From the NCBI RefSeq assembly GCF_000024025.1, contig NC_013131.1, positions 6,696,001 through 6,760,000 of the forward strand: 64,000 nt of DNA, read 5' to 3'. A program made the position numbers and the translations under genes. Positions 1 through 64,000 of this stretch are shown here, in pieces; the first letter of the stretch is position 1, and the number at the start of each line of letters is the position of its first letter. This stretch comes from Catenulispora acidiphila DSM 44928 (GTDB lineage Bacteria; Actinomycetota; Actinomycetes; Streptomycetales; Catenulisporaceae). The notes below the pieces were generated by a model. The model did no database searches. It saw only the letters and a program-made list of their open reading frames with translations, and had not been told where the DNA came from.

Positions 1-548
1 GCACCGCCGACGCCCGAGCTGTCGTCACGTTGCCGCTCATCGGCGCGCACCAGTCGCTGAACGCGGCGGCGGCGGTGACGGCGGGCCTGGCCGCCGGGGT
101 ACCGCTCGAGGCCGCCACGAAGGCCCTGGCGACCGCCTCCCTGTCGAAGTGGCGCATGGAACTGCGCGGCCTGGCCGGCGGCGCCACACTGCTCAACGAC
201 TCCTACAACGCCAACCCCGACTCGACGCGCGCAGCGTTGGACGCCCTGGCCGCGATCGAGGCCGCACGCCGCATCGCCGTACTCGGCGAGATGCGCGAAC
301 TCGGGCCCTCCACCGAAACCGAGCACCGCGCCATCGGCCGCTACGCCGCCCACCGCGCCGACATCATCCTCGCCGTCGGCGCCCCCGCCCACCCCATCGC
401 CACCGCAGCAGGACCCAGAGCCCTGACACTCCCCGACAACGACGCCGCCCTAGCCTGGCTACGCGAGCACCTCGCCGCCGGAGACGTGGTGCTGGTCAAG
501 GCCTCGCGCGGCGGGCGGTTGGATGAAGTGGCGGCGGCGCTGGTGTAG
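1..548 (+). CDS. murF: MurF, UDP-MurNAc-tripeptide-D-Ala-D-Ala ligase (C-terminal part)
   Basis: Cytoplasmic ATP-dependent ligase that adds D-Ala-D-Ala to UDP-MurNAc-tripeptide in peptidoglycan synthesis. The frame is open from base 3, so the gene begins before the window and only about 180 C-terminal residues are seen. Recognisable Mur features are [11 protein letters not shown] (end of the central ATPase domain), then [19 protein letters not shown] and [10 protein letters not shown] of the C-terminal domain. The stop TAG is at 546-548. The FemX-like gene at 736-1848 is also a wall gene but lies on the other strand. Codon use shifts to strongly C-ending over the last 60 codons. Confidence 0.93.
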
Positions 549-559
549 GGGCGCGGGGG

Positions 560-722
560 GGGGAGAGACGGGCGGCTGGCGGCGAGTAGCTGGCGGCTGG
601 CGGCGAGCGGCGGCTGGTGGGTGGCTTGGCGGCGAGTAGCTGCGGCGGGCGGCTGGTGCCTGGCGGCGCATGGCTGGCGGCGAGCGGCTGGCCGTGGGTG
701 GCTGGCGGCGCGTGGCTCGCGT
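560..722. repeat. Degenerate GGCTGGCGGCGAG-type tandem repeat between murF and femX
   Basis: G-rich non-coding spacer in which GGCTGGCGGCGAG and close variants recur at irregular 20-50 base spacing (for example around 575, 598, 631, 672 and 701). It occupies nearly the whole gap between two convergent genes. No stem with a T-tract is evident. It resembles the G-rich repeat after the penicillin acylase gene (60219-60560) in composition and position but not in unit sequence. Confidence 0.5.
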
Positions 723-735
723 CGGGCGGCCCGGA

Positions 736-1848
736 TCACGACGCGCTGCGGCGCCGCATGTACATCTGGAACGCCCGATACACCACCGGCCGCAGCGGCA
801 GGTCCCACTCCCCGACGTAGCGCACCGCCTGGCCGCCGGTGCCGGCCTTGAACTGGATCAGTCCGACGTGCGGGTCGTCGGCGTTCAGCGTCGGGGTGAT
901 GCCGCGCAGGTCGTAGACCTCGCAGCCGGCTGCCAGTGCGTCGCGGATCATCGCCCACTGACATGCGTTGGAGCCGCGTACCTCGCGCTTGGCGGTCGAG
1001 GAGGCGCCGTAGGCGTAGCAGGCGTGCGTGCCGACGCGGACCAGGATCGTTGCGGCAACTAGGTCCGCGTCGTGGTGCGCGAAGTAGAGCCGGAAGCGGT
1101 CGGGGTCCTCGGCGCGCATCGCTGCGGCCATGGTCCGGAAGTAGCTCAGGGGGCGGGGCGTGAAGTGGTCGCGGGCGGCGGTGTGCAGGTAAAGATCGTG
1201 GAACTCCTTCAGGTCCCCGCCGACCGTGACCTCGACGCCCTCCTTCGCCGCCTTCTTGATGTTCCGGCGCCATTGCTGGTTCATGCCCTTGAGCACGTCC
1301 TCCTCGCTCCGGCCGGTGAGCGGGATCTCGTACTTGAACTGCGGATGCCCCGCGCCGAACCCGTCATCAGGGTTCTGCGGCAGCCAGCCCGAGTCTCTCA
1401 GCAGACTGCTCACTCGGACGCCGACCAGATCGGGCTGCCCGGGCAGCTCGGTCAGCCGTCGTACATCCGGATCGGCGAAGCCCTTCTTGACCTGAGCGGC
1501 GCTCCACACGTCGGTGCGCACCGGCGGTCCGACTCGGATCGCGAACGCGCCGCCTGCCTTGAGATGCGCGACCAGTGGATCGAGCCACATGCCGAGATCG
1601 CCGGTCCAGTCGATGACCGGGCCCTCGGGCAGGTACGCCAGCGTGCGCCATCGGAGATGCGGCACCGGACGATGCAGAACGAGACCGGCGCCGACGAGCC
1701 GCTGACCGTCGAACCAGCCGAGCGCTTCACTGCGCCACTCGGTCTTCACCTTCGCCCAAGCCGGCGTCTGCAGAAAGCTGACCGACCGTTGTGCCTGCAC
1801 GAACGCTCCATGCTCGGCAGCGCTGATCGCCCCCACGGTCAAAGTCAT
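736..1848 (-). CDS. FemX/FemAB-family peptidoglycan interpeptide-bridge aminoacyltransferase
   Basis: About 370 residues with the FemAB fold, a tandem GNAT-like structure that moves an amino acid from aminoacyl-tRNA onto lipid II or peptidoglycan stem peptides. Family signatures visible are SFLQTPAWAKVK near the N-terminus, RWRTLAYLPEGPVIDW, KYEIPLTGRSEEDVLKGM followed by WRRNIKKAAKEGV, and C-terminal GSNACQWAMIRDALAAG and YDLRGI. A TTG at 1860 is in frame, but the ATG at 1848 is preferred; neither has a strong Shine-Dalgarno. The XRE gene ends 87 bases upstream on the same strand. The amino acid transferred cannot be read from sequence. Confidence 0.85.
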   Translation of the reverse strand: MTLTVGAISAAEHGAFVQAQRSVSFLQTPAWAKVKTEWRSEALGWFDGQRLVGAGLVLHRPVPHLRWRTLAYLPEGPVIDWTGDLGMWLDPLVAHLKAGGAFAIRVGPPVRTDVWSAAQVKKGFADPDVRRLTELPGQPDLVGVRVSSLLRDSGWLPQNPDDGFGAGHPQFKYEIPLTGRSEEDVLKGMNQQWRRNIKKAAKEGVEVTVGGDLKEFHDLYLHTAARDHFTPRPLSYFRTMAAAMRAEDPDRFRLYFAHHDADLVAATILVRVGTHACYAYGASSTAKREVRGSNACQWAMIRDALAAGCEVYDLRGITPTLNADDPHVGLIQFKAGTGGQAVRYVGEWDLPLRPVVYRAFQMYMRRRSAS

Positions 1849-1912
1849 TGCTCCAGTCAAGACAGCGCCGCGTTGCCGACATGTATGGGCTTTTCGATAC
1901 GCCGACGATAGG

Positions 1913-1931
1913 TGCTGCTCCGCGCGCAGCA
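1913..1931 (-). terminator. Small hairpin after the XRE gene
   Basis: Inverted repeat TGCTGC / GCAGCA with a 7-base loop, just past the stop of the XRE regulator at 1936. No U-tract follows on the minus strand, so it is a weak terminator or an RNA end-stabilising hairpin. Confidence 0.3.
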
Positions 1932-1935
1932 GGCT

Positions 1936-2475
1936 TCAGCGGGCTGTGCGCTCGTAGTGGGCGCGCGCGTCGGCGGTCTTGAACGTCCCGTAGACGCGCA
2001 GAACCTCGGCGAGCGCCGGGTATTCGGCGTCCAGCAGGCGTGCGGCGCCGTCGAGGTCGGAGGCGGAGGCCACGGCGCGCAGCACGCCTTGCACCGCCGC
2101 CACCGGGTCGCCGACGCTCGGCGCGGACGGCGTGGCGGTGTGCGCGATCGCCACGCTGCTGCTGGCGGTGGGTGCCTCGTGCACGAGGCGGGCCAGCTCT
2201 GTGGAGCGCGCGGTCGGCGGCAGGACGACGAAGGCCGGGTCGGCGGCCATCTGCTCGACGATGGCGAGGCGGGCCAGCACCGCCGGGTTGCTGATCTTGG
2301 CGCGGACGCCGTTCATCAGCTGGGAGATCATCGGCGCGGACAGGCCGAGGACGTCGGCGAGCTGGGCTTGGGAGAGGGTCAGCCGGTCCAGGAGGCGGCG
2401 GAAGCGGTCGCCCAGCGGCTCGCCGTACCACTCGGTCTGCAGGGCTCTGTTGCGCACGACAGCATCGTCGTTCAC
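1936..2475 (-). CDS. XRE-family helix-turn-helix DNA-binding protein
   Basis: 179-residue cytoplasmic regulator. The N-terminal 75 residues form a Cro/cI-type HTH (FRRLLDRLTLSQAQLADVLGLSAPMISQLMNG). The C-terminal half is helical and Ala-rich without a recognised domain. The start is GTG at 2475, chosen because GAAGGAGA sits 6 bases upstream; the open frame continues to 2556 but has no initiation signal there. It lies between a FemX-like gene and a Ser/Thr kinase gene on the same strand. The palindrome at 2545-2556 in its upstream region may be its own operator. Confidence 0.82.
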   Translation of the reverse strand: MNDDAVVRNRALQTEWYGEPLGDRFRRLLDRLTLSQAQLADVLGLSAPMISQLMNGVRAKISNPAVLARLAIVEQMAADPAFVVLPPTARSTELARLVHEAPTASSSVAIAHTATPSAPSVGDPVAAVQGVLRAVASASDLDGAARLLDAEYPALAEVLRVYGTFKTADARAHYERTAR

Positions 2476-2544
2476 GGCGTCTCCTTCCCCGCGGCCACCG
2501 CGTTCCCCCGGCGGGCTTGACGGGTGGTTCGCACCCGCGCTAAT

Positions 2545-2556
2545 TTGCAACTGCAA
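2545..2556. promoter_or_regulatory. Palindrome TTGCAACTGCAA upstream of the XRE gene
   Basis: Inverted repeat TTGCA-AC-TGCAA, with further TGCAA copies nearby at about 2572 and 2629. It is 70 bases upstream of the GTG of the XRE regulator, which suits autoregulation. The rest of the gap 2476-2752 shows no gene. Confidence 0.4.
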
Positions 2557-2752
2557 TCGCTGCCCATCGACTGCAAAGGGAGGTTCGCCGATGTCCGCAC
2601 GACACCGATTCTCGCATGCACACGCCGAATTGCAAACGCATCAGCCCCAGCACCGCCCCCGCGCAGCCGCCGGGGCACACCGCACCTGACACCGGCCGGC
2701 GGCGCACGGCCCACCTGGATCCTGCGGGGGTATCGAGGAAGCCGCACGCCGC

Positions 2753-4450
2753 TCAGTGCCAGGCAGTCACGGCCCAGCCGACCGCACCCGCCACCGCGAC
2801 CACGGCGATCACCGCGACCAGCACCGTGACCAGCCGCCAGCGCCGCCGGGAAACCGGTGGCGCTGTGGCGTTGACGGGGATGAGGCGCAGGCGCACGCGG
2901 TCGATGGCGGGCTCAGGGCTGTGACTCGGGCCGAGGCCGGAGTTCGCGCCGGAGGCCGACGGCGGATACCGGACGCCGAACGCGTTGTCGGTGGCGGGCA
3001 TCCGAGGCGGCGGCCTTCTGGCGGATTCGGTGCCGTGCAAGGGGATTCGAGGCTGTCCGTAGGCAGGTGGGCTGGCAGCGCCCGGGGAGGGCATGGATGC
3101 CGCGCCCGGCGACCAAAACCGCTCCCCACCGCCGATCGGCCGGTCGACCCGCGCTGTGCTCTGAGGATCGATCCGCGAAGGACCCTCAGGCGCGAGCCGC
3201 ACCGTGGCCTCCGGATCGAACCGCACAGCGGCACCGGAATCGATCCACACCGTGGCGTCAGGATCAATCCGCGCCCTGGCCTCAGATTCGGCCCGCGAAG
3301 CAGCACCAGGCTTTACCCACACCGTCGCCTCAGGATCAACCCGCGATGCAGCCTCCGGCTCGCCCCGAACCGTGGCCTCATGCACGACCGGCACACCAGC
3401 CTCGTGCTCGACCCGCGATACAGCAGTCTCCGGCTCGACCCGCAATACAGCAGTCTCCGGCTCGCCCCGCAATGCCGCCCTCGGCGTGATCCGCATCGTC
3501 GCCCCGAGATCGATCACCATCGTGGCGGCCACGGCGTCCTCCCCCATCGATGCCATCGATCCCATCGATCCCATCGACGGCATCGTTGCCAGCGTGACCG
3601 TCTCCGCCTCGGCGATCGGGCCGGTCGGTCCCCATCCCGGCGGCAGTGGTCCGATCTGCTCGAACACCTCGACCGGTTCGTCGCTCCCCGGCATCGGCGC
3701 GGGCGTTTCCAGTGGCCAGCCCTCGAGGATCTGCGCCAGGCGCTCCAGGGCCTCGGCCGCGGATCCGGGACGGCGTGCCGGTTCCGGTGCCGTCAGGGCG
3801 GCGAGGACTTCGACCAGCGGTCCGCCGGCGCTGATCGCCTCCGCTCCCACCATCTCCAGCCCGACGAGCCCGGCCGCGTACAGGTCCTGCGCGACGCCCT
3901 GGTCGCCGCGCTCCAGCGACTCCGGCGCCAGGTAGGCGCGCGTGCCGACCACCTTGAACGTGCCGGTGATGCGCGGCTGGTCCGGTGTCAGCACCAGGCC
4001 GAAGTCCGCCAGGCGCGCGTGCGGCGCCCCGGTGCCGGTCGACTCCAGGAGCAGGTTCGCCGGCTTGACGTCGCGGTGGACGAGCCCGGCGCCGTGCACG
4101 TGCTCCAGCGCGACCAGGAGCTGCCACAGCACCTCGGCGCTGTAGCGCGGCGGCAGAACCCCGAGGTCGCGCAGCAGCACGGCGAGCGATCCGCCGCATA
4201 CCAGCGGCATCGCCAGCAGCACCTGCTCATCGTCAGCGACCCATGCGTACGGCGTCACCACATGCGGGTGTTCCAGCCGGACCGCCTGTTCGAAGACCGC
4301 GCGCACCAGCGTCGCAGCCTCCGGATGCCGGATCACCTTGGCGGCGCAATAGGCGCCGGCCTTGCGGTCGAAGGCCCGCCACACCTCCCCGGCACCGCCG
4401 GAGCCGATGCTGTCGATCAGGACGTAGCGTCCCGCGACGACCTCGAACAC
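2753..4450 (-). CDS. Membrane-anchored serine/threonine protein kinase (PknB-like)
   Basis: 565 residues. An N-terminal kinase domain spans about residues 1-245: glycine loop G16-S-G-G-A-G21, ATP lysine K38, catalytic loop HRDVKPANL with D127, and D149-F-G. Residues about 310-440 form a low-complexity stretch of imperfect 8-12 residue repeats of the type xPEATVR. The protein ends with one membrane segment (about 540-562) and only three residues after it, so unlike PknB it has no extracellular PASTA or sensor domain. The start is ATG at 4450. The repeat linker probably holds phosphorylation or partner sites (inference). The only nearby regulator is the XRE gene downstream. Confidence 0.92.
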   Translation of the reverse strand: MFEVVAGRYVLIDSIGSGGAGEVWRAFDRKAGAYCAAKVIRHPEAATLVRAVFEQAVRLEHPHVVTPYAWVADDEQVLLAMPLVCGGSLAVLLRDLGVLPPRYSAEVLWQLLVALEHVHGAGLVHRDVKPANLLLESTGTGAPHARLADFGLVLTPDQPRITGTFKVVGTRAYLAPESLERGDQGVAQDLYAAGLVGLEMVGAEAISAGGPLVEVLAALTAPEPARRPGSAAEALERLAQILEGWPLETPAPMPGSDEPVEVFEQIGPLPPGWGPTGPIAEAETVTLATMPSMGSMGSMASMGEDAVAATMVIDLGATMRITPRAALRGEPETAVLRVEPETAVSRVEHEAGVPVVHEATVRGEPEAASRVDPEATVWVKPGAASRAESEARARIDPDATVWIDSGAAVRFDPEATVRLAPEGPSRIDPQSTARVDRPIGGGERFWSPGAASMPSPGAASPPAYGQPRIPLHGTESARRPPPRMPATDNAFGVRYPPSASGANSGLGPSHSPEPAIDRVRLRLIPVNATAPPVSRRRWRLVTVLVAVIAVVAVAGAVGWAVTAWH

Positions 4451-4606
4451 CTTGCCCCCTCGCCACCAGCACCCACCGCCGTCACCCCGGTGTGCTCAAG
4501 CTTAGGTCAACCGCGCTACCTACCGGGCACGCACCGTGCTGCCCGGGTACCGAAGACGGGGGACAGCCCGGTGCCATCTCGCCTTAGCGAGGACAAGCAT
4601 TGACGC

Positions 4607-5980
4607 GTGACGAAATACACGAGTCTGACAATGGCGGCGGTGCTGGCGACGTCCGTCGTGGCCGCGACCGCCGTACCGGCGTCGGCATCGGGGGCGGGTA
4701 GCAGCACGGACCACCGGCTCGACGGCGTCTGGCGCACCGACGGCTACAGCAGCGTCCTGCGCATCACCGGCGGCACCTTCGAGCTCTACGACACCACAGC
4801 GATCAGCTGCATCCGCGACACCACCGACGACGGCGACGGCAGTGTCTCGACCTTCACTCCCGGCGCGGACCCGAACCACGCGCTCTGGCACATCGACGCG
4901 AACGTCAACGCCCGCAAGCTGATCCGCCTGCCGTCCCTACCTCCGGCGTGCACAACTCCGACCCCCGCCACGCCGATCGAGACCTTCGACGTGTTCTGGC
5001 GGACCTTCGCAGAGAACTACCCGTTCTTCGCCCAGCGCGGCATCGACTGGAACCAGGTCTACGCCACCTACCGGCCGCAGGTCACCGCGTCGACCACGAA
5101 CGCGCAGCTCCGCGACATCTTCGCCGCCATGATCACACCGCTGCACGACGCGCACGTCGGACTCGTCGCCGACGGAACCCCGGTCTTCTCCCCCAAGCCC
5201 GGCACGCAGGTCCCCGACGGCGACCTCGACGCCCGAGCGCTGGCCCTGGTCCAGCACGCCGACCTGTCGACCGCCACCTCCGCCCTCCAGACCTGGTGCC
5301 AGGGCCGCGTCGCCTTCACCACGCTGCCGGGCGGCGTCGGCTACCTGCGCGTCTCGGACTTCACCGGCTTCACCTCGGACGACACCTCGGCCGCCAACGC
5401 CGCCGCGTTCAGCGCCGCGCTCGACGCCGTCTTCACCCCCGACCGCACCGCCGGCCCGAACCGCCTGCACGGCCTCGTCCTGGACCTGCGGATCAACGGC
5501 GGCGGCGACGATCCGCTCGGCCTGATGCTGGCCTCGCGGCTCACCGGCCACACCTTCTTCGCCTACGCCAAGCAGACCCGCGACGACCCGACCGACCCGG
5601 ACCGCTTCACCGTGCCGCAGCCGTTCCTGGTCCACCCCTCGACGACGCCGCACTACACCGGCCCGCTCTCGATCCTGGCCGGCGGCTCCACGTTCAGCGC
5701 CGGCGAGGCGGCCACGCAGGCGTTGCTCAACCGCTCCCCGCGCCCGGCGCTCGTCGGCGACAACACCCAGGGTGTCTTCTCCGACATCCTGGATCGACAG
5801 TTGCCCAACGGCTGGATGTTCGGGTTGCCGGACGAGGAGTACCTGACGCTGTCAGGGCGTACCTACGACATCGCCGGCATCCCGCCGGACGTCAAGGTAC
5901 CGACATTCACGCCCGAGCAGTTCGCCGACGGCACGGACCCGGCGTTCCAGGTAGCACTGCAATCCCTCGGCAGGCGTTGA
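4607..5980 (+). CDS. Secreted S41-family peptidase (C-terminal processing protease-like)
   Basis: 457 residues. GTG start; the N-terminus carries a Sec signal peptide (TSLTMAAVLATSVVAATAVPASASG), so the enzyme is exported. The S41 catalytic core is seen in LVLDLRINGGGDDP and LAGGSTFSAGEAATQ, with probable nucleophile S364. A tail-specific-protease helical segment (TFDVFWRTFAENYPFFAQRG) precedes it. No clear PDZ domain is recognisable, which resembles the tricorn-core/IRBP-like subgroup of S41. The substrate is unknown. It appears monocistronic: the kinase starts divergently 156 bases upstream, and EamA follows 38 bases after the stop with its own promoter-like TTAATC. Confidence 0.87.
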   Translation: MTKYTSLTMAAVLATSVVAATAVPASASGAGSSTDHRLDGVWRTDGYSSVLRITGGTFELYDTTAISCIRDTTDDGDGSVSTFTPGADPNHALWHIDANVNARKLIRLPSLPPACTTPTPATPIETFDVFWRTFAENYPFFAQRGIDWNQVYATYRPQVTASTTNAQLRDIFAAMITPLHDAHVGLVADGTPVFSPKPGTQVPDGDLDARALALVQHADLSTATSALQTWCQGRVAFTTLPGGVGYLRVSDFTGFTSDDTSAANAAAFSAALDAVFTPDRTAGPNRLHGLVLDLRINGGGDDPLGLMLASRLTGHTFFAYAKQTRDDPTDPDRFTVPQPFLVHPSTTPHYTGPLSILAGGSTFSAGEAATQALLNRSPRPALVGDNTQGVFSDILDRQLPNGWMFGLPDEEYLTLSGRTYDIAGIPPDVKVPTFTPEQFADGTDPAFQVALQSLGRR

Positions 5981-6018
5981 GACTCGGCCGTTAATCACGC
6001 GACGCGCGCGAGCCGATC

Positions 6019-6987
6019 ATGCACAATCCACCAATGGCCACCCCGAGCGTCGAGACGACCGAGCACAGCACGTCCGGTGCCGGTGCCCGTGCCGGTTCCG
6101 GCCCGACCGCGATGGCCAGCCGGGCGCTCGGCGCGATCCCGCCGACGATGCTGGTGCTGCTGGACATCCTCAGCGCTCAGCTGGGTTCGGCGCTCGCCAA
6201 GCACCTGTTCGGCGCCGTCGGCAGCTTCGGGGCGGTGGCGCTGCGGCTGTTCTTCGCCTCGACGGTTTTGTTGCTCTTCTGGCGTCCGTCGCTGCGCCTG
6301 GAGCGCCGGACCTGGATGGTGGTGCTCGGCTACGGCATCGTCCTGGGCTCGATGAACCTGTGCTTCTACCAGTCGCTGGCACGCATCCCACTGGGCGTCG
6401 CGGTGACCACCGAGTTCCTGGGACCGCTGGCGGTGGCCGCGGCCGGGTCGCGGCGGTGGCTAGACGCGCTGTGGGCGCTGCTCGCCGGGGGCGGAGTGCT
6501 GCTGCTGACGGAAGGGGGCGGCGCGCTGGACCTCGTCGGCGTTCTGTTCGCCCTCGCGGCGGGCACGTTCTGGGGTCTCTACATCCTCATGGGCGCCGCC
6601 CTCGGACGCCACACCACCGAAGGCGACGGTCTGGCGCTGGGCATGGCCGTCGCGGCGCTGATGACCGTGCCGTTCGGCGTCGCCGAGAGCGGCACGGCGG
6701 TGCTGCGGCCGTGGGTGCTGCTGTTGGGACTCGGCGTTGCGCTGTTGTCCTCGGTGCTGCCCTACACACTGGATCTGGAGGCGCTGCGCAAGATGCCGCC
6801 GCGTGTGTTCGGGATTCTGATGAGCCTGGAGCCGGCGGTGGCGGCGCTCATCGGGCTGGTCGTGCTCGGGGAGTCGCTGGGGTGGTCGCAGTGGCTCGCG
6901 ATTCTGTTCGTGGTCGCGGCGTCGGTCGGGGCGACCCGTGGCACGCAGTCGAGCGAAGTAACTACGAGCCCTGAAATGGTCGGCTAG
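6019..6987 (+). CDS. EamA/RhtA-family inner-membrane exporter
   Basis: 322 residues with ten predicted membrane segments arranged as two EamA repeats. The N-terminal 45 residues are hydrophilic. Signatures include SFGAVALRLFFAS, YGIVLGSMNLCFYQSLARIPLGVAVTTEFLGPLAV and the C-terminal MPPRVFGILMSLEPAVAALIGLVVLGE, which place it with RhtA-type threonine/homoserine or drug/metabolite exporters. Two in-frame ATGs, 6019 and 6034, both lack a good Shine-Dalgarno. Its stop overlaps the convergent TetR gene by 4 bases. Confidence 0.88.
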   Translation: MHNPPMATPSVETTEHSTSGAGARAGSGPTAMASRALGAIPPTMLVLLDILSAQLGSALAKHLFGAVGSFGAVALRLFFASTVLLLFWRPSLRLERRTWMVVLGYGIVLGSMNLCFYQSLARIPLGVAVTTEFLGPLAVAAAGSRRWLDALWALLAGGGVLLLTEGGGALDLVGVLFALAAGTFWGLYILMGAALGRHTTEGDGLALGMAVAALMTVPFGVAESGTAVLRPWVLLLGLGVALLSSVLPYTLDLEALRKMPPRVFGILMSLEPAVAALIGLVVLGESLGWSQWLAILFVVAASVGATRGTQSSEVTTSPEMVG

Positions 6988-7556
6988 GCGCCCGAGTGGC
7001 GTGCGAAGCCATAGCGCATCATCCGCAGCAGCCTTCGCGCGTGCTCGGGTCCGTTGCTCGCGATGGCTGCCGCAGAGGTCAGCGCCAGCAGTTCTTCAGC
7101 GCTCACATCGGGACTCACAGCCTCGGCTTCGCGAGCTCGGTCGTATAAGTCCCCTGCGACCTTGCGCATCGCCTCGTGCCAGGTGTCGAACAGCTGCGTC
7201 CGGCGCTCGGTGTTGTGCTCCGTGCCGGCCAGTGCCAGCGCGCGCTTGGTCGCGACGTGGACCACGAAGCTGTCCAGCCACGCGAACAGCGCCTCCCCCG
7301 CAGCTTCCGTCTCCCTGAGGGCAGCGCCACGCAGGCACAGCTCCGCGACCTCGTCGGCGTACACCGCCACGATCAGGTCGGCGCGGGTCGGGAAGTTGCG
7401 GTAGAGGGTCGCGTTGCCGACGCCGGCCCGCCGCGCGATTTCGTCGAGCGCGACGTCGGACCCTTGTTCGTCGAAGAGCTCCTTCGCCGCCGCGACCAGC
7501 GCCTGCACGTTGCGGGCAGCATCGGCGCGCAGCGGGCGCCGCGCTGGGGAATCCAC
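6984..7556 (-). CDS. TetR-family transcriptional repressor
   Basis: 190 residues. N-terminal HTH: NVQALVAAAKELFDEQG, then ALDEIARRAGVGNATLYRNFPTR. The C-terminal ligand domain is of the common SCO-type (ELLALTSAAAIASNGPEHARRLLRMM). The start is GTG at 7556, where the family N-terminus begins (DSPARRPLRADAARN); AGAGGAT lies 11 bases upstream. It is divergent from the NTF2-like gene at 7614, and the 57-base gap is centred on a perfect 16-bp palindrome, so self-repression and control of the neighbour are likely. Confidence 0.88.
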   Translation of the reverse strand: MDSPARRPLRADAARNVQALVAAAKELFDEQGSDVALDEIARRAGVGNATLYRNFPTRADLIVAVYADEVAELCLRGAALRETEAAGEALFAWLDSFVVHVATKRALALAGTEHNTERRTQLFDTWHEAMRKVAGDLYDRAREAEAVSPDVSAEELLALTSAAAIASNGPEHARRLLRMMRYGFARHSGA

Positions 7557-7582
7557 GATCGGTCGACATCCTCTGTTGCTAA

Positions 7583-7598
7583 GTGGGGAATTCCCCAC
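7583..7598. promoter_or_regulatory. TetR operator candidate, GTGGGGAATTCCCCAC
   Basis: Perfect uninterrupted 16-bp palindrome in the 57-base intergenic space between the divergent TetR (start 7556) and NTF2-like (start 7614) genes. Position and symmetry fit a TetR dimer site controlling both promoters. Confidence 0.72.
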
Positions 7599-7613
7599 AT
7601 AGTCTAGCCCGCC

Positions 7614-8015
7614 ATGACGCTCTCCTGGCAAGACCACGTCGCCATCAACGAACTGCTCGCCCTGCACGGCCACCTGTGCGACACCGGCGCCCTCGACCGC
7701 CTCGACGAGGTGTTCACCGACGACATCGCCTACGACGTCACCGACTTCGGCTTCGGCGTCCTGCGCGGCCTGGCCGCCAACCGCGACGCGGCACTGGCCC
7801 TCGGCGAGGGCAACCCCGTCGGCCACCACATCACGAACGTGATCCTCACCGAGCAGGCGCCAGGCCGCGTCCACGCACGCTCCAAAGGCATCGGCATCAC
7901 CACCGACGGCACCTGCGGCAGCGCGACCTACGACGACACCGTGGTCCACGGAGAGAAGGGATGGCGTATCAGCGAACGGATCGTGCGCGCACGCCGGGTC
8001 CCCCTCCACGGCTGA
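7614..8015 (+). CDS. NTF2-like (SnoaL_4 type) small enzyme or binding protein
   Basis: 133 residues covering a single cone-shaped NTF2/SnoaL-like domain: an N-terminal helix pair (WQDHVAINELLALHGHLCDTGALDRLDEVFTDD), then strands ending in KGWRISERIVRARR. Related proteins act as isomerases, cyclases or hydroxylases on aromatic or steroid-like substrates, but the chemistry cannot be fixed here. It is divergent from, and probably repressed by, the TetR at 6984-7556. The start ATG at 7614 lies only 15 bases past the palindrome, so the leader must be very short. Confidence 0.8.
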   Translation: MTLSWQDHVAINELLALHGHLCDTGALDRLDEVFTDDIAYDVTDFGFGVLRGLAANRDAALALGEGNPVGHHITNVILTEQAPGRVHARSKGIGITTDGTCGSATYDDTVVHGEKGWRISERIVRARRVPLHG

Positions 8016-8162
8016 CGTGCAACGCCGGTCCCCCGAACGGACACGCCGGCAGGGGCAGGAGGCACGGGAGGGGCTAGCGTCCGCAGTGGCTGCGGTGGGA
8101 TGTGTAGTGGCTGCGGTGGGTTGAGCAGGGCAGTTGCTGCGGATGGAAGGCGGTGACCGGCG

Positions 8163-9452
8163 GTGATCTCCCGATCCTCCAGACCCGAGCAGGCCTTGAA
8201 CGCGCGCACAAAAAGGCCGACCGACTCCGACAGCCCAGCCGAAGCACACGGTTCGGCCAGCCCGACCACCGCCTCCGCCGCGACCAGCCCAGACCGGGTC
8301 AGCAGGCCACCCGACACATCCGACCCGACTGGCGCGACCGGCTCAAGCAGCCCAACCACCGCCTCCGCCGCGAGCAGCCCGGCCAGCCCCGGCAACTCGG
8401 CCGGCGCAACCGCCGCCTCCACTGCTGCCAGCCCGACCCCCACCCCGGCCTCCACCTCCACCAACCCCCTCGCCAACGTCCTCTCCTGGTTCGCCGCCCA
8501 ACCCCCCGCCGCGGGGTCCGCCGTCATGGCGACCGGCATCGTGTCGATCGGGCTGCGGCAGGTGGGTGCGCAGGTGCTGTCGGTGGTGGCGCTCGTGTTG
8601 GCGGTGCTGCTGTGGCTGGCGCTCGCTGATGACTTCGGGCGGCGGCTGGTGTGGCAGCGGGGGCGGTGGGTGTCCGAGGCGCAGACGCCGCCGGCGTTGA
8701 CCGCGGTGGCGGCGACGACGGTGCTCGGGGTGCGGTTCACGCTGGCCGGGTGGTTGGCCGTGGCGGTGGGGCTGCTTGTGGTCGCGGCGGTTTTGTGGCC
8801 GTTGCTGTTGTGGGCGGTGGTGCGGCGTCTGCGGCCGCATATGCCGGGTGCGGTGTTCCTCATCTGCGTGGCGACGCAGGGGTTGGTGGCGCTGGGTGCG
8901 GCGCTGGCGGTCGCGTTGCCGGCGCGGTGGTTGCTCGGGCCGGCGTTGGTGCTGTTCGTGTTCGGGCTCGTGTTGTACGTCGACGCGCTGGCGCACTTCG
9001 ACTTCGGTGCCGTGCGGAGCGGCGCCGGGGATCACTGGGTCGCCGGCGGTGCGCTGGCGATCTCGGCGCTGGCGAACGCGAAGCTCACCGAAGCCGAAGG
9101 CGGGTCCGGCGGGTTGCACAGCACGTTGCGCGTCACCGCGCTCGTCCTGCTCGCCTTGGCGTGGGTGTGGTACGCGGTCCTCGCCGCATCGGAAATCCGC
9201 TGGCCGCGCCTGCGCTACGACGTCCGGCGCTGGGCGACGATCTTCCCCATGGGCATGACCGGCGCGGCGACCGACGAGGTGGCGAAGGCGAGCGGCTGGA
9301 CGTGGCTCACGACCCCGGGCCACGTCCTGGTGTGGATCGCGGCCGCGGCGTGGCTCGTCGTCTTCGCGGGTCTGCTCAGGGAAGCCGCGAAGACGACGAG
9401 CCAGTCCGGGGCAAGCCAGTCCGGGACAAGCCAGCCTCACCCGCCGACCTGA
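8163..9452 (+). CDS. TDT-family membrane transporter (TehA/SLAC1-like)
   Basis: Up to 429 residues. The first ~105 are a Ser/Thr/Ala/Pro low-complexity tail, so the GTG at 8163 is uncertain. The rest contains about ten membrane helices typical of the tellurite-resistance/dicarboxylate transporter family, starting FAAQPPAAGSAVMATGIVSIG and including FPMGMTGAATDEVAKASG. Members export C4-dicarboxylates, sulfite or other anions. The coding strand switches abruptly from C-ending to G-ending codons near 8530, where the membrane domain starts. Its last 16 bases overlap the end of the convergent ClC gene. Confidence 0.82.
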   Translation: MISRSSRPEQALNARTKRPTDSDSPAEAHGSASPTTASAATSPDRVSRPPDTSDPTGATGSSSPTTASAASSPASPGNSAGATAASTAASPTPTPASTSTNPLANVLSWFAAQPPAAGSAVMATGIVSIGLRQVGAQVLSVVALVLAVLLWLALADDFGRRLVWQRGRWVSEAQTPPALTAVAATTVLGVRFTLAGWLAVAVGLLVVAAVLWPLLLWAVVRRLRPHMPGAVFLICVATQGLVALGAALAVALPARWLLGPALVLFVFGLVLYVDALAHFDFGAVRSGAGDHWVAGGALAISALANAKLTEAEGGSGGLHSTLRVTALVLLALAWVWYAVLAASEIRWPRLRYDVRRWATIFPMGMTGAATDEVAKASGWTWLTTPGHVLVWIAAAAWLVVFAGLLREAAKTTSQSGASQSGTSQPHPPT

Positions 9453-11380
9453 ACATCCTCCCGATCACGCCGCCACACGAGCATCCGCTCGCGTTGCGAC
9501 TCCTCGTGATGGTCGATCCGCCGCGCGTGCAGCAGCTGCCGCAGGCTCAGAACATACGGCGGCTCATGGGGATCGGCGGTCACCACGACCCGCGTCACCG
9601 AATGATGCGCCATCCGGTTGGCCACGGTCCGCAACGTCTCCGCCGGCTGCGCGGCGATCGCGGGCCGCGCCGTCTCCGACAACGGCGTCAGGTCCCCCAC
9701 ATCAGCCGCCAGCAGCTGCGCACGCGTGACCACGCCCGCCAACTCGCCGTCGGAATGCAGCACCGGGTACAGGCGCTGAATCGCCAACTCACCATCAGGC
9801 AGCGACGCACGAATCGCCGCACTGGCCTGACCTGTGCTCTGCGCAGCCGCGAACGACGTCGCCGGCTCCGCGGTGAGCCCGCCCACCAGATGGACTTCCA
9901 GCGGATCCACCGAGTACTCGCGCGTCAGATGCAGCCCGCGCCGAGCAAGCTTCTCGGTCAGCACCGAACGCTTCAGGAACACCACCGAGACCAGATACGC
10001 GGTACCGGCGGTGACGATCATCGGCAGTATCGCGTTGACCTCATGCGTCAGCTCCAAGCAGAACACGATGCCGGTCAACGGCGAGCGCATCACACCACCG
10101 AGCACGCCAGCCAAGGACACCAAAGCCCAGAAACCGGGGCTGACGCTCGGGAAAATCATCGCCTCGGCCGCCCCGAGAGCACCGCCGACCATGAACATCG
10201 GCGCGAGCACGCCGCCGGACGTCCCGGACCCCAGCGACAGTCCCCAAATCAGGGTCTTGACCACCAGAATCCCGACAATCAGACCGGTCGTGGCGCGCCC
10301 GGTGAGCAGCGAGTCGATGACGTCGTACCCGACGCCGAGGGCGTGCGGCTCGATCAGGCCGCCGACGCCGACGATCGCCCCGCCGATGGCCGGCCACCAC
10401 ATCCAGTGGATCGGCAGCTTGGCGAAGGAGTCCTCGGAGAAGTACACCAGCGCCGTGGCGCCGATCGCCAGCAGTCCGGCGACCACGCCGGCCACCAGGC
10501 ACAGCGGGTAGTCGTAGAAGGCCAGGTGGGCCGGGACGTGCGCACCGCCGAACAGCGGTCCGTAGCCCAGCATCGGTCCGCGCACGATCGTCGCGGTGAC
10601 GGCTGCCGCCGCCACGGGTATCAGGGAACGGGGACGCCACTCGAACAGCAGCAGCTCCACCGCGAGCACGACCGCGGCCAGCGGCGTGTTGAAGGTGGCG
10701 GCCATGCCGGCGGCGGATCCGGCGACCAGCAGCGTCTTGCGCTCGTCGGTCGTGACGTGCAGGACCTGCGCGAGCAGCGAGCCGATCGCGCCGCCGGTCA
10801 TGATGATCGGGCCCTCGGCGCCGAAGGGACCGCCGGTGCCGATCGAGACCGCGGCCGACAGCGGCTTGAGCACCGCCACGCGCGGCTGGACCTTGCTGCC
10901 GCCGATCAGGATCGCCTCGATGGCCTCCGGCATGCCGTGGCCGCGGATCTTGTCGCTGCCGTAGCGGGCCATCAGGCCGACGACCAGACCGCCGACGACC
11001 GGCAGGATCGGGATCAGCCAGCGGTGCGGGGTGTCGGCGGGACTGGCCGAGTGCAGGGTGAACTGGGCGTAGAAGCAGATGTTCGTCACCAGGGTGATCA
11101 GCTTCAGCAGCGCGTAGGCGGCCAGGGCGCCGCAGACGCCGATCGGCACGGCGACCGCGGTGATCACCACGACGCGCGGCGGGACGTGGAAGTCGCCGAG
11201 GTGCGCGATGGCGTGGCCAGGATGCTTGAGCTTGGCCGCCTTGGAACTCTTGGCCGCCTTGGAACTCTTGGCTGTCTTGGAACTCGTGGAGATCTTGGCG
11301 GTCTTGGAAGGGGCGGGGGAAACAGGCGATGTCGGCACGCGGGCAGGCTCCGTGGTCGGCAGGGTCGGGCGGGATTCCAC
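9437..11380 (-). CDS. ClC-family chloride channel or H+/Cl- exchanger with CBS pair
   Basis: 647 residues: a Lys/Ala/Ser-rich tail (about 1-50, with an SSKAAK repeat encoded by a short tandem repeat), a ClC membrane domain (about 65-475), then a cytosolic CBS-pair region. Ion-pathway motifs are GHGMPEA (replacing the GSGIP of E. coli ClC), GPFGAEGP with the gating Glu retained, and GSGTSGGVLAP. The Ser-to-His change at the first site is common in some ClC clades and may affect anion choice. The start is GTG at 11380 with no Shine-Dalgarno; the promoter palindrome at 11393-11407 suggests an almost leaderless mRNA. Confidence 0.9.
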   Translation of the reverse strand: MESRPTLPTTEPARVPTSPVSPAPSKTAKISTSSKTAKSSKAAKSSKAAKLKHPGHAIAHLGDFHVPPRVVVITAVAVPIGVCGALAAYALLKLITLVTNICFYAQFTLHSASPADTPHRWLIPILPVVGGLVVGLMARYGSDKIRGHGMPEAIEAILIGGSKVQPRVAVLKPLSAAVSIGTGGPFGAEGPIIMTGGAIGSLLAQVLHVTTDERKTLLVAGSAAGMAATFNTPLAAVVLAVELLLFEWRPRSLIPVAAAAVTATIVRGPMLGYGPLFGGAHVPAHLAFYDYPLCLVAGVVAGLLAIGATALVYFSEDSFAKLPIHWMWWPAIGGAIVGVGGLIEPHALGVGYDVIDSLLTGRATTGLIVGILVVKTLIWGLSLGSGTSGGVLAPMFMVGGALGAAEAMIFPSVSPGFWALVSLAGVLGGVMRSPLTGIVFCLELTHEVNAILPMIVTAGTAYLVSVVFLKRSVLTEKLARRGLHLTREYSVDPLEVHLVGGLTAEPATSFAAAQSTGQASAAIRASLPDGELAIQRLYPVLHSDGELAGVVTRAQLLAADVGDLTPLSETARPAIAAQPAETLRTVANRMAHHSVTRVVVTADPHEPPYVLSLRQLLHARRIDHHEESQRERMLVWRRDREDVQVGG

Positions 11381-11392
11381 CCCAAAGCAACG

Positions 11393-11407
11393 ATTGCATT
11401 ATGCAAT
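11393..11407 (-). promoter_or_regulatory. Palindromic -10 region of the ClC gene
   Basis: Perfect inverted repeat ATTGCAT-T-ATGCAAT. Read on the minus strand it contains CATAAT, a good -10 hexamer, only 17 bases before the GTG start. A bound regulator would block RNA polymerase. Confidence 0.5.
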
Positions 11408-11470
11408 AGTTTTACTGGGGGTAGCAATGTGACGCCCATCTCGTGGCCCGGGGCACGATCGGAGAACGAC

Positions 11471-11503
11471 TCAGGGGTCGCCCGTGCTACGGACGACCCC
11501 TGA
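11471..11503 (-). terminator. Strong hairpin terminator after the sedolisin gene
   Basis: Stem TCAGGGGTCG paired with CGACCCCTGA (10 bp), a single C/A mismatch, then CCGT/ACGG closing a GCT loop. It lies 70 bases past the stop of the gene ending at 11573. The U-tract is poor, as is usual for high-GC actinobacterial terminators. Confidence 0.7.
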
Positions 11504-11572
11504 ATCCCTTGCCACACAACGCTTCGCGGAAGACCTACCGCATCGCGCGGCGCCTACCGCATCGCAGAGCGC

Positions 11573-14569
11573 TTACGACTCGACGCGACCGCCGACCGCC
11601 TTGGCGACCTGCTGCTCGACGCCGTCGGAGACCGCCACCCGGCCGCCGAACAGCTCGATCGAGCCGCCCGCCAGCGCCTGGCTGAAGCCGTGCAGCACCG
11701 CCGCGGTGCTGGCCGGCAGCGCCGTCGGCTGGGTGAGCAGCAGCGGGCTGTGCGCCGCGGCCAGCATCGCCGCGCCGGTCAGGGCGTCGGCGAACTGGGT
11801 GCCGGTGGCCACGCCGACGGTCTTCGGCGCGCTGAACCGCCCGGCCACCATCGCACCGGTCGCGAAGCGGTCCGTGCCGCCGAACTGGGCGCTGGCGTCG
11901 CGGTTCTTCAGACCGGCGTCGGCCACGGTGGCCTGGACGCCGACCGCCGCCACCGCGTGCGCGCCGGCCACGTAGCTCGCCACCGCCGGCGGCAGCTTGC
12001 GGTTGTCGGTCAGCAGGATCGCCGCCGGGCCGCCGGTGGGACCGCCGTAGACCGCCGAGAACGGCGCGGCGGTCAGGGCGTCGGCGAAGTCGTCGCCGGT
12101 CGCCAGGATCACGTTGCCGGTCGGGTTGCCCAGCTGCTCGGCGATCGCCAGCGAGGTGGCGAAGCGGTCCGAGCCGGAGACCCGGGAGACCTGCGCGCCG
12201 GGCAGGCCGAGACCGGCGACCACCTTGTCGGAGACCGCGTTCACGCCGCCCAGGACGTAGACCTTGCCGCCGGGCGCCAGGACCCGGTGGATCTCGGCGA
12301 CCACGGCCGGGTCGACGGTCTTCGACGGGGTCAGCAGCAGCGGGCCGCCGAGCTTGGTGGCCAGCGGCGCGCCGGACAGCGCGTCGGGGAACGTCTCGCC
12401 GGTGGCCAGGACCACGGCCGAGGCCGAGCCCGCCTTCGGGAAGGAGGACTGCGAGACGCTGATCGCGGTGCCGTAGCGGTCGCCGCCGGCGATCCGCTTG
12501 ACGACCGGCGCGTTCGGCGAGCCGGGGTTGGTCGGCGGCGCCGGCGGCTGCAGCGGCGTGACCGTGGCGACCTTCGCCAGGTAGTCGTCCGCCGGGGAGC
12601 CCAGGCCGGTGGCGTCGTCGTAACCCGCGGCGGCGACCAGCGAGGTGTCCTGGCCGGCGTGGTACATCGTGCCGCGGGTCGGGTCGGCGGTCGAGACGTG
12701 GATACCCTCGATCACCTGCGGCTGGCCCGCCGGGTGCGCGGTGACGTCGTGGAACGCCGAGCCGCCGTTCAGCGCGTACAGCGACGGGTTCGCGAAGCCC
12801 AGCGCGTGGCCCGCGGCCTGCTTGGCGTCGGCCTGCAGCGCGGAGAACTCCGGCGCGGCCACCGAGGTGCCGCCGTAGCCGCCCTCACTGTAGGTGGCGC
12901 CGCTGGTCATGCCGACCAGCACCGAGGTCGCCAGCGCGCCGTTCATCGCCACGTCCGGGACGGTGCGCATCGCGCGGGTGCTGTCGTGCCCGCCGTTGGC
13001 CAGCGCGCTCGGCACGATACCGGCCTGGTAGAAGGGCTGCGCGATGTCCTCGGAGGTACCGCCGCCGCCGCCGAAGTAGAACGAGAACGGGACGGTCGCC
13101 CGTCCGGCCGGCGGCTGCCAGTTGGGGGCGCCCTGCGCGGCGACGCCGACATGGTCGCCCATCGCGGCTTCCCAGGCGTAGCCGCCCTGCGCGTTGGTGG
13201 CCATCGTGGTGCCGCCGACCGAGGTGACCCAGGCGTCGCTGGTCGGCCACTCGGTCTGCTTGCGCGCCGAGTCGCCGGCGCAGTTGGCGCCGCCGCCGGC
13301 GTAGTTCGCCGGGTCGTCGTCGCCGCAGTCGCCGGAGGAGAAGTCGAAGCCGATGCCCTCAGCCGCGCCCTTCTGGAAGATGCGGTCGTAGGCGGCTATC
13401 TCCGACGGGTCCAGGTCCTCGCCGTCGGTGGTGTGCATGATCTCGCCCCAGGAGTTGGAGACCACGTCGGCGAGGTGATGATCGACGATGTTCTCCTCGG
13501 CGGACATCAGGTCCGCGTCAGTGCAGGAGTTCGCGCCGACATACAGGACGTTGGCGTCCGGCGCGAGGCCGTGCGCCATCTCCACGTCCAGCGACTCCTC
13601 GCCGGCCACGTTGTCCTGGCCGCCGCAGGCGTCGATGTTGGTCCACTGAGACGCGTCCTTGATCTCAGAGTACTGACCTGGCGCGAACGGCTTGTCCCCG
13701 TGGGCGACCGCGAACTGGTTGGCGTCGCCCTCCATGGTGGCCGAGGCGAACCAGTCCACGACGGCGATGGTCGCGCCCTTGCCGGTCATGCCGGACTTGG
13801 TCACGCCGTAGGCGTCGCGCAGCTGCTTCGGGGTGTAGGAGCACGGCAGCAGGGGCGTCGGGCCCGGGTTGACGCCGGCCGGCCACGCGGTGGAGGTGTT
13901 CGCGCCCCAGGACGGCGAGCAGCTCTGGTTCGCGGCGTTGGCCGCGTTGACCTTCGCCGAATCGGCGTGCACGCGCACGGCGGCCTGCGACAGGCCCGAG
14001 ACGCCGGCGACGTAGTCGGCGACGGCGGCCGGGATGACCGCGGAGGAGGACGCGGCGTACTTCACCGAGCCGTCGGTGCCCTGGTAGTCCTTGATCTGCG
14101 TGCCGAAGGCGCGCTGCACGGCGGCGGAGTCACCGACCGCGTCGATCCAGTCGCTCTGCACCGCGGAGACCTTCAGCCCGGCGCCGGTCAGCCACTTCTG
14201 CACCGCGGCGAGCTGGGCCGGCGTCGCACCGAAGCGCGCCTGGACCTGGGCCGGGGTCAGGTAGTGCTGGTAGTCCGGGCTGCTCGGGTCGGACGCGGCG
14301 CGCGCCAGCGCGGCCAGCCCCGCCTGGTCCTGACCGGTCAGGTACACCCGGGTGCTGATCTGCTGCGCGGCCGGCAGGACCCCCCGGTCCTTGTCGGCCG
14401 TCGCCCATGCCGGGTGCGCGTCGGTCAGGATCTTGTTCGTGGTGCTGTGGTGCTGCGTGTCGGCCTGCGCGGGCGAGGCGGACGCGGACGCGGCGACAAG
14501 CGCGATGGCGACGGGGAAGACCCCCGCCATCACGGCCTGCGCACGCCGCCGCTGAGCGGCGTTGGGCAT
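11573..14569 (-). CDS. Secreted sedolisin (S53) protease with C-terminal cell-wall-binding repeats
   Basis: 998 residues. Sec signal peptide (about 1-35, ending SASPAQA). A pro-kumamolisin activation domain follows (about 40-190: DYQHYLTPAQVQARFG), then the S53 catalytic domain (about 235-640) with EESLDVEMAHG giving the Glu/Asp pair, FSSGDCGDDDP for the oxyanion Asp, and GGTSVAAPEFSAL with nucleophile S569. Residues about 690-998 hold three CWB2-type wall-binding repeats, each starting RxxGxDRxxTA-like and containing ATGxxFxDAL. This predicts an acid-active serine-carboxyl protease held on the cell surface. The start is ATG at 14569 with AAGGGA upstream; an in-frame GTG at 14623 is less likely. 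Confidence 0.93.
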   Translation of the reverse strand: MPNAAQRRRAQAVMAGVFPVAIALVAASASASPAQADTQHHSTTNKILTDAHPAWATADKDRGVLPAAQQISTRVYLTGQDQAGLAALARAASDPSSPDYQHYLTPAQVQARFGATPAQLAAVQKWLTGAGLKVSAVQSDWIDAVGDSAAVQRAFGTQIKDYQGTDGSVKYAASSSAVIPAAVADYVAGVSGLSQAAVRVHADSAKVNAANAANQSCSPSWGANTSTAWPAGVNPGPTPLLPCSYTPKQLRDAYGVTKSGMTGKGATIAVVDWFASATMEGDANQFAVAHGDKPFAPGQYSEIKDASQWTNIDACGGQDNVAGEESLDVEMAHGLAPDANVLYVGANSCTDADLMSAEENIVDHHLADVVSNSWGEIMHTTDGEDLDPSEIAAYDRIFQKGAAEGIGFDFSSGDCGDDDPANYAGGGANCAGDSARKQTEWPTSDAWVTSVGGTTMATNAQGGYAWEAAMGDHVGVAAQGAPNWQPPAGRATVPFSFYFGGGGGTSEDIAQPFYQAGIVPSALANGGHDSTRAMRTVPDVAMNGALATSVLVGMTSGATYSEGGYGGTSVAAPEFSALQADAKQAAGHALGFANPSLYALNGGSAFHDVTAHPAGQPQVIEGIHVSTADPTRGTMYHAGQDTSLVAAAGYDDATGLGSPADDYLAKVATVTPLQPPAPPTNPGSPNAPVVKRIAGGDRYGTAISVSQSSFPKAGSASAVVLATGETFPDALSGAPLATKLGGPLLLTPSKTVDPAVVAEIHRVLAPGGKVYVLGGVNAVSDKVVAGLGLPGAQVSRVSGSDRFATSLAIAEQLGNPTGNVILATGDDFADALTAAPFSAVYGGPTGGPAAILLTDNRKLPPAVASYVAGAHAVAAVGVQATVADAGLKNRDASAQFGGTDRFATGAMVAGRFSAPKTVGVATGTQFADALTGAAMLAAAHSPLLLTQPTALPASTAAVLHGFSQALAGGSIELFGGRVAVSDGVEQQVAKAVGGRVES

Positions 14570-14680
14570 AGATGGATTCCCTTTCCCCTGTGGTGGCACG
14601 CGTCCCGTCGAAGAGGCCGCCACACTGCGGCTTCATGAAATTCTCAGAGACGGCGAACTGATGTTTATCCACTGGGGAAC

Positions 14681-14729
14681 CCGCAGGACAAGATCCGGTG
14701 ATACACCGTGACCGGTTCGTGTCCTGCGG
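14681..14729. other. Long RNA-hairpin sequence in the divergent gap
   Basis: CCGCAGGACA pairs perfectly with TGTCCTGCGG (10 bp). Inside it, CCGGT pairs with ACCGG across a 4x4 internal loop. It lies 112 bases upstream of the sedolisin start, in the untranscribed or leader region, and just after the micro-ORF at 14740-14814 on the minus strand. It may be a terminator for that transcript or a protein-binding palindrome. Confidence 0.5.
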
Positions 14730-14739
14730 ACCTGTTTGC

Positions 14740-14814
14740 TCAGGTGTCGACAACGAAGATGTCGACGACGAAGACGACGAACCAGACGCGCGAGCCGAGC
14801 ACGGCGGCGGACAT
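14740..14814 (-). CDS. Possible 24-residue hydrophobic micro-ORF
   Basis: ATG at 14814 with GGAGG about 10 bases upstream. The product MSAAVLGSRVWFVVFVVD continues for six further residues and would be a single membrane span. It is followed at once by the long hairpin at 14681-14729. No homology can be claimed; it may be a chance ORF. The remaining gap 14815-14943 shows only the promoter of the downstream operon. Confidence 0.25.
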   Translation of the reverse strand: MSAAVLGSRVWFVVFVVDIFVVDT

Positions 14815-14943
14815 AAGCCGCACGCCTCCGTATGAGGACTCGTAGACGACGTGCGATCTGCTGCTGGACTTCGCGATGGCCGCTGCCCGTTGAAGTCGTG
14901 TCGCGCCCGGTCTCACCTGCGGTGCCGTATTAGCGTGACCACC

Positions 14944-16263
14944 GTGACCTCCCCGACCGGGCCGACAGCGCCGACCGAGCCGCCGGCACCGCCGCGCACC
15001 GCGACCGCCCGCGTGCTCGTCCGCCGCCCGAAGCTGTGGCTGATCCCGGCGGTGCTGGCGACCCTGGTCGCCTTGTTCCTGTCGCTGCTGTACATGGGCG
15101 GCATCCTGGATCCGAACGGCAACCTGCACCACCTGCCGATCGCGCTGGTCGACGCCGATACCGGCGCGCCGCCGCCCGGCCAGCCGCAGAACCTGGGCGC
15201 GCAGGTGGCGCAGGCGGTGGTCACCGGGGCGCCGACCGGTCAGTTCGACTGGAAGCGGGTCGACCGGGCCGAGGCGCAGGACATGCTGGCGTCCGGCAAG
15301 GTCTACGGCGCCTTCGAGATCCCGGCGGACTTCACCGCCTCGGTCGTGGCGCTGACCACCGGGCAGGGCACGGTGCGTCCGACGATCACCGTGCTCACCA
15401 ACCCCGGCCTGGGCAGCCTGGGCTCCTCGATCGCCTCCCAGGTCACGCAGAACGCGGCACACCAGGCGTCGCTGTCCATCGGCAAGCAGCTCACGGCCTC
15501 CCCCGCGACGTCCGCCGCCGACCCGACCACTCGCCTGCTGTTCGCCGACCCGGTCGCGGTGACCACGCAGATCGGCCATCCCATCGGGCGGCACAGCGGT
15601 TTGGGCCTGAGCGCCTTCTACTACGCGCTGCTGCTGGTCCTGTCCGGCTTCATCGGCGGCAACCTGATCCACGCCGGCGTGGACACCGCTTTGGGCTACG
15701 CCGACAGCGAGATGGGTCCTTGGCACACGCGGCGTCCCACCGTCCCGATCACCCGCACCCAGACGCTGTTGTTGAAAATGCTGATGACCGCCGGCATCGC
15801 GCTGCTCACCGTGAGCATGGTGATAGTGGCGTGCATCGTCGCCCTGGGCATGGACGCCACGCACATCCCGCTGCTGTGGATCTTCTCCTACTGCGCGTGC
15901 CTGGCGATCGGGCTCGGCGTGCAGGCGATCAACGCGGCGTTCGGCGGCATCGGACAGCTGGTGTCGATGTTCGTGTTCATCGCGCTGGCGCTGCCCTCCT
16001 CCGGTGCGACCGTCCCCTTGCAAGCCGCACCACCGCTTTTCCGCTTCCTCGGTACCTTCGAGCCGATGCGCCAGCTCGCCGGCGGCGTGCGCGCCATCAT
16101 CTATTTCGACGCCCGGGGCGACGCCGGGCTCTCGCGCGCCTGGCTGATGATCGCCGTCGGGGTCGTCGGCGCGCTGGTCTTCGGCTTCGCGATGACCCGT
16201 TACTACGACCGCAAGGGGTTGCGGCGGCTCACGCCGCAGCCCATGGCGCCGCAGCAGAGCTGA
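14944..16263 (+). CDS. YhgE/Pip-like (ABC-2 type) membrane permease
   Basis: About 439 residues. The N-terminal helix (LWLIPAVLATLVALFLSLLYMGG) is followed by a long extracytoplasmic domain (LPIALVDADTG to about residue 215) and five or six C-terminal helices, the layout of YhgE/Pip (phage-infection-protein) and ABC-2 exporters. GTG at 14944 is chosen because TATTAG (14928-14933) is a -10 giving an almost leaderless mRNA; GTG at 14935 is the alternative. It heads an operon with two ABC exporters (55-base gap to the first). The transported substrate is unknown. Confidence 0.78.
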   Translation: MTSPTGPTAPTEPPAPPRTATARVLVRRPKLWLIPAVLATLVALFLSLLYMGGILDPNGNLHHLPIALVDADTGAPPPGQPQNLGAQVAQAVVTGAPTGQFDWKRVDRAEAQDMLASGKVYGAFEIPADFTASVVALTTGQGTVRPTITVLTNPGLGSLGSSIASQVTQNAAHQASLSIGKQLTASPATSAADPTTRLLFADPVAVTTQIGHPIGRHSGLGLSAFYYALLLVLSGFIGGNLIHAGVDTALGYADSEMGPWHTRRPTVPITRTQTLLLKMLMTAGIALLTVSMVIVACIVALGMDATHIPLLWIFSYCACLAIGLGVQAINAAFGGIGQLVSMFVFIALALPSSGATVPLQAAPPLFRFLGTFEPMRQLAGGVRAIIYFDARGDAGLSRAWLMIAVGVVGALVFGFAMTRYYDRKGLRRLTPQPMAPQQS

Positions 16264-16317
16264 GACACGTTCGCTGTCGGAAAACACGGTTGCACTGCCG
16301 AACGCCCCTCCGTCACG

Positions 16318-18240
16318 GTGGACCCCGTGCCGAAGCCACCGTCACCGATCCGGCCCGTGCTGTCGCGCCTGTCGCATCCTGTCGCCACGCTCAAGTCTTC
16401 GCGCCGCGTTCGTGCGCTGCGCCTTTTGGCGTCTGTCAGTCCGGCTCTGGCGTGGACGGTCGGCGCGTTCGTCGTGGCCGAGGCGGTGTTGCCGAACCTG
16501 ACGCTGATCGCGATGGGCCGCGCGACCGGCCGCATCCCGGCCGCCGCCCGCGACGGGCTGAGCTCGGGTGCGGGGCACTCGCTGCTGGTCGCACTGGCCG
16601 TCGCCGGCGTGTGTTACGGCTTTTCGCTGCTGCGCGGTCCGGCGGAGGACGCGCTGTCCTCGGTGGTGCGGGCGCGGATGGTGGTGACGTTGCAGCGCCG
16701 CCTGGTCACGGCGGTCAGCGCGCCGGCGGGCATCGCGCATCTGGAGGACTCCGAGACGCTCGACCGGCTGGCCAACGTGCAGGGCCAGCTGATGAACGCC
16801 GCGCCGGCCGACGCGCCGATGACGATCGCCTCGCAGCTCGGCGGGTGGCTGTCCGGGACGATGGCGTGCGTCGTGCTCTCGACGTTCCGGTGGTGGCTGG
16901 GGCTGGCGATGTTCGCGGCGTGGATCGCGGTGCGGCGCCCCCTCGGGCAGCTGGTGCGGACCCGGGTGAGCAGCTTCCGCGCCGCCGGCGAGCCGCTGCG
17001 CCGCGCCTGGTACCTGTTCGCGCTGGCGACCCGCCCGAACGCGGCGAAGGAGGCGCGGGTCTTCGGCCTCGGCGCCTGGCTGGCCGCCGAACACCGCACG
17101 CACTACGTCAGCGGCCTGACTCCCACCTGGCACGAGATGCGCCGCCAGGGCCGGCGAGTGGCGACGGTCGCGGTCGGGGTCTTCGCGGTGTTCGCCCTCA
17201 GCGCCGGAACGCTCGGCTGGACCGCGTACCACCACGAGATCGGGCTCGGGACGCTGGCGGTGATGCTGACGATGCTGCCCTCGTCGATGACGGTCGGCAC
17301 GGTGTCGATGACCGACTTCCAGCTGGAGATGATGCTCACGGCGGTGCCGGACTTGGACGCGCTCACCGACTCGCTGGTGCCGATGGCTGACGCCGTCGAC
17401 GCGGTCGACGACACCAGCGCCGGGACCAGCGCCGGGACCGTCGATCCGGCGGGGATGCCACGGCGGGACGTCGTCTTCGAGAACGTGGCGTTCCGCTACC
17501 CCGGCGGCGAGTCAGACGTCTTCAGCGACCTGAATCTGACGCTGCGCGCAGGGGAATCGACCGCGTTGGTAGGTGTGAACGGCGCGGGCAAGACCACCCT
17601 GGTCACCCTGCTGGCGCGCCTGCGCGACCCGAGCCGCGGCCGGATCCTCGTCGACGGCCTGCCACTGAACGACCTCCACGTCCGCGACTGGCAGAAGCAG
17701 GTAGCGGTCGTCTACCAGGACTACACGCGCTACCCCCTCACCGCCGAGGAGAACGTCACCCTGAACCTCCTCGGCGGCCCAGTCGACGACGCGGCACTCC
17801 GCCAAGCCGCCGAACGCGCCGGCGCCACAGACCTGATCGACAACCTCCCGAACGGCTGGCGCACCATCCTGTCGCCCCAATACGAAGGCGGCACAGACCT
17901 ATCCGGCGGCCAGTGGCAACGCATCGCCCTAGCCCGCGCCCTCTACGCAATATCCCGCGGCGCAACAGTCCTGATCCTGGACGAGCCCACCGCACAACTC
18001 GACGTCCGCGCCGAAGCAGCCTTCTACGACAGATTCCTCGAGATCACCCAAGGCGTCACCAGCATCGTGATCTCCCACCGCTTCTCCACAGTCCGCCGAG
18101 CAAACCGCATCGCAGTCCTCGACGCCGGCCACATCACCGAACTAGGCAGCCACACCGAACTCCTAGCCCAAGCAGGCACCTACGCGAACCTGTTCACCAC
18201 CCAAGCAGCAGCATTCACCGGCGGACGGAAAAGGGCATGA
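16318..18240 (+). CDS. ABC exporter, fused membrane and ATPase domains (first of pair)
   Basis: 640 residues: a membrane domain of about six helices (1-370) and an ATPase domain (about 385-635) with Walker A GVNGAGKTT (K425), signature LSGGQWQR from L528, and Walker B VLILDEPTAQ. A coupling segment AKEARVFGLGAWLA matches the same place in the exporter at 38839-40740, so the two belong to one subfamily. It starts GTG at 16318, and its TGA overlaps the next gene as ATGA, so the two ABC proteins are translationally coupled and probably form a heterodimer. The 3' third uses noticeably more A-ending codons than the 5' part. Confidence 0.9.
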   Translation: MDPVPKPPSPIRPVLSRLSHPVATLKSSRRVRALRLLASVSPALAWTVGAFVVAEAVLPNLTLIAMGRATGRIPAAARDGLSSGAGHSLLVALAVAGVCYGFSLLRGPAEDALSSVVRARMVVTLQRRLVTAVSAPAGIAHLEDSETLDRLANVQGQLMNAAPADAPMTIASQLGGWLSGTMACVVLSTFRWWLGLAMFAAWIAVRRPLGQLVRTRVSSFRAAGEPLRRAWYLFALATRPNAAKEARVFGLGAWLAAEHRTHYVSGLTPTWHEMRRQGRRVATVAVGVFAVFALSAGTLGWTAYHHEIGLGTLAVMLTMLPSSMTVGTVSMTDFQLEMMLTAVPDLDALTDSLVPMADAVDAVDDTSAGTSAGTVDPAGMPRRDVVFENVAFRYPGGESDVFSDLNLTLRAGESTALVGVNGAGKTTLVTLLARLRDPSRGRILVDGLPLNDLHVRDWQKQVAVVYQDYTRYPLTAEENVTLNLLGGPVDDAALRQAAERAGATDLIDNLPNGWRTILSPQYEGGTDLSGGQWQRIALARALYAISRGATVLILDEPTAQLDVRAEAAFYDRFLEITQGVTSIVISHRFSTVRRANRIAVLDAGHITELGSHTELLAQAGTYANLFTTQAAAFTGGRKRA

Positions 18241-20564
18241 GCAACACGATCCCGACCCCAGCCAACGGCGATGCCGCACACGACGCCGCCACCACAGCGA
18301 GCGCCGCCGCCAACGCTCCGGCCGAAGCCACAACCTCCAGCGCCGCCAACAGTTCCGCGCCGAGCACTACCGCCGGCGCTCCGGTCGAAGCCGCGAACCT
18401 CGCTGCGCCAGCACCCGCAGATACAGCTGCGACAGACACTGCCGCCGACGCTGCCACCCCGAGCGCCGCGAACAGTTCCGCACCGGGTGCCGCCGCCAAC
18501 CGCGCGAGCACCACAACCGGCGCCGCGAACGGGTCCGCGCCGAGCACCACCACCACTTCGAGCGCCGCGAGCGATTCCGCGCCAAGCGCCGCCGCCAGGC
18601 CCGCGAGCACCACTACTTCTAGCGCCACCCCCACCAGCGCCGCGAACAGTTCCGCGCCGAGCATCACTCCTGGCGCTGCGGCCGAAGCCGCACCCGCATC
18701 GGCAGCCGCTCCCGCTCCCGACCCATCGCCCGACTCCCCCGCGCGCACCTTCGAGCCCGCGCGGCGGCGGCTTCGGCGGCGGTTGTTCGGGGTGCTGGTC
18801 GGGGCGGGGTTTCGGGCGGCGCCGGGGATGATGGTTGCGGCGACTGTGATGAGTTTGTTGGGGACGGCGGCGTCGGTCAGTTATCCCGTCGGGTATCGGA
18901 TCATGGTTGATGCTGCGTTGCGGCATGATGCGGGCCGGGTTGTTGTCGGTGTCTGCATTGTCGCTGTGTTGTTCAGTGCGGGGTGGTTGCTGCAGAACTT
19001 GGCTGTGGCGCAGAGCTCGCCGTTGACCGACACCGTGAACGTCTACCATGGCGAGCGCATTGCCATGCTGGTCAACGATATTCCTGGCCTGCATCACTAT
19101 GAGGACCCTGAAGTGCTGCGTGAGGTGGAGCAGCTGCGGGATGGTCGGCGTGGGTTGGCTGCGGCGCCTCGGCAGATCACCGGGATGGTCTCCAATGCGA
19201 TCCGCATCGGGACCATTGCCGTCCTGCTGGCGACCGTCTATCTGCCGGTGCTGCTGGTGCCGCTGGCGGCTGTGGCGCCGGCGATGGCTAATCGGCGGGC
19301 GTCGAAGATTGCCAAGAAGAACGAGACTGAGCTGGCGGATGATCGTCGGCTGCTCGGCGATCTGTTCGTCATCACCACGTCCGCTGATACGGCCAAGGAG
19401 CTGCGTACCTACGGTGTCACCGAGGATCTGGCGGTGCGCCACCACCAGCTCGGTGACGCGGTGCGCAAGTCGGCGGTCGGTGCGGCGTTGCGCGGGGCGG
19501 CGTGGGAGGCCGCGGGGTGGCTGTTCTACGCGGCGTTCTTCATCGCGGCGATCGTCGTCCTGGTGCTGCGCGCGACGCACGGCCAGGTGTCGCCGGGGCA
19601 GATCGTCATGGTCGTCAGCCTGCTGCGACGGGTGCAGACCCAGTTGTCCTCGGCTTCGGACACCGCCGGCAGCCTGGCGAACTCCATCCGCAACGCCAAG
19701 CGCATGCTCTGGCTGCAGGACTACGCGCAGACCCAGATCCCCACCGGAACCCTAGAGGCACCGCGCACCCTCACCGAGGGCATCCGCCTGGACCACACCG
19801 CCTTCGCCTACCCGAACTCCACCAAGCAGGTCCTGCACGACCTCCTCCTGGACCTCCCCGCCGGCTCCACCGTCGCCCTCGTCGGCGAGAACGGCGCGGG
19901 CAAGACCACCCTCGTCAAGCTCCTCACCGGCATGTACGCCCCCAGCGACGGCAGGGTCCTGATCGACGGCACCGACCTCGCCGACCTGGACCTGACCTCC
20001 TGGCGCGGCCGCGTCACCGCGACGTTCCAGGACTTCGTCCGCTTCCAGACCCCCGCCGCCCAAGCCGTCGGCCTCGGCGACCTGCCGCGCATCGACGACG
20101 AAGCCGCGCTGGCCGCAGCCGTCGAGCGCGCCGAGGCCACCCCGGTCGTCGCGAAGCTGCCCGACGGCCTGAACACCCAGCTGGGCCGCTACTTCCCCGG
20201 CGGCCGCGAGCTGTCCGGCGGCCAGTGGCAGCGCATCGCCCTGGCACGCGGCCAGATGCGCGAGCAGCCCCTGCTGACCGTCCTCGACGAGCCGACCGCG
20301 GCACTGGACGCCGTGACCGAAGCGGCAGTCTTCGACCGGCACGTACGCATCGCCGCCGAACGCCGCGAACAAGGCGCGATCACGCTGTTCGTCTCGCACC
20401 GTTTCTCCACGGTCCGCGCAGCGGATCTGATCGTGGTCCTCGAAGGCGGCCGCGTCGTCGAGACCGGCAGCCACGAGGACCTCATGGCTGCCGACGGGCA
20501 CTACGCGCAGCTGTACACGTTGCAGGCGCGCGCATATCTCGACGAGGCGGACGGCACCAAGTAG
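18237..20564 (+). CDS. ABC exporter with long low-complexity N-terminus (second of pair)
   Basis: 775 residues. The first ~165 are almost only Ala, Ser, Thr, Pro and Asn with repeats of the form AANSSAPS; such a cytoplasmic tail is unusual for ABC exporters. Then come a six-helix membrane domain and an ATPase domain with Walker A GENGAGKTT (K556), ELSGGQWQR, and LLTVLDEPTA. The ATG overlaps the previous stop by four bases. Residues AKELRTYGVTEDLAVRHHQL correspond to the coupling region of its partner. The stop lies 10 bases from the convergent MDR gene. Substrate unknown; drug or peptide export is likely. Confidence 0.88.
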   Translation: MSNTIPTPANGDAAHDAATTASAAANAPAEATTSSAANSSAPSTTAGAPVEAANLAAPAPADTAATDTAADAATPSAANSSAPGAAANRASTTTGAANGSAPSTTTTSSAASDSAPSAAARPASTTTSSATPTSAANSSAPSITPGAAAEAAPASAAAPAPDPSPDSPARTFEPARRRLRRRLFGVLVGAGFRAAPGMMVAATVMSLLGTAASVSYPVGYRIMVDAALRHDAGRVVVGVCIVAVLFSAGWLLQNLAVAQSSPLTDTVNVYHGERIAMLVNDIPGLHHYEDPEVLREVEQLRDGRRGLAAAPRQITGMVSNAIRIGTIAVLLATVYLPVLLVPLAAVAPAMANRRASKIAKKNETELADDRRLLGDLFVITTSADTAKELRTYGVTEDLAVRHHQLGDAVRKSAVGAALRGAAWEAAGWLFYAAFFIAAIVVLVLRATHGQVSPGQIVMVVSLLRRVQTQLSSASDTAGSLANSIRNAKRMLWLQDYAQTQIPTGTLEAPRTLTEGIRLDHTAFAYPNSTKQVLHDLLLDLPAGSTVALVGENGAGKTTLVKLLTGMYAPSDGRVLIDGTDLADLDLTSWRGRVTATFQDFVRFQTPAAQAVGLGDLPRIDDEAALAAAVERAEATPVVAKLPDGLNTQLGRYFPGGRELSGGQWQRIALARGQMREQPLLTVLDEPTAALDAVTEAAVFDRHVRIAAERREQGAITLFVSHRFSTVRAADLIVVLEGGRVVETGSHEDLMAADGHYAQLYTLQARAYLDEADGTK

Positions 20565-20574
20565 CGGCGCAGCA

Positions 20575-21600
20575 CTACATACCAACAACCACGACCCGCT
20601 TGCCCAACGTGTGCTCCCGCAAGAAATCGGCACACGCCTGCGGACCCTCCTCCAAGCTGTACCGCCGAGCGATCGTCGCACGCAGTTCGCCCCGCGCCCC
20701 GGCCTCTCCGACCTCCCTCATGGAAGCCAGTTCCCCGTCCATGTCGAGGATGAAGCGCACCTCGACATCGTCACGCCCGATCATCTCCGCCGTGGTGATC
20801 GGGAACGTGATCGTCACGAGTCTGCCACCGGCACGCAGCGCCGCCGCGACTCCCGCCAAACGATCCCCCGGCAGCACGACGTTGATCGCCACGTCCACAT
20901 CCCCGACCGGATAGTCAGCCTGCTGATACCCGATGACCTCCTTCGCACCGAGCCCGCGAACCACCTCGGCGTCCGCATCCGTCGCCGTGGCGATCACATG
21001 CGCCCCCGCAGCCGCGAGCAACGGAAGCACAGCCGTACCCACGCCGCCGGTCGCCCCGACTACCAAGACCCGCTCCCCCGCCCGGACGTCCGCCGCCCGA
21101 ACCGTCGCCAGCGCAGCCTGGCCGGCGGTAGCCAACGCAGCCGCATCAGGGGCAGCCAAGCCCGCAGGACGGTGCGCGATAAGCGGCGTGTCCGCCTCGA
21201 CGACGGCGTACTGAGCCATCGCGCCGGTACCCACCGACGGACGCGTCCCAGCCATCGCACGCAGCACCCGGGGAACCGCCGTCCCGAACACCTCGTCTCC
21301 GACCGCGTAAGCGCTGACGCCCTCACCGATCTCGGTCACTGTCCCGGCGAAGTCGACGCCGGGAATGTAAGGGAACTGCGCCTCCACCACCCCGCGGAAC
21401 TCCCCGCCGGGCAGCCGCACGTCGGCCGGGTTGACGGAGGCGGCGGCGATCCGCACCCGCATCTGTCCGAGCCCGGGACGCGGGACGGGCACCTCGGCGA
21501 CCGCGTACCGCTCCGGCGGGCCGTAGTCGGCGGCGACGACGGCCTTCATCGATTCCTGCCGGCTTTCCACTGTCTGGTTCACAACCACTCCCTGGTCCAC
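20575..21600 (-). CDS. MDR-family NADP-dependent oxidoreductase (quinone oxidoreductase-like)
   Basis: Up to 341 residues of the zinc-independent medium-chain dehydrogenase type: a GroES-like domain (MKAVVAADYGPPERY, AAASVNPADVR, PYIPGVDFAGTV) and a Rossmann domain with VLVVGATGGVGTAVLPLLAAAGAHVIATA. No structural-zinc Cys cluster is present. GTG at 21600 has GGAGG close upstream; the family-like start MKAVV is the ATG at 21549. It is divergent from the TetR gene at 21694, with two identical palindromes between them, so it is very likely the TetR target. The substrate is probably an electrophilic carbonyl or quinone (family knowledge). Confidence 0.88.
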   Translation of the reverse strand: MDQGVVVNQTVESRQESMKAVVAADYGPPERYAVAEVPVPRPGLGQMRVRIAAASVNPADVRLPGGEFRGVVEAQFPYIPGVDFAGTVTEIGEGVSAYAVGDEVFGTAVPRVLRAMAGTRPSVGTGAMAQYAVVEADTPLIAHRPAGLAAPDAAALATAGQAALATVRAADVRAGERVLVVGATGGVGTAVLPLLAAAGAHVIATATDADAEVVRGLGAKEVIGYQQADYPVGDVDVAINVVLPGDRLAGVAAALRAGGRLVTITFPITTAEMIGRDDVEVRFILDMDGELASMREVGEAGARGELRATIARRYSLEEGPQACADFLREHTLGKRVVVVGM

Positions 21601-21617
21601 AACCCCTCCAAAAAACG

Positions 21618-21674
21618 GACCGGGCGGTCAGCTTCCGCCCGCCAGGAGGCTAGCGATAAGCGGACCGGGCGGTC
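21618..21674. promoter_or_regulatory. Twin operators GACCGGGCGGTC for the TetR at 21694
   Basis: Two identical copies (21618-21629 and 21663-21674) of the 5-2-5 inverted repeat GACCG-GG-CGGTC, lying in a longer direct repeat CGGACCGGGCGGTCA and spaced 45 bp. The right copy overlaps a minus-strand -35-like TTGACC. They sit between the divergent MDR and TetR genes. Confidence 0.7.
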
Positions 21675-21693
21675 AACTTGTTAGGCTGCGGCG

Positions 21694-22362
21694 GTGACCA
21701 TCCCCGCGACGAACTCCGCGACGAACTCCGCGACGAATCCCCCGACGAACCCCCCGCCGAACGCCGCGACACCGGCCCGCCCGCTGCGCGCCGACGCCGC
21801 GCGCAACCGCGCGCTGCTGCTCGCGGCGGCCGCCGACGAGTTCGCCGAGCACGGGATGGAGGCCTCGGTCGCGGACATCGCGCGCCGAGCGGGCGTCGGC
21901 AAGGGGACGGTGTTCCGACACTTCCCGACCAAAGACGACCTGATCGCCGCCATCGTCCTGGACCGTGTCGAGGACCTGCGCACGATCGGCGAACGCCTGC
22001 TCACCGCAGAGGATCCGGGCGCGGCGCTGCTGGAGTTCCTCATCGCCGCCGGCCATCAGCGGCAGCAGCGGGACCTGTCGTTCCTGGTGACCGCCGGGGA
22101 GCTGAAACCCGAAGCACAGCAAGCCCAAGCAGCGCTGTTCGGCACCATCGAGGATCTGGTCACCCGGGCCCGGGAGCACGGCGCGGTCCGTGCCGACGTC
22201 ACCGGTACCGACGTCTTCCTGCTGATGTGCGCGCCGAACTACGTCAGCGGCTACGTCCCGAACGCCGACCCGGACCTGTGGCGCCGCTACCTGGCGATCA
22301 TCTTCGACGGGCTGCGGCCCGAAGGCGCGCACGCATTGCCGCAGCCCGCTCCGACGCTCTGA
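21694..22362 (+). CDS. TetR-family transcriptional repressor
   Basis: 222 residues starting GTG. The first 28 residues are an Asn/Pro/Thr tail encoded by a 12-bp tandem repeat. The HTH follows: NRALLLAAAADEFAEHG, then SVADIARRAGVGKGTVFRHFPTKDDLIAA. The C-terminal domain is the SCO4008-like/TetR_C type (DVFLLMCAPNYVSGYVPNADPDLWRRYLAI). It is divergent from the MDR oxidoreductase and flanked by twin palindromes, so it is expected to repress itself and that enzyme until a reactive ligand binds. Confidence 0.88.
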   Translation: MTIPATNSATNSATNPPTNPPPNAATPARPLRADAARNRALLLAAAADEFAEHGMEASVADIARRAGVGKGTVFRHFPTKDDLIAAIVLDRVEDLRTIGERLLTAEDPGAALLEFLIAAGHQRQQRDLSFLVTAGELKPEAQQAQAALFGTIEDLVTRAREHGAVRADVTGTDVFLLMCAPNYVSGYVPNADPDLWRRYLAIIFDGLRPEGAHALPQPAPTL

Positions 22363-22396
22363 ACTGAACTACTTTCTGGTCACCGACCCGCCCGAA

Positions 22397-23230
22397 TCAC
22401 ACCGCCACCGGCGCCTTGATCGCCGGATGCGGGTCGTATCCGAGCACTGCGATGTCCTCGTAGCTGTAGTCGAACAGCGAATCCGCCGGCTTGAGCTCCA
22501 ACGTCGGGAACAGCCGCGCCTCGCGCGTGAGCAGCAGCCGCGCCTGCTCGACGTGGTTGTCGTAAATGTGGATGTCGCCGCCGGTCCAGACCAGGTCGCC
22601 GACGGCCAGACCGGTCTGCGCGGCGATCATGTGGGTGAGCAGTGCGTAGGAGGCGATGTTGAACGGCACGCCCAGGAACATGTCCGCGCTGCGCTGGTAG
22701 AGCTGGCAGGACAATGCGCCGTCGGCCACATAGAACTGGAAGAAGGCGTGGCACGGCGGCAGCGCCATGTTCGTCAGCTCCCCGACGTTCCACGCGGACA
22801 CCACGATCCGCCGCGAGTCCGGGTCCGTGCGCAGCAGCCGCAGCACCTCGGCGATCTGGTCGACGTGCCGGCCGTCCGGCGTCGGCCAGGAGCGCCACTG
22901 CACGCCGTACACCGGCCCGAGGTCCCCCTCCGCGTCGGCCCACTCGTCCCAGATCGACACGCCGTGCTCCTGCAGCCAGCGCACGTTGCCCTCGCCGCGC
23001 AGGAACCACAGCAGCTCATAGGCGACCGACTTGAAGTGGACCTTCTTGGTCGTGATGAGCGGGAATCCGTCCTGCAGGCGGTAGCGCAGCTGATGTCCGA
23101 ACAGCGACCGGGTCCCGACGCCGGTGCGGTCGGCCTTGACCGTGCCGGAGGTCAGGACGCGCTGGAGCAGGTCTTCGTACTGCGTGTCGGGCTTCGTTTC
23201 GGGATGCGTGTCGAGGTGCGTGGCAGGCAT
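22397..23230 (-). CDS. thyA: Thymidylate synthase
   Basis: 277 residues. Converts dUMP to dTMP with methylene-tetrahydrofolate in the cytoplasm. Motifs: [36 protein letters not shown] with nucleophile C160, [20 protein letters not shown] and GDIHIYDNH. The length is normal for bacterial ThyA. No folA follows, so dihydrofolate reductase must be encoded elsewhere. The first 17 residues (Thr/His/Pro-rich) are dispensable-looking. A methyltransferase gene lies upstream on the same strand with a 50-base gap. Confidence 0.97.
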
Positions 23231-23280
23231 GCGTGCACGCTATCGCGTGCAGCGGCGCGAACCTCGCACGACGCGGACGG

Positions 23281-24147
23281 CTACGAGCGCTGGGCTGCCC
23301 ACGCGGTCCGCACGCTGCGCACCGCCAAGTCGCCGCGCCGCAGCACGGACTCCTCATTCTCCGGATCCAGCAAGCGGTCCATGGCGGCGAGGTCCTCAGG
23401 CGACAACTGTTCGGCGAGACGGTTGCGCATGCCGCTCATGACGCGGTGCGCGTAGCGGTTGGCAGCCGGCGGTGCGGGACGCACGTCGATGTCGAAGACC
23501 TGCTCCTCGGCGACCGTGAAGCCGGCGCGCTCCAGATGGCTGGTCCAGTTCGGCCAGGAGTTCCAGCCGTTGCCGTCGGCGATGGCACGGCAGCGCTGTT
23601 CCAGACCGGGATACACGCCCTCGGGCAGGAAGCGCGGCATCGCGTCCATCTCGACGACCACCAGCAGCCCGCCGGGATTCAGCGCCGCGTGGACGTCGGC
23701 GAGGACCCGGTCGGGGTCGGCGACGTGGTGCAGCGAGGAGGCGGCCCAGGCGAGGTCGGCGGTGCCGATCGCGGGCCAGCCGGCGTCGAGATCTGCCTGG
23801 ACGGTGCGCAGGCGTCCGGCGACGCCGCGCGAGGCGGCGGCGCTCTGGAGGCGGTCGAGCATGGTCGGCGACTGGTCGATCGCGATCACCTCGGCAGCCT
23901 CGAAGCGGCGGGCCAGCGCGAACGTGCCGCTTCCGGTGCCCGCACCGATGTCGACGATCGTGTGGGGCGCGGTTTTGGTGTGGCTGCGGGCCCACGCGGT
24001 CAGCTCGTCGAGGTAGGCGCCGACCACCTCGGCGTCGAGGTCGAGGACGTCGGCCATGGACGTGTCGGAGGCGTGGTCGGCAGCGCTGGCATGGTCGGCA
24101 TCGTGGCTGTGGTGGGCACCGGCGGCGGCATGGTGGGCGTGATCCAT
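23281..24147 (-). CDS. Class I SAM-dependent methyltransferase with His-rich N-terminus
   Basis: 288 residues. A histidine-rich tail (HAHHAAAGAHHSHDADHA) that could bind metal precedes a Rossmann methyltransferase domain with motif I VDIGAGTGSGTFAL, the acidic residue of motif II in VIAIDQS, and LAWAASSLHHVADPDRVL of motif IV. The C-terminal part (PRFLPEGVYPGLEQRCRAIADGNGWNSWPNW) probably determines the substrate, which is unknown. It is divergent from the XRE-cupin gene, with only 47 bases between the two start codons, so shared control is plausible. Confidence 0.85.
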   Translation of the reverse strand: MDHAHHAAAGAHHSHDADHASAADHASDTSMADVLDLDAEVVGAYLDELTAWARSHTKTAPHTIVDIGAGTGSGTFALARRFEAAEVIAIDQSPTMLDRLQSAAASRGVAGRLRTVQADLDAGWPAIGTADLAWAASSLHHVADPDRVLADVHAALNPGGLLVVVEMDAMPRFLPEGVYPGLEQRCRAIADGNGWNSWPNWTSHLERAGFTVAEEQVFDIDVRPAPPAANRYAHRVMSGMRNRLAEQLSPEDLAAMDRLLDPENEESVLRRGDLAVRSVRTAWAAQRS

Positions 24148-24181
24148 GCGTCCAGCTTAAGCGCGATCTGCGCCTGGGGCA

Positions 24182-24187
24182 TATCAT
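24182..24187 (+). promoter_or_regulatory. -10 hexamer TATCAT of a leaderless promoter
   Basis: TATCAT ends 7 bases before the ATG at 24195, the spacing expected when transcription starts at the start codon. No Shine-Dalgarno is present, which agrees. Confidence 0.5.
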
Positions 24188-24194
24188 CTTGCCC

Positions 24195-24776
24195 ATGACG
24201 CAAGAACCGGACATGGACGCCCTGGTCCGCCGCCGCATCCGCACCCTGCGCCTGGCCCGCGGCTGGACCCTGGACTCCCTGGCGTCGCGCTGCGACCTGA
24301 GCCCGTCCAACCTCAGCCGCATCGAGACCGGCCAGCGCCGCATCGCCCTGGACCAGCTGGTCCCGATCGCGCGCGCCCTGGGCACCACGCTCGACCAGCT
24401 GGTCGAGCCCGGCGACGACACCGGCGTGGTGATCCGCCCCGAGCCGGTCCAGACCCCGGGCATGACCACCTGGCTGCTGTCGAATGAGCGCTCCCCGAAC
24501 GGCGCCACGGTCGCCAAAATGCGCATCACCGCCGAGCGCCCCGCGGGCCCGGAGCACCTGCGCGTCCACCCCGGCCGCGACTGGTTCACGGTCCTGTCCG
24601 GTACCGCCGAACTCCACCTCGGCGATCGCGTCATCCTGGTTCAGGCCGGCAACGCCGCGGAGTTCACCACCATGACGCCGCACCTGATCGCCGCGCACGG
24701 CTCCGCCGTGGAGATCCTGACGATCCTCGACCACGACGGCGAGCGTGCACACCGGCACGATTGCGAGGCGCCGTAA
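24195..24776 (+). CDS. XRE-family regulator with C-terminal cupin sensor
   Basis: 193 residues. HTH of the XRE type at residues 8-62 (IRTLRLARGWTLDSLASRCDLSPSNLSRIETGQRRIALDQL), then a cupin_2 barrel (about 110-185: GPEHLRVHPGRDWFTVLSGTAELHLGDRVILVQAG). Such proteins bind a small ligand in the cupin and control nearby genes. It is divergent from the methyltransferase at 23281. ATG at 24195 is used in preference to the TTG two codons earlier because of the leaderless -10. Confidence 0.9.
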   Translation: MTQEPDMDALVRRRIRTLRLARGWTLDSLASRCDLSPSNLSRIETGQRRIALDQLVPIARALGTTLDQLVEPGDDTGVVIRPEPVQTPGMTTWLLSNERSPNGATVAKMRITAERPAGPEHLRVHPGRDWFTVLSGTAELHLGDRVILVQAGNAAEFTTMTPHLIAAHGSAVEILTILDHDGERAHRHDCEAP

Positions 24777-24895
24777 GGCTTTGGCGCGATCGCGTGTCTG
24801 CCTGACCGTGTCTATGCGATGACTACGCGATCGTGGCGGCGCGACCATGTCAGCCCGATCATCTCAGCGCGACGGCGACCGGCTGCGTTTCCGGC

Positions 24896-25543
24896 TCAGA
24901 ACGTGGCGCCGCCGGTTCCATCGCGATTGACCATGTCGGAGACCGCCGTACCGATCGCGTCGATGGCGTCGCGCACGTCCGGCGCCAGCCCGTCCTCCTC
25001 GGTCAGCCGCGCCAAGCGCCGCCGCGCCGATCGGCCGCGCAGCCCCGGATACAGGTACTCGTCCAGGCCGCAGGCGTGCACGATGCTGCCCAGCGCGCGG
25101 TCGCTGTGCGAGGCGACGTTCTCGATCCGGGTGTGCACATAGGCGCTGCGCTCCATGTCCACGAGGACCAGCCGGGTGCGCATCCGGCCGCCGTCCCCCC
25201 GACGCTCGACCCGGATCACCCCCCGGTCGGCCAGCAGCCCCACGTACTGGTGCAGCACCGCGGGTTCGGTGGGCCGCTCGGCGAACCAGACCTGCAACCG
25301 GGGCGCGGAGCCCTCGGCGTGCAGCGTGGCCAGCGCGCGGTCCACCAGCGGATGGCCGATCGGGCGCGGGTCGGTGACCGTGATCCGGCCGTCGGCCACC
25401 GCCACGCGGCGCGCCAGGCTCAGGTCGAGCGCCTCGGCCCCCCTTAACGCTGTTCCCATGTGCTCGGCGGCTTGCACGCGTCCGTCGCGCGGATTGATCG
25501 CGAGTAGGAGTAGATCGTCCCCGATTGTCACAGGCCCGAGCAT
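24896..25543 (-). CDS. GPP34 (GOLPH3/VPS74-like) family protein
   Basis: 215 residues beginning MLGPVTIGDDLLLLAINPRDG. GPP34 hallmarks are the N-terminal hydrophobic strand, GAEALDLSLARRVAVADGRITVTDP, the central VLHQYVGLLADRGVIRVE, and a helical C-terminus DEYLYPGLRGRSARRRLARL. Eukaryotic members bind phosphoinositides at the Golgi; actinobacteria often carry several copies of unknown role. The ATG at 25543 is preferred to an upstream frame extension. The 350-base gap upstream holds several palindromes. Confidence 0.8.
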   Translation of the reverse strand: MLGPVTIGDDLLLLAINPRDGRVQAAEHMGTALRGAEALDLSLARRVAVADGRITVTDPRPIGHPLVDRALATLHAEGSAPRLQVWFAERPTEPAVLHQYVGLLADRGVIRVERRGDGGRMRTRLVLVDMERSAYVHTRIENVASHSDRALGSIVHACGLDEYLYPGLRGRSARRRLARLTEEDGLAPDVRDAIDAIGTAVSDMVNRDGTGGATF

Positions 25544-25663
25544 AAGGGCGCTTACTCTGCGGGTGAAAGACACCCTCAACTGCGAACCCTTACATCAGAG
25601 CCCGAAGGAACTCCCTCGAACACCTCACACCCGATGCCCTACCCAGCCGAGGCGGGCTCTACC

Positions 25664-25724
25664 CATGAACCGGGCTGTCAGCTGGTTCATCTGAACCTGA
25701 CCTTCGTGTACCGCGACAGTACAC
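25664..25724. promoter_or_regulatory. Cluster of palindromes between GPP34 and ArsR genes
   Basis: The 300-base gap 25544-25844 has no convincing gene. It contains ATGAACC and GGTTCAT as an inverted pair (from about 25664 and at 25684-25690), GGTTCA-TC-TGAACC (25684-25697), and GTGTAC-N7-GTACAC (25706-25724). Together they look like operators about 120-180 bases upstream of the GPP34 start. Confidence 0.4.
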
Positions 25725-25844
25725 AGCGGTCGAACAGGGCCGATGCGGAATCCACGGCACGTGGCCGAAATCGCGGTCGCGGCCATGCTGCCCGCCATCG
25801 CCCGCCATCGCGGGAGACGGGCCGGGCACCTCGCGACCGCGCGA

Positions 25845-26234
25845 TCACCTGCCGGCGGCAGCCGATTTCCGGAGGGCGGGGACCGATTCGCCGGCCATCT
25901 CGGCGTGGTGGTCCAGCATCTGCCGGACGATCGCGACGACGTGCGGGTCGTCGACGACGTACACCTGGCGGCGGCCCTCGCGCCGGGCGCTGACCAGACC
26001 GGCCAGCTTCAGCTTGGCCAGGTGCTGGCTCACCGCGGCGACGTTGCTGCCGGTCGCCTCAGCCAGTGCGGTCACGTCCTGCTCCGCGCGGGCCAGCAGC
26101 CACACGATGTGCAGCCGCGTGGTCGCCGCCAGCATGCCGAAGGTGGCAGCCGCGTCCTGGAGGAGGCGTGGGCTGGGAGCCCGTTCGCCGAGAACGGCGG
26201 CGTCCTCGGAAGCGGACTCTTGGGTGCGGCGCAT
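25845..26234 (-). CDS. ArsR-family winged-helix regulator
   Basis: 129 residues with a winged HTH: ATFGMLAATTRLHIVWLLARAEQDVTALAEATGSNVAAVSQHLAKLKLAGLVSARREGRRQVYVVDDPHV. No paired-Cys metal site is present, so a non-metal signal or a histidine-based site (LDHHAEMAG at the C-terminus) is possible. The start is ATG at 26234 because AGGAGGTGAC lies directly upstream, one of the strongest Shine-Dalgarno sites in the window. No partner transporter is adjacent. Confidence 0.87.
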   Translation of the reverse strand: MRRTQESASEDAAVLGERAPSPRLLQDAAATFGMLAATTRLHIVWLLARAEQDVTALAEATGSNVAAVSQHLAKLKLAGLVSARREGRRQVYVVDDPHVVAIVRQMLDHHAEMAGESVPALRKSAAAGR

Positions 26235-26469
26235 GTCACCTCCTCGCATCTCGTCCGGGCCGCGGTCCGGGGTACCGGGCCGTGCGGATTCCTCGATCCA
26301 TTGTGCCCGACCCACGGAATTCACTCAACCGCTTGCGCAATCGCTTGACTGGCTCGTGGCCCGCTGGTGACCGGCTCGTGAGAACGCGGCACATCGCTGC
26401 CGCGTAAGGCGCGTATTCGCAGCCAGAGCGGCTATGGGCATATCAGGACACCGACGAAGAGGACCCTTG

Positions 26470-26613
26470 ATGCTCGCCGCTCTGCCCCGCACGACCGACG
26501 CGCATCCGGGCCTCGGCGCCGTCATCTATCTCGCGATCGTCATGACCGTGGTCGGCGGCACGGTGATCGCCGCGCGCCGCAACCGCGGGCGGCGCCGTCC
26601 GCCGCGCCGGTGA
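26470..26613 (+). CDS. Small single-span membrane protein (47 aa)
   Basis: ATG at 26470 with GAAGAGGA 7 bases upstream. The product has a short N-terminal part, one membrane helix (LGAVIYLAIVMTVVGGTVIAA) and an Arg-rich C-terminus (ARRNRGRRRPPRR), predicting an Nout-Cin orientation by the positive-inside rule. The family is not recognised. It is 52 bases upstream of the RraA gene and could share its transcript. Confidence 0.6.
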   Translation: MLAALPRTTDAHPGLGAVIYLAIVMTVVGGTVIAARRNRGRRRPPRR

Positions 26614-26665
26614 GGCACGCCGGTGCGCCGCGCTGTCCGGCCGCGTCGCCTACCATCACGGGATC

Positions 26666-27283
26666 ATGGACACCTTTGCCGACGTACCCACCACCGCCCT
26701 GGCCGACGTGCTCACCCGCGAGAACGTCATGGACACCGATATCCGGCCGCTGACCGGGGCGCCGGGGCGCCTGGCCGGCCCGGCGTTCACCGTGCGCTGC
26801 CCGCCCGGGGACAACCTCATGGTCCACGCCGCGATCTACCGCGCCGAGCCCGGTTCGGTCATCGTCGTGGACACCGGCGGCGACGTGGACTACGCGGTGG
26901 CCGGCGGGAACGTGATGGCGGTCGCGCAGCGCCGGGGCATCGCCGGATTCGTCGTGGACGGCGTGATCCGCGACCTGGCCGAGGCGCGGGAAGCCGGCTT
27001 CCCGGTGTTCGCCCGCGGCGTCATCCCGATCCCCGGCGCCAAGGCGGTCGTCAAGCGGCACAACATCACGGTGCGGTGCGGAGGCGTGATGGTGCACCCC
27101 GGCGACATCGTGGTCGCCGACGAGGAGGGCATCGTCGTCGTTCCCGTGGCTCGCAAAGAAGAGGTGTTCGCGGCGGCGCGCGCCAAGCTGGCCAAGGACG
27201 AGGCCGAGAGCCTGGAGGACTGGGAGCGCGCGCACCGGGTGCGGATCGACAAGCTGCTCGCCGAGGGTGGGTTCGAGGGCTGA
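26666..27283 (+). CDS. RraA-like aldolase/decarboxylase family protein
   Basis: 205 residues forming one RraA/HMG-CHA aldolase domain: TTALADVLTREN, LAGPAFTVRCPPGDNL, GSVIVVDTGGDVDYAVAGGNVMAVAQRRGIAGFVVDGVIRDLAEARE and the C-terminal VHPGDIVVADEEGIVVVP. The DGVIRD motif supplies the Arg and Asp that bind substrate and divalent metal in 4-hydroxy-4-methyl-2-oxoglutarate aldolases. Some relatives bind RNase E instead, so the exact role is open. The start ATG at 26666 lacks a strong Shine-Dalgarno. Confidence 0.86.
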   Translation: MDTFADVPTTALADVLTRENVMDTDIRPLTGAPGRLAGPAFTVRCPPGDNLMVHAAIYRAEPGSVIVVDTGGDVDYAVAGGNVMAVAQRRGIAGFVVDGVIRDLAEAREAGFPVFARGVIPIPGAKAVVKRHNITVRCGGVMVHPGDIVVADEEGIVVVPVARKEEVFAAARAKLAKDEAESLEDWERAHRVRIDKLLAEGGFEG

Positions 27284-27313
27284 TTTATTCGAGGACTGAT
27301 TCAGTAGAGCTTG

Positions 27314-27790
27314 TCAGCGTCGCCGCCCGGTCCCCGGCGCCTCGCTGAAATCCCTCACCGTCGCGAAGGAATCCACCACCAGCCGCAGCACCGCCAAGAC
27401 CGCTGCGGCATCGCCGCGCTCCGCCGGCGGCTCGAGCGCCTCCAGCGGAATCGCGCTGCCGGCGTGCACGACCAGCGCCTCGGCGGCTTCGGGCCAGAAG
27501 CCGAAGCCGGTCGCCGTCGTCTCCTCGGTCCTGGAGTCGCGGTGCGAGTAGGCGCCGGATATGCGGCCCGGCTCCGGCTTGCGGATCGCGCCCGCCGCGT
27601 CCGCGAGCTCGACCATCGCGGTTCCGCCGTAGGACCAGCGCTCCCCGGCCGCGTGCGACTCAGCCCATTGCTCCGCCTCCGGGGCGAGCGCGAAGTGCCA
27701 GCCGTGCGTCCGCTGCTCGAACTCGCGGGTCGCGGTCTGCCGGCGGCGGGCGCTCTCGGCGTAGAAGTTCTGGAGCTGCTCGTTGTCCAT
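27314..27790 (-). CDS. Uncharacterised cytoplasmic protein (158 aa)
   Basis: Not recognised. The product begins MDNEQLQNFYAESARRR, is soluble and mixed alpha/beta (HGWHFALAPEAEQWAESH, MVELADAAGAIRKPEPGRISGAYSH), with no signal peptide or membrane helix. Coding potential is supported by strong third-position G/C and a clean ATG at 27790. It is divergent from the ligase gene that starts 92 bases away. Confidence 0.65.
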   Translation of the reverse strand: MDNEQLQNFYAESARRRQTATREFEQRTHGWHFALAPEAEQWAESHAAGERWSYGGTAMVELADAAGAIRKPEPGRISGAYSHRDSRTEETTATGFGFWPEAAEALVVHAGSAIPLEALEPPAERGDAAAVLAVLRLVVDSFATVRDFSEAPGTGRRR

Positions 27791-27881
27791 CGCCCGATGG
27801 TAAGCCGCGCCGCCGACGGCGGCGCCGCCCGTTCGCACCCGCCGGAGTGCCGATGCCGGATCGGCGTCTTACGGTCGAGAA

Positions 27882-28973
27882 GTGGATCTACCGGTCATGC
27901 CGCCGGTCCGGCCGATGCTGGCGACCGCCGTGCGAGACGTCCCCCGCTCCCCCGGGCTGGCCTACGAGCCGAAGTGGGACGGGTTCCGCTGCGTGGTGTT
28001 CCGCGACGGCGCCGAGGTCGAGCTGGGCTCGCGCAACGACCGGCCGCTGACCAGGTACTTCCCGGAGCTGGTCGAGCTGCTGCTGGCCGCGTTGCCGCAG
28101 CGGTGCGTCGTGGACGGGGAGATCGTCGTCGTCACCGACGACGGTCTGGACTTCGACACGCTCCAGAACCGCCTGCATCCGGCTGCCTCCCGGGTCCGGA
28201 AGCTCGCGGTCGAGACGCCGGCCAGCTTCGTCGCCTTCGATCTGCTGGCGCTCGGCGACCGCGACCTGAGCGGCGAGCCCTTCGGCGAGCGCCGCCGCGT
28301 GCTCGCCGAGGCGCTGGAGGGCAGCAGCGGCGACACCGGGAACAGCAGGGTGATCCTGACTCCCTTCACCGAGGACCCCGACACGGCGCAGGACTGGTTC
28401 ACCCGCTTCGAGGGCGCGGGTTTCGACGGCGTCATGGCCAAGCCGCTGGCTCTTCCGTATGAGCAGAACAAGCGGGTCATGTTCAAGGTGAAGCACGAGC
28501 GGACCGCAGACTGCGTCGTGGCGGGGTTCCGTTGGCACAAGGACGGCGAGGGCGTCGGCTCGCTGCTGCTGGGTCTGTTCGATGATGAAGGCGTCTTGCA
28601 CCACGTCGGCGTGGCCAGCAGTTTCACCGCCGCTCGGCGTCGTGAGCTGGTCGGTGAGCTGGCTCCGCTGCGCGAGAACACCCTGGACGACCATCCCTGG
28701 CGCGGCTGGGCTGAAGCGCAGGAGCAGGCCGGCGGCCGCATGCCTGGCGCCCGCAGCCGGTGGTCCGCCGACAAGGACTTGGCGTGGGAGCCTTTGCGGC
28801 CCGAGCTTGTCGCCGAGGTCCGGTACGAGCATCTGTTGTCCGGCCGGTTCCGGCACGGCGGGCGGCTGGTGCGCTTCCGCCCGGACCGCACGCCGGAGTC
28901 GTGCACGTATGCCCAGCTGGAGCAGGTAGCGCCGGCTGAGCTGGCCGAGGTGTTCGGGACGGCCGGGTCATGA
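27882..28973 (+). CDS. ATP-dependent DNA ligase (LigC/LigD ligase-domain type)
   Basis: 363 residues: a nucleotidyltransferase domain with YEPKWDGFRC (AMP-accepting K31), VVDGEIVV, FVAFDLLAL and FDGVMAKP, KVKHERTADCVV, then an OB domain. Seals DNA nicks, probably in non-homologous end joining or base-excision repair. It has no polymerase or phosphoesterase domain of its own; the polymerase domain is the next gene, overlapping as ATGA, so the pair equals a split LigD. GTG start at 27882. No Ku gene is within the window. Confidence 0.92.
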   Translation: MDLPVMPPVRPMLATAVRDVPRSPGLAYEPKWDGFRCVVFRDGAEVELGSRNDRPLTRYFPELVELLLAALPQRCVVDGEIVVVTDDGLDFDTLQNRLHPAASRVRKLAVETPASFVAFDLLALGDRDLSGEPFGERRRVLAEALEGSSGDTGNSRVILTPFTEDPDTAQDWFTRFEGAGFDGVMAKPLALPYEQNKRVMFKVKHERTADCVVAGFRWHKDGEGVGSLLLGLFDDEGVLHHVGVASSFTAARRRELVGELAPLRENTLDDHPWRGWAEAQEQAGGRMPGARSRWSADKDLAWEPLRPELVAEVRYEHLLSGRFRHGGRLVRFRPDRTPESCTYAQLEQVAPAELAEVFGTAGS

Positions 28974-30028
28974 GCGGGGAGACCATCCTGGCCGTCGACG
29001 GCACCGAGGTCGCGGTGTCGCATCCGGAGAAGGTGTATTTCAGCAAGCGCGGCGAGACCAAGATGGATCTGGTCGAGTACTACCTCGCGGTCTCCGGGCC
29101 GATCATGAACACGCTGAAGGACCGGCCGCTGCTGATGGAGCGGTATCCGAACGGCGCGGGCGGCAAGTCGTGGTTTCAGAAGCGCGTGCCGAAGACGACG
29201 CCGCCGTGGCTGAAGACCATGGAGGTGTCCACGCCGAACGGGACGACCAGCGACGCGTTGGTCGCGGCGGACATGGCGCACATCGTGTGGGGCGTGAACC
29301 TGGGCTGCTTGGGTTTTCACGTCTGGCCGATCCGCGCTTCCGATCCGGATATCACCGACGAGCTGCGTATCGATCTGGATCCCTCGCCGGGCGTCGGGTA
29401 TCCGGAGGTGCGGCAGGCCGCCGTGCTGACGCGGGAGTTGTTGGCCGAGCTGGGCATCGAGGCGTTCGTGAAGACCTCGGGCTCGCGCGGGCTGCACATC
29501 TACGTCAGCCTTCAGCATCGCTGGGACGGCTACGAGGTGCGCGCGGCGGCGGTCGCGCTGGCGCGGGAGATGGAGCGGCGGTATCCGGAGCAGATCACGG
29601 CACAGTGGTGGAAGGAGGAGCGGGGTGCGCGGGTGTTCGTGGACTTCAACCAGAACGCGCCACACAAGACGGTGTTCGGTGCGTGGTGCGTGCGGCCGCG
29701 CGTCGGTGCGCAGGTGTCGACGCCGATCTTCTGGGACGAACTGATGACGATCGTGCCCGACGAGCTGACCATCGCCACGGTCCCGGCCCGGGTCGCCGAG
29801 CGCGGCGATCCGTGGGCGGAGTACAACGCGCGGCCGCAGTCGCTGGAGCTGCTGCTGGCGATGTCGGAGCGGGACATGGCGAACGGCTTGATGGACGCGC
29901 CCTGGCCGCCGGTGTATCCCAAGCAGCCGAACGAGCCGCCGCGGGTGGCGCCTAGTCGGGCTCGGCATGATGCTGATGCTGATGCCGCCGACTCTGCTGG
30001 CTCGGCTGACTCAGCCGAGGCTTCATAA
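28970..30028 (+). CDS. LigD-type primase-polymerase (PolDom)
   Basis: 352 residues of the archaeo-eukaryotic primase superfamily as found in LigD: VSHPEKVYFSKRGETKMDLVEYY, MERYPNGAGGKSWFQKRVP, ELRIDLDPSPGVGYPEV with the two catalytic aspartates, FVKTSGSRGLHIYV and VFVDFNQNAPHKTVFGAWCVRP. Adds ribo- or deoxyribonucleotides at broken ends during NHEJ. It starts 4 bases inside the ligase gene and is translationally coupled. The last ~40 residues are a low-complexity Ala/Asp/Ser tail. The stop overlaps the convergent dinB gene by 6 bases. Confidence 0.93.
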   Translation: MSGETILAVDGTEVAVSHPEKVYFSKRGETKMDLVEYYLAVSGPIMNTLKDRPLLMERYPNGAGGKSWFQKRVPKTTPPWLKTMEVSTPNGTTSDALVAADMAHIVWGVNLGCLGFHVWPIRASDPDITDELRIDLDPSPGVGYPEVRQAAVLTRELLAELGIEAFVKTSGSRGLHIYVSLQHRWDGYEVRAAAVALAREMERRYPEQITAQWWKEERGARVFVDFNQNAPHKTVFGAWCVRPRVGAQVSTPIFWDELMTIVPDELTIATVPARVAERGDPWAEYNARPQSLELLLAMSERDMANGLMDAPWPPVYPKQPNEPPRVAPSRARHDADADAADSAGSADSAEAS

Positions 30029-31084
30029 CACTGTATCGGCCACGGTTCCCGCGTCTGTCTCGACGAACTCCACCCGCACCCCCAGCAACCGCACCGGCCG
30101 GTCCAGCTCCAGCAGCTCGAACACCTCCAACGCCGCACGCTCGATCTCCTCGGCGTCGGAGGACGGAGCCGGCAGCGTGATGCTCCGGGTCTTGGTGACG
30201 AAGGGCGCGTACCTGATCTTCAGCCCGACGCGCGCCGCCGGCCGTGCTTCGTCCGCGACGTCTTGGGCCACCTGGCGTGCCAGCTGACGCACGTGCTCCG
30301 CCAGTTCGGCGGGCTCGGCGATGTCCTGCTGAAAGGTGGTCTCGCGGCTGCGGCCCTTGGCGACGTGCGGCGTGCCGGTCACCTCGGCGTCTCCCGCGCC
30401 CTGCGCCAGGAGCCAGAAGTACGGTCCCATCTTCGGCCCGAACTGGTCGGCGAGCACCGCGCGATCAGCGCGCGCCAGCTCGGCAACGGTGTGCAGACCA
30501 AGCGCGGCGAGCTTCTTACTGGTCCGCGACCCGATGCCCCACAACGCGTCGGTGGGACGATCGCCCATCACCGCCGCCCAGCTCTCCCGCGTCAGCCGAT
30601 GCACGCCGGCCGGCTTGGCGAACCCGGTGGCAGTCTTGGCCCGCAGCTTGTTGTCGCCGATCCCCACGGAGCAAGACAACCCGGTCTCGCCGAGCACAGC
30701 TTCGCGAATGTCGGCAGCCAACGCCTCGGGGTCGTCGGTCCGCGCCCCGACGAACGCCTCATCCCACCCCATCACCTCGACCACGACCGGAAACTCCCGC
30801 AACGTGGCCATGACCCGCTCCGAGACCGCCTCATACGCGGCCCGATCAGCCGGCAGAAAGACGCACTCGGGACACTTCTTCGCAGCAGTCCGCATCGGCA
30901 TCCCGGAATGAACGCCGAACTCCCGCGCCTCGTACGACGCCGTCGCCACCACACCCCGCCGCGTCGGATCCCCCGCACCGCCGACCACCACCGGCCGACC
31001 CCGCAGCTCCGGCCGCCGCGCGACCTCGACAGCGGCGATGAACTGGTCGAGGTCGACGTGCAACACCCAGTCGGTGGCGGACAC
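30023..31084 (-). CDS. dinB: Y-family DNA polymerase IV
   Basis: 353 residues. HVDLDQFIAAVE supplies the first catalytic Asp, and GWDEAFVGA the Asp/Glu pair (usually SxDExY/F, so Gly-Trp precede it here). CSVGIGDNKLRAKTATGFAKPAGV is the conserved thumb region, followed by DALWGIGSRTSKKLAALG (HhH) and a little-finger domain. Translesion synthesis is the expected role. A typical C-terminal clamp-binding motif is not obvious. The start is GTG at 31084 without a Shine-Dalgarno. It is convergent with the LigD polymerase, placing three DNA-repair genes together. Confidence 0.93.
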   Translation of the reverse strand: MSATDWVLHVDLDQFIAAVEVARRPELRGRPVVVGGAGDPTRRGVVATASYEAREFGVHSGMPMRTAAKKCPECVFLPADRAAYEAVSERVMATLREFPVVVEVMGWDEAFVGARTDDPEALAADIREAVLGETGLSCSVGIGDNKLRAKTATGFAKPAGVHRLTRESWAAVMGDRPTDALWGIGSRTSKKLAALGLHTVAELARADRAVLADQFGPKMGPYFWLLAQGAGDAEVTGTPHVAKGRSRETTFQQDIAEPAELAEHVRQLARQVAQDVADEARPAARVGLKIRYAPFVTKTRSITLPAPSSDAEEIERAALEVFELLELDRPVRLLGVRVEFVETDAGTVADTVL

Positions 31085-31287
31085 AGGTCCAGTATGGAGG
31101 GGTATCGGCGGGAACGCCCGGTCGACGCAGGGCCGGGGATGGCTCGAACTCAGCTGTGCAGCAGGTGCGGCGCAAGCTCGGGCTCACCATCGGTCGGCGC
31201 GGCTCAGGCGCAGCATCGGCGCGGCACAGTTCAGCGCACCCACGGCATCAGCTCAGCCCCGCCCCCGCCCCCGCCCCGATGATCCGC

Positions 31288-31755
31288 CTACAGTTCCCCG
31301 GGATGGTCCAGATCGAACCGCAGGCGTGCGACCGCGACCGCCTCTTTGTGCCAGCGTGACCAGTCGGCGAGGTCCGCTACCGCCCGGGCGAAGCTCTCGC
31401 CCATGGGGGTGAGGCGGTAGTCGGTTTGGGGCGGGATGGTGGGGTAGACCGTGCGCTCGACCATGCCGTCGCGGATGAGGCGCTTGGTGGTGACCGTGAG
31501 CATGCGCTGGGAGATGCCGGGGATGGCCGCCTTCAGTGCGCCGAAGCGTCGGGTGCCTTTGGCCAGTTCCACGATGACCAGGACTGACCAGCGGTCGCCG
31601 AGGCGGTCCTGGACGTCGCGGATGCCGCAGTCGTCGTCGCCGCAGGGGCCGTGTTCGTCGGTCTGCGTTGTGGGCAGGGCCCAGCTGTTCACGTCCGTCA
31701 CGGTTTTCAGGACGCGGGGGCGCGCGGGGCTATTCCGGGGTGAGAGGTGGGTCAC
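31288..31755 (-). CDS. HxlR-family winged-helix regulator
   Basis: Up to 155 residues. The HxlR core is CGIRDVQDRLGDRWSVLVIVELAKGTRRFGALKAAIPGISQRMLTVTTKRLIRDGMVERTVYPTIPPQTDYRLTPMGESF, split here from its flanks: an N-terminal CGDDDCG supplies extra cysteines that may sense redox or electrophiles. GTG at 31755 or 31701 could be the start. It is divergent from the NmrA-like reductase at 31905, a common pairing in which the regulator controls the reductase. Confidence 0.88.
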   Translation of the reverse strand: MTHLSPRNSPARPRVLKTVTDVNSWALPTTQTDEHGPCGDDDCGIRDVQDRLGDRWSVLVIVELAKGTRRFGALKAAIPGISQRMLTVTTKRLIRDGMVERTVYPTIPPQTDYRLTPMGESFARAVADLADWSRWHKEAVAVARLRFDLDHPGEL

Positions 31756-31904
31756 ATGCGTTGCCGTGCGCGGTGGCGCTGCCCGGAGGGTTACCGCGGT
31801 GTGCCCGGGTGATTCGAAAGTGCCTTCTTATGGGATCGAGCCGCCGGGCGGAGGCTGATCTGTGTCCGCTTCGGACCTCATCAGTTCTCTTATGGAGGTT
31901 TGTG

Positions 31905-32816
31905 ATGATTCTCGTGACCGGTGCGTCCGGCAGCCTCGGCGGCCTGATCGTGAAGGGCCTGTCAGAGTTCAGTGACATTCGCACGGTCGCCGGGACCCGC
32001 ACCGGCGACGGTGTCACCGCCCGACGCGTCGACTTCGACGACCCCGAGTCCCTGCCCGCCGCGTTCGAAGGCGCGGACGTCCTGCTCGTGGTCTCAGCCG
32101 GGTACGCCGAGGACGACGTCGTCTACGCCCGCCACGCCGCCGTGGCCGACGCGGCGGCCACCGCCGGTGTCAGGCATCTGATCTACACGAGCCTCGCGGC
32201 GTCGGGCGAGTCGATGACCATCGCCCTGCCGCACCGCTGGAGCGAGGACCGCTTCGCCGCCGGACCCTTCACCACGACCGTGCTGCGCAACGGCCTCTAC
32301 GGCGAGGTCCCCATCGGCCTCGCGACGGCCAGTGTGGCGGAGGCGGCAGCGACGGGGATCTTTGCGGCATCCTTCGGCGAGCATCGACTGTCCGTCGTGG
32401 CCAAGCAGGATCTCGCCGACGCCGCAGTCCGCGTAGCCGCCGAGTCGGACCGCGACCTGGTAAAAGGCCAGCCGCGGAGCCGCCACGCCGACCGCATATA
32501 CGAACTCGAAGGCGACACCGCGATCGGCGGACCAGAGATCGCGCAGATCCTCGGCGAAGTCCTCGGACGCCCGATCGCCTACCGCCCCGCATCACTCACC
32601 GAGACCCGCGCTGCCCTGGACGCCAGCAGCCTCGAGCCGTACCAGATCGCACACACGCTCTCGCTGTTCTCGAACGTGATCGCGGGACGCGCCGAAGCCA
32701 CGCGTTCAGATCTGCCGCACCTGCTGGAGACAGCACCGCGACCGGTACTCACAGGCATCGCAGAGGCGGTCGCAGAAGCGGTAGCGAAGACCATCCCAGC
32801 CGAACGCCCAGCTTGA
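31905..32816 (+). CDS. NmrA-like NAD(P)-binding reductase (atypical SDR)
   Basis: 303 residues. Rossmann fold with ILVTGASGSLGGLIVKGL at the N-terminus, ADVLLVVSAG and GVRHLIYTSLAASG, as in NAD(P)H:quinone oxidoreductase QOR2 and other NmrA-like proteins. ATG at 31905 is chosen because TGGAGGTT lies 7 bases upstream; an open extension upstream is non-coding. Upstream sequence between it and HxlR contains promoter-like TTCGAAAG and CTTATGG. Likely a quinone or azo-type reductase switched on by electrophile stress through HxlR (inference). Confidence 0.87.
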   Translation: MILVTGASGSLGGLIVKGLSEFSDIRTVAGTRTGDGVTARRVDFDDPESLPAAFEGADVLLVVSAGYAEDDVVYARHAAVADAAATAGVRHLIYTSLAASGESMTIALPHRWSEDRFAAGPFTTTVLRNGLYGEVPIGLATASVAEAAATGIFAASFGEHRLSVVAKQDLADAAVRVAAESDRDLVKGQPRSRHADRIYELEGDTAIGGPEIAQILGEVLGRPIAYRPASLTETRAALDASSLEPYQIAHTLSLFSNVIAGRAEATRSDLPHLLETAPRPVLTGIAEAVAEAVAKTIPAERPA

Positions 32817-33125
32817 GCAAGCTCAACGCGCCGCCGCCCGACGGCCGCCGCGCCCCCGCCGACCAATCCCGCCGCCCTGATCGCCGGGTCCGCGCGGGAT
32901 CGACACCGAATATGCACAACTGTCGTTCCCGCCCTTGACCCCACCGACGGCAGCCGACGCGCATCCACCCCCTGACACCCCCGCCGGCCAGCACTTTCGC
33001 CGACTGCAGCGCTCTCGGGGAGACACAGGTCACCCCTCGGCAGCTGAACCCCCCACTTTCAGTGCCGACTTGTAACCCATGAGATATTCAAGACCTTATC
33101 CGGAATAGCGGAAGCGAGGTCCACG
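32817..33125. other. Non-coding gap before the radical SAM gene
   Basis: The first 220 bases are C-rich and hold no supported gene. The last 80 bases are less GC-rich (TTGTAACCCATGAGATATTC region, 33068-33087) and probably carry the promoter; GCGAGG 6 bases before the ATG at 33126 is the ribosome-binding site. Confidence 0.5.
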
Positions 33126-34427
33126 ATGGACGCTGTCACAGCGGACGGGGCGACGACACGCGAGCTGGAACGCATGATGGCGGAGTTCCCGGATCTGCCG
33201 CCCGAGGCCATCGTCAAGCAGGACATACTGCGGCAGGGCCTCGCGTTCAGCCCGGATGCGTTGCGCGTGGCCAGCGGCTACAAGCCCAAGGACTACTTCA
33301 TCTTCACCTTCGACCTGGTGCCGGTGGCCGAGATGGCCAAGCACGCGCAGTTCCGGGCGCCGGAGGAGATCCGGATGACCGGCGGCCCGTACGACCTGCG
33401 GCGGACCGTGGTGTCGACGCGGGTGGCGCCGGACAGCCCTTATGTGGTCGAGCTGCGGGAGGGCAAGCTCGCACTGAACTGCGAGGGGGTGTTCCTGGCC
33501 GAGTTGGAGTTCCCGCCGATCCCCGGCTACTACGAGCACACGCTGTCCTCGGGCAAGAAGATCAGCGAGATCGCCCCGGCCATCGAGTGGGGCTACCTGG
33601 TCTACCTCACGGTGTACCGGCTGTGCCAGTACTGGGGGCGGGACGAGGAGTGCCGTTTCTGCGACCTCAATGAGAACTTCCGCCAGCAGCGCGCCAACGG
33701 CCGGGAGTACACGGCGGTGAAGGAGCTCGACGACATCGTCGAGGCGATGTCGCTGATCAACAAGTACGACGACGTGACCCGGGCCTACACCGTCACCGGC
33801 GGCTCGATCACCAAGAAGCTGGACGGCATGCGCGAGGGCGAGTTCTACGCGCGCTTCGCCGAGGCCATCGAGTCCCGCTTCGCCGGCCGCTGGATCCCCA
33901 AGGCGGTGGTGCAGGCGCTGCCGCTGGACGAGGTCAAGATGCTCTTCGAGGCCGGCTACCGCATCTACCACCCGAACTACGAGGTGTGGGACGCCGACCT
34001 GTTCAGCTGGATCTGCCCCGGCAAGGACCGCTACGTCGGCCGGGACGAGTGGGTCAAGCGCATCCTGGACTCCGCGGACATCTTCGGCCCGAGCAACGTC
34101 ATCCCGAACTTCGTCGGCGGCGTGGAGATGGCCGAGCCGCACGGCTTCACCGACATCGACAAGGCGATCGCCTCCACGGCCGAGGGCCTGGACTTCTTCA
34201 TGAGCCACGGTGTGATGCCCCGCTTCACCACCTGGTGCCCGGAGCCGACCAGCAACCTGGGCCGGCAGACGGGCCCGTCGCTGGAGTACTTCGTGAAGCT
34301 GCTGTACGCCTGGCGCGAGACCTTCGAGAAGTACTCGCTGCCGGTGCCTCCCGGCTACGGCAGCCCCGGTCCCGGGAACGCCGAATTCTCGGTGAGCGCG
34401 TTCATGGACGTCATCCGCACCAGTTGA
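33126..34427 (+). CDS. Radical SAM protein with C-x8-C-x2-C cluster motif
   Basis: 433 residues. Three cysteines, C167, C176 and C179 in LCQYWGRDEECRFC, replace the usual CxxxCxxC spacing; all can ligate a 4Fe-4S cluster if the longer first loop is allowed. AYTVTGGSI and YHPNYEVWD resemble the later strands of a radical SAM barrel. The first 150 residues (KPKDYFIFTFDLVPV, LNCEGVFLAELEFPPIPGYY) form an unrecognised extra domain. No SPASM C-terminal cysteines are present. It is followed by the PBP gene after 164 bases, on the same strand. The substrate is unknown; a role in the peptide cluster further down is possible but not shown. Confidence 0.78.
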   Translation: MDAVTADGATTRELERMMAEFPDLPPEAIVKQDILRQGLAFSPDALRVASGYKPKDYFIFTFDLVPVAEMAKHAQFRAPEEIRMTGGPYDLRRTVVSTRVAPDSPYVVELREGKLALNCEGVFLAELEFPPIPGYYEHTLSSGKKISEIAPAIEWGYLVYLTVYRLCQYWGRDEECRFCDLNENFRQQRANGREYTAVKELDDIVEAMSLINKYDDVTRAYTVTGGSITKKLDGMREGEFYARFAEAIESRFAGRWIPKAVVQALPLDEVKMLFEAGYRIYHPNYEVWDADLFSWICPGKDRYVGRDEWVKRILDSADIFGPSNVIPNFVGGVEMAEPHGFTDIDKAIASTAEGLDFFMSHGVMPRFTTWCPEPTSNLGRQTGPSLEYFVKLLYAWRETFEKYSLPVPPGYGSPGPGNAEFSVSAFMDVIRTS

Positions 34428-34591
34428 GGTACCCCGTCCCGGCGGCGGCGGACCGAACCGCCGCCGGACCATTCTGACTTTGACAAGTCGAACAAAGGAA
34501 CGCCCTGAGGTCATCCGGAAATCCCCGACGGTGTAATTTGGCCGCTACCGCCTTTGTGCGGAACAGCTGACGCACTTGGGGAGTGGGATTT

Positions 34592-36364
34592 ATGACGGGG
34601 CGAGGAATCACTGCTGCACGGACGACGGCCGGCGGCTTGGTGGCGGCGGCCCTGCTCGCCACCAGCGCGTGCGGCGGCGGATCCTCGCATCCGTCGACCG
34701 GTTCGGGCCAGAAGGCCGGCGCGGGCGCGACCACCAGTTCCTCGCCGCAAGCCACCCCGCAGAGCGTGGCGCAGGCGTTCCTGACCGCGTGGAGCGGCGG
34801 CGACTTCGCCGGCGCCGCGGCGCTCACCGACGACGCGACCGACGCCTCGACCCGGCTCAAGGCCGTCATGGGCTCGCTGACCCCGCAGAAGCTGACGCTG
34901 ACCCTCGGATCGCAGGAGAACGTGCCGTCCGGTGCGAACACCGCCTCGCCGGCGCAGTCCAGCTCCGGCGCGCCGAGTTCCCCGGCGTCCTCGGCCTCCG
35001 GCTCGGCGGCCGCGCCGTCGCCGGCCGCCGCGCCGCTGGCCCGGTACGGCTTCAAGGTCGACGCCGACTTCGGCAACAACCTGGTCTGGAGCTACTCCTC
35101 GACGATGGACCTGGTGGCGAACCCGGCCGGCGCGCCGGTGGTGCACTGGTCCTCGGCGGTCATCAACCCCCAGCTCGGCGGGTCCGCGCTGCTCAAGGCC
35201 GTGCCGCCGAAGCAGATCGTGGTGGACGCCGCGGGGACCCAGATCAACACCACGAAGCACCCGACGCTGGGACCGGCGGTCGCCGCGCTGGCCGCCCACG
35301 TCCCGCCGAACACCGCGCCGACGCAGCTCACCGTCGAGTTCGTCGATCCCAAGTCCGGCAGCCAGCTCCCGCAGTCGGCGAGCTGGCCGCTGGGTGCCGC
35401 CACCGGGACGACCGCGACGGTCAAGACCACGATCGACGACAAGGTGCAGACCGCGCTGGAGAAGGCTCTGGTCGGCCACCCCAACGGCGGGATCGTCGCG
35501 ATCCGGCCCTCGACCGGCGACATCCTCGGCATGGCGGGCAACGACCCGGGCATCACGGCCCTGCCGTACAAGGCCGCCCGCGCCCCGGGGTCCACGTTCA
35601 AGGTGATCACCACCGCCCTGGCGCTCCAGCAGGGCCTGACCACCGGCCAGTCGGTGAACTGCAGCCCCACCGCGACCGTCGAGGGCAAGGTCATCACCAA
35701 CGACACGAGTCTGGCCGCGGGCATCAAGAACGCCAGCTTGAAGGACGCCTTCGAGCAGTCCTGCAACACCGCCTTCGTCCACCTGGCGCTGGACGGCAAG
35801 CTCGGCAGCGACTACAGCGCGCTGTCGAACGAGGCGAAGAACTACTTCGGCATGAACCAGAAGTGGGACCTGGGCATGGGCCCGGCCACCTACGGCACCG
35901 CCGGCGACCAGCAGGTCCCGCCGGCGGACGGCCTGGGCACGTTCGCCCGCGACGCCTTCGGCCAGGGCGACATCGAGATGTCCCCGCTGACCATGGCCTC
36001 GGTCGCCGCGACCGTGGCCAACGGCAGCTTCAAGCAGCCGATCCTGGTCGCCGGCACCCCGCAGATCAGCGCCACCGCGCTGCCGGCGAACGTCGACTCC
36101 CAGCTCACGACCCTGATGCAGGGCGTCATGTACTCCAGCGAGGGCACCGCCTACCCGGTGTTCCACACCATGTCGGGCCTGGGCGGCAAGACCGGCTCGG
36201 CGGAGTCGAACGACACCCCGACGACGAAGAAGACCGACAGCTGGATGATCGTGTTCGACAAGAAGCACGACATCGCCTTCGGCGCCCTGGTGCTCAACGG
36301 CGGCTTCGGCGTCCAGAACGCCGGGCCGGCCATCAAGACCGCGCTGGGGAACCTCGGCTACTAG
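34592..36364 (+). CDS. Lipoprotein class B penicillin-binding protein (MecA-like layout)
   Basis: 590 residues. Lipoprotein signal with lipobox ATSAC (Cys near residue 24), a Gly/Ser linker, an NTF2-like MecA_N-type domain (SVAQAFLTAWSGGDFAGAAALTDDA), a dimer-type linker domain and a transpeptidase domain with SxxK at S334-T-F-K337, SxN at S390-C-N392 and KTG at K533. It cross-links peptidoglycan outside the membrane and may have low beta-lactam affinity. ATG at 34592 has GGGGAG 8 bases upstream. A strong terminator follows, so it is not on the same mRNA as the SARP. It could be the target-protecting gene of the adjacent peptide cluster (inference). Confidence 0.92.
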   Translation: MTGRGITAARTTAGGLVAAALLATSACGGGSSHPSTGSGQKAGAGATTSSSPQATPQSVAQAFLTAWSGGDFAGAAALTDDATDASTRLKAVMGSLTPQKLTLTLGSQENVPSGANTASPAQSSSGAPSSPASSASGSAAAPSPAAAPLARYGFKVDADFGNNLVWSYSSTMDLVANPAGAPVVHWSSAVINPQLGGSALLKAVPPKQIVVDAAGTQINTTKHPTLGPAVAALAAHVPPNTAPTQLTVEFVDPKSGSQLPQSASWPLGAATGTTATVKTTIDDKVQTALEKALVGHPNGGIVAIRPSTGDILGMAGNDPGITALPYKAARAPGSTFKVITTALALQQGLTTGQSVNCSPTATVEGKVITNDTSLAAGIKNASLKDAFEQSCNTAFVHLALDGKLGSDYSALSNEAKNYFGMNQKWDLGMGPATYGTAGDQQVPPADGLGTFARDAFGQGDIEMSPLTMASVAATVANGSFKQPILVAGTPQISATALPANVDSQLTTLMQGVMYSSEGTAYPVFHTMSGLGGKTGSAESNDTPTTKKTDSWMIVFDKKHDIAFGALVLNGGFGVQNAGPAIKTALGNLGY

Positions 36365-36390
36365 CCCGGTGTCCTGACTCAGGGCCCTGT

Positions 36391-36421
36391 CCCGCCGCCG
36401 ACGAGGTCCGTCGGCGGCGGG
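36391..36421 (+). terminator. Rho-independent terminator after the PBP gene
   Basis: Perfect 12-bp stem CCCGCCGCCGAC / GTCGGCGGCGGG with a 7-base loop, followed by ATTCTCCTTTT. It separates the PBP transcription unit from the SARP. Confidence 0.9.
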
Positions 36422-36493
36422 ATTCTCCTTTTCCTTCCCCGGCGCCATCGCGGCGAAGTCGCCGCGCAAGCGGGCTCCGCGACGCTGAGCCGC

Positions 36494-37291
36494 GTGGTGA
36501 TCGACATCGCAGTGCTGGGAACCGTCCAAACCGTCGTGAGATCCGGCCTTCGCACCACCCCGGTCGGACTGTCGTACCTGGAAAGAAGCCTGATGGCCAC
36601 GCTGGCCTGCACGCCGGGCCGGGTGGTCTCGGTCGGGCGTCTGGTGGAGGTGCTCTGGGAGGACGCGCCGCCGACCGGTGCGCGCACCCGGGTCCAAGGG
36701 CTCGTCTCGTCCCTGCGCAAACGCCTGGCCGCGGCCGGCGGCCAGAGCGGCACGCTGGCCACGGACCCGGGCGGCGGCTATCTGTTGCGCGTCGCGCCGG
36801 GCTGCGTCGACGCCGAGCGTTTCCGTTCTCTGATTCACCAAGCCTCGGCGCAGACCGAGCGCGGCACCCCCGGCTGCGCCGCCTCGACGTGGCAGAGCGC
36901 GCTGGCGCTGTGGCGGGGTCCGGCGTTCGACGGTTTGCGCTCCTACCTGCTGCAAGCCGAGGCGCTGCGTCTGGAGGAGATGCGGATGACCGCGCTGGAG
37001 CACTGCCTCAGCGCCGATCTGCACGCCGGACGGCACGAGCACGCCATCCCCGAGCTGAGCCGACTCAGTGCCCTGCATCCGGGCCGGGAACGGTTGGTCG
37101 GTCAGCTGATGATCGCGCTGAACGCCGTCGACCGGCACGCCGAAGCTCTCGGTGCCTACCGCGCCTTGCAGCTGTATCTGCGGGAGCAGTACGGCACCAG
37201 TCCCGGCCCGCGACTGCGGCGGATCCACGAGCTGATGCTGCGCGCCCCGGTCGGCGACGGCGAACTGCTGGCGGCTCTGACAACGGCGTGA
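36494..37291 (+). CDS. Small SARP-type activator (winged HTH plus BTAD)
   Basis: 265 residues. N-terminal OmpR-like DNA-binding domain (about 5-95: LACTPGRVVSVGRLVEVLWEDAPPTGARTRVQGLVSSLRKRLA) and bacterial transcriptional activation domain (about 100-250: ALALWRGPAFDGL, HAGRHEHAIPELSRLSALHPGRERLVGQLMIAL). This is the classical size of cluster-situated SARPs such as ActII-ORF4. It starts GTG (36494 or 36497). Its stop is 30 bases before the 11-bp repeat array at 37321-37430, the kind of DNA that SARPs bind, so it very probably activates the Cys-rich peptide operon downstream. Confidence 0.9.
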   Translation: MVIDIAVLGTVQTVVRSGLRTTPVGLSYLERSLMATLACTPGRVVSVGRLVEVLWEDAPPTGARTRVQGLVSSLRKRLAAAGGQSGTLATDPGGGYLLRVAPGCVDAERFRSLIHQASAQTERGTPGCAASTWQSALALWRGPAFDGLRSYLLQAEALRLEEMRMTALEHCLSADLHAGRHEHAIPELSRLSALHPGRERLVGQLMIALNAVDRHAEALGAYRALQLYLREQYGTSPGPRLRRIHELMLRAPVGDGELLAALTTA

Positions 37292-37320
37292 GGCACCGAA
37301 GGACGTGACCGCCGTAGCGA

Positions 37321-37430
37321 TTCGCTGCGGACTCGCAGCGCAATCGCAGTGGGTTCGCAGTGGGTTCGCAGTGGGTTCGCAGTGGGTTCGCAGTGGGTTC
37401 GCAGTGACTTCGCAGCGGTTCCGCAGCGCG
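37321..37430 (+). repeat. Tandem 11-bp repeats TTCGCAGTGGG, likely SARP operator
   Basis: Nine exactly contiguous 11-bp units from 37332 to 37430, preceded by a degenerate one (TTCGCTGCGGA, 37321-37331). Four units (37354-37397) are identical TTCGCAGTGGG; the rest differ at 1-5 positions outside the core TCGCAG. SARPs bind heptameric direct repeats at 11-bp spacing, one DNA turn, upstream of target promoters. A -10-like GACAAT is at 37443-37448, 12 bases past the array, and the peptide gene starts at 37482. Confidence 0.85.
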
Positions 37431-37481
37431 AGTGAGAACACTGACAATGTCCAGTTCACTCCCTCATGGAAGGACTCCTTC

Positions 37482-37688
37482 ATGACCAAGCTCATCAGCG
37501 CGTTCGGCGACAAGCTGCTGTCCCGCGCACTCCGCACCGAGACCGCGGGCGCCTGCGTTCCCGAGCACGGCCAGTCCTGCGGCGGCCACTGCTCCGGCGG
37601 CTGGTGGTGGGAGTGCTCCGGCTCCTACTTCGACTGCAACGGCAACTGCGTCTGTCCGACCAACTGGCGGCACGTCGGCGCCTGCTGA
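37482..37688 (+). CDS. Cys-rich secreted peptide precursor (candidate disulfide-rich bacteriocin/RiPP)
   Basis: 68 residues, ATG at 37482 with GGAAGGA 7 bases upstream; the open frame extends upstream through the repeat array but that part is not coding. Residues 1-24 form a charged amphipathic leader (KLISAFGDKLLSRALRTE) with no Sec-type hydrophobic core, ending A22-G23-A24. Residues 25-68 contain eight cysteines (25, 33, 37, 45, 52, 56, 58, 68), spaced C-x7-C-x3-C-x7-C-x6-C-x3-C-x-C-x9-C, plus Gly and four Trp. The C-x3-C and C-x-C pairs recall defensin-like folds. Genes for oxidative folding, export and cleavage follow directly. Activity is unknown. Confidence 0.8.
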   Translation: MTKLISAFGDKLLSRALRTETAGACVPEHGQSCGGHCSGGWWWECSGSYFDCNGNCVCPTNWRHVGAC

Positions 37689-37782
37689 CCGCGCTGAATC
37701 CCCCGCGCGGGCGGCACCAGGGGCGACTTCGCCGCCCTGCCGTGCCGTCCGCGCACCCGACCATCGCAAGGAGGCCGCACCA

Positions 37783-38310
37783 GTGAGCTACGTGGATCCG
37801 GCTTGTCGCGGCCTGCTCGCGGCGGTGTTCCTGGTGGCCGTGGTGGGCAAGGTCCGCTCTCGCGCCGCCTTCTCCGCCTTCGCCGCGTCGCTCGCCGATG
37901 TCAGGCTTCTGCCGGTCCGGCTGCGCCGCGCGGCGGCGGTCGGGGTGACGGCTGCCGAAGCCGTCGCAGCCGTCCTGCTGCTCACTCCCCTCGCTGAGGC
38001 GGCAGTCGCCGGCTTCGCCCTGGCGTTCGCCCTGCTCGCGGTGTTCGCCGCCGGCGTGGCGCTGGCGCTGCGCCGCGGGGAGGCGATCCGCTGCCTGTGC
38101 TTCGGCTCCGACGCCGGCGCGATGGACCGCTCGCACGTCGTGCGCAACGCCGTCCTGGCCGCGGTGGCGCTGACCGGCCTCATCAGTTCCCTGACGTCGA
38201 CCGCGGCCGCCGCGCCCGCCGGACTCATCGGCGCGGCCGGAGCCGGGGTCGCTCTCGGAGCGCTGGCGACCCGCTGGGACGACCTGCGCTACCTGCTGTC
38301 GCACTCATAA
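37783..38310 (+). CDS. MauE/DoxX-like membrane redox protein
   Basis: 175 residues with four membrane helices. GTG at 37783 has AAGGAGG 8 bases upstream. The MauE-type motif R-C104-L-C106-F-G lies in a loop after the third hydrophobic stretch, a vicinal pair suited to passing electrons between a thioredoxin-like partner and quinone. In methylamine utilisation MauE works with MauD to form the six disulfides of the MauA subunit (established). Here it lies 94 bases behind a peptide with eight cysteines and 25 bases before a thioredoxin-like gene, so the same job is inferred. Confidence 0.85.
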   Translation: MSYVDPACRGLLAAVFLVAVVGKVRSRAAFSAFAASLADVRLLPVRLRRAAAVGVTAAEAVAAVLLLTPLAEAAVAGFALAFALLAVFAAGVALALRRGEAIRCLCFGSDAGAMDRSHVVRNAVLAAVALTGLISSLTSTAAAAPAGLIGAAGAGVALGALATRWDDLRYLLSHS

Positions 38311-38335
38311 GGATCCCCGGAACCTAAGGACCACC

Positions 38336-38842
38336 ATGCTCGCCGTGCTCACCGCCGTCGTCGCCGTCCTCGTCCCGCTCACCGCCGTCAACCTGATCAT
38401 GCTGTTCGCCGTGATCCGGCGGCTGCGGGAGGCCGAGTCGCGGCAGGCGCCGCCGAACGTCGCACTGCCCGCCGCCGGAACCCGGATCGGCGCCGACGCC
38501 GCACCGCTGCTCGCCGATAAGAAGTTCGCCGCCTGCGTCCTAGTGGGCTGCGAGCCTTGCGCCCAACAGATCGAGGCGCTGCGCACCGACACCCGCTTCG
38601 CCCCGGAGGACATCGTGTTCTTCGTCTTCGGCGGCGACGATCCGGCCACCACGGCCGACCTCGCCGCGTCGGTGTCCGGTCTCGGCACGGTCGTGCAGAC
38701 CGCGGTCGGCGGCGCGATCGCCGCCTCGCTCGGCGGCATCACCAGCTTCCCGACGCTGCTGCGCACCGACGGCGAGCAGATCCTGGCCGCCGAACGGTCC
38801 TGGAGCGCCCTCGCGACGGCCGGTGCGGTGTCAGCCCATTGA
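38336..38842 (+). CDS. Membrane-anchored thioredoxin-like protein (MauD/TlpA type)
   Basis: 168 residues. An N-terminal membrane anchor (LAVLTAVVAVLVPLTAVNLIMLFAVI) is followed by a shortened thioredoxin fold with active site G-C72-E-P-C75 and the cis-proline loop SFPTLL. The active site faces outside the cell if the anchor is Nin. AAGGA lies 5 bases before the ATG. It probably pairs with the MauE-like protein to oxidise or isomerise disulfides of the exported peptide. The stop overlaps the start of the ABC gene as TTGA, giving translational coupling. Confidence 0.87.
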   Translation: MLAVLTAVVAVLVPLTAVNLIMLFAVIRRLREAESRQAPPNVALPAAGTRIGADAAPLLADKKFAACVLVGCEPCAQQIEALRTDTRFAPEDIVFFVFGGDDPATTADLAASVSGLGTVVQTAVGGAIAASLGGITSFPTLLRTDGEQILAAERSWSALATAGAVSAH

Positions 38843-40740
38843 GTACCCGGGCCGCCCCGGCCGCGCTGGCGCTGAGTTGGCGCGCGGCGCCGCTGGCCTC
38901 GGTGGCGTCGCTGGCCGTCACGCTCGCCCTCGGGGTGCTGCCGGCCACGACCGCCTGGACCAGCAAGCTCCTGCTGGACGAGCTGGCCCGGGGGCACACG
39001 GTGCGCGTCGGCCGTGCGTCCTGGCTGGTCGCCGCCGGAGCCGCCCTCGCCGCGGCGATGACGATCCTGACGCTTGTCAGTACTCAGCTATCCCGGCGCG
39101 TCCAACGCGCCATCACGTTGCGCACGCAGGACCAGCTCTACGAGCGGGTCAACGCCATCGCCGGTCTGCGCTCCTTCGAGGACCCGGTCTTCCAGGACCG
39201 GCTGCGCCTTGCCGAGCAGGGAGCGCAAGGCGCGCCGGGCGCGATCACCAAGCTGCTGACCGAGACCGTCCGCAACGCCATCGTCATCCTGGGGTATCTG
39301 GGAACCCTGATGGTGCTGTGGCCGCCGATGGCCGGCTTTCTGGCGCTCGCGGCGGTCCCGGCCTTCCTCGCGCAGCGCGAGCTGGCCCGGCGGCGCGCCG
39401 GGACGACCGAGAAGATGATGGAGACGGCGCGCAAACGGTACTTCTACCAGGCGTTGCTGACCGACGCCGCCTCGGCGAAAGAGGTCCGGCTGTTCGGGCT
39501 CGGCGGGTTCTTCCACGGCCGGCTGCTGGCGATGCTGCGCGCCACGACGGACGCGGATCTGGCGGTCGAGGCGTATGCGGCCCGGGTCCAGGGTCTGCTG
39601 GGCTTGCTCACGGCAGCGGTCGCGGCTGTCGCCGGGATCGTCGTGGTCCACGGGATCGCCGACGGCCGCGTCTCCCTCGGCGGGTTCATGCTGTTCACGG
39701 TGGCGGTCGGCGGGGTGCAGAGCGCGGTGTCGGCGATCACCACGCAGGCTTCGACCAGCGGACAGTACCTGCGCTTGTTCCGCAGCTGGCGCGACCTCGT
39801 CGACGCCCCGGCGGACCTGCCGTCCGGGACGACTCCGGCTCCGGCGCTGCGGCACGGCGTCGAACTGCGCGACGTCTGGTTCCGCTACCAGGACGACGGA
39901 CCGTGGGTCCTGCGGGGAGTCAACCTTCTGATTCCCGCCGGTCAGGCGGTCGGACTGGTCGGTCTCAACGGCGCGGGCAAGAGCACGCTGGTGAAGCTGT
40001 TGTGCCGCTTCTACGCCCCCGAGCGCGGCCAGATCCTGTGGGACGGCGTGGACGTCGCAGAGTTCGACATCGCCTCGCTGCGCCGCCGGATCGGCGCCAC
40101 GTTCCAAGACTTCTGCCGCTACGACGCCACCGCGGCGGAGAACGTCGGTCTCGGCGACCTGGACCGGATCGGAGACCTGGCGGCGATCCGGCAGGCGGCC
40201 GCGGACGCCGGGATCGACGCCAAGCTCGCCGGGTTGCGCGACGGCTACGCCACCTTCCTGTCGCGCGTGTTCCGCGACGCGGAGTTGAAGGCCGGCACCG
40301 CGCTCTCCGGCGGCCAGTGGCAGCGGGTCGCCATCGCCCGCTCGCTGATGCGCCGGGACGCGGACCTGCTGATCCTCGACGAACCCGGCTCCGGCCTGGA
40401 TCCGGAGGCCGAGCACGAGGTGCACCTGGCGCTGAGCCGGCATCGCGCGGGGCGTACCAGCCTGCTGATCTCGCACCGCCTCAGCACGCTGCGAGACGCC
40501 GACCTCATCGTCGTGCTGCGCGAGGGACGCGTGGTCGAGCAGGGCGGCCATACCGAGCTGATGGCGGCGCAGACCGACTACGCGCGGCTGTTCCTCACTC
40601 AGGCCGCCGGATACCGCGACACGCCGGAGCCGGTGTCAGCGCCATCGCCATCGCCGACATCCGAGCCGCCGTCCGAGCCGAGATCCGAGCCGACGCCGGA
40701 TCCGGAGCCGTTCCATGCGGCGATCGGTTCGGCGTCATGA
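38839..40740 (+). CDS. ABC exporter of the peptide cluster
   Basis: 633 residues, TTG start overlapping the previous stop. Six-helix membrane domain (1-330) then ATPase domain with Walker A GLNGAGKST (K381), signature LSGGQ from L489 and LLILDEPGSGLD. No C39 peptidase domain precedes the helices, so leader removal needs another enzyme; the S26 peptidase gene overlaps its stop. AKEVRLFGLGGF matches AKEARVFGLGAW in the exporter at 16318. The C-terminal 35 residues are a Pro/Ser/Glu-rich tail. As a single gene it would act as a homodimer. The likely substrate is the peptide encoded at 37482. Confidence 0.9.
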   Translation: MSTRAAPAALALSWRAAPLASVASLAVTLALGVLPATTAWTSKLLLDELARGHTVRVGRASWLVAAGAALAAAMTILTLVSTQLSRRVQRAITLRTQDQLYERVNAIAGLRSFEDPVFQDRLRLAEQGAQGAPGAITKLLTETVRNAIVILGYLGTLMVLWPPMAGFLALAAVPAFLAQRELARRRAGTTEKMMETARKRYFYQALLTDAASAKEVRLFGLGGFFHGRLLAMLRATTDADLAVEAYAARVQGLLGLLTAAVAAVAGIVVVHGIADGRVSLGGFMLFTVAVGGVQSAVSAITTQASTSGQYLRLFRSWRDLVDAPADLPSGTTPAPALRHGVELRDVWFRYQDDGPWVLRGVNLLIPAGQAVGLVGLNGAGKSTLVKLLCRFYAPERGQILWDGVDVAEFDIASLRRRIGATFQDFCRYDATAAENVGLGDLDRIGDLAAIRQAAADAGIDAKLAGLRDGYATFLSRVFRDAELKAGTALSGGQWQRVAIARSLMRRDADLLILDEPGSGLDPEAEHEVHLALSRHRAGRTSLLISHRLSTLRDADLIVVLREGRVVEQGGHTELMAAQTDYARLFLTQAAGYRDTPEPVSAPSPSPTSEPPSEPRSEPTPDPEPFHAAIGSAS

Positions 40741-41174
40741 GCAGATCCGGACACGCGGCACTCGTCGCGGCTGCCGGGATGGCCCTCGCGGCGGCGCTGA
40801 TCGCCCGGCGGAGGTTCACCGTCGTCGTGGTGGCCGGGGCGAGCATGAATCCGACGTACCAGGACGGCGACCGGCTGCTCGTGCGGCGCGGCGGGCAACG
40901 GCCGGAGCGCAGGGCGGTCGTGGTGTTCCGGACGCCGCCGCAGATCGGCGCCACCGAGCTGCGCTGGCTCGTGAAGCGGGTCGTGGCCGTGCCGGGCGAT
41001 CCCGTCCCGCGGGATGTGCGGCGTGCCGCCGGCGGCGCGGCCGTGGTGCCGCCGGGGCGGCTGGTCGTGCGCGGCGACAACCCGCACAGCGTCGACTCCC
41101 GGCGCTTCGGCTTCGTGGCGGCGGCGGATGTCCTGGGAGTGGCCGCGAAGCGGCTAGATCACTTAGAGAGATGA
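40737..41174 (+). CDS. Short S26-family signal peptidase
   Basis: 145 residues, ATG overlapping the ABC gene stop. One N-terminal membrane helix (HAALVAAAGMALAAALIA), catalytic S36 in GASMNPTY and catalytic K80 in WLVKRVVAVPGD, then the conserved GDNPHSVDSRRFG box. It is smaller than housekeeping LepB and similar to dedicated S26 proteases such as NiSOD-maturation type. Placement as the last gene of the operon and the A-G-A motif before C25 of the peptide suggest that it removes the leader outside the membrane. Confidence 0.9.
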   Translation: MSRSGHAALVAAAGMALAAALIARRRFTVVVVAGASMNPTYQDGDRLLVRRGGQRPERRAVVVFRTPPQIGATELRWLVKRVVAVPGDPVPRDVRRAAGGAAVVPPGRLVVRGDNPHSVDSRRFGFVAAADVLGVAAKRLDHLER

Positions 41175-41193
41175 ATTCTGATACGTTCCGCGC

Positions 41194-44031
41194 GTGTACT
41201 TCGGCGTACTCGGGACCATGGTGGTACGCGCCTCGGACACCGATCCGATCGCCATCCCCGCCGCCTTGCAGCGCGGCGTGCTGGCGATCCTGCTCTCGCG
41301 CGCGAACCTGGTCGTCTCCCGCGACGAACTGGCCGAAACCCTGTGGGACGGCCAGAATCCCGGCACGGCGCGGACCACGCTGGCCGCGTACGTCTCGCGG
41401 CTGCGGCGCGTCCTGGGCCCGGACGCCGGCCGGCGGATCGGCACCCGGCCGCCGGGATACGTGATCGAGATCGACGCCGAGGAGTACGACTGCGCCCGCG
41501 CCGGGGATCTGCACGCCCGGGCGCGCGCGGCGGCCGAGCGCGGTGATTGGGCGGCGGTGCAGGGCCTGGCCGCCGACGGGCTGCGGCTGTGGCGCGGGAC
41601 GCCGTACCAGGACGTGCCGGTGCCGCGGCTGCACCGGGAGGACGCCGCCGCGCTGGACGCGGTGCGGGTGCAGCTGACCGAGCTGACCGTGGAAGCGGAT
41701 CTGCGGCTGGGGCGCGGCGACAGCGCCATCAGTACCCTGATGCGGCTGACCGAGCAGGAGCCGCTGCGGGAGAGCTTCTCCGAGAAACTGATGATGGCGT
41801 TGGCCGCGCAGGGCAGACGCGCCGAAGCCCTCGCCGTGTTCCACCGGGCGCGCAAGGTGCTCCGCGAGAATCTGGGTATTGATCCGGGACCGGATCTGGC
41901 TCGCGCGCATCACGACGTGCTGGCGGCTTCCGGCGGGGACCGCCCGGCGTCGGCGGCGGCGTCGGCAGCAGCAGCGTCGGCAACGGGATCGGCGGCGGCC
42001 TCACCGGAGCGGATCCGAGTCCGCGGACCGCGACAGCTCCCGCCGGCCGCCCGGCACTTCACCGGCCGGGAAGCGGAGCTGGCGGCGATGGACGAGGCCG
42101 CGGCGTCCGGCGAGGTGCTGGTCGTCAGCGGCCTGGCCGGCGTCGGCAAGACCGCGCTGACCACGCACTGGGCCCACCAAGCCGCGCCGCGCTACCCCGA
42201 CGGCCAGGTGTTCGTCGGGCTGCACGGTTTCGACCCGCACAGCGTGCCGATGACCGCGCACACCGCGTGTTCGATCCTGCTGGAGTCCCTGGGTCTGGCC
42301 ACCTCGGAGATCCCCGCCGATCCCGACGCGCGCACGGCGCTGTACCGGACGGTCGTCGCCGGCCGGCGGCTGCTCCTGGTGCTGGACGACGCGTGGGACG
42401 CCGCGCAGATCAGACCACTGATTCCGGGTACGGCCGGCAGCCAGGTCGTGGTGACCAGCCGCAACCGGCTCGCCGGGCTGGTCGCCGCCGACGGCGCGCG
42501 GCCGATCCTGCTGGCGCCGCTGGACAACGGCCGCTCGATGGAGTTGCTCGCGCGGCGCTCGGGAATCCGGCCGCGCCCTGACGAGCCGGCCGACACCGCC
42601 GCCGCCGAGGCGCTGGCTGCGGCATGCGCCGGATTGCCGCTGGCGCTGACGATCGCGGCAGCCCGGCTTCAGCTGGACCCGGACCTGTCCTGGTCGGCGC
42701 TCACCGAGCGGCTGCACGACCGCCGCGGCGCGCTGTCGACGCTGGACGTCGGGGAGGCCAGCGGGAGCCTGCGTGCCGTGTTCTCGATGTCCTATCAGCG
42801 GTTGAGCCGATCGGCAGCGGCGTTGTTCCGACTGCTCGGCATCCATCCGGGCCCTGACATCGCCATGGCCGCGGCCGTGTCGTTGGCGGGCAGCGCCGAC
42901 ACCTCGAGCACCGAGCAGGCGCTCGAGGAACTCCTGAGCGCCAGCCTGCTGCACCGGCACGCCGGCCGGTTCCGGTTCCACGATCTGGTCCGTGCCTACG
43001 CCGCCGAAACAGCACTCGAAGACTCCCCCGAGGTACGCACCGCCGCGCGTGTGCGCATCCACGACCATTGCCTGCGCTCGGCGATCGAGGCCGACCGTAT
43101 GCTGCGCCCGACGCGCGAACCGCTGAGCCTGCCGGCTCCGGTGCCCGACGTGCGCCCGGAGTCCTTCGCCGACGTCGCCGCAGCCACGGCGTGGTTCCAG
43201 GAGGAACGCCAGGTGCTCGCAGCGGTGGTCGCCTTGGCCTCGCGCGAGCAGGACGACGAGTACGCGCACCGCCTGCCGTGGGCTATCAGCACCTACCTGA
43301 ACCGCCGGGGCGAATGGCCCGCGCTGGCCGAACTCCACCTCCTGGGCGCCGAGGCCGCCGACCGCACCGGCGACCCCCGAGCCCGGGCGCGCACGCACAC
43401 CGACGCCTCCAGCTTCCTGCTCCAGATCCTCTCCTTCGACGAGGCGCGGCGGCATCTGGAACTGTCGATGGCGCTGTGGCAGGAACTCGGCGACCTGCGC
43501 GGGGCATGGCTGTCCGAGCACAACATGGGCCACCTGTGCCACAAGGAGGGCCGGCACGCCGAAGCCGCCGAGCACGCACGCCGCGCGCTGGAGCACGCCC
43601 GCGCCCGCGGCTGGGCACCGGACGTCGCGCTGGCCCTGTCCACCGCCGCGTGGAGTCTGACCCACTGCGACGACCACGCCGGGGCGCTGCTGTTGGCCGC
43701 CGAGGCGATCGAGCTGGACCGGTGCGCCGGGGACCGCAACGGCGAGGCGCACGCGTACGACACCGTAGGGCTGGCGTCGTTCCGCCTCGGCCGGTATCCC
43801 GAGGCCCTGGCCGCGTATCACAAGGCATTGCGGTTGTTCGAGGACCTCGGCGACATACGGTTCCGGGGCAGGGTCCTGATGCGCATCGGCCAGGTGCGGC
43901 GGGAAAGCGGGGAGACTGCGGCGGCGCACAGCGCCTGGAGCCAGGCGTTGAAGCTTTTCGAGCAGGTCGGGGCGCCGGAGTCCGACGAGCTCCGGGAGAT
44001 GCTGGACGGGCTGGACGGTTCGGACTCCTGA
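41194..44031 (+). CDS. Large AfsR-type SARP regulator (BTAD, NB-ARC, TPR)
   Basis: 945 residues: winged-helix DNA-binding domain (about 1-95), BTAD (about 100-255), low-complexity linker, NB-ARC STAND ATPase (P-loop G313-LAGVGK-T320, Walker B LLLVLDDAWD at 393-402), winged-helix region and TPR repeats (about 690-930: ALAAYHKALRLFEDLGD). ATP- and ligand-controlled activator of secondary metabolism. It starts GTG only 19 bases after the signal peptidase gene; TGATAC just upstream could be an own -10 for a leaderless mRNA. Together with the small SARP it brackets the peptide operon. Confidence 0.92.
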   Translation: MYFGVLGTMVVRASDTDPIAIPAALQRGVLAILLSRANLVVSRDELAETLWDGQNPGTARTTLAAYVSRLRRVLGPDAGRRIGTRPPGYVIEIDAEEYDCARAGDLHARARAAAERGDWAAVQGLAADGLRLWRGTPYQDVPVPRLHREDAAALDAVRVQLTELTVEADLRLGRGDSAISTLMRLTEQEPLRESFSEKLMMALAAQGRRAEALAVFHRARKVLRENLGIDPGPDLARAHHDVLAASGGDRPASAAASAAAASATGSAAASPERIRVRGPRQLPPAARHFTGREAELAAMDEAAASGEVLVVSGLAGVGKTALTTHWAHQAAPRYPDGQVFVGLHGFDPHSVPMTAHTACSILLESLGLATSEIPADPDARTALYRTVVAGRRLLLVLDDAWDAAQIRPLIPGTAGSQVVVTSRNRLAGLVAADGARPILLAPLDNGRSMELLARRSGIRPRPDEPADTAAAEALAAACAGLPLALTIAAARLQLDPDLSWSALTERLHDRRGALSTLDVGEASGSLRAVFSMSYQRLSRSAAALFRLLGIHPGPDIAMAAAVSLAGSADTSSTEQALEELLSASLLHRHAGRFRFHDLVRAYAAETALEDSPEVRTAARVRIHDHCLRSAIEADRMLRPTREPLSLPAPVPDVRPESFADVAAATAWFQEERQVLAAVVALASREQDDEYAHRLPWAISTYLNRRGEWPALAELHLLGAEAADRTGDPRARARTHTDASSFLLQILSFDEARRHLELSMALWQELGDLRGAWLSEHNMGHLCHKEGRHAEAAEHARRALEHARARGWAPDVALALSTAAWSLTHCDDHAGALLLAAEAIELDRCAGDRNGEAHAYDTVGLASFRLGRYPEALAAYHKALRLFEDLGDIRFRGRVLMRIGQVRRESGETAAAHSAWSQALKLFEQVGAPESDELREMLDGLDGSDS

Positions 44032-44044
44032 GCTCGCGCGCGTC

Positions 44045-44440
44045 TCAGCTCTCGACCATCCACGGGAACGGCTCCCGGTCCGGCTCCACCCAACCGCCGC
44101 GCGCCTCCGCCGAGGCCAGCACCGCCGAGGAGTAGAAACGGGACAGCAATCGCTTGTCCAGCAAGGCGGGGTTCGCCTCGGCGAAGCCGCCGAAGTCGTC
44201 GATCGGGTGCTCGGCGACGTGGTAGCCGACCGCCTCGACCCACGCGCGGCTGACGGTCGCGTGGTACTTCTGCGGCGCTCCGGCATAGCGGGCGGTCTGG
44301 CGTATGCCGTCGCTCACCACGCTGACGGCCTCCTCGATGCCGTAGTGCCGGACGGCGAGCCAGGTCAGGTGGACGTGCTGCCGGTGGCCGAAGCGCTGGT
44401 CTCCGGCGGTGACTTCGGCGAACAGTGTCTGGAATGTCAT
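44045..44440 (-). CDS. Uncharacterised protein coupled to MarR
   Basis: 131 residues, family not recognised. Soluble, rich in His, Trp and aromatic residues (HRQHVHLTWLAVRHYGIEEAVSVVSDGIRQTARYAGAPQKYHATVSRAWVEAV, broken here only for description), mostly helical, no signal peptide. The conserved-looking histidines HRQHVHL could bind metal or haem. The ATG overlaps the stop of the MarR gene (ATGA), so the two proteins are made together and probably act in the same response. Confidence 0.7.
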   Translation of the reverse strand: MTFQTLFAEVTAGDQRFGHRQHVHLTWLAVRHYGIEEAVSVVSDGIRQTARYAGAPQKYHATVSRAWVEAVGYHVAEHPIDDFGGFAEANPALLDKRLLSRFYSSAVLASAEARGGWVEPDREPFPWMVES

Positions 44441-44871
44441 CGCGAGGCCTCCGTCAGGGCGCGCAGGACTTCGTGGAACGCCGCGACCTTCTCAGGACCC
44501 AGATCCGCCAGGGCTCGCTGTTCGAGCCCTGCGATCGTGGCGCTGATGGCGTCGGCGGTGCTCTGCCCCGAGGGCGTCAGCTCGATCAGCACCGAGCGAC
44601 GGTCGCCGGAGCGCACGCCGCGGGTGATCTGGCCGCGCCGCTCCAGGCGGTCCAGGACACCGGTCAGCGTGGTCGGCTTGGTCCCGATCGCCGCGCCGAG
44701 TTCGGAGACGGTGCGGCCGCGACCGTCGGCGAGGTTGGCCAGGGCGTTGGTCTCCGACGGCGTGAGGTCCAGGTCCACCAGTTCGGACGCGAGTGTCTGA
44801 AGTGTCGCGTGGGTCGCGCGTTGCAGGGCGAGGAGGGCCGAGCCCGCAGATGGTTCGGATACGGTCTTCAC
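44437..44871 (-). CDS. MarR-family winged-helix regulator
   Basis: 144 residues: QRATHATLQTLASELVDLDLTPSETNALANLADG, then the winged helix VSELGAAIGTKPTTLTGVLDRLERRGQITRGVRSGDRRSVLIELTPSGQ. GTG start at 44871 with no Shine-Dalgarno; TATTAT eight bases upstream marks a leaderless transcript. It forms an operon with the overlapping gene at 44045. The alpha/beta hydrolase at 45046 is transcribed away from it and may also be a target. Confidence 0.88.
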   Translation of the reverse strand: MKTVSEPSAGSALLALQRATHATLQTLASELVDLDLTPSETNALANLADGRGRTVSELGAAIGTKPTTLTGVLDRLERRGQITRGVRSGDRRSVLIELTPSGQSTADAISATIAGLEQRALADLGPEKVAAFHEVLRALTEASR

Positions 44872-44879
44872 GGAATCGG

Positions 44880-44885
44880 ATAATA
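44880..44885 (-). promoter_or_regulatory. -10 hexamer TATTAT of the MarR operon
   Basis: Minus-strand TATTAT eight bases before the GTG at 44871, consistent with transcription starting at or next to the start codon. An imperfect inverted repeat ATTACT/AGTATT (one mismatched pair) overlaps it and could be the MarR site. Confidence 0.5.
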
Positions 44886-45045
44886 CTGTTCCGTAGTAAT
44901 CGGCGCCAGCGAATATCCGCCAGCCCGGATGTTTCTCAGATACTGCCTCCGTATGCCTGGCCTCGCAGTGGTATGAAACAGGGATGAGCACTTCGCCCCG
45001 GCCGGGCGGGGAGCGAGGGCGGGGCGGGGATTCCGGGAGGCCGCG

Positions 45046-45837
45046 ATGGCGCTGATCGAGACGAGTGACGGCTACACCTTGTGGTACGACGCGGTCGGCC
45101 CCTGGGACGCCGCCGGGATCGTCTTCCCGGTCCGGCACCGCGGCGAGTTCGCGGCGCTGGGGACGGCGCTGGCCGAGACCTATCGGGTGGTGCGCTACAA
45201 GCCGCGGCGGGTCGTCGGCGAGGTCGAGGACGAGCCGGGTGCGGGAGGTACGTGGCAGGGCCCTGACTTCACCGAGTACCCGACCCAGATGGAGGTCGCG
45301 GACCTGCACGCGGTCGCCGACGCCGCCGGGCTCGACGGCTTCGTGCTGGCCGGCTACTCCGGGATGGCAGCCCTGGCCGGCTTCCTGGCTCCGCTCAGCG
45401 ACCGCACGCGCGGACTGCTGGTCGGCGGCTTCCCGCTGCTGGCGGACTTCGACTACTGGCTCGGCTTCGAGGAGGGCGCGCGCGCCGCGCTGGTCCAGGC
45501 GGGCCTGCCGGACAAGGCCGGGGACCACCACATGGGGCACTTGATGTTCCGCCAGTGGGCCGCGCGCGACGCCCGCGACGACCGCGCCGCGCTGGCCGCG
45601 CTGCCCGGACCGAAGATCCTGTGGCACGGCAGCCAGGACTGCGAGCCGGAGTGCCGCGCGTTCGACCCCGCCGGCGGCACCGCGATCGGCCGCCACAACC
45701 ACGCGGACGAACCGGAGCTGCGCGACCTCGGGTTCGAGGTGATCGAGGTGGCCGGGCACGACCACATCGGGGCGCTGGCGCAGATCGACGTGGTGCTGCC
45801 GCAGCTGGCGGAGGCTTTGGCGGGGAGTAAGTGGTGA
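45046..45837 (+). CDS. Alpha/beta-hydrolase fold protein
   Basis: 263 residues. Nucleophile elbow GYSGM in FVLAGYSGMAALAGFL and the C-terminal histidine in VAGHDHIGALAQ give a serine-hydrolase triad. The N-terminal TSDGYTLWYDAVGP is typical of the family. ATG at 45046 has GGGAGG 5 bases upstream. No signal peptide, so it is cytoplasmic. Substrate unknown. The next gene, the SagB-like oxidoreductase, starts 22 bases later but has its own TATACA -10 element at about 45848. Confidence 0.85.
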   Translation: MALIETSDGYTLWYDAVGPWDAAGIVFPVRHRGEFAALGTALAETYRVVRYKPRRVVGEVEDEPGAGGTWQGPDFTEYPTQMEVADLHAVADAAGLDGFVLAGYSGMAALAGFLAPLSDRTRGLLVGGFPLLADFDYWLGFEEGARAALVQAGLPDKAGDHHMGHLMFRQWAARDARDDRAALAALPGPKILWHGSQDCEPECRAFDPAGGTAIGRHNHADEPELRDLGFEVIEVAGHDHIGALAQIDVVLPQLAEALAGSKW

Positions 45838-45859
45838 GGGCGGTCGGTATACATCGAGG

Positions 45860-47368
45860 ATGGAACGCGACGAGAGCGCATCACCTGTCAGGACCCTGCA
45901 CCGGCTGACCTCGTACATTCCCGAGCGGCCCTGGGACGTGCCGCTGGACGATCCGCGGATACGGCAGGATGTGGTGTCCTGCGATCCGCAGCGGCGCACG
46001 CCCGCGGTGAAGACCTACGCGGCGGATCTGCCACGGACGGCGCTGCCCCGAGAGCTGCCGGTCGGTCGCGCGACTGCGCTGGCGGTACTCGCCGGGGTGG
46101 CGCCGACAGGATCGGCGGCGGGCGCGAATAAGACCTCGACGATCGACCTGGCCGGGCTCAGCCGTGTGCTCTTCCTGTCGGCGGGCGTCGTCCGAACCGT
46201 CGAGCGCGACTACGGAATCCAGCTCTACCGCGCCGCGGGCTCGGCCGGCAATCGCTTCCCGCTGGAGATCTACGTGGCGATCCCGGCGCTCGTCGGCTCG
46301 AATCTGCCTGCGGGGGTGCATTGGTACGACGCCGTGGAGCACGCTCTCGTCCGCGTCGGTCCGCCGCCCGCGGAGCCCGATGGCGCGCCGACGCTCGTCG
46401 TGACCGGCATTCCGTGGCGCACCGGCTGGCGCTACTCCGAGCGCGGATTCCGGCACATCTACTGGGACGCCGGCACGATGCTCTCGCAGGTCCTCGCGCT
46501 CGCCGACTCTGCCGATCTCGCCCCGCGGCTGTTCAGCGAGTTCCCCGACGCGGGTGTGTCAGAGCTCGTAGGCGCCGATGGTGTCCACGAGTGGCCGCTG
46601 GCCGTGGTGAGCCTCGGCGACGGTGCGCCCTCGATCACCGCGACGGGTGCGACTGTCGCAGGGCTCACCGATGCCGCAGCCGTGGAGTTCCCATTGATCA
46701 CCGCTGCTCAGCATGCCGGCGACACCGATCGTCTCGGCGAGCCGTGGGACTTCGGCGCGGCGACGCCTGCCGCACTGGCGACACCCGAAGCGGCCCAGTC
46801 CCCGACGCTCGATGAGGTCATCAGCAAGCGCGGCTCCCAACGCCGCATGGATCCCAGCCGTGGTCTGCCGCTGGAGACGCTGCGTACGTGCATGACCGTT
46901 GCGATGCGCGGGATCGCTGTCCCCCACTGGGTCGCCGTCCACGACGTGACCGGCTTGCCTTCAGGCTTGTACCGCTGGCCGGACCTGGACCAGCCGATCC
47001 GGTCTCAGAGCCCTGAAGAGATGCGCGCGGAGCTGTACCGCGTCTGCCTGGATCAGGCACTCGGCCGGGACGCGGCGTTCGTCGTCATCGCCGCGACCGA
47101 CATCACCAAACTGTCCGAGCGCGAATACCGCGACGCCCAACTCGCCGCCGGTCTCGTCGAGGGCCGCCTGCATCTCGCCGCCTACGCACTCGGCGCCGGC
47201 GCCACCGGCATGACGTTCCTGGACTCCGAGATCCCCGCACTGCTCGGCGACCCCGAAGCGCCGGACGGCCTGATCTTCACCTGCGTCGGAGTGCCCGGCA
47301 ACACCTCCAAGCCCGGCGGGGCCCCGGGCGCGCCGAGGCCGATGCGCCCGGTCCAGCCGCGCGACTGA
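45860..47368 (+). CDS. SagB/ThcOx-like oxidoreductase with two nitroreductase domains
   Basis: 502 residues made of two nitroreductase-fold halves (about 40-270 and 285-485). The first has RVLFLSAGVV and YRAAGSAGNRFPLEIYV, the FMN-binding pattern of SagB/ThcOx; the second has TLDEVISKRGSQRRMDPSRGLPLETL and LAAYALGAGATGMTFLDSEIPALLG. SagB enzymes oxidise thiazolines and oxazolines in RiPPs, but no YcaO or precursor is adjacent, so it may act on a free metabolite. ATG start; TATACA at about 45848 gives a very short leader. Confidence 0.85.
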   Translation: MERDESASPVRTLHRLTSYIPERPWDVPLDDPRIRQDVVSCDPQRRTPAVKTYAADLPRTALPRELPVGRATALAVLAGVAPTGSAAGANKTSTIDLAGLSRVLFLSAGVVRTVERDYGIQLYRAAGSAGNRFPLEIYVAIPALVGSNLPAGVHWYDAVEHALVRVGPPPAEPDGAPTLVVTGIPWRTGWRYSERGFRHIYWDAGTMLSQVLALADSADLAPRLFSEFPDAGVSELVGADGVHEWPLAVVSLGDGAPSITATGATVAGLTDAAAVEFPLITAAQHAGDTDRLGEPWDFGAATPAALATPEAAQSPTLDEVISKRGSQRRMDPSRGLPLETLRTCMTVAMRGIAVPHWVAVHDVTGLPSGLYRWPDLDQPIRSQSPEEMRAELYRVCLDQALGRDAAFVVIAATDITKLSEREYRDAQLAAGLVEGRLHLAAYALGAGATGMTFLDSEIPALLGDPEAPDGLIFTCVGVPGNTSKPGGAPGAPRPMRPVQPRD

Positions 47369-47471
47369 GGGTGGCTTTTGCGGCGCCCCTGACTGATGTG
47401 TGGATGGTGTGGGCGGCTGGTGCGGTTGGTTTGTTGGTTTTCAGAAGCTTTTTACGTCTTCGAGCATGGTC

Positions 47472-47743
47472 TGATGGCCTCGCAGGGGGCGCAGTTCGAT
47501 GGAGCGTGTCCGGGTCGCGTTGGCGGCCGGCGGTGGTGGAGCGACACGACCACGCGCCGGTCCGAGTCACTGCCCACGCGTTGGCCTGGCGGGCGTCTGC
47601 CGCGTTTGGTGGGTACCTGAAGTCAAAGTCAGAAGCAGGGCCTCCGGCGGCGACTGCGCGTCGTGTCATAAACAACGAAGACCGCCAGCCGCCAGCGCAA
47701 CCCAGCCACCCTCCACCGAACTGCGCCCCCTGCGAGGCCATCA
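47472..47743. repeat. Long imperfect inverted repeat (MITE-like or decayed element)
   Basis: The 387-base gap between the SagB-like and esterase genes contains a 27-bp perfect inverted repeat (47472-47498 and 47717-47743, outer ends TGATGGCCTCGCAGG). The match continues inward with about eight mismatches to roughly 47533 and 47682, and GACACGAC recurs in both arms further in. The loop is about 150 bases. No clear target-site duplication flanks it. Short reading frames in both arms begin MASQGAQF, so a duplicated gene fragment is another reading. Confidence 0.7.
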
Positions 47744-47755
47744 TGAGCGCCGCTT

Positions 47756-48748
47756 CTACTCGGCGAAGAACTGCTTGGTGGCGCGTCCGAGTTCCAGCAT
47801 CTCCTGCTCGTACTCGGGATAGTCCGTGAAGTGCCCGGCGGTCGCCACCTGTGTCTCGACCGGCCCGGCCAGGGCGTTCACGACGGCGAACTGGCCGGGC
47901 GGCGGTACTGCGGGGTCGAACAGCGCGGGCACCGCCTGGACCGGGATCTGTACGTGGCGTGCGGCGGTCGCGGCGTCGAAGTAGGCGAGCACGTCGAGGA
48001 TCCGCGGGTCGTGCTGGTAGCGCTCCCGCACCGACGCGCCGCTGCCGACGCATTCCAGCGTCACGCGCAGCCGGTGGTTGCCGAAGGTCGGGACCATCAG
48101 CTGCGCCGCCGTGAACCGCGCATCCCACGGGAGTGCGAGCGCCCCGGTCCCGCCACCGAAGCTGACGCCGGTGTAATCGAGGCGGCGTGCGGTCGCGGGA
48201 AACAGCTCGGTCAGCGCCGTCGCCGCACACCAGAGGTCGGCGACACAGCCGCCGATGATGTAGTCCGCCCGCGACTCAATGCCCTGCAATACGTGTCCGG
48301 GCGCCTCGGACGGGACGCCGGAAAGCAGGCTCTTCGTCGGCAATCCCCGTGCCACGAAATAGATTCCGGCCGCGTCGGTAGCGGGCAGCTCCGGAGCCGG
48401 TTCGTCGCGGCCGCCGTAGCCGTGGCCGACGACGAACCCGCGCTCGACGACGCCATCGGGCGGGACGACGATCCATCCGCCGATCCGGATGCCGCCGAGC
48501 GAGGTGAAGGAGACCTCGAAGACGTCGAGACCGGCGGCGGTGCTCCCGGCCTTGGCGCCGAGCCGGGGATCGACCGGAGTCGCGAGCGCGCGGCGGTACA
48601 TGTCCTGCCAGAACTCGGCGAAGTCAGCCGGCACGGTGTCCGGCGCCGCGACCTTCAGCAGACCGTCGAGGTCCAGGCCGTAGGCCGGGTCGAACGGAAA
48701 GGGGTGCTGCGGGACACCCGCGCTCTGGGACAGCCGGTCGATCTTCAT
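47756..48748 (-). CDS. Acetylxylan esterase / cephalosporin-C deacetylase family (AXE1)
   Basis: 330 residues without signal peptide. AXE1-type alpha/beta hydrolase: N-terminal FAEFWQDMYRRAL, VFEVSFTSLGGIRIGGWIVVP, GHGYGGRDEP oxyanion region, nucleophile elbow GVSFGGGTGALALPWD, and Asp/His near PALFDPAVPPPGQF and AGHFTDYPEYE. Removes acetyl groups from xylo-oligosaccharides or other acetylated esters. ATG at 48748. The RpiB-like gene lies upstream on the same strand, 43 bases away. Confidence 0.9.
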   Translation of the reverse strand: MKIDRLSQSAGVPQHPFPFDPAYGLDLDGLLKVAAPDTVPADFAEFWQDMYRRALATPVDPRLGAKAGSTAAGLDVFEVSFTSLGGIRIGGWIVVPPDGVVERGFVVGHGYGGRDEPAPELPATDAAGIYFVARGLPTKSLLSGVPSEAPGHVLQGIESRADYIIGGCVADLWCAATALTELFPATARRLDYTGVSFGGGTGALALPWDARFTAAQLMVPTFGNHRLRVTLECVGSGASVRERYQHDPRILDVLAYFDAATAARHVQIPVQAVPALFDPAVPPPGQFAVVNALAGPVETQVATAGHFTDYPEYEQEMLELGRATKQFFAE

Positions 48749-48791
48749 GCCTCATGCTATGGCGCGGGCTCCGCAGCCTGACGACGTGGCG

Positions 48792-49226
48792 TCAGATCTC
48801 GGCGACGTGCGCCACGTTCGCCGCGTCCACCGGATCGGGGCTCGGCGCGCCGGCGAACCAGGCGTCCAGCATCTCCATCAGCAGCGGCTGGGAGGTGAGG
48901 CGCAGGCTCAGGGCGAGGGCGTTGGCGTCGGCCCACTTGCGCGCTCCGTCGGCCATCACGGCGTCGGTGCACAGCGCCGCCCGGACGCCGTCCACCTTGT
49001 TCGCGGCGATCGACGCCCCGGCACCGGTCCAGCACGCCACGACCGCCTGGTCCGCGCGGCCTTCGGCGACGGCTCGCGCGGCGGCCTCCGCGGACCAGGC
49101 CCAATCGGCGCGCTCGCCAGGTACCAGGGCTCCGAACAGGAGCACCGTGTGACCTCGGCGCTCCAGTTCCGGACCGATCTGCGCAGCCACTCCGGCCACC
49201 TCGTCCGCCGACACCGCGATGCGCAT
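48792..49226 (-). CDS. RpiB/LacAB-like sugar-phosphate isomerase family protein
   Basis: 144 residues: MRIAVSADEVAGVAAQIGPEL, VVACWTGAGASIAANKVDGVRAALCTDAVMADGARKWADANALALSLR. The fold is that of ribose-5-phosphate isomerase B, but the usual catalytic Cys of the GxGNG loop is shifted (ACWTGAG), so the substrate may differ from ribose 5-phosphate. ATG at 49226, 26 bases past the FhuF-like gene, in the same direction as the cbt operon. Confidence 0.85.
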   Translation of the reverse strand: MRIAVSADEVAGVAAQIGPELERRGHTVLLFGALVPGERADWAWSAEAAARAVAEGRADQAVVACWTGAGASIAANKVDGVRAALCTDAVMADGARKWADANALALSLRLTSQPLLMEMLDAWFAGAPSPDPVDAANVAHVAEI

Positions 49227-49252
49227 GGTCCCGCTCCTCGTCCTGCTTCGGT

Positions 49253-50062
49253 CTAGATCTCCATTGGACCATGCTCCGGCGCCAGGACGCAGTCGCCACA
49301 CAGCGCGCCGTCGCGGTTGCCGGTAGGAGTCGGGGTCGGGGCGGCGCGGTAGATGAGGCAGCAGCTGCGGCGGCGGAAGGCGCCGTCGGGCTGGAAGCCT
49401 CCCGATCCAGCCAGCTCGGGTCCCGCCAGAAGCTCATCTATCAGAGCTTGGATATCAGCACGCAGATCAGGTCGGGCAGCAGCGAGAGTCTTGCCCGCGC
49501 CGGCCAGGGCTGAGGCGACGTTGCCACGCACGATGTGCTCGTTGACGCCGAAGCGCGCGATCGCCGTACCGAACTCGCCGACCACGCCTGCCGCCAGCAC
49601 GCCGTCCGCGAACGTCGCGCCGTCAGCGGCGAGCGCCGATGCCCGGACCGACAGCGGGAACATGCTGCCGAGCGTCGGCTGCCATCTCAGATCCGCGGCG
49701 TGGACGGAGCCGTAGCGTTGGTGAAGCACCGCCAGCGCGAGCAACGGCGAGAGCACACGCGCGACGAGTCCCAAATGCACGACCGACGCCGCGACCCGCA
49801 GCTCCACCGCCGACGTCTTTTGCGCCGTGCCGCTGGCGAGAAAGGCGCGGACTGCTGCTACCCGCTCCGCCAGAGCGTCGAGGAGGTCGGGGACGTCGGG
49901 AACGTCGGGAGAGCAGGGGAAGTCAGTCAGGGAGCTCATCTGCTGCCACGGCGAGGCGAGGCTTCCCGCCTCGTGGAACTCCACCGCGAAAAACGGCCCC
50001 AGCGCGGCGAGCTCGTCGCTCACCGGCGCCAGGGCCGTCACGCCGTCGCCGGCAGCCGTCAC
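49253..50062 (-). CDS. FhuF-like ferric-siderophore reductase (2Fe-2S)
   Basis: 269 residues. The C-terminus holds the FhuF iron-sulfur signature: RRRSCCLIYR followed after about 13 residues by LCGDCVL, four cysteines for an unusual 2Fe-2S cluster. The upstream part (GVNEHIVRGNVASALAGA) matches FhuF-type proteins, which release iron from siderophores in the cytoplasm. GTG at 50062 overlaps the cbtA stop (GTGA). In a cobalamin-riboswitch operon it might instead reduce a cobalt chelate or corrinoid (inference). Confidence 0.82.
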   Translation of the reverse strand: MTAAGDGVTALAPVSDELAALGPFFAVEFHEAGSLASPWQQMSSLTDFPCSPDVPDVPDLLDALAERVAAVRAFLASGTAQKTSAVELRVAASVVHLGLVARVLSPLLALAVLHQRYGSVHAADLRWQPTLGSMFPLSVRASALAADGATFADGVLAAGVVGEFGTAIARFGVNEHIVRGNVASALAGAGKTLAAARPDLRADIQALIDELLAGPELAGSGGFQPDGAFRRRSCCLIYRAAPTPTPTGNRDGALCGDCVLAPEHGPMEI

Positions 50063-50928
50063 ACCGCCGCCGGGGCGACGCCGGCGCCCCCGGCGGCCTC
50101 GGCAGGCTGCATCGCCGGCCGCAGCACGCGCTCGGCGAGCGGTCCGAAGACCAGAGCGAGCGCGCCCCACAAGATGACCTGGTTGCAGATTGAGTAGAAG
50201 CGGAAGGAGAACAGGGCGTCGGCCGGGAAGCCGGGGTAAACGATGTTCCCCTTGGCATCCGCGAGCGGCAGGGGTGTCTCCGTGGCGTGGTGACCGGACA
50301 GGTGCACGTTCGCCGACAGCTCGCCGAGGGAGGGCAGGATCACCATCACGATGCCGATCGCGACGGCGAAGCCGAGCGCGCCCAGCAGCGAGGCGTTCCA
50401 GTTCCCGAAGCGCGGAGCCAGACGGCGGCCGAGCCAGATCGCGGCGAGCATGAACGCCACCGAGCAGATCACCATGGTCAGGTACAGCCCGGTGCGCGGT
50501 TTGATCGTCTCGGGGTGGCCGATCGCCGGCGGGTTGGCCGGGTACTTCAGGTACGGCACCAGGTAGATCCCGGCCAGTCCGGCGCCGGCGACCAGCAGGG
50601 CCAGCACCTTCGGCTGGATCTTGCCGACCCGGCCCAGGCACAGCAGGTACACCACCGCGTAGATGGCTCCCATCGCCGCGCCGAAGCCGATCAGACCGAC
50701 GCCGATGCCGAGGTTGCTCTGCACGGTGCGGCTGAACAGGTCCGGCCCGGCGGCTTCCACCGGCAGGCCGGCGGCCCGGTTCAGGGCCGCCTGCGCCGCG
50801 TCGCGACCGCTCTCGTAGGCGATCGCTTTGGTGATGGCCGGCTCGGCGAAGATCCGCGAGAAGCAGAACGCGACCAGGCCGGCCAGCGCGCCGGCCACGA
50901 GGCCGCGCGTGATGAGGCGTCTTTCCAT
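50059..50928 (-). CDS. cbtA: CbtA, predicted cobalt transporter membrane subunit
   Basis: 289 residues with about six to seven membrane helices (LVAGALAGLVAFCFSRIF at the N-terminus; GPLAERVLRPA at the end). CbtA proteins are predicted cobalt transporters found under B12 riboswitches next to cbtB. GNWNASLLGALGFAVAIGIVMVILP and HLSGHHATETP are characteristic. The gene follows cbtB after 24 bases; its stop overlaps the FhuF-like gene. Confidence 0.9.
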   Translation of the reverse strand: MERRLITRGLVAGALAGLVAFCFSRIFAEPAITKAIAYESGRDAAQAALNRAAGLPVEAAGPDLFSRTVQSNLGIGVGLIGFGAAMGAIYAVVYLLCLGRVGKIQPKVLALLVAGAGLAGIYLVPYLKYPANPPAIGHPETIKPRTGLYLTMVICSVAFMLAAIWLGRRLAPRFGNWNASLLGALGFAVAIGIVMVILPSLGELSANVHLSGHHATETPLPLADAKGNIVYPGFPADALFSFRFYSICNQVILWGALALVFGPLAERVLRPAMQPAEAAGGAGVAPAAV

Positions 50929-50952
50929 CAGTGCTCTGATCCTCCGCCGGTG

Positions 50953-51177
50953 TCAGTGGCAGGGGAACCCGAGCAGGTGGCGGGCGTCGTGCACGAACTC
51001 GTGGACGTGCAGGTCGCTGCCGAACACCGACACCGCGCCCTGATCGACGCCGATGAAGTAGTACGCCAGCAGGCCGAACAGCAGCGCGCCGCCCATCCAC
51101 AGCCGCGCCTTGGCGGCCGAGACCACCAGCGGGGTGGGAATGGAGGTGGAGGCAGGGGTGACAGGCATGGTGCTCAC
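50953..51177 (-). CDS. cbtB: CbtB, cobalt transporter small subunit
   Basis: 74 residues with one membrane helix (LWMGGALLFGLLAYYFIGVDQG) and the C-terminal His-rich metal motif HVHEFVHDARHLLGFPCH, diagnostic of CbtB. GTG at 51177 has GAAGGAGGG 6 bases upstream. It is the first gene behind the cobalamin riboswitch at about 51232-51362. The start codon lies within the palindrome GCTCACTGTGAGC. Confidence 0.93.
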   Translation of the reverse strand: MSTMPVTPASTSIPTPLVVSAAKARLWMGGALLFGLLAYYFIGVDQGAVSVFGSDLHVHEFVHDARHLLGFPCH

Positions 51178-51231
51178 AGTGAGCCCTCCTTCGGGATCCA
51201 GCGTCCCTGATCGATGGAGCGGGTCGACTGG

Positions 51232-51362
51232 GGAGGGTCTGACTTACCCCCGGCCTCGGCTGCCTGCCGAGGTTGGGGTTTCACAGTGGCGCGACCGTGC
51301 CGGATTCCCACCGGCTTCCTGTCCCAGTGCCTTGCTTGGGCAGCGTAGGGCCGTGCGGGGCA
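51232..51362 (-). promoter_or_regulatory. Cobalamin (B12) riboswitch
   Basis: Minus-strand RNA contains the conserved core GGAAGCCGGTGGGAATCCGG, then the B12 box GCCACTGTGA (51281-51290 on the plus strand), a P-stem CCTCGGCAGGCAGCCGAGG and the closing GTAAGTCAGACCCTC. It precedes cbtB, whose function fits repression by adenosylcobalamin. No terminator stem is evident before the cbtB ribosome-binding site, so translational control is likely. Outer ends are approximate. Confidence 0.92.
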
Positions 51363-51405
51363 GGCGTCAAAGAGATGTCGATCACCGCGCGCGAACGAGG
51401 TGTCC

Positions 51406-52047
51406 TCACACCCACGGATGGCGCTTGTGATACCGCGAGCTCCAGAACATGCGATTCAGTACCTTGACAGGGGCGGGCATAGCGGTGAAGAACGCCGCAC
51501 GCTGCGCGTCGTCGGCGCCGTCGATGACCCACGGGACGTAGGCGGCGGCGCCGGACAGCTTCTGCTTGCGGGCGATCGCGCGGCTGAAGGCGGCCCAGTC
51601 CTTGGGAGTCAGGACTTCCTGAATCAGCGGGAGCGCGGCTTGCTCTTCGTGCTTCATGTGGTCGTTGAGCGCCGCCTCCAGGAACGCCACTGCTCCGGCC
51701 AGGTCTTCGGAGTCTCTGCGCTCCTCCATGGCGACATCCACGGCTTCCAGCAGCGGGTCCAGACGCGCGTGCTCGGCGGCCATGGCGGCGAGGATCTCGG
51801 CGGTGTCGGGGCGCGCGGCGCCGGCGGCTTCGACGCGCGGCCACAGCGCCTCGTCCTCGGCGGTGTGGTGGACGTGTAGCTGGCGCTTGAAGTTCTCCCA
51901 GCCGTCATGGACGCCGACACTGTCGGTGCGGCCCTCGGCGGCGGCACGGCGCAGCCGGGACAGGTCGCGGCGGAAGGCGTCGTGGGTGATGTACATCAAG
52001 GTGAAGTCGATGCGGCCGGCGGTGCTCGTGGCCGGGTCGGTGCTCAT
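51406..52047 (-). CDS. Hemerythrin-domain protein
   Basis: 213 residues. Di-iron hemerythrin-like bundle with the expected histidines and carboxylates: MYITHDAFRRDLSRL, LHVHHTAEDEALWPRVE, AEHARLDPLLEAVD, LNDHMKHEEQAALPLIQ. The C-terminal 60 residues (WVIDGADDAQRAAFFTAMPAPVKVLNRMFW) form an extra helical domain seen in actinobacterial relatives. Binds O2, NO or acts in stress sensing. ATG at 52047 has GGAGA 7 bases upstream. A large palindrome lies in its promoter. Confidence 0.9.
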   Translation of the reverse strand: MSTDPATSTAGRIDFTLMYITHDAFRRDLSRLRRAAAEGRTDSVGVHDGWENFKRQLHVHHTAEDEALWPRVEAAGAARPDTAEILAAMAAEHARLDPLLEAVDVAMEERRDSEDLAGAVAFLEAALNDHMKHEEQAALPLIQEVLTPKDWAAFSRAIARKQKLSGAAAYVPWVIDGADDAQRAAFFTAMPAPVKVLNRMFWSSRYHKRHPWV

Positions 52048-52077
52048 AGCGGGTCTCCGTCGGGTTCGGATCGCTCG

Positions 52078-52130
52078 TTGATACGGAACTCATAATACAT
52101 GAGCTGCTGAAGGTATGAGATGCGTATCAA
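52078..52130. promoter_or_regulatory. Extended inverted repeat in the hemerythrin promoter
   Basis: TTGATACG-N3-CTCATA (52078-52094) is matched exactly by TATGAG-N3-CGTATCAA (52114-52130) around a 19-base centre. A nested CTCAT-N5-ATGAG occurs at 52089-52103, and minus-strand TATTAT there could be the -10. The layout suits binding of two dimers. Confidence 0.6.
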
Positions 52131-52158
52131 ACAGCCCGCCGGAGCCCCAGCAACGACA

Positions 52159-52194
52159 AGGTCCCGCCCAGAGCCGAGGCTCGGAGCGGGACCT
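52159..52194 (-). terminator. Terminator after the bL37 gene
   Basis: AGGTCCCGC pairs with GCGGGACCT (9 bp), with an inner GAGCC/GGCTC stem. It lies 10 bases past the stop of the gene at 52205-52279; T-tract absent. Confidence 0.75.
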
Positions 52195-52204
52195 GGGACG
52201 CCGA

Positions 52205-52279
52205 TCAGGCGTTGGGGCGCTTGCCGTGGTTCGCGCCCTTCTTCTTGCGACCCCGCCGCTTGTTACCGCGCTTAGCCAT
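52205..52279 (-). CDS. Ribosomal protein bL37 (24 aa)
   Basis: MAKRGNKRRGRKKKGANHG plus KRPNA, a tiny Lys/Arg-rich protein matching the pattern MAKRGRK...ANHGKRPN of the actinobacterial large-subunit protein bL37 described in mycobacterial ribosomes. ATG at 52279 with an ideal AAGGAGG about 7 bases upstream and its own terminator downstream. It is missed by ordinary length cut-offs. Confidence 0.88.
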   Translation of the reverse strand: MAKRGNKRRGRKKKGANHGKRPNA

Positions 52280-52325
52280 ATCAGTCCTCCTTAGCCGCCC
52301 GGAAAGCCCGGGCAAGAACGCAAGT

Positions 52326-52718
52326 CTATGATCCCGCCGAGCTGCCGATCGCCTCCTTGCGCGCCCGGTCGCGGACGCGGCGCGCGATGAGGTGCGTCGC
52401 CGAGAGGTTCCGGCCCGCACTCACGGTCAGGACCGGCGGCACCGTCTCCAGCCCGTGATAGAGGACCGCGACCAGTTGCAGGAAGCTCATCAGCCCCGCG
52501 AGATCCACGCCGAGCGGTTCGGCCTTGGTCGGGGTGTCGACGACCAGCGGACGGCCTAGTGCGGCGACCACGCCCCACAACACAGCCAACTCCTCGGCGG
52601 CGACGGTCGCAACCGGGCGCGGATCGTAGGGACGGTCGGCGCGGAAGGGCAGGGACTGGAGGGTGTCGGCGACGCGGCCGGCGGATTCGGCCACGGTGGT
52701 GAGGAATTCGGGGGTCAC
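52326..52718 (-). CDS. Uncharacterised helical protein coupled to the UvrA paralogue
   Basis: 130 residues, no family recognised. Helical and soluble: LTTVAESAGRVADTLQSL, VAAEELAVLWGVVAALGRPLVVD, LMSFLQLVAVLYHGLETVPPVLTVSAGRNLSATHLIARRVRD. GTG at 52718 overlaps the stop of the UvrA-like gene (GTGA), so it is translationally coupled to it. An inverted repeat GCCCGG/CCGGGC (about 52294-52310) after its stop may end the transcript. Confidence 0.68.
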   Translation of the reverse strand: MTPEFLTTVAESAGRVADTLQSLPFRADRPYDPRPVATVAAEELAVLWGVVAALGRPLVVDTPTKAEPLGVDLAGLMSFLQLVAVLYHGLETVPPVLTVSAGRNLSATHLIARRVRDRARKEAIGSSAGS

Positions 52719-55087
52719 CGGGCGGCCTTCACGGCGCTCGCGCTGTCGATAGCGGTTTCCGCCACACCGGCTTCTTCCACGCCAGCCGCTTCGACGCCGC
52801 CAGCCTCCACGCCGGCCGCCTCCACCGCGCGCCGCAGGTACTCCCCCGTGTGCGATCCCCGGGCGTGCAGCAAGCCGGCGGGCGGGCCCTCGTACAGCAC
52901 CCGGCCGCCGTCGCTGCCTGCCTCGGGTCCGAGGTCGATCAGCCAGTCGGCGTGCGCCACCAGGTCGAGGTTGTGCTCGATCACGACGATCGTGGCGCCG
53001 TGCTCGTCGATCAGCCGGTCCAGGGCCGCCAGCAGGCGTCGCACGTCGCTCATGTGCAGGCCGGTGGTCGGTTCGTCGAGGACGTAGACACCGCCGGGCT
53101 CGGAGAGGTGCCCGGCCAGTTTCAGGCGCTGGCTCTCGCCGCCGGACAGCGTGGTGAGCGGCTGCCCGAGGCGCAGGTAGTCCAGTCCGACGGTGGCCAG
53201 CGTGCCGAGGACCGGGGAGACCCGGCGGTCGGCGGCGAAGAACTCGGCGGCCTCGGCGACCGTGGTCTCCAGCACGTCGCCGATCGACCGGCCGCGCAGC
53301 CGGTAGCGCAGCACTTCTTCGGTGAAGCGCCGGCCGTGGCACGCCGCGCACGTCGTGGTGACCGTGTCCAGGTAGGCGAGGTCCTGCTCGATCACGCCGA
53401 GCCCGGCGCACTCCGGACACGCCCCGGCCGAGTTCGCGCTGAACAGCGCCGGATCGACGCCGTTGGCGCGGGCGAAGGCCTTGCGGATCGGGTCCTGCAC
53501 GCCGGTGTAGGTGGCGACGGTCGAGCGCCGGTTGGCTCCCGGCGGCGCCTGGTCGACGGCGATCACCATCGGGTGCTGGACCCGCAGGACGTTGTGGGCC
53601 AGCGAGGATTTGCCGGAGCCGGCCACGCCGGTGAGCACGGTCAGCACGCCGGTGGGGACGTCGATGTCGAAGCCGGTCAGGTTGTGCGCCCTGGCGTCGA
53701 CGACCGGGAGCTTGCCGGTGGCGGCGCGGACCGAGGCCTTGAGCCGGACCGGTTCGTCGAGGAACCGCCCGGTCAGCGTCGCCGATCCGCGCAGCCCGGC
53801 GACGTCGCCGGTGTAGCCGATCTCACCGCCCGCGGTCCCGGCGCCGGGTCCGAGGTCGATGACGTGGTCCGCCGCCACGATGACATCCCGGTCGTGTTCG
53901 ACGACAAGGACGCTGTTCCCCTTGTCCCGCAACGCCCGCAGCAGATCGGTCATGCGCGAGACGTCGCGCGGGTGCATCCCGATGCTCGGTTCGTCGAACA
54001 CGTACAACAGGTCGTTGAGGCTGGAAGCCAACTGCCGCACCAGTTTCACGCGCTGTGCCTCCCCACCGGACAGGCTCGCGGTGCGCCGGTCCAGGCTCAG
54101 GTAGCCCAGCCCGATGCCGACCAGGTCCTCCAGCCGCGCCCACAGCGCGTTCAGCAGCGGGGCGATCGCCGGATCGGCCATCGTCTCCAGCACCTTCACC
54201 AGATCCGAGGCGGGCATGGCCGATAGGTCCGCGATCGTGGAGCCGTTGATGCGGCTGGACAGCGCCAGCGGCGAGAGCCGGGTGCCCCCGCAGTCGGGGC
54301 AGCAGGCGGTGGTCGTGTACGCGGCGACCAGTTTGCGCGTCCGACCGCTGCGCATCTCAGGGTCCTGGTCCAGGTAGAGCCGACGGAACTTGGTGACCGC
54401 GCCCTCGTAGGAGGCGTTGTAACCCTGGCCCTGGAACTCCATCGCCACCATGCCGTCGTCGGCGTAGAGCAGGTCGTGCAGTTCGGTCTCGGTGTACTCG
54501 GCGACCGGGCGCCGCGGGTCGAGGCGTCCGGATCCGGCGAGGATCTGCCAGTTCCGGCTGCCGACGGCGAAGACCTCGCAGCGCAGCGCCCCATCCTGCA
54601 GCGAGCGCGAGCGGTCGAGGAAGACGTCCAGGTCCACGACCGTCGCCTCGCCGATCCCTTCGCACCCCGGGCACATCCCGGCCGGCATGTTGAAGGAGAA
54701 GGCGTCCACGTGCGGCACCGACGGCTGCCCGGCGCGGCTGAACAGCAGGCGCAGCAGCGGCGCGATGTCGGTGATGGTGCCGACCGTGGAGCGCGCGCCG
54801 CCGCGCAGCCGCCGCTGGTCCACGGTGATGACCGCCGGCAGGTGTTCCACGGCGTCCACGGCCGGCCGGGACAGCGCCGGCAGGAAGCCGCGGACGAAGG
54901 CGGGCAGTGTCTCATTGAGCTGGCGTCTGGCCTCGACCGCGATCGTGTCGAACACCAGCGACGACTTCCCCGAGCCGGACACCCCGGTCACGGCGGTCAG
55001 GGCGCGTTTCGGGACCGCCACGTCGACGGCCCGCAGGTTGTGTTCCCGGGCTCCTCGGACCTCGATCCATTCCGTCACGTTTTGCAT
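52715..55087 (-). CDS. UvrA paralogue (short excinuclease-like ABC ATPase)
   Basis: 790 residues, shorter than UvrA (about 950). Two ABC modules: Walker A GVSGSGKSSL near residue 35 and GVAGSGKSSL near 485, signatures LSGGEAQR and LSGGESQR, Walker B YVFDEPSIGMH and YVLDEPTTGLH, and CxxC pairs CPGCEGIG, CPDCGG, CPECAG, CAACHG. This is the UvrA2/DrrC-like type linked to drug or DNA-damage tolerance; no UvrB-binding domain is obvious. The last 30 residues are a VEAAGVEAGG-like repeat. It is divergent from a MerR-family gene with which it shares two operator-like sites. Confidence 0.9.
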   Translation of the reverse strand: MQNVTEWIEVRGAREHNLRAVDVAVPKRALTAVTGVSGSGKSSLVFDTIAVEARRQLNETLPAFVRGFLPALSRPAVDAVEHLPAVITVDQRRLRGGARSTVGTITDIAPLLRLLFSRAGQPSVPHVDAFSFNMPAGMCPGCEGIGEATVVDLDVFLDRSRSLQDGALRCEVFAVGSRNWQILAGSGRLDPRRPVAEYTETELHDLLYADDGMVAMEFQGQGYNASYEGAVTKFRRLYLDQDPEMRSGRTRKLVAAYTTTACCPDCGGTRLSPLALSSRINGSTIADLSAMPASDLVKVLETMADPAIAPLLNALWARLEDLVGIGLGYLSLDRRTASLSGGEAQRVKLVRQLASSLNDLLYVFDEPSIGMHPRDVSRMTDLLRALRDKGNSVLVVEHDRDVIVAADHVIDLGPGAGTAGGEIGYTGDVAGLRGSATLTGRFLDEPVRLKASVRAATGKLPVVDARAHNLTGFDIDVPTGVLTVLTGVAGSGKSSLAHNVLRVQHPMVIAVDQAPPGANRRSTVATYTGVQDPIRKAFARANGVDPALFSANSAGACPECAGLGVIEQDLAYLDTVTTTCAACHGRRFTEEVLRYRLRGRSIGDVLETTVAEAAEFFAADRRVSPVLGTLATVGLDYLRLGQPLTTLSGGESQRLKLAGHLSEPGGVYVLDEPTTGLHMSDVRRLLAALDRLIDEHGATIVVIEHNLDLVAHADWLIDLGPEAGSDGGRVLYEGPPAGLLHARGSHTGEYLRRAVEAAGVEAGGVEAAGVEEAGVAETAIDSASAVKAAR

Positions 55088-55102
55088 GATTAAAGTTTAT
55101 CT

Positions 55103-55176
55103 TTGAACTCCTAGTTGATACTTTTGCGCGGCTGCCAGCGAGAGTGAGGGCGAAAGTTTAAACTCCGGGGTTGAAG
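55103..55176. promoter_or_regulatory. Two related MerR-type operator candidates
   Basis: TTGAACTCCTAGTTGATA (55103-55120) and TTAAACTCCGGGGTTGAAG (55158-55176) share the pattern AACTCC-N-GTTGA, each near-palindromic, in the 114-base gap between the divergent UvrA-like and MerR-like genes. AGTTTAAACT (55156-55165) is also a perfect palindrome. Confidence 0.55.
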
Positions 55177-55201
55177 GCCTTGCTTGAAGGGAGCGTTCGC
55201 T

Positions 55202-55939
55202 GTGCGTCCGGTGGATCTGGCTCGTACCGCAGGCGTGTCGACGCAGCAAGTCCGGAACTTGGAAGCCGCTGGCGCGCTTCCCGAGGCGGAGCGGAGCGAG
55301 TCGGGGTATCGGCGTTACGACGAAAGGCATTTGGCTGCGCTCCTTGCCTACACGGCTCTGGTCCCAGGGCTGGGCGCGCAGGCGGCGCGGGCGATCGTGG
55401 CGGCGGTCGGCGAGGACCGGACGAAGGAGGCACTGGAGCTTGTGGACGCGGCGCACGCGGCGTTGCACCAGGGCCGCGCGTCGTTGCTGGAGATCGAGCG
55501 CACGTTGTCTGCGGTCGTGAATCAGGAGCCTGCGACCGACGCCCCGGACGGGCTCAGGGTCGGGGCGCTGGCACGGCTTTTGGGCGTGCGGACGTCGGCG
55601 CTGCGGGTGTGGGAGGCTGCGGGTCTGCTCGCTCCGTCGCGCGAATCAGGGACCGGATACCGCCTCTACGGCGCGCGGGACGTGCGCGATGCCCGCATCA
55701 TCCAGACCCTGCGCGAGAGCTCCTACATGTTCGACCGCATCCGGCCGATCATCGACGGTCTGCGCCGCACCGGCGGCTCGGAGGCGCTGCTGGAAGCGCT
55801 GGCTGAGCGCCGCCGGTCGCTCGACGAGCGTTCGGCGGCGCTGTTGGAGGGCGCCGCGCGGCTGTGGGGCTATGTCGGAATGATGAGCTCGGGGGTGATG
55901 TCGCCGATGAACACGGCGACGTGGTCGTCCTGCGAATAG
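55202..55939 (+). CDS. MerR-family regulator with two HTH domains
   Basis: 245 residues. The first MerR HTH is at 1-70 (VDLARTAGVSTQQVRNLEAAGALPEAERSESGYRRYDERHL), the second at about 118-185 (LRVGALARLLGVRTSALRVWEAAGLLAPSRESGTGYRLYGARDVRDARII), separated by a helical linker; a C-terminal helix follows. Two DNA-binding heads in one chain are uncommon. GTG at 55202 has AAGGGAG 10 bases upstream. The gene is divergent from the UvrA paralogue. Its last 70 bases overlap the end of the gene on the opposite strand. Confidence 0.87.
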   Translation: MRPVDLARTAGVSTQQVRNLEAAGALPEAERSESGYRRYDERHLAALLAYTALVPGLGAQAARAIVAAVGEDRTKEALELVDAAHAALHQGRASLLEIERTLSAVVNQEPATDAPDGLRVGALARLLGVRTSALRVWEAAGLLAPSRESGTGYRLYGARDVRDARIIQTLRESSYMFDRIRPIIDGLRRTGGSEALLEALAERRRSLDERSAALLEGAARLWGYVGMMSSGVMSPMNTATWSSCE

Positions 55940-56463
55940 GAGAACGGTTCCGGAGCCTGCGCGACGGCGAGTTGGGTGTTGTCCTTTCCGACCGACCAAG
56001 CGATGTAGCGCCTGCCCTTGGCGCCTTTGACGTCCACCGTCGGTGCGGCGCCGACAGCGGCGGTGAAGGCGTGGACCGCAGCCTCGATCAAGGCGTCGAG
56101 GGCTGTCTGCCCCACGTGGGTTCGGCTGCTCCAGCCCGGCAACGTGCCCCAGAAGTCCTCCGGGTTCAGCTCGCCTCCCACGTAGTAGGAGTAGGCGAAG
56201 GGCATCGACAGGAAGTCCTCGGCGTAGACGAGGTGGCCCTCGGGGGTGCGCGCCAGCGCGTCGTCGACTTCCAGGTCGTCATCGAGGAATCCGAGGTCCA
56301 GCAACGGCGTCTCCCACTCCTCGAGGTCTGCGATCGCGAGTCGGGCCACGGCGAGGAGCCGGTCGGCGACTGCCGGGGTCACGGGGCAGGTGGCGACGTG
56401 GGCGATCGGCTCGTCCTCATCGTCGAAGGTCTCATTCGCGGCGTCGTTCACAGCGCTGTTCAC
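55870..56463 (-). CDS. Uncharacterised acidic protein (197 aa)
   Basis: Not recognised. Acidic soluble protein, starting GTG at 56463: AIADLEEWETPLLDLGFLDDDLEVDDALARTPEGHLVYAEDFLSMPF, later TALDALIEAAVHAFTAAVG and KGAKGRRYIAWSVGKDNTQLAVAQ. No signal peptide or membrane helix. It follows the TetR gene after 9 bases and is probably in its operon. Its 3' end overlaps the MerR gene by 70 bases on the opposite strand. Confidence 0.68.
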   Translation of the reverse strand: MNSAVNDAANETFDDEDEPIAHVATCPVTPAVADRLLAVARLAIADLEEWETPLLDLGFLDDDLEVDDALARTPEGHLVYAEDFLSMPFAYSYYVGGELNPEDFWGTLPGWSSRTHVGQTALDALIEAAVHAFTAAVGAAPTVDVKGAKGRRYIAWSVGKDNTQLAVAQAPEPFSYSQDDHVAVFIGDITPELIIPT

Positions 56464-56472
56464 GGCGCCAGC

Positions 56473-57051
56473 TTAGGGGCGCAGCCCCGCGAGCGTGACG
56501 GCCACCAACCGCTCGACCGCCGGCTTCGAGAGCTGGCCGGCGCCGTTCAGCGCGTTCACGCAGAACACCGCGAGTTCGCCGGCCGGTACGTCGGTGCGCA
56601 CCTCGCCGCGCTCGGCGGCCTCGGCGATCAGGGTACTGATGTAGTGCTCCAGGGCGTGGCGGGCTTGGTGCACTTGGGGTGAGGCGTGCAGGGCTGCCGC
56701 GATCGCGGCGCCGTGGTGGCCCTCGCGATCGCGGCGGCTGCCGCGCGCGTAGGCGCTGAGAACCACTTCGAGGCGGTCCGCCTCCTCGGCGCGGGCCGCC
56801 GCCGCCATCAGCTCTGCCATGTGCGCGACGATCTGCCGGTCGTGCCAGGCGGCCAGGATCGAGGCGACGTCCGGGAAGTACTTGTAGAGCGTGGCGCGCC
56901 CGATGCCGCCGGCCTGAGCGATGCCGGACATGCTGACGCCGGTCAGGCCGTGCTCGGCGACCTGCGCCGCGGCGGCTTCGATGATGGCCTCCCGGACGGA
57001 GTCGCGGTGGTCGGCGAGGGTGTCGCTCCAGATCTTGGGCACGTGCTCCAT
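56473..57051 (-). CDS. TetR-family transcriptional repressor
   Basis: 192 residues. HTH: VREAIIEAAAAQVAEHG, then VSMSGIAQAGGIGRATLYKYFPDVASILAAW. The C-terminal domain LEVVLSAYARGSRRDREGHHGAAIAAALHASPQV is typical of a TetR subgroup in actinobacteria. ATG at 57051. It is divergent from the methyltransferase/DUF2218 operon with 71 bases between start codons and likely controls it. Confidence 0.87.
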   Translation of the reverse strand: MEHVPKIWSDTLADHRDSVREAIIEAAAAQVAEHGLTGVSMSGIAQAGGIGRATLYKYFPDVASILAAWHDRQIVAHMAELMAAAARAEEADRLEVVLSAYARGSRRDREGHHGAAIAAALHASPQVHQARHALEHYISTLIAEAAERGEVRTDVPAGELAVFCVNALNGAGQLSKPAVERLVAVTLAGLRP

Positions 57052-57087
57052 GGTAGCCACCCTGTCGGCGATCGAGACGATGTGTTG

Positions 57088-57105
57088 TTGACAGAGACAC
57101 ACTGT
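57088..57105. promoter_or_regulatory. -35 TTGACA and operator-like repeat between TetR and methyltransferase genes
   Basis: A consensus -35 TTGACA (57088-57093, plus strand) overlaps ACAG-N7-CTGT (57091-57105). A TetR bound there would block the methyltransferase promoter; the -10 is weak. Confidence 0.4.
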
Positions 57106-57122
57106 ATCGAAAAACTGGGTCC

Positions 57123-57707
57123 ATGACGCATCACTCACCGTGGGATGTGCGAGCCCCGCAGCCCGCGGTTCGCGAACTGGTCGAAGCCGGTGCTTTCACC
57201 GGCGAGGTGTTGGACCTGGGGTGTGGGTTCGGGGAGAACGCGCTGCTCATCGCGGCGTCGGGACTGAGCGTGACCGGTGTCGATCGGGACGCCGAGGCTT
57301 TGCGGCGTGCCGTGGGGCTGGCGCGGGATCGTGATCTGGGCGCCAGGGCGCGGTTCGTCCGCTACGACGTGCGGCAGTTGGCTGATTTCGGCGAGGCGTT
57401 CGACACCGTCTTGGACTCGCTGGTGTTCCACGCCTTCGAGGGGGAGGCGCGGCGGGACTACGTCGCCGGACTGCGTTCGGTAGTGCGTCCCGGCGGGCGG
57501 TTGCACGTCCTCTGCTACAGCGACCGGCACGTCGGGCCGCCCAACCCACCGCACAAGGTCTCGCGCGCCGATATCGACGAGGCGTTCTCCGACGCCCGCG
57601 GCTGGACCGTGGAGGAGGTACGCGAGACGCGGAGCATCTCGAATCTCGCGCCGGACGGGATCGCCGCCTGGATGGTCACCTGTGTCAGCAATCGAGAGGA
57701 ATCCTGA
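57123..57707 (+). CDS. Class I SAM-dependent methyltransferase
   Basis: 194 residues. Motif I EVLDLGCGFGENALLIAASG, motif II acidic residue in VTGVDRDAEAL, motif III FVRYDVRQL, motif IV TVLDSLVFHAFEG, then a conserved loop GPPNPPHKVSRADIDEAF. This small type occurs as thiopurine- or tellurite-type methyltransferases; the substrate cannot be fixed. It begins ATG at 57123 and is followed after 2 bases by the DUF2218 gene, forming an operon facing the TetR gene. Confidence 0.86.
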   Translation: MTHHSPWDVRAPQPAVRELVEAGAFTGEVLDLGCGFGENALLIAASGLSVTGVDRDAEALRRAVGLARDRDLGARARFVRYDVRQLADFGEAFDTVLDSLVFHAFEGEARRDYVAGLRSVVRPGGRLHVLCYSDRHVGPPNPPHKVSRADIDEAFSDARGWTVEEVRETRSISNLAPDGIAAWMVTCVSNREES

Positions 57708-57709
57708 AT

Positions 57710-58033
57710 ATGCCCACCGCCGAGGGACACGTCCCCACAGATCGCGCATCGCGCTACCTGCAACAGTTGTGTTCGCACGCCTCGCGCATGCGGCACGTCG
57801 GCATCGGCATCGGTCACGCCGCGCACCGCGGTCCGAGCGTCGAGGCCACGTCCGACTCCACCGGACGGATAACCCGCGGGAGTGCCCGCTGCGATCTGAC
57901 GGCCAGTCCGACAGCCCTCGTGCTGCACGTCACCGCCGACGACGAGGAGCAGCTCAGGGCCCTGCAAGAGGCTGTGACGCGGACGCTGGAGCGGGCTGGG
58001 CGGCGTGACGGTCTGAAGGTCGTTTGGGAGTAG
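57710..58033 (+). CDS. DUF2218 family protein
   Basis: 107 residues with the DUF2218 signature: GHVPTDRASRYLQQLCSHASRM at the N-terminus and LVLHVTADDEEQLRALQEAVTRTLERAGRRDGLKVVW at the C-terminus (shown in part). Members are often encoded beside siderophore or iron-related genes; the function is unknown. ATG 2 bases after the methyltransferase stop, so the two are co-translated. Confidence 0.88.
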   Translation: MPTAEGHVPTDRASRYLQQLCSHASRMRHVGIGIGHAAHRGPSVEATSDSTGRITRGSARCDLTASPTALVLHVTADDEEQLRALQEAVTRTLERAGRRDGLKVVWE

Positions 58034-58076
58034 ACCCTGCTGCCGATCGCCACGCGGCCATGCAGAATGGCAGACC

Positions 58077-60251
58077 ATGGAGGCTTTTCGCGATCAACAC
58101 GGCATCCCCCACGCCCGCGCGGCGTCGGTCGAAGGGGCGTTCCGCGCCCAGGGCCACATCGCCGCTCTGGACCGGGGGCTGCAGATGGAGTACGTCCGGC
58201 GGAAAGCCTTGGGGACGTGGTCGGAGGTCGTCGGATCGCGGGCGGTCACCGACGACACGTTCTCCCGGCGGGTCGGCCTGGCGGCGGCGGCCCGCCTTTC
58301 CTATGAGGCGCTGGCGCAGGAAACCAAGGCGGTGTTCGTCGCCTACGCCGAGGGAGTGAACGCCGCGCTGCCGGAAAGCCTCGCGGACTGCGACCTGCCG
58401 GAGCCGCCGGCGGTGTGGGAGCCGTGGCACAGCGTCGCGGTCTACCTCGGGCGGCACGTCGGCATGGGAAGCATGGCGCACAAGCTGTTTCGGACCGCGT
58501 TGCTCCCTGTGGCGCCCGCGGAGGTGGTATGGCGGGTGCGCGCCAATGCCCGGGACGAGCTGATGGTCGTGCCGACCGGGGCGGTGCACCGGGTGGACAC
58601 CGAGGGACCGCCGGAGGGGCACGGGGAGAAGGTCCGCGCGTGGCTCAACGGGCTCGCGGAGGTGGAGACCGTCGCGGCGGCCGCGGACCCGGCGGCGGGG
58701 AGCAACAACTGGGTGGTCTCCGGGGCGCACACCGCCTCCGGGCTTCCGCTACTGGCCGGGGATCCGCACCGGCCGTTCGAGACGCCGGGTCCGTACTGGC
58801 AGAACCACGTGTCCTGCGAGGCCTTCGACGCGATCGGGCTGTCGTTCCCCGGCGTGCCCGGCTTCCCGCACTTCGGGCACAACGCCCATGTGGCGTGGGG
58901 CATCACGCACGGGATGGCGGACGACCAGGACCTGTTCGTGGAGAACCTGGACCGGCTGGAGGCGCGCACCGAGGTCATCTCGGTGCGGGACACCGAGCCG
59001 GTGCGGATCACCGTGCACAGCAGCCCGCGCGGCGGCGTGGTGGTACAGGACTCCGCCGCCAACACCGGGCTCGCGCTGCGCTGGACCGGACTCGCCGAGG
59101 CCGACCGCACGCTGGACTGCCTGCTGCCGATGCTGACGACGCGCTCGGTGGCAGAACTCGACGACGTGATGCGCGGCTGGGCGGTCCCGGTGGACCACCT
59201 GATGATGGCCGACGTGCACGGCGCCATCGGCTACCGGCTGCGCGGACGCGTGCCCCACCGCGACGAGGCGAATTCGTGGGCCGCGGTACCGGGCTGGGAG
59301 CCGGAGTACGCCTGGCAGGGCTGGGTACCCTTCGACGACATGCCGGCCGCCCGCGACCCGCAGGAAGGACTCCTGGTCTCGGCGAACAACAGGCCCACCG
59401 CCTCCACCACACCGTACGTCGCGCACGACTTCGCCGGCCCTGCCCGCGCCACACGGATCTTGCAGCTGCTGCGCGAGGGCATCGCAGCCGGCGTCGCCCT
59501 GGACCGCACGGCGATGGAGCGCATCCACGGCGACGTAGCATCACTGACCGCGCGCGACTTCGTGGCCTCACTAGAGCATGTGAAGTCGGCGGAGGGCAGC
59601 CGCCGCGCACAGCTCCTCGAGATCCTGCGCACCTGGGACGGCACCATGGGCCTGGGCTCCATCGCCGCAACGGTGTACACCGAGGCGCGCCGCGAGCTGC
59701 TGTCGACCGTACCGCTGCCGGAGTCGGGCAATTCGCACGCACAGCTGCTGACCCACCAGCAGCGCACCGGCACACTGTGGCTGTCGTTCCAGGCACTGCT
59801 GGCAGGAGCCCGCACCGGCGACGAGACCATCTTCGGGACGTGGTCGGACGCCGTCGGGCACGCCCTGGACCAGACAGCGGAGCGCCTGGACAAGGAGATC
59901 GGCCCAGACATCGAGGACTGGACCTGGGGACGCCTGCACCAGTGCCGCTTCACCGCGCTGCTGCCCGGCATCCCCGCCATCGCAGGCCGCCCCCTGCCCG
60001 GCGACAACGAAACAGTCCGCGCCGCAGGACTGCACGGGATAGAGACGACGGCGGCCACCTCCGGCTCGGTGGCACGGTACGTCTTCGACCTCGGCAACTG
60101 GGAGAACAGCGGCTGGGTGGTCCCCGAGCAGAGCGATGAGTGGTACGCCGCGAAGCTGGTGCCGATGCACTACGACTGGGAGGTGATCGAGCGCGTCGGG
60201 ACGCCGATCGCGCTGGGCGCGGGGGCGGATTTGGAGGATGCGGCGCGGTAG
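58077..60251 (+). CDS. Penicillin acylase family (S45) amidohydrolase, cytoplasmic type
   Basis: 724 residues. Ntn hydrolase made as a precursor that cleaves itself before the catalytic serine, S209 in AAAGSNNWVVSG; the small alpha chain would be residues 1-208. Other conserved parts: RDQHGIPHARAASVEGAFRAQGHIAALDR, GDPHRPFETPGPYWQNH, GFPHFGHNAHVAWGITHG. There is no signal peptide, unlike secreted penicillin G and AHL acylases, so an intracellular amide substrate is likely. ATG at 58077. The last codons (DLEDAAR) lie inside the first unit of the repeat array downstream. Confidence 0.92.
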   Translation: MEAFRDQHGIPHARAASVEGAFRAQGHIAALDRGLQMEYVRRKALGTWSEVVGSRAVTDDTFSRRVGLAAAARLSYEALAQETKAVFVAYAEGVNAALPESLADCDLPEPPAVWEPWHSVAVYLGRHVGMGSMAHKLFRTALLPVAPAEVVWRVRANARDELMVVPTGAVHRVDTEGPPEGHGEKVRAWLNGLAEVETVAAAADPAAGSNNWVVSGAHTASGLPLLAGDPHRPFETPGPYWQNHVSCEAFDAIGLSFPGVPGFPHFGHNAHVAWGITHGMADDQDLFVENLDRLEARTEVISVRDTEPVRITVHSSPRGGVVVQDSAANTGLALRWTGLAEADRTLDCLLPMLTTRSVAELDDVMRGWAVPVDHLMMADVHGAIGYRLRGRVPHRDEANSWAAVPGWEPEYAWQGWVPFDDMPAARDPQEGLLVSANNRPTASTTPYVAHDFAGPARATRILQLLREGIAAGVALDRTAMERIHGDVASLTARDFVASLEHVKSAEGSRRAQLLEILRTWDGTMGLGSIAATVYTEARRELLSTVPLPESGNSHAQLLTHQQRTGTLWLSFQALLAGARTGDETIFGTWSDAVGHALDQTAERLDKEIGPDIEDWTWGRLHQCRFTALLPGIPAIAGRPLPGDNETVRAAGLHGIETTAATSGSVARYVFDLGNWENSGWVVPEQSDEWYAAKLVPMHYDWEVIERVGTPIALGAGADLEDAAR

Positions 60252-60560
60252 GGCGGTTGGTTGGGCTGAGGCGCGGCGGCGCGGGACTTGGAGGAAGCGG
60301 CGCGGTTGGTTGGGCTGGTGCGCTGCGGCGGCGAGCTTGGAGGATGCGGCGCGGTAGGGCTGTTGCTTGGGCTGATGCGCTGCGGCGAGGGACTTGGAGA
60401 GTGCGGCGCGGTTGGTTGGGCTGGTGCGCTGCGGCGGCGGGCTTGGAGGATGCGGCGCACTGAGGCGCGGCGGCGAGGGAGTTGGAGGGTGCGGCGCGGC
60501 TGCTTGGGCTGATGCACTGCGGCGGTTGCTTGAGTTGGTGCGCTGAGGCGGTTTCCACGT
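60219..60560 (+). repeat. Degenerate tandem repeat of 39-57 bp after penicillin acylase
   Basis: Six copies of a G-rich unit anchored by TTGGAGGATGCGGCGCGG at 60231, 60288, 60337, 60394, 60443 and 60482 (steps 57, 49, 57, 49, 39), with GGTTGGTTGGGCTGGTGCGC between. The first copy overlaps the last codons of the acylase gene. 60561-60737 holds no gene: it has a Val/Asp-like direct repeat (GTCGTGGACCCGGTAGTGGA) and a CTCCGGCCGGAG palindrome (60670-60681), probably promoter DNA. Confidence 0.7.
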
Positions 60561-60737
60561 CGGCGGCGGATGGGCGCGATCGTATCCGCACCGACCCGGT
60601 CGTGGACCCGGTAGTGGAACCAGTCGTGGATCCGGTGGATCACAGAACCCTCATATCCCTATCCTGGCTCTCCGGCCGGAGCGGGATCGCGGTCCGGGTT
60701 GCCGCAACGGCGCGGTAGCTAAGCGCGAGGGGGGCGG

Positions 60738-62186
60738 GTGCGGGGCGGCGTGGGGGTGGGTCGGGGGTTGGATGCCGGGGCGTGGTTGCCGGGGCTTGGG
60801 GCGGGGGGTGGGGCGGAGCCGTTGCCTGCCGAGCGGGTGCGGGTGGCGTTCGGCGGGGCGGGGTGCGGGCGGGCTGCTTTGACCTGGGGTCAGCGGGATA
60901 TCTGGGCCACGATGGTGCGTCAGCGCAACTGGTTGCCGCAGGGTGGGCGGCGGCCGTTGGCGCCTGGGACGCGGGTGGAGGATGTCGCCGCCGAGCTGGC
61001 CTATCTGCACGGGCGCTACCAGGCGATGCGGACCCGGCTCGTGTTCGACGTCGCCGCCGAGGACGGCGAGGACAGCGCGCACGGCGCGGTTCGCCAGTGG
61101 GTGGCGGCGTCCGGCGAGACCTTTCTTGAGGTCTACCACACCCCACCAGGTCAGGACCCTGATGTTCTTGCCGCACGCGTCGAGGCCGTCTACCGACGCC
61201 GACCCTATGATTTGCGCGCCGAGTGGCCGGTGCGGATGGCTGTCGTGCGAAGCGGCGGCGTCTGCACGCACCTGGTCGTCATCATGAACCACTTGGCGCT
61301 GGATGCCGGCGGTGCGGCGGTGATGATCCGCGAGGTGGCGGCGCGCGAGGACGCCGAGCCGGCGGGCATGCAGCCGCTGGAGCAGGCGGCGTGGCAGGCG
61401 TCAGAGACCGGGCAGCGGCATGGTGACAGAACCCTGCGTTACTTCGCCAAGGCGCTGGACAGATTGGCCGACGGTCCGCCGCCGACGGTACAGCCCGGGC
61501 CGCGTCCGACGCGTCACTGGTCCGGGCGCCTGGTCTCCCCCGCGCTTGCCCGCAACGTGGCGATCGTCGGGGCGCGGCGCGCGGTGGACGACTCGGCGGT
61601 ACTCGCCGCCGTGACCGCGATCGCGTTCGCCCGCCTCACCGATACCGACCGCGTGCTGATGCGCCCGAGGGTCGGCAACCGCTTCCGTCCGGCGCTGGCC
61701 GACGTGGTGTGCTTCGTGGCGCAGAGCGGGTTGCTGGTGCTGGAACTCGGCGGCACCACGTTCGACGAGGCCGTGGATCGCTCACGCGGCGCCACAATCG
61801 CAGCGATGAAGAACGCGTACTTCGACCCCCAGGCGCTGGAGGCGATGCTCGCCAGCCGCGAGACGGGCCTGGCCATGTTCTTCAACGACCGCCACGGCAC
61901 CGAACCCGCCGTCCAGTACGCCACCACCGCCGCCCCGCACCCCCGCGAGCCGCAGCAGCACCGCGACGGCTCGACGTTCGCCTGGCTGCACCGCGGTCCG
62001 GAGCCCACCGAGGCCCTGTCGATAACGATCGACGACGCCGACGGCGCGCTAGCCGTCGCGCTGCACTTCGACACCCACGCCATCGCCCCGGAAACGGTCG
62101 AGGAGCTGGCATGGGGCATCGAGCGCGCCGCCGCCGAGGCCGCTGCGGACGGTGATGCGCCGACCGGTATTCAGCGGATGATCTGA
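60738..62186 (+). CDS. Free-standing condensation-domain-like protein
   Basis: Up to 482 residues. It resembles the chloramphenicol-acetyltransferase/NRPS condensation superfamily: LTWGQRDIWATM at the N-terminus, AELAYLHGRYQAMRTRL, the active-site motif as MNHLALDAGGA (HxxxD kept, the first His of HHxxxDG replaced by Asn), RPRVGNRFRPALADVVCFVAQSGLLVLEL and AMFFNDRHG. No adenylation or carrier domain is adjacent. The GTG at 60738 is uncertain because the first 30 residues are Gly-rich; GTG near 60837 is an alternative. It may join acyl and amino parts of a small metabolite or lipid (inference). Confidence 0.75.
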   Translation: MRGGVGVGRGLDAGAWLPGLGAGGGAEPLPAERVRVAFGGAGCGRAALTWGQRDIWATMVRQRNWLPQGGRRPLAPGTRVEDVAAELAYLHGRYQAMRTRLVFDVAAEDGEDSAHGAVRQWVAASGETFLEVYHTPPGQDPDVLAARVEAVYRRRPYDLRAEWPVRMAVVRSGGVCTHLVVIMNHLALDAGGAAVMIREVAAREDAEPAGMQPLEQAAWQASETGQRHGDRTLRYFAKALDRLADGPPPTVQPGPRPTRHWSGRLVSPALARNVAIVGARRAVDDSAVLAAVTAIAFARLTDTDRVLMRPRVGNRFRPALADVVCFVAQSGLLVLELGGTTFDEAVDRSRGATIAAMKNAYFDPQALEAMLASRETGLAMFFNDRHGTEPAVQYATTAAPHPREPQQHRDGSTFAWLHRGPEPTEALSITIDDADGALAVALHFDTHAIAPETVEELAWGIERAAAEAAADGDAPTGIQRMI

Positions 62187-62196
62187 CAGCTACGGC

Positions 62197-62230
62197 GGCG
62201 GCGACCGGGTCCCTCAACCCGGTCGCCGCC
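62197..62230. terminator. Bidirectional terminator between convergent genes
   Basis: Perfect 13-bp stem GGCGGCGACCGGG / CCCGGTCGCCGCC with an 8-base loop, between the condensation-like gene and the amylase gene. Confidence 0.85.
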
Positions 62231-62256
62231 TGTTCATCAGGAACCAGAGACGCGCC

Positions 62257-64000
62257 CTACCAGGCGACGGTCACAGTCCCCGTCCCGGAAGCCGGGACGG
62301 TGTACGTGTGATTCGATCCGCCTTCCCAGGTGACTGTGCCGTCCGTGTGCTTGATGAAGAACTTGAATTGGACGGTGGCTCCGGCTGGGACGCTGGCCAG
62401 GCTGAACCAGGTCGGGTAGTTGGGGTCGAGGAGTGGGCCGATGGCGGTGGCGGTGTCGGTGCTCCAGTTGCCGAGTTCGTCGTCGTTGCCGGACAGGTAG
62501 ATCTCGTCGCCTGGTGAGGTGGATGTGCCGGTCACGGTGAAGGTCACGGGGACCTGCGTTCCGGACTCGACGTGGTAGGCGATGCCGTTGCTGGCGGTGC
62601 CTGCGGAGGAGGTGAGCACTACCTGGTCCAGGCCTGCGGTGGCGCCGGCGGGGATTGCCAGGTCCACCTCGGTGTTCGACCAGTACTTCACTGGTGCGGC
62701 TGTGCCGCCGACCGTGGCGGTGCCGGCGGTGGTGCCGAAGTTGGTGCCGGTGACGGCTACGACGTCGCCGCTGTGGCCGATGGTCGGGCCGATGTTGCCG
62801 ACCTCGGGGGTGGAGGCGGTCGGGGCGGCATAGGACCATACGGCTGCCTGGCCTGCGTTCAGGGTGTAGGCGCCGGTGGGGTTGTTGCCGCCGGTGCCGG
62901 TGCTGACGGTCAGGGTGCCGCCGCCGAGGGCGCCGCTGAGGACGTCGTTGTAGCTGCCGGCGGGCAGGGAGGTGTTCAGGCCGGTCAGGGCGTAGTTCGC
63001 GGTCTTGCTCTTGTTCACCGCGACCAGGACCGTGTTGTTGTAGAACTTGCGCTCGTAGACGTAGACGTCGTTGTTGAGCCAGCGCTGAGTCGAGCTGCCG
63101 TAACGCAGGGCGGGGTTGGCCTTGCGCAGGGCGGCCAGCTTCTGGGTGACGGCGAAGTTGCGGCTGGTCTCGGCGAAGGACGTCATCTGCGCCCGGTTGT
63201 AGGGATCGCCGCCGACCTGGCCGAAGGAGTTCGTGGTGTCGTTGTGCAGGTACTGCTCATCGCCGTAGTAGACCGATGGGATGCCCGGCACGGTCATGTT
63301 CACCACGGTCGCCTGATCGAGCAGCGTGGTGTTGTTATTGATGGACAGGAAGCGGTTCTCGTCCTGACTGTCGACGAAGTCCACCAGGTCGTTGGACCAG
63401 TTGATGGAACTCTGTTGGCGGCTCAGTTCGGAGTCCAGCTCCGACATGTTCGCGTTGCTGGCGAAGACGTCACGCACCGCCGTGTTCAGGTCGAAGTTCT
63501 CCAGCGACTGCCCATCGGTGTTGGCGAACTTCACCTCGTCCGACCACAGCGGGGCGCTGCTCGGGTCGGCCCACTCCCCGTACATGAACACGCTGTGCGA
63601 GTTCTCGATGTGGTCGACGTAGCCCTTGAGCCAGCCGCCGGGCATGTGCTTGACGGCGTCCATGCGGATGCCGTCCACGCCGTGGGAGAGCCAGGTGTCG
63701 ACGGCGCCCTGCACGTAGTTGGTGACCGCCGGGTTCTCCTGCGCCAGGTCGGCGAGGTTGAACAGGTTCTGATACTCGACGTCGTAGAGGTTGCTGTAGT
63801 CCCCGACGCCGCCGTTGTGGTGGAAGTAGCCGTTCGGGTCGTTGTCGTACGTCGACAGCGTGGTCCCGTTCTGCTTCAGCGCGCCGCCCGCGCCGTAGTT
63901 CGGGTTGCTGGTGTCCTCGGGGTTGGAGTCGTTGACCGCCCAGTCCATGATCACCTTGATGCCCTTGGCATGCGCCGCGGCCACCATGGCGTCGAAGTCC
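62257..64000 (-). CDS. Secreted GH13 alpha-amylase / CGTase-like enzyme with TIG and CBM20 domains (5' end missing)
   Basis: The frame runs off the window end, so the signal peptide and first barrel strands are absent; about 580 residues are seen. GH13 catalytic parts: GIRMDAVKHMPGGWLKGYVD (nucleophile Asp), FMYGEWAD (acid/base Glu) and FVDSQDENRF (third Asp). Then a C-terminal amylase domain, an IPT/TIG domain (VGNIGPTIGHSGDVVAVTGTNFG) and a CBM20 starch-binding domain (VTFTVTGTSTSPGDEIYLSG to the end). This A-B-C-D-E order is that of cyclodextrin glucanotransferase or maltogenic amylase. The usual NHD before the third Asp is SQD here. Confidence 0.92.
   Translation of the reverse strand, partial: DFDAMVAAAHAKGIKVIMDWAVNDSNPEDTSNPNYGAGGALKQNGTTLSTYDNDPNGYFHHNGGVGDYSNLYDVEYQNLFNLADLAQENPAVTNYVQGAVDTWLSHGVDGIRMDAVKHMPGGWLKGYVDHIENSHSVFMYGEWADPSSAPLWSDEVKFANTDGQSLENFDLNTAVRDVFASNANMSELDSELSRQQSSINWSNDLVDFVDSQDENRFLSINNNTTLLDQATVVNMTVPGIPSVYYGDEQYLHNDTTNSFGQVGGDPYNRAQMTSFAETSRNFAVTQKLAALRKANPALRYGSSTQRWLNNDVYVYERKFYNNTVLVAVNKSKTANYALTGLNTSLPAGSYNDVLSGALGGGTLTVSTGTGGNNPTGAYTLNAGQAAVWSYAAPTASTPEVGNIGPTIGHSGDVVAVTGTNFGTTAGTATVGGTAAPVKYWSNTEVDLAIPAGATAGLDQVVLTSSAGTASNGIAYHVESGTQVPVTFTVTGTSTSPGDEIYLSGNDDELGNWSTDTATAIGPLLDPNYPTWFSLASVPAGATVQFKFFIKHTDGTVTWEGGSNHTYTVPASGTGTVTVAW

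Follow-up and report, generated by a model that had tools for sequence, protein, structure and literature searches.

Our results suggest that five contiguous genes at positions 37482–41174 of the window (the whole 64,000-nucleotide stretch of Catenulispora acidiphila DNA that we analysed) make one exported, disulfide-bonded peptide. Most probably, an ABC exporter recognises the leader and exports the precursor, a MauE-family protein and a thioredoxin-like protein oxidise its cysteines, and an S26 signal-peptidase-like enzyme removes the leader. With somewhat less confidence, we lean towards a distinct class of exported, disulfide-only peptides in Actinobacteria and Myxococcota. Members of this class would combine one leader grammar (GDRLL..P..AxA), one fixed cassette (ABC exporter, MauE/TlpA disulfide relay and bacterial-type S26 leader peptidase) and freely diversifying cores with even numbers of cysteines. 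Since one leader grammar and a fixed cassette would feed almost any even-Cys core, the arrangement would amount to a general-purpose factory for secreted disulfide peptides. For the window operon, the likeliest product is a specialised metabolite, for example an antimicrobial or signalling peptide.

The operon and its regulators

All five genes lie where the initial annotation had placed them, on the forward strand. The first (37482–37688) encodes a precursor of 68 amino acids with eight cysteines, for which relatives were found; a ribosome-site-like GGAAGGA stands 5' of it at 37468–37474. The sequence bears out the proposed division into a 24-residue leader ending in AGA (37482–37553) and a 44-residue core (37554–37685), which holds all eight cysteines (precursor positions 25, 33, 37, 45, 52, 56, 58 and 68) and would have a monoisotopic mass of 4766.74 with four disulfides. 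Judged from its codons, the peptide ORF is more than chance, because its GC3 is 0.96 and the peptides of loci L009 and L011, a likely orthologous pair, show a dN of 0.039 against a dS of 0.287. Between these two peptides there are five synonymous and no non-synonymous codon changes in the leader, and six synonymous and five non-synonymous changes in the core.

Judged by hydropathy, the leader is also non-Sec, as claimed. Its hydropathy peaks at 1.00 over nine residues, which is below what a Sec-type hydrophobic signal core has, and its amphipathicity is moderate (hydrophobic moment 0.47, compared to 0.29 ± 0.14 in shuffles). Nor does the peptide fall into the double-glycine/C39 class, given that its leader ends in AGA and the C39 region of the ABC protein is unaligned.

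The MauE-family membrane protein (37783–38310, GTG start; PF07291, E=1.3e-23) carries the expected C-L-C motif as C104-L-C106, with both cysteines invariant in all six aligned sequences. The next gene (38336–38842) encodes a TlpA/ResA-type thioredoxin-like protein with a CEPC motif. Alone it matched no redox family in Pfam; its aligned homologues match AhpC-TSA (31 of 50) and Redoxin (25 of 50), and their profile finds ResA/DsbF-type structures in the PDB (best E=4.3e-12). The Cys pair is invariant in all 50 aligned sequences, out of 58 found. We judged the membrane anchor by eye, from an N-terminal hydrophobic stretch.

For the ABC exporter (38839–40740, TTG start; permease-ATPase, PF00005, E=3.6e-29), alignments to the NCBIfam peptidase-exporter models TIGR03796 and TIGR01193 do not begin until profile positions 157 and 470, respectively; hence a C39 peptidase domain is not visible, in line with the earlier description. 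The S26 enzyme (40737–41174), our predicted leader peptidase, is of the bacterial type (TIGR02227, E=5.2e-21, 75.2 bits with a cut-off of 47), and its catalytic Ser36 and Lys80 are invariant in all 37 aligned sequences, out of 45 found. We rejected an archaeal-type enzyme (LppS/SipW) because TIGR02228 scores 18 bits with a cut-off of 51.85 and Lys80 is invariant, and a nickel-SOD maturation protease because TIGR02754 scores 35.3 bits, below its cut-off of 63.25. The gene overlaps TTGA and ATGA, taken earlier as coupled starts, are real, and the operon contains no recognised modification enzyme. Overall, the idea that these genes form a cassette dedicated to exporting a small Cys-rich peptide and forming its disulfides has gained support. 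The same genome holds a paralogous, complete five-gene operon (G000:C1:4239710-4243479).

SARP-type regulators flank the operon on both sides. The upstream one (36494–37291, forward strand; BTAD PF03704, E=1.3e-38; Trans_reg_C PF00486, E=4.7e-10) is, from its position, a possible regulator of the operon. Between it and the precursor gene, Tandem Repeats Finder reports an 11-bp repeat array (37322–37430) with the unit TCGCAGTGGGT, of which 7.5 copies lie at 37344–37426 with degenerate flanks besides. SARPs bind 11-bp direct repeats, and the array is a candidate SARP-binding region. Immediately 3' of the operon lies an AfsR-like SARP-NB-ARC-TPR regulator (41194–44031, forward strand). Homologues of it occur in 25 of the 61 loci with a precursor, which makes SARP the commonest accessory gene. 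We would expect SARP regulators to switch the operon on.

Related loci and their precursors

A precursor rule, which includes the AxA site and leaves Cys parity free, finds matches in 61 of 81 related loci and in none of 20 control MauE loci, which were hand-picked among weaker matches (E about 1e-14 to 1e-8); the figure of 61 is descriptive, since the rule was written after many of these loci had been viewed. On Markov shuffles the rule matched 2, 3, 1, 1 and 0 of 81. The initial annotation had made its reading depend on conservation of the peptide beside MauE-ABC-S26 operons, and these matches provide it. In 56 of the 81 loci, an AxA precursor, MauE, thioredoxin, ABC exporter and S26 occur all together; these 56 include 10 of the 11 myxobacterial loci. 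Other Actinobacteria and some myxobacteria thus have similar kits, whose peptides differ greatly, and this spread suggests that the disulfide-bonded peptides form a large family, most of it uncharacterised. In L021 and L111, MauE and thioredoxin are fused in a single ORF.

Loci L056, L059 and L158 were dropped as duplicates of L024, L025 and L057, and L023 was dropped because it has a leader-like peptide and lacks MauE; L085 and L119 were each counted even though they overlap on the same contig. The 72 rule matches reduce to 70 family precursors after removal by eye of L083 (4 Cys) and L157 (antisense, 6 Cys), in which the family leader is absent. A 7-Cys ORF in L149 with a Sec-like N-terminus appeared under a looser rule, outside the 72 final matches, and is unrelated.

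Family precursors share the leader pattern GDRLL..LVP..AxA. Beyond AxA, which the rule imposes, the leaders have in common GDRLL and a P at position -7 (35 of 72). Mean pairwise identity is 0.39 for leaders and 0.33 for cores, the common cysteines counting towards the core figure. A nine-residue hydropathy of 2.0 is reached in 4 of 70 family leaders, and amphipathicity is moderate overall (z>1 in 39 of 70). The cores are hypervariable: the 72 matches form 30 clusters at 50% identity, or 28 without L083 and L157. Nevertheless, the number of cysteines is even in all 72 matches and in all 70 family precursors, with six the count in 43 of the 72. The family hence has the marks of a RiPP: a conserved leader, a variable core, a fixed (predicted) cleavage site and adjoining maturation genes. 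What can be read from the sequences themselves is the gene content, its conservation, the common leader, the parity of the cysteines and the co-occurrence.

Seventeen ORF clusters are present in at least four of the 61 loci. One is SARP, six are frames overlapping SARP, and the remaining ten are each found in at most six loci.

Bacteria are seldom regarded as makers of dedicated disulfide-rich mini-proteins. If our reading is true, a leader-guided cassette that brings its own redox pair and leader peptidase is reused for many dissimilar cores and yields a pool of stable peptide scaffolds, and the leader could serve as a tag for the production of disulfide-rich peptides.

Proposed leader removal and state of the cysteines

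We infer transport, oxidation, cleavage and function as follows. The leader would keep the core inactive and direct the precursor to the ABC exporter, a route suggested by the gene content and the absence of a Sec-type signal. Outside the cell, the anchored thioredoxin-like protein and MauE would form or shuffle disulfides until every Cys is paired; the even-Cys rule and the natural MauE-thioredoxin fusions support this step. The S26 enzyme, with its active site predicted to face outward, would then cleave after A-x-A and release the core (residues 25–68) with four disulfides.

The initial proposal of S26 as leader protease agrees with the co-occurrence of S26 and AxA leaders. S26 is present in 57 of the 61 loci with a rule match and in 6 of the 20 without (Fisher p=4.6e-8). 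One could also argue that a housekeeping signal peptidase cuts the peptide and that the operon's S26 has another substrate. Four precursor loci (L021, L024, L085 and L119) lack S26 in the stretch read, although L024 stops at a contig edge, and L120 has an AEA site and six Cys without S26, a weak counter-example with a leader-profile match of only E=0.34. The local S26 in nearly all precursor loci makes this explanation unlikely, as do the four f21 loci (L109, L111, L113 and L116), which lack both S26 and AxA. In these four, the leaders of the 8-Cys precursors end in R before D/E-C. Among the 14 loci with neither a rule match nor S26, an AxA-less precursor is visible in only four. Six loci have S26 without a rule match: the precursors of L077 (VSA site) and L082 (4 Cys, AQA site) fall outside the rule, and in L078, L100, L103 and L155 no precursor was found. 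By eye, the cores of L109, L111, L113 and L116 resemble those of L094 and L095, whose loci have AxA and S26.

TlpA/ResA-type proteins are often reductants, so MauE and the thioredoxin-like protein may instead isomerise disulfides or keep cysteines reduced. Reduction would suit an exported metal-binding peptide (metallothionein- or chalkophore-like) whose cysteines are held reduced until metal is bound, and the window core is indeed rich in Cys and contains three His. However, metal clusters do not need the even Cys counts that the whole family has, Cys spacing differs among the 28–30 core clusters, and the shared neighbour clusters that were annotated include no metal-handling family. We consider this explanation improbable.

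The product had also been called defensin-like, and this part of the initial annotation is not supported. The window core does contain CxxxC and a later CxC, and the FtsX permease and ABC ATPase found in the four f21 loci are a combination that commonly goes with peptide immunity (L089 and L096 also have a relative of FtsX). Both would fit an ordinary defensin-type (CS-alpha-beta) bacteriocin beside which redox genes lie by coincidence. Against this, the paralogue has CxxxxC and relatives also lack the spacing, the core has no significant sequence or fold match in the PDB, the AF2 model shows no helix in the core (mean pLDDT 63, a low-confidence model with unreliable Cys pairing), and redox genes accompany the peptide in two phyla. 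The CS-alpha-beta class thus lacks support, and we consider the coincidence improbable. Very improbable, finally, is a core further modified (e.g., to lanthionine or sactionine) by nearby or distant enzymes with incidental disulfides: some RiPP pathways do rely on unclustered enzymes, and a GNAT acetyltransferase common to four related loci makes extra modification possible in some, but among the neighbouring ORFs the ten shared non-SARP clusters are rare, and the even Cys counts and dedicated redox pair speak against it.

Comparison with known systems

The disulfide-bonded peptide that we propose has several partial parallels. Actifensins are small disulfide-rich actinobacterial peptides; our family differs in having the MauE/thioredoxin/S26 cassette and no conserved CS-alpha-beta signature. 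Sublancin-type clusters likewise provide dedicated oxidoreductases for an exported peptide, but these are BdbA/BdbB, with glycosylation and C39-type export, instead of MauE/TlpA-like proteins and S26. In methylamine dehydrogenase maturation, as outlined in PMC7794033, a MauE-family protein and a thioredoxin-like neighbour (MauD) act on a disulfide-rich substrate. The window substrate, in contrast, is a short exported peptide, and the pair is accompanied by an ABC exporter and S26.

That the system was undescribed is only partly right, because decRiPPter (2020) flagged three candidate RiPP families in Streptomyces that contain mauE and a precursor with eight or more Cys; one of the three contains mauD as well (PMC7794033). 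The window locus likewise has mauE adjoining such a precursor. Clusters passed the strict decRiPPter filter only if they contained a transporter, a peptidase and a regulator; for MauE, the paper refers to a proposed role in disulfide formation and suggests a part in modifying RiPP precursors (PMC7794033). The portion of its text consulted presents no product for the mauE families, which we compare with our loci by description only, and mentions neither S26 nor a common leader, an AxA site, a parity rule or occurrence outside Streptomyces (PMC7794033). For the S26-leader pairing, the shared leader, the even-Cys rule and the second phylum we found no earlier description in the literature searched.

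The closest precedent for the peptidase is LppS of the LPP system, a signal-peptidase-I-like RiPP leader peptidase (PMC13381572, 2026). LppS belongs to the archaeal type (SipW-like) and cleaves efficiently only with an RRE (PMC13381572), whereas the window enzyme is a bacterial-type S26 with invariant Ser/Lys, and only disulfides are predicted in its substrate. If our reading is true, the leader proteases of signal-peptidase type would include a second kind, in addition to the archaeal type described there (PMC13381572, 2026).

The cassette and its spread

A precursor peptide, MauE, a thioredoxin-like protein (Trx), an ABC exporter and an S26 peptidase form a real, recurrent and coherent maturation and export cassette for predicted disulfide-rich peptides. 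All five genes are present at window 37482–41174, just as the initial annotation described them. The window precursor has the leader MTKLISAFGDKLLSRALRTETAGA and the core CVPEHGQSCGGHCSGGWWWECSGSYFDCNGNCVCPTNWRHVGAC. Its ORF has a GC3 of 0.96, and GGAAGGA stands seven bases 5′ of the ATG. Just upstream (37344–37426), an 11-bp unit (TCGCAGTGGGT) is repeated 7.5 times according to Tandem Repeats Finder; the program found no such array in the related locus L009, nor was one seen by eye in the 260 bases upstream in L020, L021 and L022. Two genes 5′ of the precursor lies a penicillin-binding transpeptidase with a MecA_N-like domain (34583–36364), which separates the cassette from an upstream ORF (33126–34427) whose CQYWGRDEECRFC stretch suggests a radical-SAM-type protein. 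Further DNA similar to the cassette exporter (65–82% identity, short pieces) is found at about 17567–20293.

The host genome contains a second complete operon (4,239,710–4,243,479), whose peptide has eight cysteines and is 47% identical to the window peptide. Four more loci from the same genus, spread over three genomes, also encode the peptide, with leaders ending in ETAGAC or ESAGAC. A leader-like peptide (..KINSWGDRMLARVLRRETAGAC..) occurs in L023 (G007:C8, about 12018–12092), and tblastn found no MauE, Trx or S26 near it.

We used MauE as the anchor for a survey of 394 genomes of the same class, 82 of which contain a match at E≤1e-8. About 10 kb was read around each of 60 MauE rows (E down to 1e-14; own genome and G182:C74 excluded). 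Four named loci (Pyxidicoccus, Lentzea and two Nonomuraea) and seven earlier ones (the window, L009, L020, L021, L022, L024 and L025) bring the total to 71. According to purpose-built HMMs, MauE, Trx, ABC and S26 are adjacent in many of these loci. Precursors with an AxA cleavage motif at the leader end were found in 23 of the 33 sampled genomes that have such a locus, and in 41 of the 60 loci read around MauE rows.

Among 147 genomes from the class of Pyxidicoccus fallax, the exporter scores above 750 bits in 11, clearly separated from the next best at about 442 bits. Ten of the 11 myxobacterial loci carry a precursor whose leader ends in AGA, in the gene order peptide-MauE-Trx-ABC-S26. Nine of these precursors are of a six-cysteine type (e.g., ..SEVSAGA/CIPEHGQCC...NCYGSC.....C) and the one in L156 has eight cysteines. 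Myxobacterial locus L155 has Trx, ABC and S26; the profiles used found neither precursor nor MauE there. Because the six-cysteine cores of Nonomuraea and Lentzea are nearly identical to the myxobacterial core, the cassette crosses phyla.

Two or three tandem precursors, with related yet different cores, can precede one cassette (oriented coordinates L065:2306–2898, L072:2272–2975 and L112:2445–2910). A second Lentzea precursor (L127, 1501–1708) has eight cysteines and the leader end ..KVDVGAAC; downstream of it lies a Trx-like ORF with CEPC, not MauE.

Precursor conservation and cysteine parity

Our precursor rule considers ORFs of 40–115 amino acids on both strands, with A-x-A at residue 19–47, no cysteine before the site, a leader containing six or more L, I, V, M or F residues, and at least four cysteines after the site at 10% density. 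The conservation check suggested by the initial annotation has been run: the peptide adjoins homologous operons, with 72 ORFs following the rule in 61 of 81 loci (the 71 plus 10 myxobacterial). This yield is only descriptive, since the rule was composed after many of these loci had been seen. None of 20 weaker MauE loci has a hit, and five Markov shuffles gave hits in 2, 3, 1, 1 and 0 of 81 loci.

The rule does not ask for parity, and the cysteine count is even in all 72 ORFs (four cysteines in 2, six in 43, eight in 25 and ten in 2). Leaving aside two hits that lack the family leader, it is even in 70 of 70. With a 50% identity cut-off, the 72 hits group into 30 core clusters, or 28 once these two are set aside; hence the result is not one core repeated, even if related loci are not independent. 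Even counts are also found in precursors outside the rule (L077, L082, L109, L111, L113, L116, L120 and L127). Paired cysteines, forming disulfides, would be the best explanation.

Comparison of L009 with L011, its likely orthologue, gives a dN of 0.039 and a dS of 0.287, with five synonymous and no non-synonymous codon changes in the leader, and six and five, respectively, in the core. Hence, the precursor ORF is very likely translated, its leader fixed and its core freer. An AF2 model of the precursor has a leader helix (7–20) and three core strands (mean pLDDT 63, pTM 0.38). The model has no significant fold match and the sequence no significant match in the PDB, so the proposal that the peptide is defensin-like is not supported.

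Probable leader processing and the redox pair

Across precursors the leader tends towards GDRLL..LVP...AxA and, judged by hydropathy, is no Sec signal. S26 is present in 57 of the 61 loci with a rule hit versus 6 of the 20 others (Fisher p=4.6e-8). In L065, L080, L083, L084, L091 and L098 it seemed missing on the sense strand and lies on the opposite one. Ser36 and Lys80, which we take to be the catalytic pair, are invariant in 37 of 37 aligned S26 sequences.

The best evidence that S26 and the AxA site may work as a pair is their joint loss. S26 is absent from four loci (f21: L109, L111, L113 and L116), where the leader closes with ..A(L/V/M)R ahead of (D/E)C in place of AxA. By eye, their cores resemble those of the f2 loci L094 and L095, from the same order as the host, where AxA and S26 are both present. 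Contrary to this pairing, L021, L085/L119 and L024 have AxA without S26 in the stretch read (L024 lies at a contig edge), as does L120, with AEA and a weak leader match.

The cysteine pair of Trx is invariant in 50 of 50 aligned proteins, and a search with the Trx profile finds ResA, DsbF and proteins like them. MauE and Trx are fused in one ORF in L021 and L111. Judged by sequence, the two may act as an oxidase or as an isomerase.

Accessory genes and relation to described systems

Seventeen ORF clusters are shared by four or more of the 61 precursor loci. A SARP regulator is found in 25, six clusters are frames overlapping it, and the other ten reach at most six loci each. Hence, no modifying enzyme is widely shared among these clusters. 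Nine of the ten were scanned against Pfam, and four had no match. Six myxobacterial loci share a LysM/amidase-type protein and four precursor loci an ABC ATPase; a GNAT acetyltransferase, a sensor kinase and a response regulator are common to L093/L102/L108/L114, which are related to one another. In all four f21 loci the S26-less variant cassette is accompanied by an FtsX permease with an ABC ATPase, and an FtsX relative occurs in L089 and L096. Such pairs often confer peptide immunity, which would hint at antimicrobial activity in a minority of loci.

The initial annotation called the system undescribed-looking. Apart from the decRiPPter proposal cited below, no description was recognised among the open-access matches listed, a set that largely leaves aside subscription papers and bioRxiv; absence from print is not proven by this. 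Neither S26 nor signal peptidase appears in the main text of a 2023 leader-protease review (PMC10885120), and an archaeal-type signal-peptidase-like leader peptidase is presented as new to RiPPs in a 2026 article (PMC13381572). decRiPPter had already proposed RiPP clusters in Streptomyces that combine mauE with precursors containing eight or more cysteines (PMC7794033). Since its strict filter demanded a transporter, a peptidase and a regulator (PMC7794033), ABC and protease partners are implied, if unnamed in the sections cited. The cassette was thus partly foreseen in 2020, and the leader grammar, the S26 pairing, the parity rule and the spread across phyla are what our analysis adds.
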